DNA of 13,328 bases from Methanomassiliicoccales archaeon PtaB.Bin134 (GTDB lineage: Archaea > Thermoplasmatota > Thermoplasmata > Methanomassiliicoccales > UBA472). Under the pieces are notes generated by a model. The model was given only the letters and a program-made list of their open reading frames with translations, did not search any database and had not been told where the DNA came from. Where the stretch lies: NCBI GenBank assembly GCA_002067045.1, contig MVPZ01000186.1:1-13328 (forward strand), read 5' to 3'. Every line of letters starts with the position of its first letter. The stretch's first letter is position 1. The position numbers and the translations under genes are program-made. Positions 1-13,328 of the stretch are shown here, piece after piece.

Positions 1-471
1 GGGGGGACCTTCATGGGGGACCTGCTGGTGTTCCTGGCCGGGGTGGCCTGGGCCTTCTACATAGTGTTCACCACCCGGGAGCTGAAGAAGGGCTATTCCC
101 TGCTCTGCTTCACCAGCGCCATGATACTGCTGACCTCGGTGTTCGCCGTTCCCATCGGGGTCATCGGAACGCAGGACTGGTCAGTCGACGCGGGCGGCGT
201 CGCCCTGGCCCTGTACACCGGGGTGTTCTGCACCACCATCGCTTTCCTGATGTACAACATCGGCCTGAAGGCACTGGGGGCCACCACCACCTCCATAATA
301 CTGCTGGTGGAGATGGTGTTCGGCCTGATATTCTCCGTACTCCTGCTGGGGGAACGCCCGGACCTTTGGACCGTGATCGGAGGGTCCATGATCCTGCTGG
401 CGATCGCGGTGATCTCCTTCAAGGGCCTGGAACGCGCCCGGATGAGGAAGCGCCTAGGAGAAGTCCAGTAG
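1..471 (+). CDS. EamA/DMT-family transporter, C-terminal half (5' end outside window)
   Basis: The reading frame is open from base 1, so the gene begins upstream; about 156 residues are visible. The piece is very hydrophobic, with about five membrane segments. It matches the second EamA repeat of drug/metabolite transporters: a GD-L-hydrophobic start with an alpha-helical AWAFYIVFTT segment, a central stretch YNIGLKALGATTTSI, and the family's terminal pattern of E-M-V-F followed by LLLGERPDLWTVIGGSMIL. A basic cytoplasmic tail (RARMRKR) closes the protein. The family exports or imports small metabolites, often amino acids, across the cytoplasmic membrane; the substrate cannot be read from this part. 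The last 18 bases overlap the end of the convergent ACT-domain gene. An ATG at 13 is internal and probably not the true start. Confidence 0.88.
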   Translation, partial: GGTFMGDLLVFLAGVAWAFYIVFTTRELKKGYSLLCFTSAMILLTSVFAVPIGVIGTQDWSVDAGGVALALYTGVFCTTIAFLMYNIGLKALGATTTSIILLVEMVFGLIFSVLLLGERPDLWTVIGGSMILLAIAVISFKGLERARMRKRLGEVQ

Positions 472-843
472 CCTCTTGGCCTCGTCCATGCGGTCCACGG
501 TCAGGGCCATCTCCTCCAGGGGCGTCCTGGAGGCCAGCATGAAGAGCGAGTTTATGTTGATCCCGCCCCTGGCCAGCTTCTTGGTTATCTTGGCCAGCTC
601 CCCCGGCCGGTCGGCCATGGAGACCACGATGACCTCGTGCTCAGCGAACTCCATCTGCGCCGCCTTCAAGGCGCTGCGGGCGCTGCTGTCGTCGTCGGTG
701 ATAATGTGCACCCTGGGCCTTCCGCCGCCCACATCCGTGGCGATCCCCCGGATGTTGACCGCGTTATGGGCCAGGGCCTCCGTCACCCGGGAGACCTCCC
801 CCGGGCGGTCCTGCACGTACACGTCGAACTGTTTGTAGGACAT
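454..843 (-). CDS. Tandem ACT-domain protein (COG4747-like)
   Basis: 129 residues made almost entirely of two ACT domains, roughly residues 1-68 and 70-129. Both start with the ligand-loop pattern: QDRPGEVSRVTEALAHNAVNIRG in the first and ADRPGELAKITKKLARGGININS in the second (D-R-P-G-E and the following helix are shared). There is no catalytic domain, so it is a free-standing small-molecule sensor, as known for COG4747-type ACT proteins; the ligand, probably an amino acid, is inferred. The ATG at 843 is preferred over an upstream extension to 990, because homology begins at once after it, a purine-rich GAGAGAGGG precedes it, and the extension would run through the intergenic promoter. Its 3' end overlaps the transporter end by 18 bp. 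Confidence 0.85.
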   Translation of the reverse strand: MSYKQFDVYVQDRPGEVSRVTEALAHNAVNIRGIATDVGGGRPRVHIITDDDSSARSALKAAQMEFAEHEVIVVSMADRPGELAKITKKLARGGININSLFMLASRTPLEEMALTVDRMDEAKRLLDFS

Positions 844-901
844 CCCTCTCTCATTGAAGCTGCGGGCAATTAATACTTTGTTAATTAACAACCTAGGATT
901 T

Positions 902-910
902 GATTTATAG
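902..910. promoter_or_regulatory. Overlapping divergent TATA boxes
   Basis: The sequence GATTTATAG reads as a TATA-like element TTTATA on the plus strand and as CTATAAATC on the minus strand. On the plus strand the expected start about 26 nt downstream falls at about 931-935, at the first ATGs (926 and 932) of the glycosyltransferase. On the minus strand it would give a leader of about 35 nt ahead of the ACT gene, which has a purine-rich ribosome-binding site. A second AT-rich block, TTAATTAA, lies at about 880-890 and could also serve the minus strand. Confidence 0.5.
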
Positions 911-925
911 CCCAATTCCATATCG

Positions 926-1843
926 ATGGGTATGCCACCCGGCCCGAGGCCTTTCGCCGTCACGGTGAACTGGAACAGGGCGGACGACACCGTCGAGTGC
1001 GTCCGATCCCTCCTTCAGGGCAATCCAGGAACGGACGTGGTCCTGGTCGACAACGGGTCGGACGACGATTCCGTTAGGATGTTCAGGGCGAACTTCCCTG
1101 ATCTGAGGATACTTGAGAACGATAGGAACATGGGTTATGCGAAGGCGATAAATTCAGGGATCAGGAGGGCCCTGGACGATGGGGCCACCCATGTCCTGGT
1201 GATTAACAATGACGCCATAGCCCGGCCCGGCATGGTGAACGAGCTCCTGAGGGCCATCAAGGACCATCCCGATGCCGGTGTGGTCGGTCCCAAGATATTC
1301 TATTACGGCACCGAGGTGATGTGGTTCAATGGCGGTCATTTCAACCATGTCCTGGGTTTCTCCACTCATCCTCTGATGGACCGCATGGACGATGGCGGGG
1401 AACAGGACAGGGAAGTGGATTTCATCACCGGCTGCGCAATGATGATCTCGGCGGAGGCCTTCTCCCAGATAGGGCTCTTCGATGAGGATTTCGAGATATA
1501 CACCGAGGACCTGGACTTCTGCCTTCGGGCCCAGGATGCGGGGTTCACCACCTGGCTTGTCCCCAAGGCGGTGGCCGAGCACAAGGTCTCGCTGTCCACC
1601 GGAGTGGCCGGTTCAAATCTCATGACCCCGTACCGTTCGTATTACTATGGCCGCAACATGCTGCTCATGGTGTACAAGAGGAAGAGGGGGCTCAGTTTCA
1701 TCACCTGCTTCCTCGGTCAGACCATCATTCTGATCCCCTATTACCTCATGTTGATGGGGGTGCAGGGGACAAGAAGGTCCTTCCGACAGTACATGAGAGG
1801 GTACTTCCACGCCCTAAAGGGCATGGTGGACGGGAGGAACTGA
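926..1843 (+). CDS. Family 2 glycosyltransferase (WbbL/rhamnosyltransferase-like)
   Basis: 305 residues. An N-terminal GT-A fold covers about residues 9-225: VNWNRADDT (14-22), the nucleotide-binding VDNGSDDDS (41-49), NMGYAKAINSG (68-78), the metal-binding DXD equivalent NND (94-96), FITGCAMMIS (166-175) and the acceptor/base motif YTEDLDFCLR (192-201). These are the marks of GT2 enzymes that add a deoxyhexose or similar sugar to a lipid-linked or surface glycan. One membrane helix (about 257-277) and a basic tail follow, suggesting attachment to the inner face of the membrane. There is no ribosome-binding site; the TATA box at 902-910 predicts a leaderless message, and ATG 932 (two codons in) fits that spacing slightly better than ATG 926. 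First gene of an operon; the next starts 3 bp after its stop. Confidence 0.88.
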   Translation: MGMPPGPRPFAVTVNWNRADDTVECVRSLLQGNPGTDVVLVDNGSDDDSVRMFRANFPDLRILENDRNMGYAKAINSGIRRALDDGATHVLVINNDAIARPGMVNELLRAIKDHPDAGVVGPKIFYYGTEVMWFNGGHFNHVLGFSTHPLMDRMDDGGEQDREVDFITGCAMMISAEAFSQIGLFDEDFEIYTEDLDFCLRAQDAGFTTWLVPKAVAEHKVSLSTGVAGSNLMTPYRSYYYGRNMLLMVYKRKRGLSFITCFLGQTIILIPYYLMLMGVQGTRRSFRQYMRGYFHALKGMVDGRN

Positions 1844-1846
1844 ACC

Positions 1847-3256
1847 ATGTCCGGTTGGGACCGGATCCGATCCTTCATGGCTCCTACGCCCACATTGCTG
1901 CGGTTCATGCTCCTGGGCTTGGTGGTCCGCCTGTTGCTGGCCCCCTGGACGTCATTCCCTTATGACACCTATCCATTCTATGGTGCGGCGGTGGGCACCC
2001 TGGCCGGCATCGGCCCCTACGGAAATGTGCTGTACACTTATCCCCCCTTGTTCTCGGTGATGATGTATCCGCTGTTCGCGTTACTATCCCTGTTCATGGA
2101 CCCTGCCGAGTTCGGGGTCTTCCTCCCCTCAATGGTGGAGGTGTCGAGGGCCACCGGCATGCTGGTCCCGTTCGTCACATCTCCTCCCTTCAATCTGGTG
2201 ATGAAGCTCCCCTTGATCATGGGCGACCTTCTGGTGGGGCTCACCCTCTTCAGGACGATGAACCGATGGTCGGGGAGGGAGGCCGGGGAAAGGGCCTTTC
2301 TGGTCTGGTTCTTGAACCCCCTGGTCATCTTCATCAGCTCGATTCACGGGCAGTTCGACGTTCTGGCAGCCTACTGTGCTCTGCTGGGGGTGTTGGCTTT
2401 CATGGACCGTCAATACCTCTTCAGTGGGGCGGTCTTGGGGATAGGGGTCCTCCTGAAGATATTTCCTGCCTACCTGGTCGTGGCCCTGAGCATAGCGCTC
2501 CTGCTGGACATGATCAAGGATATGCGGCAGGGCGAGATCCTGAGGGCCCTCCGTCCAAGCCTCCTATTCGTCGCCGGAGGGGTGCTGAGCCTGCTGTCCG
2601 TGCTTCCTTTCCTGATGGGCTCCAGTTCCTTCCTTGATTACATTTTCCGCCGCGGGACCTATTCATCAGTGGGCGGAATGAACATCTGGTTCGTCTCTCC
2701 TCTGTTCAGCAGCATGGGGGACGGGGGAGGGGGTGAGGCCGGCATACCGTTCGGGACCATACTGCTGATCGCGGGAATCGTGATAACGGTCACTGCTTCC
2801 CTCATCCTTCTCAGGAAGGGCCGGGAGCGGGGGCGGCTGCTCCTCACCTGCACCGCCACAATGGCCCTGGTGCTGGTGACCCAATCGATGACCAATCCTC
2901 AATACATGATCTGGCTGTTCCCTTTCCTAATACTGACATCGGCCGAGCAGCCGCGCATGGTCCGCAAGGTGTACGCCCTGACCCTGATCGGGCTCCTCTA
3001 TCTGTTCAGCCTCCAATCCGGTTTCGTCTTCATCTATCCCCTGGCGCAATATGTGGGTTGGCCATCGGTCGAGTTCCTGAATGGAGGCATAGAGGCCTAC
3101 TTCATAGGCACCGGTCTGCAGAGGGCCATGATCCTCAGCGCCCTGGGTGGGCTGGGGTGCGTGGTACTAATAACTATCTTGCAACCCATCCGATCAGACC
3201 TCATGGAGAACGCCTTGGAACGCCTACGAAAATGGAGGGGTCCTCATGCGCAATGA
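1847..3256 (+). CDS. Polytopic GT-C-like glycosyltransferase (GT87/PIG-M style)
   Basis: 469 residues with about ten or more membrane helices. The first extracytoplasmic loop carries YDTYPFYGAAVG (39-50), with Asp40 in the place of the acidic residue typical of GT-C enzymes, followed by the family-like GIGPYGNVLYTYPPL (54-68). A second typical loop reads SIHGQFDVLAAY (165-176). Enzymes of this fold take sugars from polyprenyl-phosphate donors and transfer them on the outer face of the membrane; donor and acceptor here are inferred from fold and context, namely a DPM1-type synthase three genes away that could make the donor. A GGGAGG ribosome-binding site (about 1831-1836) lies inside the end of the preceding gene, 3 bp from which this one starts, so the two are translationally linked. 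Its end overlaps the next ORF by 11 bp. Confidence 0.8.
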   Translation: MSGWDRIRSFMAPTPTLLRFMLLGLVVRLLLAPWTSFPYDTYPFYGAAVGTLAGIGPYGNVLYTYPPLFSVMMYPLFALLSLFMDPAEFGVFLPSMVEVSRATGMLVPFVTSPPFNLVMKLPLIMGDLLVGLTLFRTMNRWSGREAGERAFLVWFLNPLVIFISSIHGQFDVLAAYCALLGVLAFMDRQYLFSGAVLGIGVLLKIFPAYLVVALSIALLLDMIKDMRQGEILRALRPSLLFVAGGVLSLLSVLPFLMGSSSFLDYIFRRGTYSSVGGMNIWFVSPLFSSMGDGGGGEAGIPFGTILLIAGIVITVTASLILLRKGRERGRLLLTCTATMALVLVTQSMTNPQYMIWLFPFLILTSAEQPRMVRKVYALTLIGLLYLFSLQSGFVFIYPLAQYVGWPSVEFLNGGIEAYFIGTGLQRAMILSALGGLGCVVLITILQPIRSDLMENALERLRKWRGPHAQ

Positions 3257-4196
3257 CCTCGTGCTGATTGCAGCCATAGTTGCCATGCTGCTCTGCTCCT
3301 CCCTTATGATAGGAGTTGGCGAACGGCCCTCCCTCGAGCTTCGGGCGGCCGTGGCCGGGGATGAGGTGGTCATCGATTACTCCATGCCCTCCTCCACCCA
3401 CGGCTACCGGGGGATGGTCGTTGCGGTTCCCATCTCACTCCATCGCCAGGATGACATCGCAGTGGTGACCACAGGGAGGGGGGGCCCCTTCAACAGCGAT
3501 CCCGCGAAGGTGCAGGGATTGGTGGACCATCTGGAGGCTGAGCTTGAGAACATAGGTTCGGACCTTGGGGTGCTCAAGGTCCCCGAGAGGGATCTGATCA
3601 ATTACATGGCCAAGGGGAACGGGACCATAGTGGTCTGCGGCTCCCTGGACCCGTCCCTTGCAGGTCCCATCGAGGACTGGGTGAGGGAAGGAGGGGTGCT
3701 CGTGGCCATTGGCCCCCTCTCCATACCATTCAATTGGCACGATGGCGGTCCTGGTATCAGGTACGAACCGCTAAGTTTCGATGAAACGGTCCTCGGGCAG
3801 GATGCTGGACTCGGATTGAGAACCGTCGCCCCGCCCATGGGAGTTGTCACGAAGGATGTGGATTCCCTGAACGGCACGGTCCTGGGCATCACCTATGCAG
3901 ATCTCACCACCATGGCCAGGATCCCATTCGGCTGCGGGGCCATACTGGCCTGCGGGGGCCCCCTGCTCGAGCCGTTCCGGGCCAGCATGGAGGACGTGAT
4001 GGCCTGGGACCTGGCCATATGTCTGTCCTTAGGGGCGCAATGGGCCCTTGACGGTCCCTTGCACCGTTACATCGATGTACCGTCCGGGGGATATCAGGGA
4101 AGGTTCACTGTTCCCGATAGCGACACTATCATGTCCATTGCCGCGTACAGTTTGAGCGACACCCAATACCTGTTCAGATGCCTGAGGATATCTTGA
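3246..4196 (+). CDS. Exported protein of unknown function, with GATase-like segment
   Basis: 316 residues, no family recognised. A single N-terminal hydrophobic helix (about residues 4-23) acts as a signal or anchor; the rest is soluble and extracytoplasmic. The segment around residues 60-160 alternates strands and helices and contains TIVVCGSLDPSLAGPIEDWV followed by REGGVLVAIGP. The W-V-x-x-G-G-hydrophobic pattern is common in glutamine-amidotransferase-like Rossmann domains of extracellular proteins; the resemblance is structural only. Two NGT sequons are visible. The ATG at 3246 lies 11 bp inside the preceding gene, so it belongs to the same operon. The stop codon abuts the stop of the convergent gene, and the protein ends in an unremarkable Leu-Arg-Ile-Ser, so loss of a C-terminal part cannot be excluded. 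Confidence 0.7.
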   Translation: MRNDLVLIAAIVAMLLCSSLMIGVGERPSLELRAAVAGDEVVIDYSMPSSTHGYRGMVVAVPISLHRQDDIAVVTTGRGGPFNSDPAKVQGLVDHLEAELENIGSDLGVLKVPERDLINYMAKGNGTIVVCGSLDPSLAGPIEDWVREGGVLVAIGPLSIPFNWHDGGPGIRYEPLSFDETVLGQDAGLGLRTVAPPMGVVTKDVDSLNGTVLGITYADLTTMARIPFGCGAILACGGPLLEPFRASMEDVMAWDLAICLSLGAQWALDGPLHRYIDVPSGGYQGRFTVPDSDTIMSIAAYSLSDTQYLFRCLRIS

Positions 4197-5306
4197 TCAC
4201 TTCTCTGGGATGGCGCTGCTGAAGGCGTTCCACAGGTAGGCCACTCCGAAACCAAGGAACATGGGCCAGGTCTGCACCGCGTACTGGTCCGAGAAGAACA
4301 TGTAGAATATGTAGAAGTTGACCAGGTAGCCTGAGAAGCCAGTGAACACCATCTTCATTCCCATTATCATCTTGTCACGGCGGCCATGGGTCATCATGAA
4401 CTTGTTGGCAACCACCAGGTAGGCCAATGCCAGAACGAAGGCCAGCACCGTGGAGGTCACGAAGTGGTCGTCGTATGCCACATCCAATGTGCCCATGAAC
4501 ACGAATGTGAAGGTCAGCCCCAGGACCAGGGCTGACAGGAAGCGCCCGAACATGTTGATGAAGAGGAAGTTCACCGCCACGGCGGCGGCCTTGCCCGCCA
4601 GCCCGCACTGCCTGAGTATGGACAGTATCACGCGAGAGGACAGCTTGGACTCCCCGCTGCGCCTCATGCTGAAGGGGAAGGCGACCTCCTCGACCCTGGT
4701 GTTCCTGGGCAGGTACTTGAGCAGGTCGAACAGGACCTTGAAGCCCTTCCTCTCGAAGCGATCCCCCGCCTCGGAGATGGTCCTCTGGCAGATGTCCGTA
4801 CGTCCGCCGAAGAAGCCGCTCATGGTGTCCTCTGAGGTGGGCTGGCGCATCACCCTCAGGTAGGCCGCGGCCAGAGCATGGGCGCCCACCGAGGCCAGCT
4901 TCCGGCCGAGGCCCAGGCTGTTCTTGTCCTCCCTAACGCCCACGGCCAGGTCCGCGCCGCCCTTCAGGCGGGCATGCAGCTCGCGGACGTACTCCGGCGG
5001 GTGCTGGAAGTCCGCGTCCATGACCACGTAGTAAGGGGTGCTGACGTTCATCAGCCCCTCCATGATGCTGGCGGTGAGCCCGCGGTCGTTCGGATCGCGG
5101 TTGAGTAGCCTGACCCTGGCGTTGGTGGCTGAGAACTCCCCCACCTTCTGCTGGGTGCCGTCCCTGGAATTGTCGTCGGCCACCAGGACCGATATCCCCG
5201 GGTACAGCTCGGTGAGGGTAGCCAGCATGTGCTGGATGTTCCCACCCTCATTGTAGGTGGGCAAAACAACTGTTAGGTCCTCAAACAACGACACTGAGCA
5301 TCCCAA
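4197..5306 (-). CDS. Dolichyl/polyprenyl-phosphate mannose synthase (DPM1-type) with membrane tail
   Basis: 369 residues. The GT-A domain (about 10-235) shows LTVVLPTYNEGGNI (11-24), VADDNSRDGT (42-51), the metal-binding DAD (97-99) in VVMDADFQHPPE, the DPM hallmark DTMSGFFGGR (160-169) and the GESKLS lipid-site motif (218-223). Four membrane helices follow (about 246-275, 283-303, 315-337, 343-362), a GtrA-like tail as in the archaeal DPM synthase from Pyrococcus. It transfers mannose, or a related sugar, from a nucleotide donor to polyprenyl phosphate on the cytoplasmic face, supplying GT-C enzymes such as the one at 1847-3256. The start is uncertain: TTG 5306 gives the longest form and lies 2-4 nt from the predicted transcription start; GTG 5294 (four codons in) also fits, and the only nearby ATG (5301) is out of frame. 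Divergent from the next gene. Confidence 0.87.
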   Translation of the reverse strand: MGCSVSLFEDLTVVLPTYNEGGNIQHMLATLTELYPGISVLVADDNSRDGTQQKVGEFSATNARVRLLNRDPNDRGLTASIMEGLMNVSTPYYVVMDADFQHPPEYVRELHARLKGGADLAVGVREDKNSLGLGRKLASVGAHALAAAYLRVMRQPTSEDTMSGFFGGRTDICQRTISEAGDRFERKGFKVLFDLLKYLPRNTRVEEVAFPFSMRRSGESKLSSRVILSILRQCGLAGKAAAVAVNFLFINMFGRFLSALVLGLTFTFVFMGTLDVAYDDHFVTSTVLAFVLALAYLVVANKFMMTHGRRDKMIMGMKMVFTGFSGYLVNFYIFYMFFSDQYAVQTWPMFLGFGVAYLWNAFSSAIPEK

Positions 5307-5330
5307 CTCTTAAAGTCAAGAATTATCAAT

Positions 5331-5340
5331 TATATTTATA
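5331..5340 (-). promoter_or_regulatory. TATA box for the DPM1-type gene
   Basis: On the minus strand the sequence reads TATAAATATA. Counting about 26 nt downstream places the transcription start near 5308-5310, immediately before the TTG at 5306, so the message would be leaderless or nearly so. Confidence 0.55.
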
Positions 5341-5393
5341 GATTGTCTAGAAAATGGGCCCTTGAGCATGGGGCAAGGCATCGTTCCTCGTCA

Positions 5394-5402
5394 TTATATA
5401 AT
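5394..5402 (+). promoter_or_regulatory. TATA box for the second family 2 glycosyltransferase
   Basis: TTATATAAT lies in an otherwise mixed-composition stretch. Its centre is about 28 nt before ATG 5426, which predicts a transcription start at about 5424 and a nearly leaderless message. Confidence 0.55.
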
Positions 5403-5425
5403 CGGAGTTTCTTCCATTCCCTGCC

Positions 5426-6319
5426 ATGCTGACCATTTCCGCCGGGGTATGCGCCTACAACGAGGAGATGAACATCCTCCGATGCCTGCGCTCCCTCAGC
5501 TCCCAGAGGCTTGACGGAAAGGAGCTGATCGAGGTGCTGGTGGTTTCCAGCGGCAGCACGGACCGCACCGACGAGATCGTTCGGGAGTATTCGCGGGCGT
5601 CCGATCCCCGGGTGAGGTTGATCCGGCAGGAAAGGCGGGAGGGCAAGAACTCTGCGGTCAACGCGTTCATCGGGGAGGCAAAGGGGGAGGTGCTGTTCCT
5701 GGCCAACGCCGACAACGTGATGGAGGAGGACACCTTCGACCTCATGGCCCGTCATTTCATGGACCCGGCCACCGGGATGGTGGGAGGGCGTCCGGTGCCT
5801 GTGAACGACAGGGGCACGTTCATGGGCTTCGCCTCCCATATGCTGTGGGACATGCATCACCGTCTCTCCCTCATCCACCCCAAGGTGGGAGAGATCGTGG
5901 CCTTCCGCAACACTGGGCTGCGCATCCCGACCGGGATGGGCAGCGACGAGGACCTCATCCGCCGGGAGATGGAGTCCCAGGGGCTCAGTGTGCTCTACGA
6001 ACCGTCGGCCATCATCCACAACCGGGGGCCTTCGACGCTTTCGGACTTCTTCGAGCAGCGAACCAGGGTGAACATAGGCGAGAGGTACATGAAGCGCTGG
6101 TTCGATTACGACATCCCCACCTGGGACAAGAGGTTCCTGATCAACGCCTGGCTCAGCTTCCTGAAGGACAACGCCGCCCATCCCCTGAAGATGGCCGGGG
6201 CCATGTCCATAGAGGCCTTCGCCAGGGCCTACGCCAGCCTGCACGTCCGACTGGACAAGGGGGACCGGGCCATATGGCAGGTGGTGGGCAGCACCAAGGA
6301 CGTTCAGAACAGGAAATAG
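5426..6319 (+). CDS. Family 2 glycosyltransferase (cytoplasmic GT-A)
   Basis: 297 residues of GT2 type. Visible motifs are SAGVCAYNEEMNI (5-17), the nucleotide loop VVSSGSTDRTDEI (39-51), EGKNSAVNAFI (72-82), the DXD-equivalent ANADN (93-97), the acidic acceptor motif GSDEDLIRR (172-180) and a QRTR element (211-214) in the position of the QxxRW motif of processive enzymes. There is no strong membrane helix, so it is probably soluble or loosely membrane-bound. Sugar and acceptor are unknown. It is transcribed from its own TATA box, divergent from the DPM1-type gene with 119 bp between the two starts, and probably works with it and with the 926-4196 operon on a surface glycan or lipid-linked oligosaccharide. 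The start ATG 5426 fits the promoter spacing, and homology begins within five residues. Confidence 0.86.
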   Translation: MLTISAGVCAYNEEMNILRCLRSLSSQRLDGKELIEVLVVSSGSTDRTDEIVREYSRASDPRVRLIRQERREGKNSAVNAFIGEAKGEVLFLANADNVMEEDTFDLMARHFMDPATGMVGGRPVPVNDRGTFMGFASHMLWDMHHRLSLIHPKVGEIVAFRNTGLRIPTGMGSDEDLIRREMESQGLSVLYEPSAIIHNRGPSTLSDFFEQRTRVNIGERYMKRWFDYDIPTWDKRFLINAWLSFLKDNAAHPLKMAGAMSIEAFARAYASLHVRLDKGDRAIWQVVGSTKDVQNRK

Positions 6320-6344
6320 ATGGGGAAAGGGTTTGGGGCGTCGG

Positions 6345-7553
6345 TCACCTCTTCCGGAACACCGCTATTCCGGCCAGGGCCACCAGCCCCACGGCCCCGA
6401 CCATCATCGCGATGCCCACGGGGGAGAGCAGTTCGGACATGGCGTCCAAGCCCTCCACGGTCACCGTGCCCAGGGTGTCGGCGGGCAGGTACACCAGCAT
6501 CTGCTGGACCTCCCCGTCATCGATCACCGTGTAGCAGGCCTCGTCCGGCTGTCCATAGAGCAGCTGCAGGGGGTCCGGCACGCAGCTCATGTCCCGGTCG
6601 TTGAGGCGGACCCGCAGACGGTCCTGGGACATGTCCATGGTGCCCGTCTCGGTGTGGATCAGCAGCAGGGCGCCCTGCCCGTTCTGGCCCTGGGCCTGCA
6701 GCTGGAACCTGTTCCTGATCACCTGCTGGACCTGGACCTGCAGCTCGCTGCGGTAGGAGACGGTATCGAAGATCCCGCCCTCCTGGCCGCCGACCAGGGA
6801 GACCTCCGCGGCCACCCGGCCGTTCTGTACCGCCTCCATCAGCACCTGCTCCATCCACTGGTGGCGGTGCTGGACCTGGGGCAGGAAACGGACCATGAGG
6901 TGCTCGGTGACGTTGCACGCGATCACCGTCCCGTCCACGGAGACCTCGAACGGGTCGTCAGAGGCCACCATCCCGCTGGAGACGCCATCGGATATCCGCA
7001 GCTGGTAGCTGAGGTTGCTGCTCTCGTTGAGCACCTTGCTCTCCACCACCATCATGTCCCCTGCCAATACCAGGGTCACGTTGGCGGGCTCGTCCACGAA
7101 CAGGTGGAACATGCCCGTGGGGTTGTCATGCATCACCGCGGTGAGGTTGCCCTCTTCCATCACGACAATGGAGCCGCGGGCCTCCACGCTCTCAGGCACG
7201 AAACCCTCGATGAGTATGCTGGCTATCAGGACCCTCTCCCCCTCCGAGGTGAAGAGCCCGTAATCGGATATCTCCCCGGTGTCCTCGTTCAGGGTGTAGA
7301 ACACGAACCCTCCCTGGCCGTATCCGTAGCTGTAGTTCATCTTGCCCATGAGGGACCGGTCCACGCCCTTCTGGTACATCTCGTCGCCATTGCCTTGGTC
7401 GGCGGGGTTCATGCCGCCGTCCTCGGACCAGGGGCCGTTCCCATGCCCGTTCCCGTTGCCGCTGTCGGCCAGCACTGGCGAGGCCAGCAGCACCAGGGAC
7501 GAGAGGAGGAGCAGCCCCCCCAATGCAAGGCTCAAGGCCTTGGTCTTGTGCAT
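6345..7553 (-). CDS. Exported, C-terminally anchored protein rich in N-glycosylation sequons
   Basis: 402 residues from the ATG at 7553; family not recognised. It has a signal peptide with a long leucine-rich core ending near PVLA-DSG, then a low-complexity GNGNGHGNG linker. A large extracytoplasmic region follows, and the protein ends in a membrane helix followed by FRKR, so it is displayed on the outer surface. Six N-x-S/T sequons are present (NYS, NLT, NVT, NES, NLS, NVT), fitting a glycoprotein and the neighbouring glycosyltransferases. The first half contains beta-rich repeats of the type GEISDYGLFTSEGERV; the second half is rich in Gln and Met. The start at 7553 is chosen over an upstream ATG (7574) because a near-perfect Shine-Dalgarno AGGTGATC lies just before it (7557-7564). 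It has its own upstream region with a tandem repeat (7600-7637). Confidence 0.75.
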   Translation of the reverse strand: MHKTKALSLALGGLLLLSSLVLLASPVLADSGNGNGHGNGPWSEDGGMNPADQGNGDEMYQKGVDRSLMGKMNYSYGYGQGGFVFYTLNEDTGEISDYGLFTSEGERVLIASILIEGFVPESVEARGSIVVMEEGNLTAVMHDNPTGMFHLFVDEPANVTLVLAGDMMVVESKVLNESSNLSYQLRISDGVSSGMVASDDPFEVSVDGTVIACNVTEHLMVRFLPQVQHRHQWMEQVLMEAVQNGRVAAEVSLVGGQEGGIFDTVSYRSELQVQVQQVIRNRFQLQAQGQNGQGALLLIHTETGTMDMSQDRLRVRLNDRDMSCVPDPLQLLYGQPDEACYTVIDDGEVQQMLVYLPADTLGTVTVEGLDAMSELLSPVGIAMMVGAVGLVALAGIAVFRKR

Positions 7554-7599
7554 ATTGATCACCTGAATGCCCATCCCCGGGGAGTGGTCATTAGGGTTT

Positions 7600-7637
7600 T
7601 GGTACGCTCCTCGAACCGGCTGGTACGGGCATCGAAC
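7600..7637. repeat. Tandem 17-bp repeat, 21-bp period, operator-like
   Basis: TGGTACGCTCCTCGAAC (7600-7616) and TGGTACGGGCATCGAAC (7621-7637) agree at 14 of 17 positions and lie exactly 21 bp apart, about two helical turns. Each copy is also an imperfect dyad: GGTACG, five bases, then CGAACC or CGAACT. The pair sits just upstream of the promoter position of the minus-strand exported protein and touches the marC stop codon. Confidence 0.55.
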
Positions 7638-8333
7638 TCACATGAGCAGGCCGGAGTCCTGCAGCACCCCGGCGAACTCAGGCAGGATGTCCTTGATCCC
7701 GTTGATGACGAACTGTATGGATATGGCCATGACCAGCAGCCCCATGAGCCTGGTGACCACGTTGCGCCCTCCCTCCCCCAGGAAGCGGTCCACCCGCTCC
7801 GAGTTGATCATCATCTGGAAGGACACAAAGATGGTCACCCCGATCCCTATGTAGACACCGGCCAGGGACATGGCCCCCAGCAACGCTCCGGAATTGTCCA
7901 GGCGGTTCATGGCCTCGGAGACCAGGACCACCACGGTGACGATGGTGCCGGGGCCGCTGGTGAAGGGAATGGAGAGGGGGATCAGGGCAATGTCCCTGGA
8001 GCGCCCCTCGGCCTCCGTTCCGCTGTCCTTGGGGTTGAGCATGCCCACCGCTGTACTGAAGAGCAGTATGCCCCCGGCGATGCGGAAGGCCCCTATGCCG
8101 AAGCCGAATATCTGGAACACCAGCAGCCCGGTTATGGCGAAGAAGACCAGGATCATGAGGGAGTATCGAACGCTCTTGGTGGCCACCGCCCTCCTCTCCG
8201 CGGAGGTCTTCCCCTCGGTCAGGGCGATGAAGATCGCGGAGGTGGAGATGGGGTTGGATATGACGATGATGGAGATGATCGAGGCCACGATTATCTCCAG
8301 GCCAAGCACGATATCGCTCATCGCCCTTTCCAT
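7638..8333 (-). CDS. MarC-family (UPF0056) integral membrane protein
   Basis: 231 residues with six predicted membrane helices, the usual size and topology of the MarC family. Diagnostic segments are SNPISTSAIFIALTEG (26-41), the FRIAGGILLFSTAVGML stretch (83-99) and IPLSIPFTSGPGTIVTV (118-134), the duplicated N-P and G-P-G motifs of the family. The function of MarC proteins is not established; the early link to multiple antibiotic resistance was not upheld, and a transport role is only inferred. ATG 8333 is preceded by GAGG at 8341-8344 with seven bases between; ATG 8321 four codons on is an alternative. It lies 84 bp upstream of the exported protein on the same strand, but the repeat between them suggests separate control. 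Divergent from the small membrane protein at 8414. Confidence 0.9.
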   Translation of the reverse strand: MERAMSDIVLGLEIIVASIISIIVISNPISTSAIFIALTEGKTSAERRAVATKSVRYSLMILVFFAITGLLVFQIFGFGIGAFRIAGGILLFSTAVGMLNPKDSGTEAEGRSRDIALIPLSIPFTSGPGTIVTVVVLVSEAMNRLDNSGALLGAMSLAGVYIGIGVTIFVSFQMMINSERVDRFLGEGGRNVVTRLMGLLVMAISIQFVINGIKDILPEFAGVLQDSGLLM

Positions 8334-8379
8334 GGAACATCCTCAATAAACAATTTCTCCTGTTCGACGGTTGAACCAC

Positions 8380-8390
8380 AACGAATTACT
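8380..8390 (+). promoter_or_regulatory. Weak TATA-like element before the small membrane protein
   Basis: The most AT-rich stretch between marC and the plus-strand gene is ACGAATTACTC. It lies about 28 nt before ATG 8414, at the spacing of the other promoters here. A short palindrome GGTTGAACC is found just upstream (8369-8377). The TATA match is poor, so this is tentative. Confidence 0.25.
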
Positions 8391-8413
8391 CCCTTCCGGG
8401 GAATAGCCCTCCC

Positions 8414-8677
8414 ATGGAGCCATGGGAGTTGGCCCTCCGGACCGTCCTTCTGGGACTCAGCTTGATCATGACCATCGTGGCCTTTCAGGCCAGGCGCAGG
8501 TCTGGAAGGGGAAGGATGACCTGGGTGCTTCTGTCCTTCGTCGCGTTCACCGTCCTGTCCGCGGCCGCCCTCCTGGGGGAGATGTTGGGCGATCCATCAT
8601 GGCAGCTCTCCAACAACCTGCTGGTGATACTGCTGCTGATCATCGGTGCGAACTACCTGGCGCTGCTCAGGGGGTGA
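8414..8677 (+). CDS. Small three-helix membrane protein (DUF7521-like)
   Basis: 87 residues with three membrane helices (about 5-24, 34-54 and 65-84) and a short basic loop ARRRSGRGR (26-34). Length, topology and the loop-then-helix pattern resemble the archaeal DUF7521 family, which I recall as often lying next to HTH regulators; that assignment is from memory and not checked. The function is unknown. No Shine-Dalgarno precedes ATG 8414, fitting a leaderless message. The winged-helix gene starts 32 bp before this gene ends, so the pair is probably co-translated and may form a membrane sensor plus DNA-binding partner, an inference from coupling only. Confidence 0.68.
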   Translation: MEPWELALRTVLLGLSLIMTIVAFQARRRSGRGRMTWVLLSFVAFTVLSAAALLGEMLGDPSWQLSNNLLVILLLIIGANYLALLRG

Positions 8678-9209
8678 GCTCGCGGCGGACCCCCTGGACC
8701 TGGAGAGCCGGAGGAGGATATTCGACCTCATCCGCTCCCGTCCAGGAACCTTCCTGAGGGAGATGGAGAGGGAGCTGGACATGCAGGTGGGCATGCTGTC
8801 CTATCACCTCAGGGTCCTGGTCGAGGCGGGCATGGTGCGCAGCGAGCCGGAGGGCAACCATGTGAGGTACTTCCCGGTGGAGGGCTTCATAATGGCCGAC
8901 CGCCGGGCCATGGGATTCCTGCGCAACCGTTCCACCAGGGGGCTGCTCCTCCACCTCCTGGACCGGGGAGAGGTGGGCTTCTCCGAACTCCTGTCCCTGG
9001 CCGGGCTGTCCAAGTCCACCCTGTCCTATCATCTGAAGAGGATGTCCGCGGCCGGCCTGATCTCGGTGACCAGGGGGGAGGCCATGACCGTACGCCTCTC
9101 CGACCCGGAGAAGGTGGCCAACCTGCTCGTCTGGGTGCGCGAGGACGTGGAGAGGGACGCCGTCGACTCCCTCATTCAGGTTTGGGACCGGCTGAGCAAG
9201 GGCCATTGA
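8646..9209 (+). CDS. Transcriptional regulator with two winged-helix (ArsR/MarR-type) domains
   Basis: 187 residues. The first winged helix covers about 17-85, with recognition helix VGMLSYHLRVLVEAG (48-62) and a wing ending HVRYFPVEGF. The second covers about 92-155, with recognition helix STLSYHLKRMSAAG (124-137) and wing ISVTRGEAMTVRL. The two halves share the L-S-Y-H-L core, suggesting an internal duplication. A C-terminal helix (160-187) may dimerise. Such double-wHTH proteins are frequent in Thermoplasmata and related archaea; the target is unknown. The only plausible start is GTG 8646, inside the preceding gene; the first in-frame ATG (8763) would cut into the first domain. It lies upstream of, and on the same strand as, the amino-acid importer, whose palindromic promoter is a candidate target. 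Confidence 0.82.
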   Translation: MRTTWRCSGGELAADPLDLESRRRIFDLIRSRPGTFLREMERELDMQVGMLSYHLRVLVEAGMVRSEPEGNHVRYFPVEGFIMADRRAMGFLRNRSTRGLLLHLLDRGEVGFSELLSLAGLSKSTLSYHLKRMSAAGLISVTRGEAMTVRLSDPEKVANLLVWVREDVERDAVDSLIQVWDRLSKGH

Positions 9210-9224
9210 GGTATACGTTCTCTC

Positions 9225-9271
9225 GAAAATCGTATTTTAATGGTCAAAATCACCAATATTATACGATTTTC
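9225..9271. repeat. 11-bp inverted repeat upstream of the ABC importer
   Basis: GAAAATCGTAT (9225-9235) is repeated as its exact complement ATACGATTTTC (9261-9271), with 25 bases between. The left arm also belongs to a near-palindrome AAAATCGTATTTT (9226-9238). The stretch follows the regulator stop by about 15 bp and could be an operator pair or an RNA hairpin at the end of the regulator transcript. Confidence 0.5.
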
Positions 9272-9282
9272 AATAATTGAAA
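9268..9282. promoter_or_regulatory. Perfect 15-bp palindrome, candidate operator
   Basis: TTTCAATAATTGAAA is a perfect dyad with 7-bp arms around a central A. It overlaps the right arm of the preceding inverted repeat and lies about 50 bp upstream of the importer TATA box, in a strongly AT-rich island within a GC-rich region. This position suits an activator or an upstream repressor site. Confidence 0.45.
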
Positions 9283-9331
9283 TACGAATTACTGCAAAAA
9301 ATGCACATAATGCGCACCAACGTGAAATAAG

Positions 9332-9367
9332 CTTTAAATCAAATCATGCTATGCATGTCAAATCATG
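9332..9367 (+). promoter_or_regulatory. Promoter of the ABC importer with palindrome and direct repeat over the start
   Basis: CTTTAAAT (9332-9339) is a good archaeal TATA box; its spacing predicts a transcription start at about 9362, three bases before ATG 9365. Between them lies the dyad CATGC-TAT-GCATG (9345-9357). The decamer TCAAATCATG occurs at 9339-9348 and again at 9358-9367, 19 bp apart, the second copy containing the start codon. A protein bound here would block initiation. Confidence 0.55.
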
Positions 9368-10219
9368 GCAGACGATACCGTTTCCAGTCAACCCGCTGAC
9401 GGCGGAGCCTCCCTTAAGAAGAAGGGGGGAAAGAAGAACATGATGATCATCGCCGCCGTGGTCGTGATCGTCGTGGCGCTTGTCGCAGTGGTTGTTTTGG
9501 GTGGTTTCCTCAACGAGGAGGAGTACGACAACGCCCTGGACAGGATCCAGAGCAAGGGCAAGATCGTGGTCGGGACCCAGGTCCCGTACCCGCCCTTCGA
9601 GAACATCAACGCTACCACTGACGAGCTCGAGGGCATAGACATCGAGATCATGGAGTATGTCGCCGCGGAGCTGGGCGTGACCGTCGACTGGCGCACCATG
9701 GACTTCGATCCCCTGTTCGCGGCCGTTCAGACCGGCCAGCTGGACTGCGCGATATCGTCCATAACCATCACCGCCGCCCGCGATGTGGTCAACGACTTCA
9801 GCATACCCTACTATGTGGCCAACCAGGCCGTGCTGGTCAAGAACTCCAGCACCATAGCCACCTTCGACGACCTGAACAACAGCGACCTGGCCACCCAGAC
9901 CGGCACCACCGGTCAGTGGTGGGTGGAGGAGAACCTCAGCCCTGTGAGCCACGTCAACCTCGCTGACGTTCCGGCGACCGTCCTGGGCGTTGAGAACGGG
10001 CAGTACGACGCGTTCATCGTGGACACCCCTGTGGCCGACAAGTACTCCAGCGACACCAGCTACAACCTGAAGGTCGCGTTCGTCATCTACACCCTGGAGT
10101 CCTACGGCATACTCATCCCCGATGGCGAGCCGGAACTGAAGGCGGCCATAGACGCAGCCATCGACAAGATGGTCGCCGATGGCACCCTGGATGACATACT
10201 GAACAAGTGGCTGCTCTAA
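9365..10219 (+). CDS. Amino-acid ABC importer, solute-binding protein (family 3), membrane-anchored
   Basis: 284 residues. A hydrophilic lysine-rich N-terminus is followed by one strong membrane helix (about 26-47) with no lipobox cysteine and no clear cleavage site, so the protein is probably tethered by an uncleaved helix. The periplasmic-binding-protein type 2 fold starts at GKIVVGTQVPYPPFE (65-79). Family 3 marks are EGIDIEIMEYVAAELG (89-104), the carboxylate-binding arginine in TAARDVVNDFSIPYY (Arg139), TQTGTTGQWW (177-186) and the amine-binding Asp220 in FIVDTPVA. It captures a polar amino acid; which one cannot be read reliably. It is first in an operon with permease and ATPase; ATG 9365 fits the TATA-box spacing. 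Confidence 0.9.
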   Translation: MADDTVSSQPADGGASLKKKGGKKNMMIIAAVVVIVVALVAVVVLGGFLNEEEYDNALDRIQSKGKIVVGTQVPYPPFENINATTDELEGIDIEIMEYVAAELGVTVDWRTMDFDPLFAAVQTGQLDCAISSITITAARDVVNDFSIPYYVANQAVLVKNSSTIATFDDLNNSDLATQTGTTGQWWVEENLSPVSHVNLADVPATVLGVENGQYDAFIVDTPVADKYSSDTSYNLKVAFVIYTLESYGILIPDGEPELKAAIDAAIDKMVADGTLDDILNKWLL

Positions 10220-10276
10220 GCTGGCCACAAACCCCTTCCCTTAAACTTTCTATAAGTAAAAAGCAGGTGCCGCAAC
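10220..10276 (+). promoter_or_regulatory. Spacer with possible internal promoter and ribosome-binding site
   Basis: This 57-bp gap between binding protein and permease carries a clear AGGTG ribosome-binding site (10265-10269) seven bases before ATG 10277. Upstream are two AT-rich elements, CTTAAACTTT and CTATAAGT, either of which could be a secondary TATA box. The gap contrasts with the 4-bp overlap of the next two genes and may let binding protein and membrane parts be made in different amounts. Confidence 0.35.
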
Positions 10277-10963
10277 ATGGCAATGACGATCGACTGGACA
10301 ATCATACCTGACTACTTCGACGTCTTTATGAAGGGGTTGGAGACGACCCTGATCATATCGATCATCTCCATCGTGCTGGGCTTCGTCGGCGGGATACTGA
10401 TCGGCATGTGCCGCATATCCAGGAACCCGCTGGTCTACGGCGCATCGACGGTTTACGTCGAGGCCTTCCGCGGCACGCCTCTTCTCATTCAGATATTCCT
10501 GGTCTACCTGGGCCTTCCCCAGATAGGCATCTACATAGACAGCCCCCTGGTGGCCGGCCTTATCGCCCTCTCCCTGAACAGCGCCGCGTACCAGTCCGAG
10601 ATATTCAGGGGCGGGGTGCAATCCATCTCCATCGGGCAGATAGAGGCCGCGCGTTCGTTGGGAATGACCTACAACCAGGCGCTGTTCAGCGTGGTGATCC
10701 CTCAGGCCATTCGCAACGCCATGCCTCCCTATACGAACGAGTTCATCACCATGATCAAGGACTCGTCACTGGTCATGACCATAGGCGTCCTGGAGCTCAC
10801 CCTGAGGGGCAAGCTCATCAGCGCCACCACCGGACAGTCCATACCCGTCCTTCTCTTCGTCGCGGTGCTTTACTTCGTCCTCACCTTCAGCACCTCGCGA
10901 ATCATGAGGTATGTGGAGAGGCGTTTCGCCATCCCGGGCATGATGGGGAGTGATTCCAAATGA
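10277..10963 (+). CDS. Amino-acid ABC importer, permease (HisM/GlnP type)
   Basis: 228 residues with about five membrane helices. The N-terminal [19 protein letters not shown] (17-35) and [14 protein letters not shown] (61-74) are typical of polar amino-acid permeases. The cytoplasmic EAA loop that docks on the ATPase is [22 protein letters not shown] (residues 108-129, quoted in two parts of a single motif ending in the invariant Gly). A single permease gene is present, so the channel is probably a homodimer. ATG 10277 is supported by the AGGTG ribosome-binding site; ATG 10283 two codons on is an alternative. Its stop overlaps the start of the ATPase gene by 4 bp (ATGA), so the two are translationally coupled. 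Confidence 0.92.
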
Positions 10964-11766
10964 CCGAGCCGATACTGGAGATAGTTGACCTCAAGAAGTC
11001 CTTCGGCGACAACCACGTCCTGAAGGGCATCTCCCTGAAGGTGATGCCCAAGGAGGTCGTCACCATCATCGGCCCCAGCGGCAGCGGCAAGAGCACCCTG
11101 CTGCGTTGCATGAACCACCTGAACCTGCCGGACAGCGGCAAGATAATATTCCAGGGGCACGACATCGGCGACAAGGAAATCGACATCAACGCCGTGCGCA
11201 CCCAGATGAACATGGTGTTCCAGTGCTTCAACCTCTTCATGCATCTCACGGCCAAGAGGAACATATCCCTGGCCCTCATGAAGGTCAAGAAGATGAACAA
11301 GACCGAGGCCGAGGAGCGCGCTCTCAGGGCCCTGGAGACGGTCGGGCTGAAGGACAAGGCCGACGCCTTCCCCGGGGAGCTCTCCGGGGGGCAGCAGCAG
11401 CGCGTGGCCATCGCCAGGGCCCTGGCCATGGACCCCAAGGTCATCCTGTTCGACGAGCCGACCTCCGCGCTGGACCCTGAGCTGATCGGGGAGGTGCTGG
11501 ACGTCATGAAGAAGCTGGCGAATTCTGGAATGACCATGGTGGTGGTGACCCACGAGATGGGCTTCGCCAGGGAGATGGCCGACAAGGTCATCTTCATGGA
11601 CCAGGGGGTCATCGCGGAGCAGGGGACGGCGGAGGAGATATTCGTCAACCCCCAGAACCCCCGCACCAAGGTGTTCCTGAGGAGGATACTGAAGGAGGTG
11701 GGGGCCATGGACCCCGGCATCCCCTCGGACTTCATGCCCAACGGCAACGGTCAAAGCAACCCTTAA
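10960..11766 (+). CDS. Amino-acid ABC importer, ATPase (GlnQ/HisP type)
   Basis: 268 residues, a complete ABC ATPase: Walker [10 protein letters not shown] (38-46), Q-loop Gln88 in MVFQCFNLF, signature LSGGQQQR (141-148), Walker [13 protein letters not shown] (161-172) and H-loop His198 in [20 protein letters not shown] and [17 protein letters not shown] are typical of the polar amino-acid subfamily. It powers import with the permease and binding protein. The residue after the Q-loop glutamine is Cys, where this subfamily usually has Gln or His; all catalytic residues are intact. The tail after about 245 ([11 protein letters not shown] and an NGNG end) is longer than in GlnQ and lacks known motifs. 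Its start overlaps the permease stop. The stop codon TAA (11764-11766) lies inside the TATA box of the following ilv leader. Confidence 0.94.
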
Positions 11767-11769
11767 ATA
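11762..11769 (+). promoter_or_regulatory. TATA box of the ilv leader transcript
   Basis: CTTAAATA contains the stop codon of the ATPase gene. Its centre is about 28 nt before ATG 11794, predicting a transcription start at about 11790-11794, so the first small ORF would be leaderless. The spacing matches the other TATA boxes in this window. Confidence 0.55.
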
Positions 11770-11793
11770 CGCCATCGGAAATACAAACGGACC

Positions 11794-11853
11794 ATGCACG
11801 CGCTTCGGACATCGACCGTCATTGTTCTGGTCCAGCGCGTCTTGGTCATCTGA
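11794..11853 (+). CDS. Branched-chain amino-acid leader peptide (19 aa)
   Basis: ATG to TGA encodes MHALRTSTVIVLVQRVLVI. Ten of 19 residues are Val, Ile or Leu, and nine of the last eleven. This is the composition of bacterial ilv leader peptides such as IlvL and IvbL, whose translation reports on charged branched-chain tRNAs. ATG 11794 lies where the TATA box at 11762-11769 predicts the transcript to begin, so initiation would be leaderless. Codons used (GTC, ATT, GTT, CTG, GTC, then GTC, TTG, GTC, ATC) cover all three amino acids. The ORF spans hairpin A, and its final codons form one arm of helix B, so ribosome position would change folding. Position directly ahead of ilvN and ilvE supports the role. 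No homologue was looked up; translation is inferred. Confidence 0.6.
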   Translation: MHALRTSTVIVLVQRVLVI

Positions 11854-11864
11854 AAGGGGAGCTG

Positions 11865-11903
11865 ATGGCTTTCCCGTTCATTGTGCGGATGGTATGTCAA
11901 TGA
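11865..11903 (+). CDS. Second small ORF of the ilv leader (12 aa)
   Basis: ATG to TGA encodes MAFPFIVRMVCQ. The purine-rich AGGGGAG at 11855-11861 is Shine-Dalgarno-like, but only three bases separate it from the ATG, closer than usual. Both this site and the start codon lie inside the 5' strand of helix C, so the ORF would be silent when C forms. Its TGA overlaps the ATG of the following ORF (ATGA at 11900-11903), the usual form of translational coupling. It may be only a re-initiation stepping stone; coding status is weakly supported. Confidence 0.3.
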   Translation: MAFPFIVRMVCQ

Positions 11904-12127
11904 GAATGTTATTGCTCGGTCTTATGGTGCTCGGCTCGGCCCGGGGAGGGGGGCGTCGCCCCAAGGTGATCAGCGGAAGCGACAGTCATCAGCTTCCCTG
12001 GCTATCCACTCCCAAGTATCCATGCGGACCGGACAACGGACGGAACGACGACGGCTACTACCAGCCCATAAAGAAGAACCACAGCGTCCGTAACTATCAG
12101 ATACCCATAAAGGGAAAGAAAAACTAA
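11900..12127 (+). CDS. Third small ORF of the ilv leader (75 aa), hypothetical
   Basis: 75 residues from the coupled ATG 11900; no family recognised. The start is leucine-rich: residues 3-11 read MLLLGLMVL, using the codons TTA, TTG, CTC, CTT and CTC. A glycine/arginine stretch follows (GSARGGGRRPK). The last 40 residues are polar and rich in Asn, Lys, Tyr and Pro, with the triplet PIK twice; the encoding CCCATAAAG is a 9-bp direct repeat at 12065-12073 and 12104-12112, 39 bp apart. Codon choice in this last part (AAG, AAC, GAC, TAC, ATA) is like that of neighbouring genes, which supports real coding. It ends 14 nt before ilvN, which has only a weak ribosome-binding site, so translation of this ORF could feed ribosomes to ilvN. 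The frame is also open upstream to a TTG at 11822. Confidence 0.4.
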   Translation: MRMLLLGLMVLGSARGGGRRPKVISGSDSHQLPWLSTPKYPCGPDNGRNDDGYYQPIKKNHSVRNYQIPIKGKKN

Positions 12128-12141
12128 GGACAGGGATCGAG

Positions 12142-12504
12142 ATGGAAGTCATATCGATGGTCGTGAACGACGAGTTCGGAGTCATGCAGAGGATCATGGG
12201 GGAGTTCACCCGGCGCAAGATCAACGTGGACACCATCGTGGTCGGAAAGTGCGAAATGCCCGGCAAGTCCAGAGTGGTCCTCAGCGTCTCCGACCGCAAG
12301 CAGGCCGAATGGGCTGTGGACAGCCTGCAGCGGCTGCACGACATAATCCACGCCGAGCTGGTGGACGAGACCCGGCAGGAAGGCTATGCCCTGGTGAGCA
12401 ACGGTGCGGGAAAGGCCCGGCTGATAGGGTCCAAGGAAGAGGTGGAGAAGATCCTGCAGGCCACCAACCCGGACCGCTTCATAAGAGCGGTGAACGCCAT
12501 CTGA
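12142..12504 (+). CDS. ilvN: Acetolactate synthase small (regulatory) subunit-like ACT protein
   Basis: 120 residues. The N-terminal ACT domain (about 1-72) aligns by eye with IlvN/IlvH: VVNDEFGVMQRIMGEFTRR (7-25), KINVDTIVVGK (26-36), SRVVLSV and a D-x-LQRLHDIIHAELVDE helix-strand end. In this family the domain binds valine and confers feedback inhibition on acetolactate synthase, the first shared step of Val/Leu/Ile synthesis. The C-terminal 45 residues do not resemble the second IlvH domain, so the protein is shorter than the usual archaeal or IlvH form of about 160. The large subunit is not next to it. The Shine-Dalgarno is weak (AGGA eleven bases before, or GGGAT four before the ATG). 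It is in an operon with ilvE, nine bases downstream, behind the leader. A free ACT sensor with another partner remains possible. Confidence 0.75.
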   Translation: MEVISMVVNDEFGVMQRIMGEFTRRKINVDTIVVGKCEMPGKSRVVLSVSDRKQAEWAVDSLQRLHDIIHAELVDETRQEGYALVSNGAGKARLIGSKEEVEKILQATNPDRFIRAVNAI

Positions 12505-12513
12505 GGGACCGAC

Positions 12514-13328
12514 ATGCAGAGCAAGATCTGGATGGACGGGCGGATGGTGGCGTGGGAGGACGCCAAGGTGCACGTGCTGGCCCACGGCTTCCATTACGGG
12601 ACCGGGGTCTTCGAGGGCATCCGCGTCTACCACACCCCCCAGGGCAAGAACGTATTCCGTTTGCGGGAGCACATGGTGCGCTTCCTGAACTCGGCCAAGG
12701 TGCTGCAGATGAAGGTGCCATACTCCCTGGACGAGCTGTGCGAGGCCTGCCGGGACGTGGTGCGCACCGCCGGTCCCGAGGGCGACTACCTCCGGCCGAT
12801 AGCCTTCTACGGGGTGCATCCCGAGTTCAAGATCGGGCTGAACCCCAGCAGGCTGGGCACGAACGTGAGCATCATATGCACGCACATGGGCGTTTACATG
12901 GGAAAGGACCAGGTGGAGCAGGGGGCCAACATAATCACCTCCTCCTGGGAGAAGTACTCCAATAGGGCCGCGGCACTGAACGCCAAGGTCTGCGGGCACT
13001 ACGTGAACTCGGTCATCGCCAAGCTTGAGGCCATCCAGCAGGGCTGCGACGAGGCGCTCATGCTCAATGCCAACGGCACCGTGGCCGAGGGCACCGGGGA
13101 GAACGTCTTCATGGTGAAGGGCGGCCGGCTGCTCACCCCTCCGGTGTCCGCAGGGATCCTGGAGGGCATCACCAGGGACTGCGTCATGACCCTGGCCAGG
13201 GACATGGGCGTGGAGGTGGTGGAGAAGGACATCACCCGCTCCGAGCTGTACATGGCCGACGAGGTCTTCATGACCGGCACCGCGGCGGAGATCTCCCCGA
13301 TACGCGCGATCGACAACCGGCTGATCGG
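12514..13328 (+). CDS. ilvE: Branched-chain amino-acid aminotransferase, 3' end outside window
   Basis: 271 codons are visible and the frame is open to the right edge; the usual length is about 300, so about 30 residues are missing. Fold-type IV PLP aminotransferase: HVLAHGFHYGTGVFEGIR (20-37), YLRPIAFYG (92-100), the Schiff-base lysine Lys158 in ALNAKVCGHYVNS, EALMLNANGTVAEGTGENVF (180-199) with the phosphate-proximal Glu193, and EVFMTGTAAEISPI near the end. The HVLAHGFHYGTGVFEGIR opening and the NAK-x-x-x-x-Y-x-N-S lysine site are those of IlvE rather than D-amino-acid transaminase or 4-amino-4-deoxychorismate lyase. It performs the last step of Val, Leu and Ile synthesis with glutamate as amino donor. 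ATG 12514 follows the ilvN stop by nine bases, with GAGGG as ribosome-binding site. Confidence 0.95.
   Translation, partial: MQSKIWMDGRMVAWEDAKVHVLAHGFHYGTGVFEGIRVYHTPQGKNVFRLREHMVRFLNSAKVLQMKVPYSLDELCEACRDVVRTAGPEGDYLRPIAFYGVHPEFKIGLNPSRLGTNVSIICTHMGVYMGKDQVEQGANIITSSWEKYSNRAAALNAKVCGHYVNSVIAKLEAIQQGCDEALMLNANGTVAEGTGENVFMVKGGRLLTPPVSAGILEGITRDCVMTLARDMGVEVVEKDITRSELYMADEVFMTGTAAEISPIRAIDNRLI

Follow-up and report, generated by a model that had tools for sequence, protein, structure and literature searches.

The window analysed here, i.e. the whole stretch of 13,328 nt, comes from Methanomassiliicoccales archaeon PtaB.Bin134 (GCA_002067045.1, contig MVPZ01000186.1, positions 1-13,328, forward strand). 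The closest named IlvN proteins to the one it encodes are from Methanomassiliicoccales and the genome is therefore archaeal, a point that the original prediction had left as a condition. A short leader ORF is located in the window between an ABC transporter operon and genes for branched-chain amino acid synthesis, with the following features:

9365-11766: family-3 solute-binding ABC transporter operon, directly upstream of the leader
11762-11769, + strand: TATA-like box CTTAAATA, the best TATA-like 8-mer, overlapping the stop codon of the upstream ABC-transporter ATPase gene
11790-11804, + strand: 5′ arm of helix A in the MFE fold, start region of the leader ORF
11794-11853, + strand: leader ORF MHALRTSTVIVLVQRVLVI, ATG plus 18 codons plus TGA, read directly from the DNA
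11834-11847, + strand: 3′ arm of helix A in the MFE fold, 3′ part of the leader ORF
11857-11875, + strand: predicted GC-rich hairpin B GGGAGCTGATGGCTTTCCC, directly after the leader stop codon
11894-12127, + strand: orphan conserved small-protein ORF of about 77 codons (ATG at 11894 or 11900), between the leader and ilvN
12142-12504, + strand: ilvN-type acetolactate synthase small subunit (ACT_AHAS_ss 58.1 bits, cut-off 27)
12514-13328, + strand: ilvE, branched-chain aminotransferase, truncated by the window end (NF005146 368.8 bits, cut-off 279)

The best NCBIfam models for the window ilvN are also acetolactate synthase small subunits, yet its scores are under their cut-offs, while ilvE also matches TIGR01122 (354.8, cut-off 245.55). 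It had been claimed that ilvN and ilvE are the next full genes after the leader; the order ilvN-ilvE stands, but the orphan ORF intervenes and ilvE runs off the window. The stop codon of the orphan ORF ends 14 nt ahead of ilvN, and its protein of about 77 aa has 19 relatives, called "hypothetical protein" where named, with the conserved pattern LPWLSTPKYP..DNGR.D.GYY.PIKK and no match to a Pfam family. Unrelated short ORFs ending at or beside the ilvN start were seen by eye in two other loci (L009 and L025). All three genes of the ABC transporter operon are also found upstream of ilvN in seven loci where ilvN is the first gene (L001, L002, L003, L005, L010, L013 and L014), two of the three are present in L016, and more distant relatives of these genes lie ahead of ilvB in L012.

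Direct reading of the DNA bore out the 19-codon ORF at 11794-11853, whose peptide ends in VIVLVQRVLVI, with V, I or L at nine of the last 11 residues, as well as its start where the TATA box predicts the transcript start, CTTAAATA being located 32 nt ahead of the ATG. The TATA-to-start distance is nearly constant among related leaders, with a median of 31 nt both ahead of ilvN (n = 21, range 16-34) and ahead of ilvB (n = 19, range 10-36), and with a spacing of about 31 nt the predicted transcript start therefore falls at, or a few nt from, the leader ATG. The earlier binomial estimate of about 3 in 100,000 for one given 11-codon stretch was reproduced (3.3e-5). Nevertheless, the single window ORF is not significant genome-wide, because in the related genome G002 at least two of 674 TATA-adjacent uORFs (among the best 45 of the 674) reach 9/11 V/I/L and precede genes that are neither ilvN nor ilvB. 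That the window ORF is more than a chance occurrence is a conclusion drawn from the comparison of sequences between relatives. It is richer in V/I/L than its counterparts in ten near relatives (7/11, mostly with D at codon 9 and G at codon 18), and codons 10 (ATT), 11 (GTT), 13 (GTC) and 17 (TTG) are invariant across the 11 near sequences, window included.

For the comparison ahead of ilvN, a leader was defined as an ORF of 13-32 codons starting with ATG or GTG, with a TATA box 26-37 nt ahead and at least five V/I/L in the last 10 codons (hereafter the ilv rule), a definition that was fixed only after the first leaders had been inspected. We gathered 80 ilvN loci, in 66 of which ilvN is the first gene and has at least 150 nt upstream; one further locus had less than 150 nt. 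The original prediction had called for a V/I/L-rich ORF with drifting sequence upstream of ilvN in relatives. This holds in the nearer relatives, since the 14 of 66 loci that satisfy the ilv rule are all 14 of those with an IlvN identity of at least 65%, but not in the distant ones, where none of the 52 ilvN-first loci with an identity of 58% or less has a leader ORF by this rule. Many of these 52 are labelled Methanomethylophilaceae or Methanoplasma, or come from gut or rumen samples. The peptides drift strongly in sequence, as seen in MGALSICTDIVLVQRVLGI, MRAAALPGVIVQVLRALGV, MRSTAACKIIVLLVSERYVVI, MCSAAPRSVIVVYVSGQLVI, MSSLAVSPGGNSVLVSLRILVI and MSSPAAYQVSSGVVSLQVLVI. A second search returned 30 ilvN loci, 11 of which were viewed (upstream DNA amounted to 9 nt in one, and ilvB lay immediately before ilvN in three), and a V/I/L-rich ORF was present in seven of the 11, including MSFAALRSIIIVMVSGKLIV and MLSVAQTPVLIVVVEQLVLGI, with L306 among the seven repeating L006.

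Leaders also precede ilvB and leuA, those of leuA being Leu-rich, which extends the leader reading beyond what had been predicted for the window. Where ilvB lies directly before ilvN, a leader is found ahead of ilvB in all 10 loci with an upstream region (eight by the ilv rule, L018 and L024 by eye), three more such loci being left out for want of that region. For stand-alone ilvB genes, 20 loci were fetched and nine viewed, one of which (L221) has 11 nt upstream; a Val-rich leader, mostly with a GTG start, is found in all eight viewed loci with upstream DNA (seven by rule; L229 by eye, with a TTG start), for example MSNVRTSVPVVLLGLGVVVVI, MRTHITCSGRLDVLVGTVIVVLG and MSNNNTGETTSMLLPLLTLIVVL. 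The leader in L218 has an additional in-frame ATG seven codons upstream. In a phylum-wide sample of 30 ilvB loci, 17 were viewed, three of which have a leader by rule (L271, which is the locus of L071, L272 and L273) and 14 have no such ORF by rule. The gap between the uORF and ilvB is 45-63 nt.

Some ilvB loci showed further peculiarities. Tandem ilvB genes occur in G011:C15 (L217 and L229), G096:C1 and G130:C7, and the two copies in G011 are each preceded by a candidate V-rich leader, of which the second is the one with a TTG start found by eye. In L021, L022, L024 and L061 a strong Shine-Dalgarno sequence (GGAGGT) is followed by an aligned ilvB start at ATC or ATT, reading IRGSE or IRGSK where other loci have MRGSE. 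Three codons before the aligned start L061 has an in-frame GTG; the other three loci have no canonical start from the Shine-Dalgarno sequence to the aligned ATC or ATT. From the alignment it is possible that AUC or AUU serves as the start codon of the archaeal ilvB in these loci.

In regards to leuA, the gene for the 2-isopropylmalate synthase of about 540 aa (NF002085 above cut-off for L082), a short ORF was found by eye ahead of the gene in 20/20 loci, with a Leu-rich run in 14 of them (e.g. MNDWRPDLLLLLRLVPVSSL, MRQSIFIGELLLLH, MVTIYDVPDILLL and MSGSKSHNAILSLLLLLLG). The remaining six (L081, L083, L085 and L088-L090), which include the nearest relatives of the window, have just two adjacent Leu codons. 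A rule set afterwards (at least three Leu in the last 10 codons, TATA box 40-52 nt ahead) is satisfied by 11/20 leuA loci versus 1/716 genes of G002. The TATA-to-start median of the leuA uORFs is 48.5 nt, and by eye most have their own Shine-Dalgarno sequence of the GAGG type. Ten group-B PF00682 loci (L101-L110) served as the negative set, in which L104 shows a Leu-rich ORF in a loose scan without TATA check.

The statistics were done on 60 leaders (21 ilvN, 19 ilvB and 20 leuA) that had been chosen by eye from the scans and then placed uniquely in the DNA; L018 and the ilvB leader of G002 are outside this set. A short ORF in the 5′ leader of the cognate biosynthesis gene is thus found for ilvN, ilvB and leuA, and the codons of the end product are enriched in a pathway-specific manner, as seen from a frame control, a V:L contrast and a scan of 716 genes. 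The V/I/L fraction in the last 10 codons in frames 0, +1 and +2 is.68,.17 and.21 for ilvN,.65,.17 and.15 for ilvB, and.56,.15 and.17 for leuA. The V:L ratio is 130:85 in the ilv leaders versus 12:64 in the leuA leaders (Fisher 7e-12). Compared with 604 upstream regions of G002, the V/I/L counts of the best ORFs are higher (p = 1e-14, 3e-13 and 7e-11 for ilvN, ilvB and leuA, respectively), but these and the other p-values given here are too small, because the leaders were selected by eye, with rules that were defined afterwards, and the related loci are not independent. Leader codons favour GTT, ATT, TTG and CTT relative to the G002 gene average. Codon bias was dropped as evidence for leaders, because the V/I/L-rich upstream ORFs that occur by chance in G002 also favour GTT and ATT; the only feature of it that stands out is the absence of ATA (0/75 Ile codons in the last 11 leader codons).

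The cleanest test of enrichment is the scan of the single genome G002, where nine of 716 genes with at least 100 nt of non-coding upstream DNA satisfy the ilv rule. Seven of these nine are not ilvN or ilvB, as would be expected if short V/I/L-rich ORFs were simply common and ours had been selected by eye. Also, when 10 genes that follow other TATA-adjacent uORFs of G002 enriched in particular residues (Phe, His and others) were looked up, none matched an amino-acid biosynthesis model, seven matching models outside amino-acid biosynthesis and three matching nothing. However, only three ORFs in the scan have at least 6/10 V/I/L and two of these three best matches precede acetolactate synthase genes, namely ilvN (7) and ilvB (6), and the pattern recurs locus after locus in the nearer relatives and ahead of ilvN, ilvB and leuA across genomes, so that chance as the explanation is scarcely credible. 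The composition of the peptides bears on another explanation, by which the ORF is the gene of a small hydrophobic (membrane) peptide with a function of its own and its position before the ilv genes is coincidental. The C-terminal halves are indeed hydrophobic, and translated small ORFs have been reported by Ribo-seq in M. mazei (PMC11456600). Against this, the peptides are almost wholly different between clades, are only 13-29 residues long, change from Val-rich before ilv genes to Leu-rich before leuA, and are present as a separate copy for each of ilvN, ilvB and leuA, which makes a membrane peptide very improbable.

Other amino-acid genes did not yield comparable leaders. A TATA-linked V/I/L-rich ORF was absent ahead of ilvD in 18 loci viewed (L254 was probably shown in another frame), and no uORF with a cognate run was found in 14 loci of prephenate dehydratase (longest frame, the wrong one in at least L344 and L350) or in 14 loci of ilvC (wrong frame in L361; ilvC is often behind ilvB). 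In the trpE set, where L244 and L248 have almost no upstream DNA and L246 is the wrong gene, a uORF with one Trp codon was found in 4/13 loci (L237-L240, L238 by eye). These were not counted as Trp leaders, because a similar RRDLF-type element recurs before another gene without Trp. The underlying AGAAGGGATTTA(C/T)TT-like stretch recurs near gene starts and reads RRDLLW, RRDLFI or WDLFI in one frame; it is found upstream of trpE in L237-L240, where it contains one Trp codon, and upstream of the gene next to hom in L371, L373, L374, L376, L377 and L381.

At the RNA level, a predicted hairpin with a dG of -9 kcal/mol or lower that starts within 4 nt of the uORF stop (hairpin B) is found in 18/21 ilvN and 17/19 ilvB leaders (35/40), compared to 25/400 control uORFs of G002 and to 33/210 and 21/190 shuffles of the same sequences, and by the same definition in 3/20 leuA leaders. 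When the arms were swapped against those of diverged loci, the own arms paired better in 8/10 ilvN clusters (p = 0.024; 12/21 by locus) and in 14/17 ilvB clusters (p = 0.0013; 16/19 by locus). In a nine-row ilvB alignment, both sides have changed in three of the eight pairs, and pairing holds in 80.6% of the cells versus 38.9-59.7% when slid, although the -1 slide nearly equals the covariation score. Helix A is formed in the ilvN leaders between the start region and the 3′ end of the uORF, where the own partner is better in 21/21 loci (four clusters); as its arms in the window lie at the ORF start and in the 3′ part, codons 10-13 would there be placed in the loop. It is weaker in the ilvB leaders (14/19 loci, 6/11 clusters, p = 0.12), and in leuA the uORF start region tends instead to pair with a motif after the stop (16/20; 8/11 clusters, p = 0.06). 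In an Rfam search of window positions 11700-12200 with E up to 10, three matches were returned, all far under their gathering scores, and 15 loci searched at the gathering threshold gave none.

Such strong and conserved structures could also point to an element in the RNA or DNA to which a regulatory protein binds, the V/I/L-rich ORF being incidental or secondary, and there is a precedent in the actinobacterial LEU element, in which codon changes are described as having little effect (PMC1262725). A protein-bound element would however leave without explanation the V/I/L richness in one frame alone, which is kept while the sequence changes, the shift from Val to Leu between ilv and leuA, and the ORF start at a near-constant distance from the TATA box, and we consider it quite improbable.

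The structures also speak to how the position of a ribosome could be read out. The attenuation by leader peptide that had been proposed for this locus is supported by the drifting V/I/L-rich ORFs of the nearer relatives, but a terminator-based output is not, since hairpin B is not followed by a consistent U-run: in the 10 nt after the hairpin (in some leaders after a second small hairpin) the U count is 0-6, mostly with no run. Classical transcription attenuation is for this reason not established. An amino-acid-sensing uORF that acts by bacterial-type attenuation with a terminator would fit the resemblance of helix A to a 1:2 hairpin and the U-rich exceptions (L322, L013 and L014 after hairpin B; L062, with U7, after the stop). 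Moreover, transcription and translation are coupled in archaea, which would permit such a mechanism. On the other hand, most leaders have no U-run after hairpin B, the classical 2:3 antiterminator pairing is not above swapped or shuffled partners, and only 45-63 nt separate the uORF from ilvB, so that a terminator-based mechanism seems unlikely. Two translational readouts lack consistent support as well. The cost of opening the downstream start, compared between a ribosome at the stop and one stalled on the first cognate codon, shows no consistent effect over the 60 leaders (mean difference in kcal/mol, real versus spacer-shuffled: 1.27 versus 0.60 for ilvN, 0.05 versus 0.01 for ilvB and -0.77 versus -0.11 for leuA), and pairing of the post-stop region with the Shine-Dalgarno sequence is about equal to that of shuffled sequences and is unsupported in the ilvN, ilvB and leuA classes. 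Among the pairings modelled, no alternative partner emerged for the two supported structures, helix A and hairpin B.

Taken together, the ORF at 11794-11853 probably is a cis-acting leader peptide that senses the supply of branched-chain aminoacyl-tRNA, with the state of hairpin B setting downstream expression. This reading builds on a conserved ORF with a pathway-matched codon bias, on the near-constant TATA spacing, on hairpin B in the ilv leaders and on helix A in the ilvN leaders; from these we infer that the leader is translated, that ribosomes stall on it and that it mediates induction in starvation. In the proposed mechanism, a ribosome would load on the 5′ end of the transcript, or very close to it, and read the Val, Ile and Leu codons. 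With ample charged tRNA it would reach the stop codon and cover the base of hairpin B, while with scarce charged tRNA it would stall on V or I codons well before the stop, so that helix A is opened and hairpin B can form; such an arrangement would amount to a simple sensor of charged Val- and Ile-tRNA. How far the small ORF, ilvN and ilvE are expressed would then depend on the state of hairpin B, with higher expression in starvation, and in the window this output would reach the small ORF at 11894-12127 first. The same design would apply to the Val-rich peptides before ilvB, and a related Leu-rich version to leuA. We also lean, if only slightly, towards a wider proposal, in which at least three separate archaeal branched-chain amino acid transcription units (ilvB, ilvN-ilvE and leuA) would carry leader peptides that sense ribosome position, each tuned to its own amino acid, with nearly leaderless ilv transcripts and a terminator-free readout where the hairpin abutting the stop reports the finished peptide.

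Leader-peptide attenuation is textbook bacterial regulation, and to our knowledge there is no established archaeal case. The leaders described here precede three kinds of genes in one archaeal order and a few neighbours, and comprise dozens of natural variants, whose divergence makes a ribosome-mediated coupling of amino acid supply and expression directly testable in archaea. They suggest that archaea, as bacteria do, let the ribosome itself sense amino-acid shortage. Amino-acid-sensing leader peptides would be new for archaea, although the class of mechanism is known from bacteria. The leader peptides of the E. coli ilvGMEDA, ilvBN and leuABCD attenuators abound in the amino acids that their operons produce; the archaeal leaders share this, and their helix A is positioned as a 1:2 hairpin, but they are without a consistent 3:4 terminator with U-run and without a supported 2:3 antiterminator. 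Among the open-access papers listed by full-text searches, we found no leader peptide of an archaeal amino-acid operon. The uORF4u paper makes the general statement that archaea, too, are regulated by uORFs, with no archaeal example alongside it (PMC10219788), small ORFs in 5′ UTRs are reported in the Ribo-seq study of M. mazei, in whose main text the word "attenuation" is absent (PMC11456600), and attenuation of IlvBCD expression is touched on in general terms in a 2026 paper about the production of valine by Methanothermobacter (PMC13158618).

The position of a ribosome within the uORF is also thought to rearrange the RNA ahead of the gene in ermC (PMC10219788), and the archaeal leaders resemble this type of translational attenuation, except that the proposed signal would be aminoacyl-tRNA instead of a drug and that sequestration of the Shine-Dalgarno sequence is unsupported. 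Like the LEU element at actinobacterial leuA, the archaeal leuA leaders have a uORF with a Leu run directly ahead of the gene; however, for the LEU element a pseudoknot is described in which the Leu codons and the Shine-Dalgarno box of leuA form the base stem (PMC1262725), whereas the pairing that is repeated in the archaeal leuA leaders is between the uORF start region and the post-stop motif. The ilvB leaders resemble those of Corynebacterium, Mycobacterium and Streptomyces, where a short ORF with runs of Ile, Val and Leu codons also lies ahead of the gene. Codon substitutions in Streptomyces are reported not to fit classical attenuation (PMC1262725), which is a caution for the archaeal leaders too. 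The actinobacterial ilvB leaders overlap terminators with poly-U (PMC1262725), while the archaeal hairpin lies after the stop with no consistent U-run, and the host is an archaeon with a TATA promoter. Finally, the ilvB leader peptide of Corynebacterium is reported to be formed without a ribosome binding site, according to the title of a reference cited in PMC13158618, just as would be expected for a leaderless uORF. If the reading proposed here is true, neither a TATA promoter nor a near-leaderless mRNA nor an archaeal ribosome stands in the way of this design.
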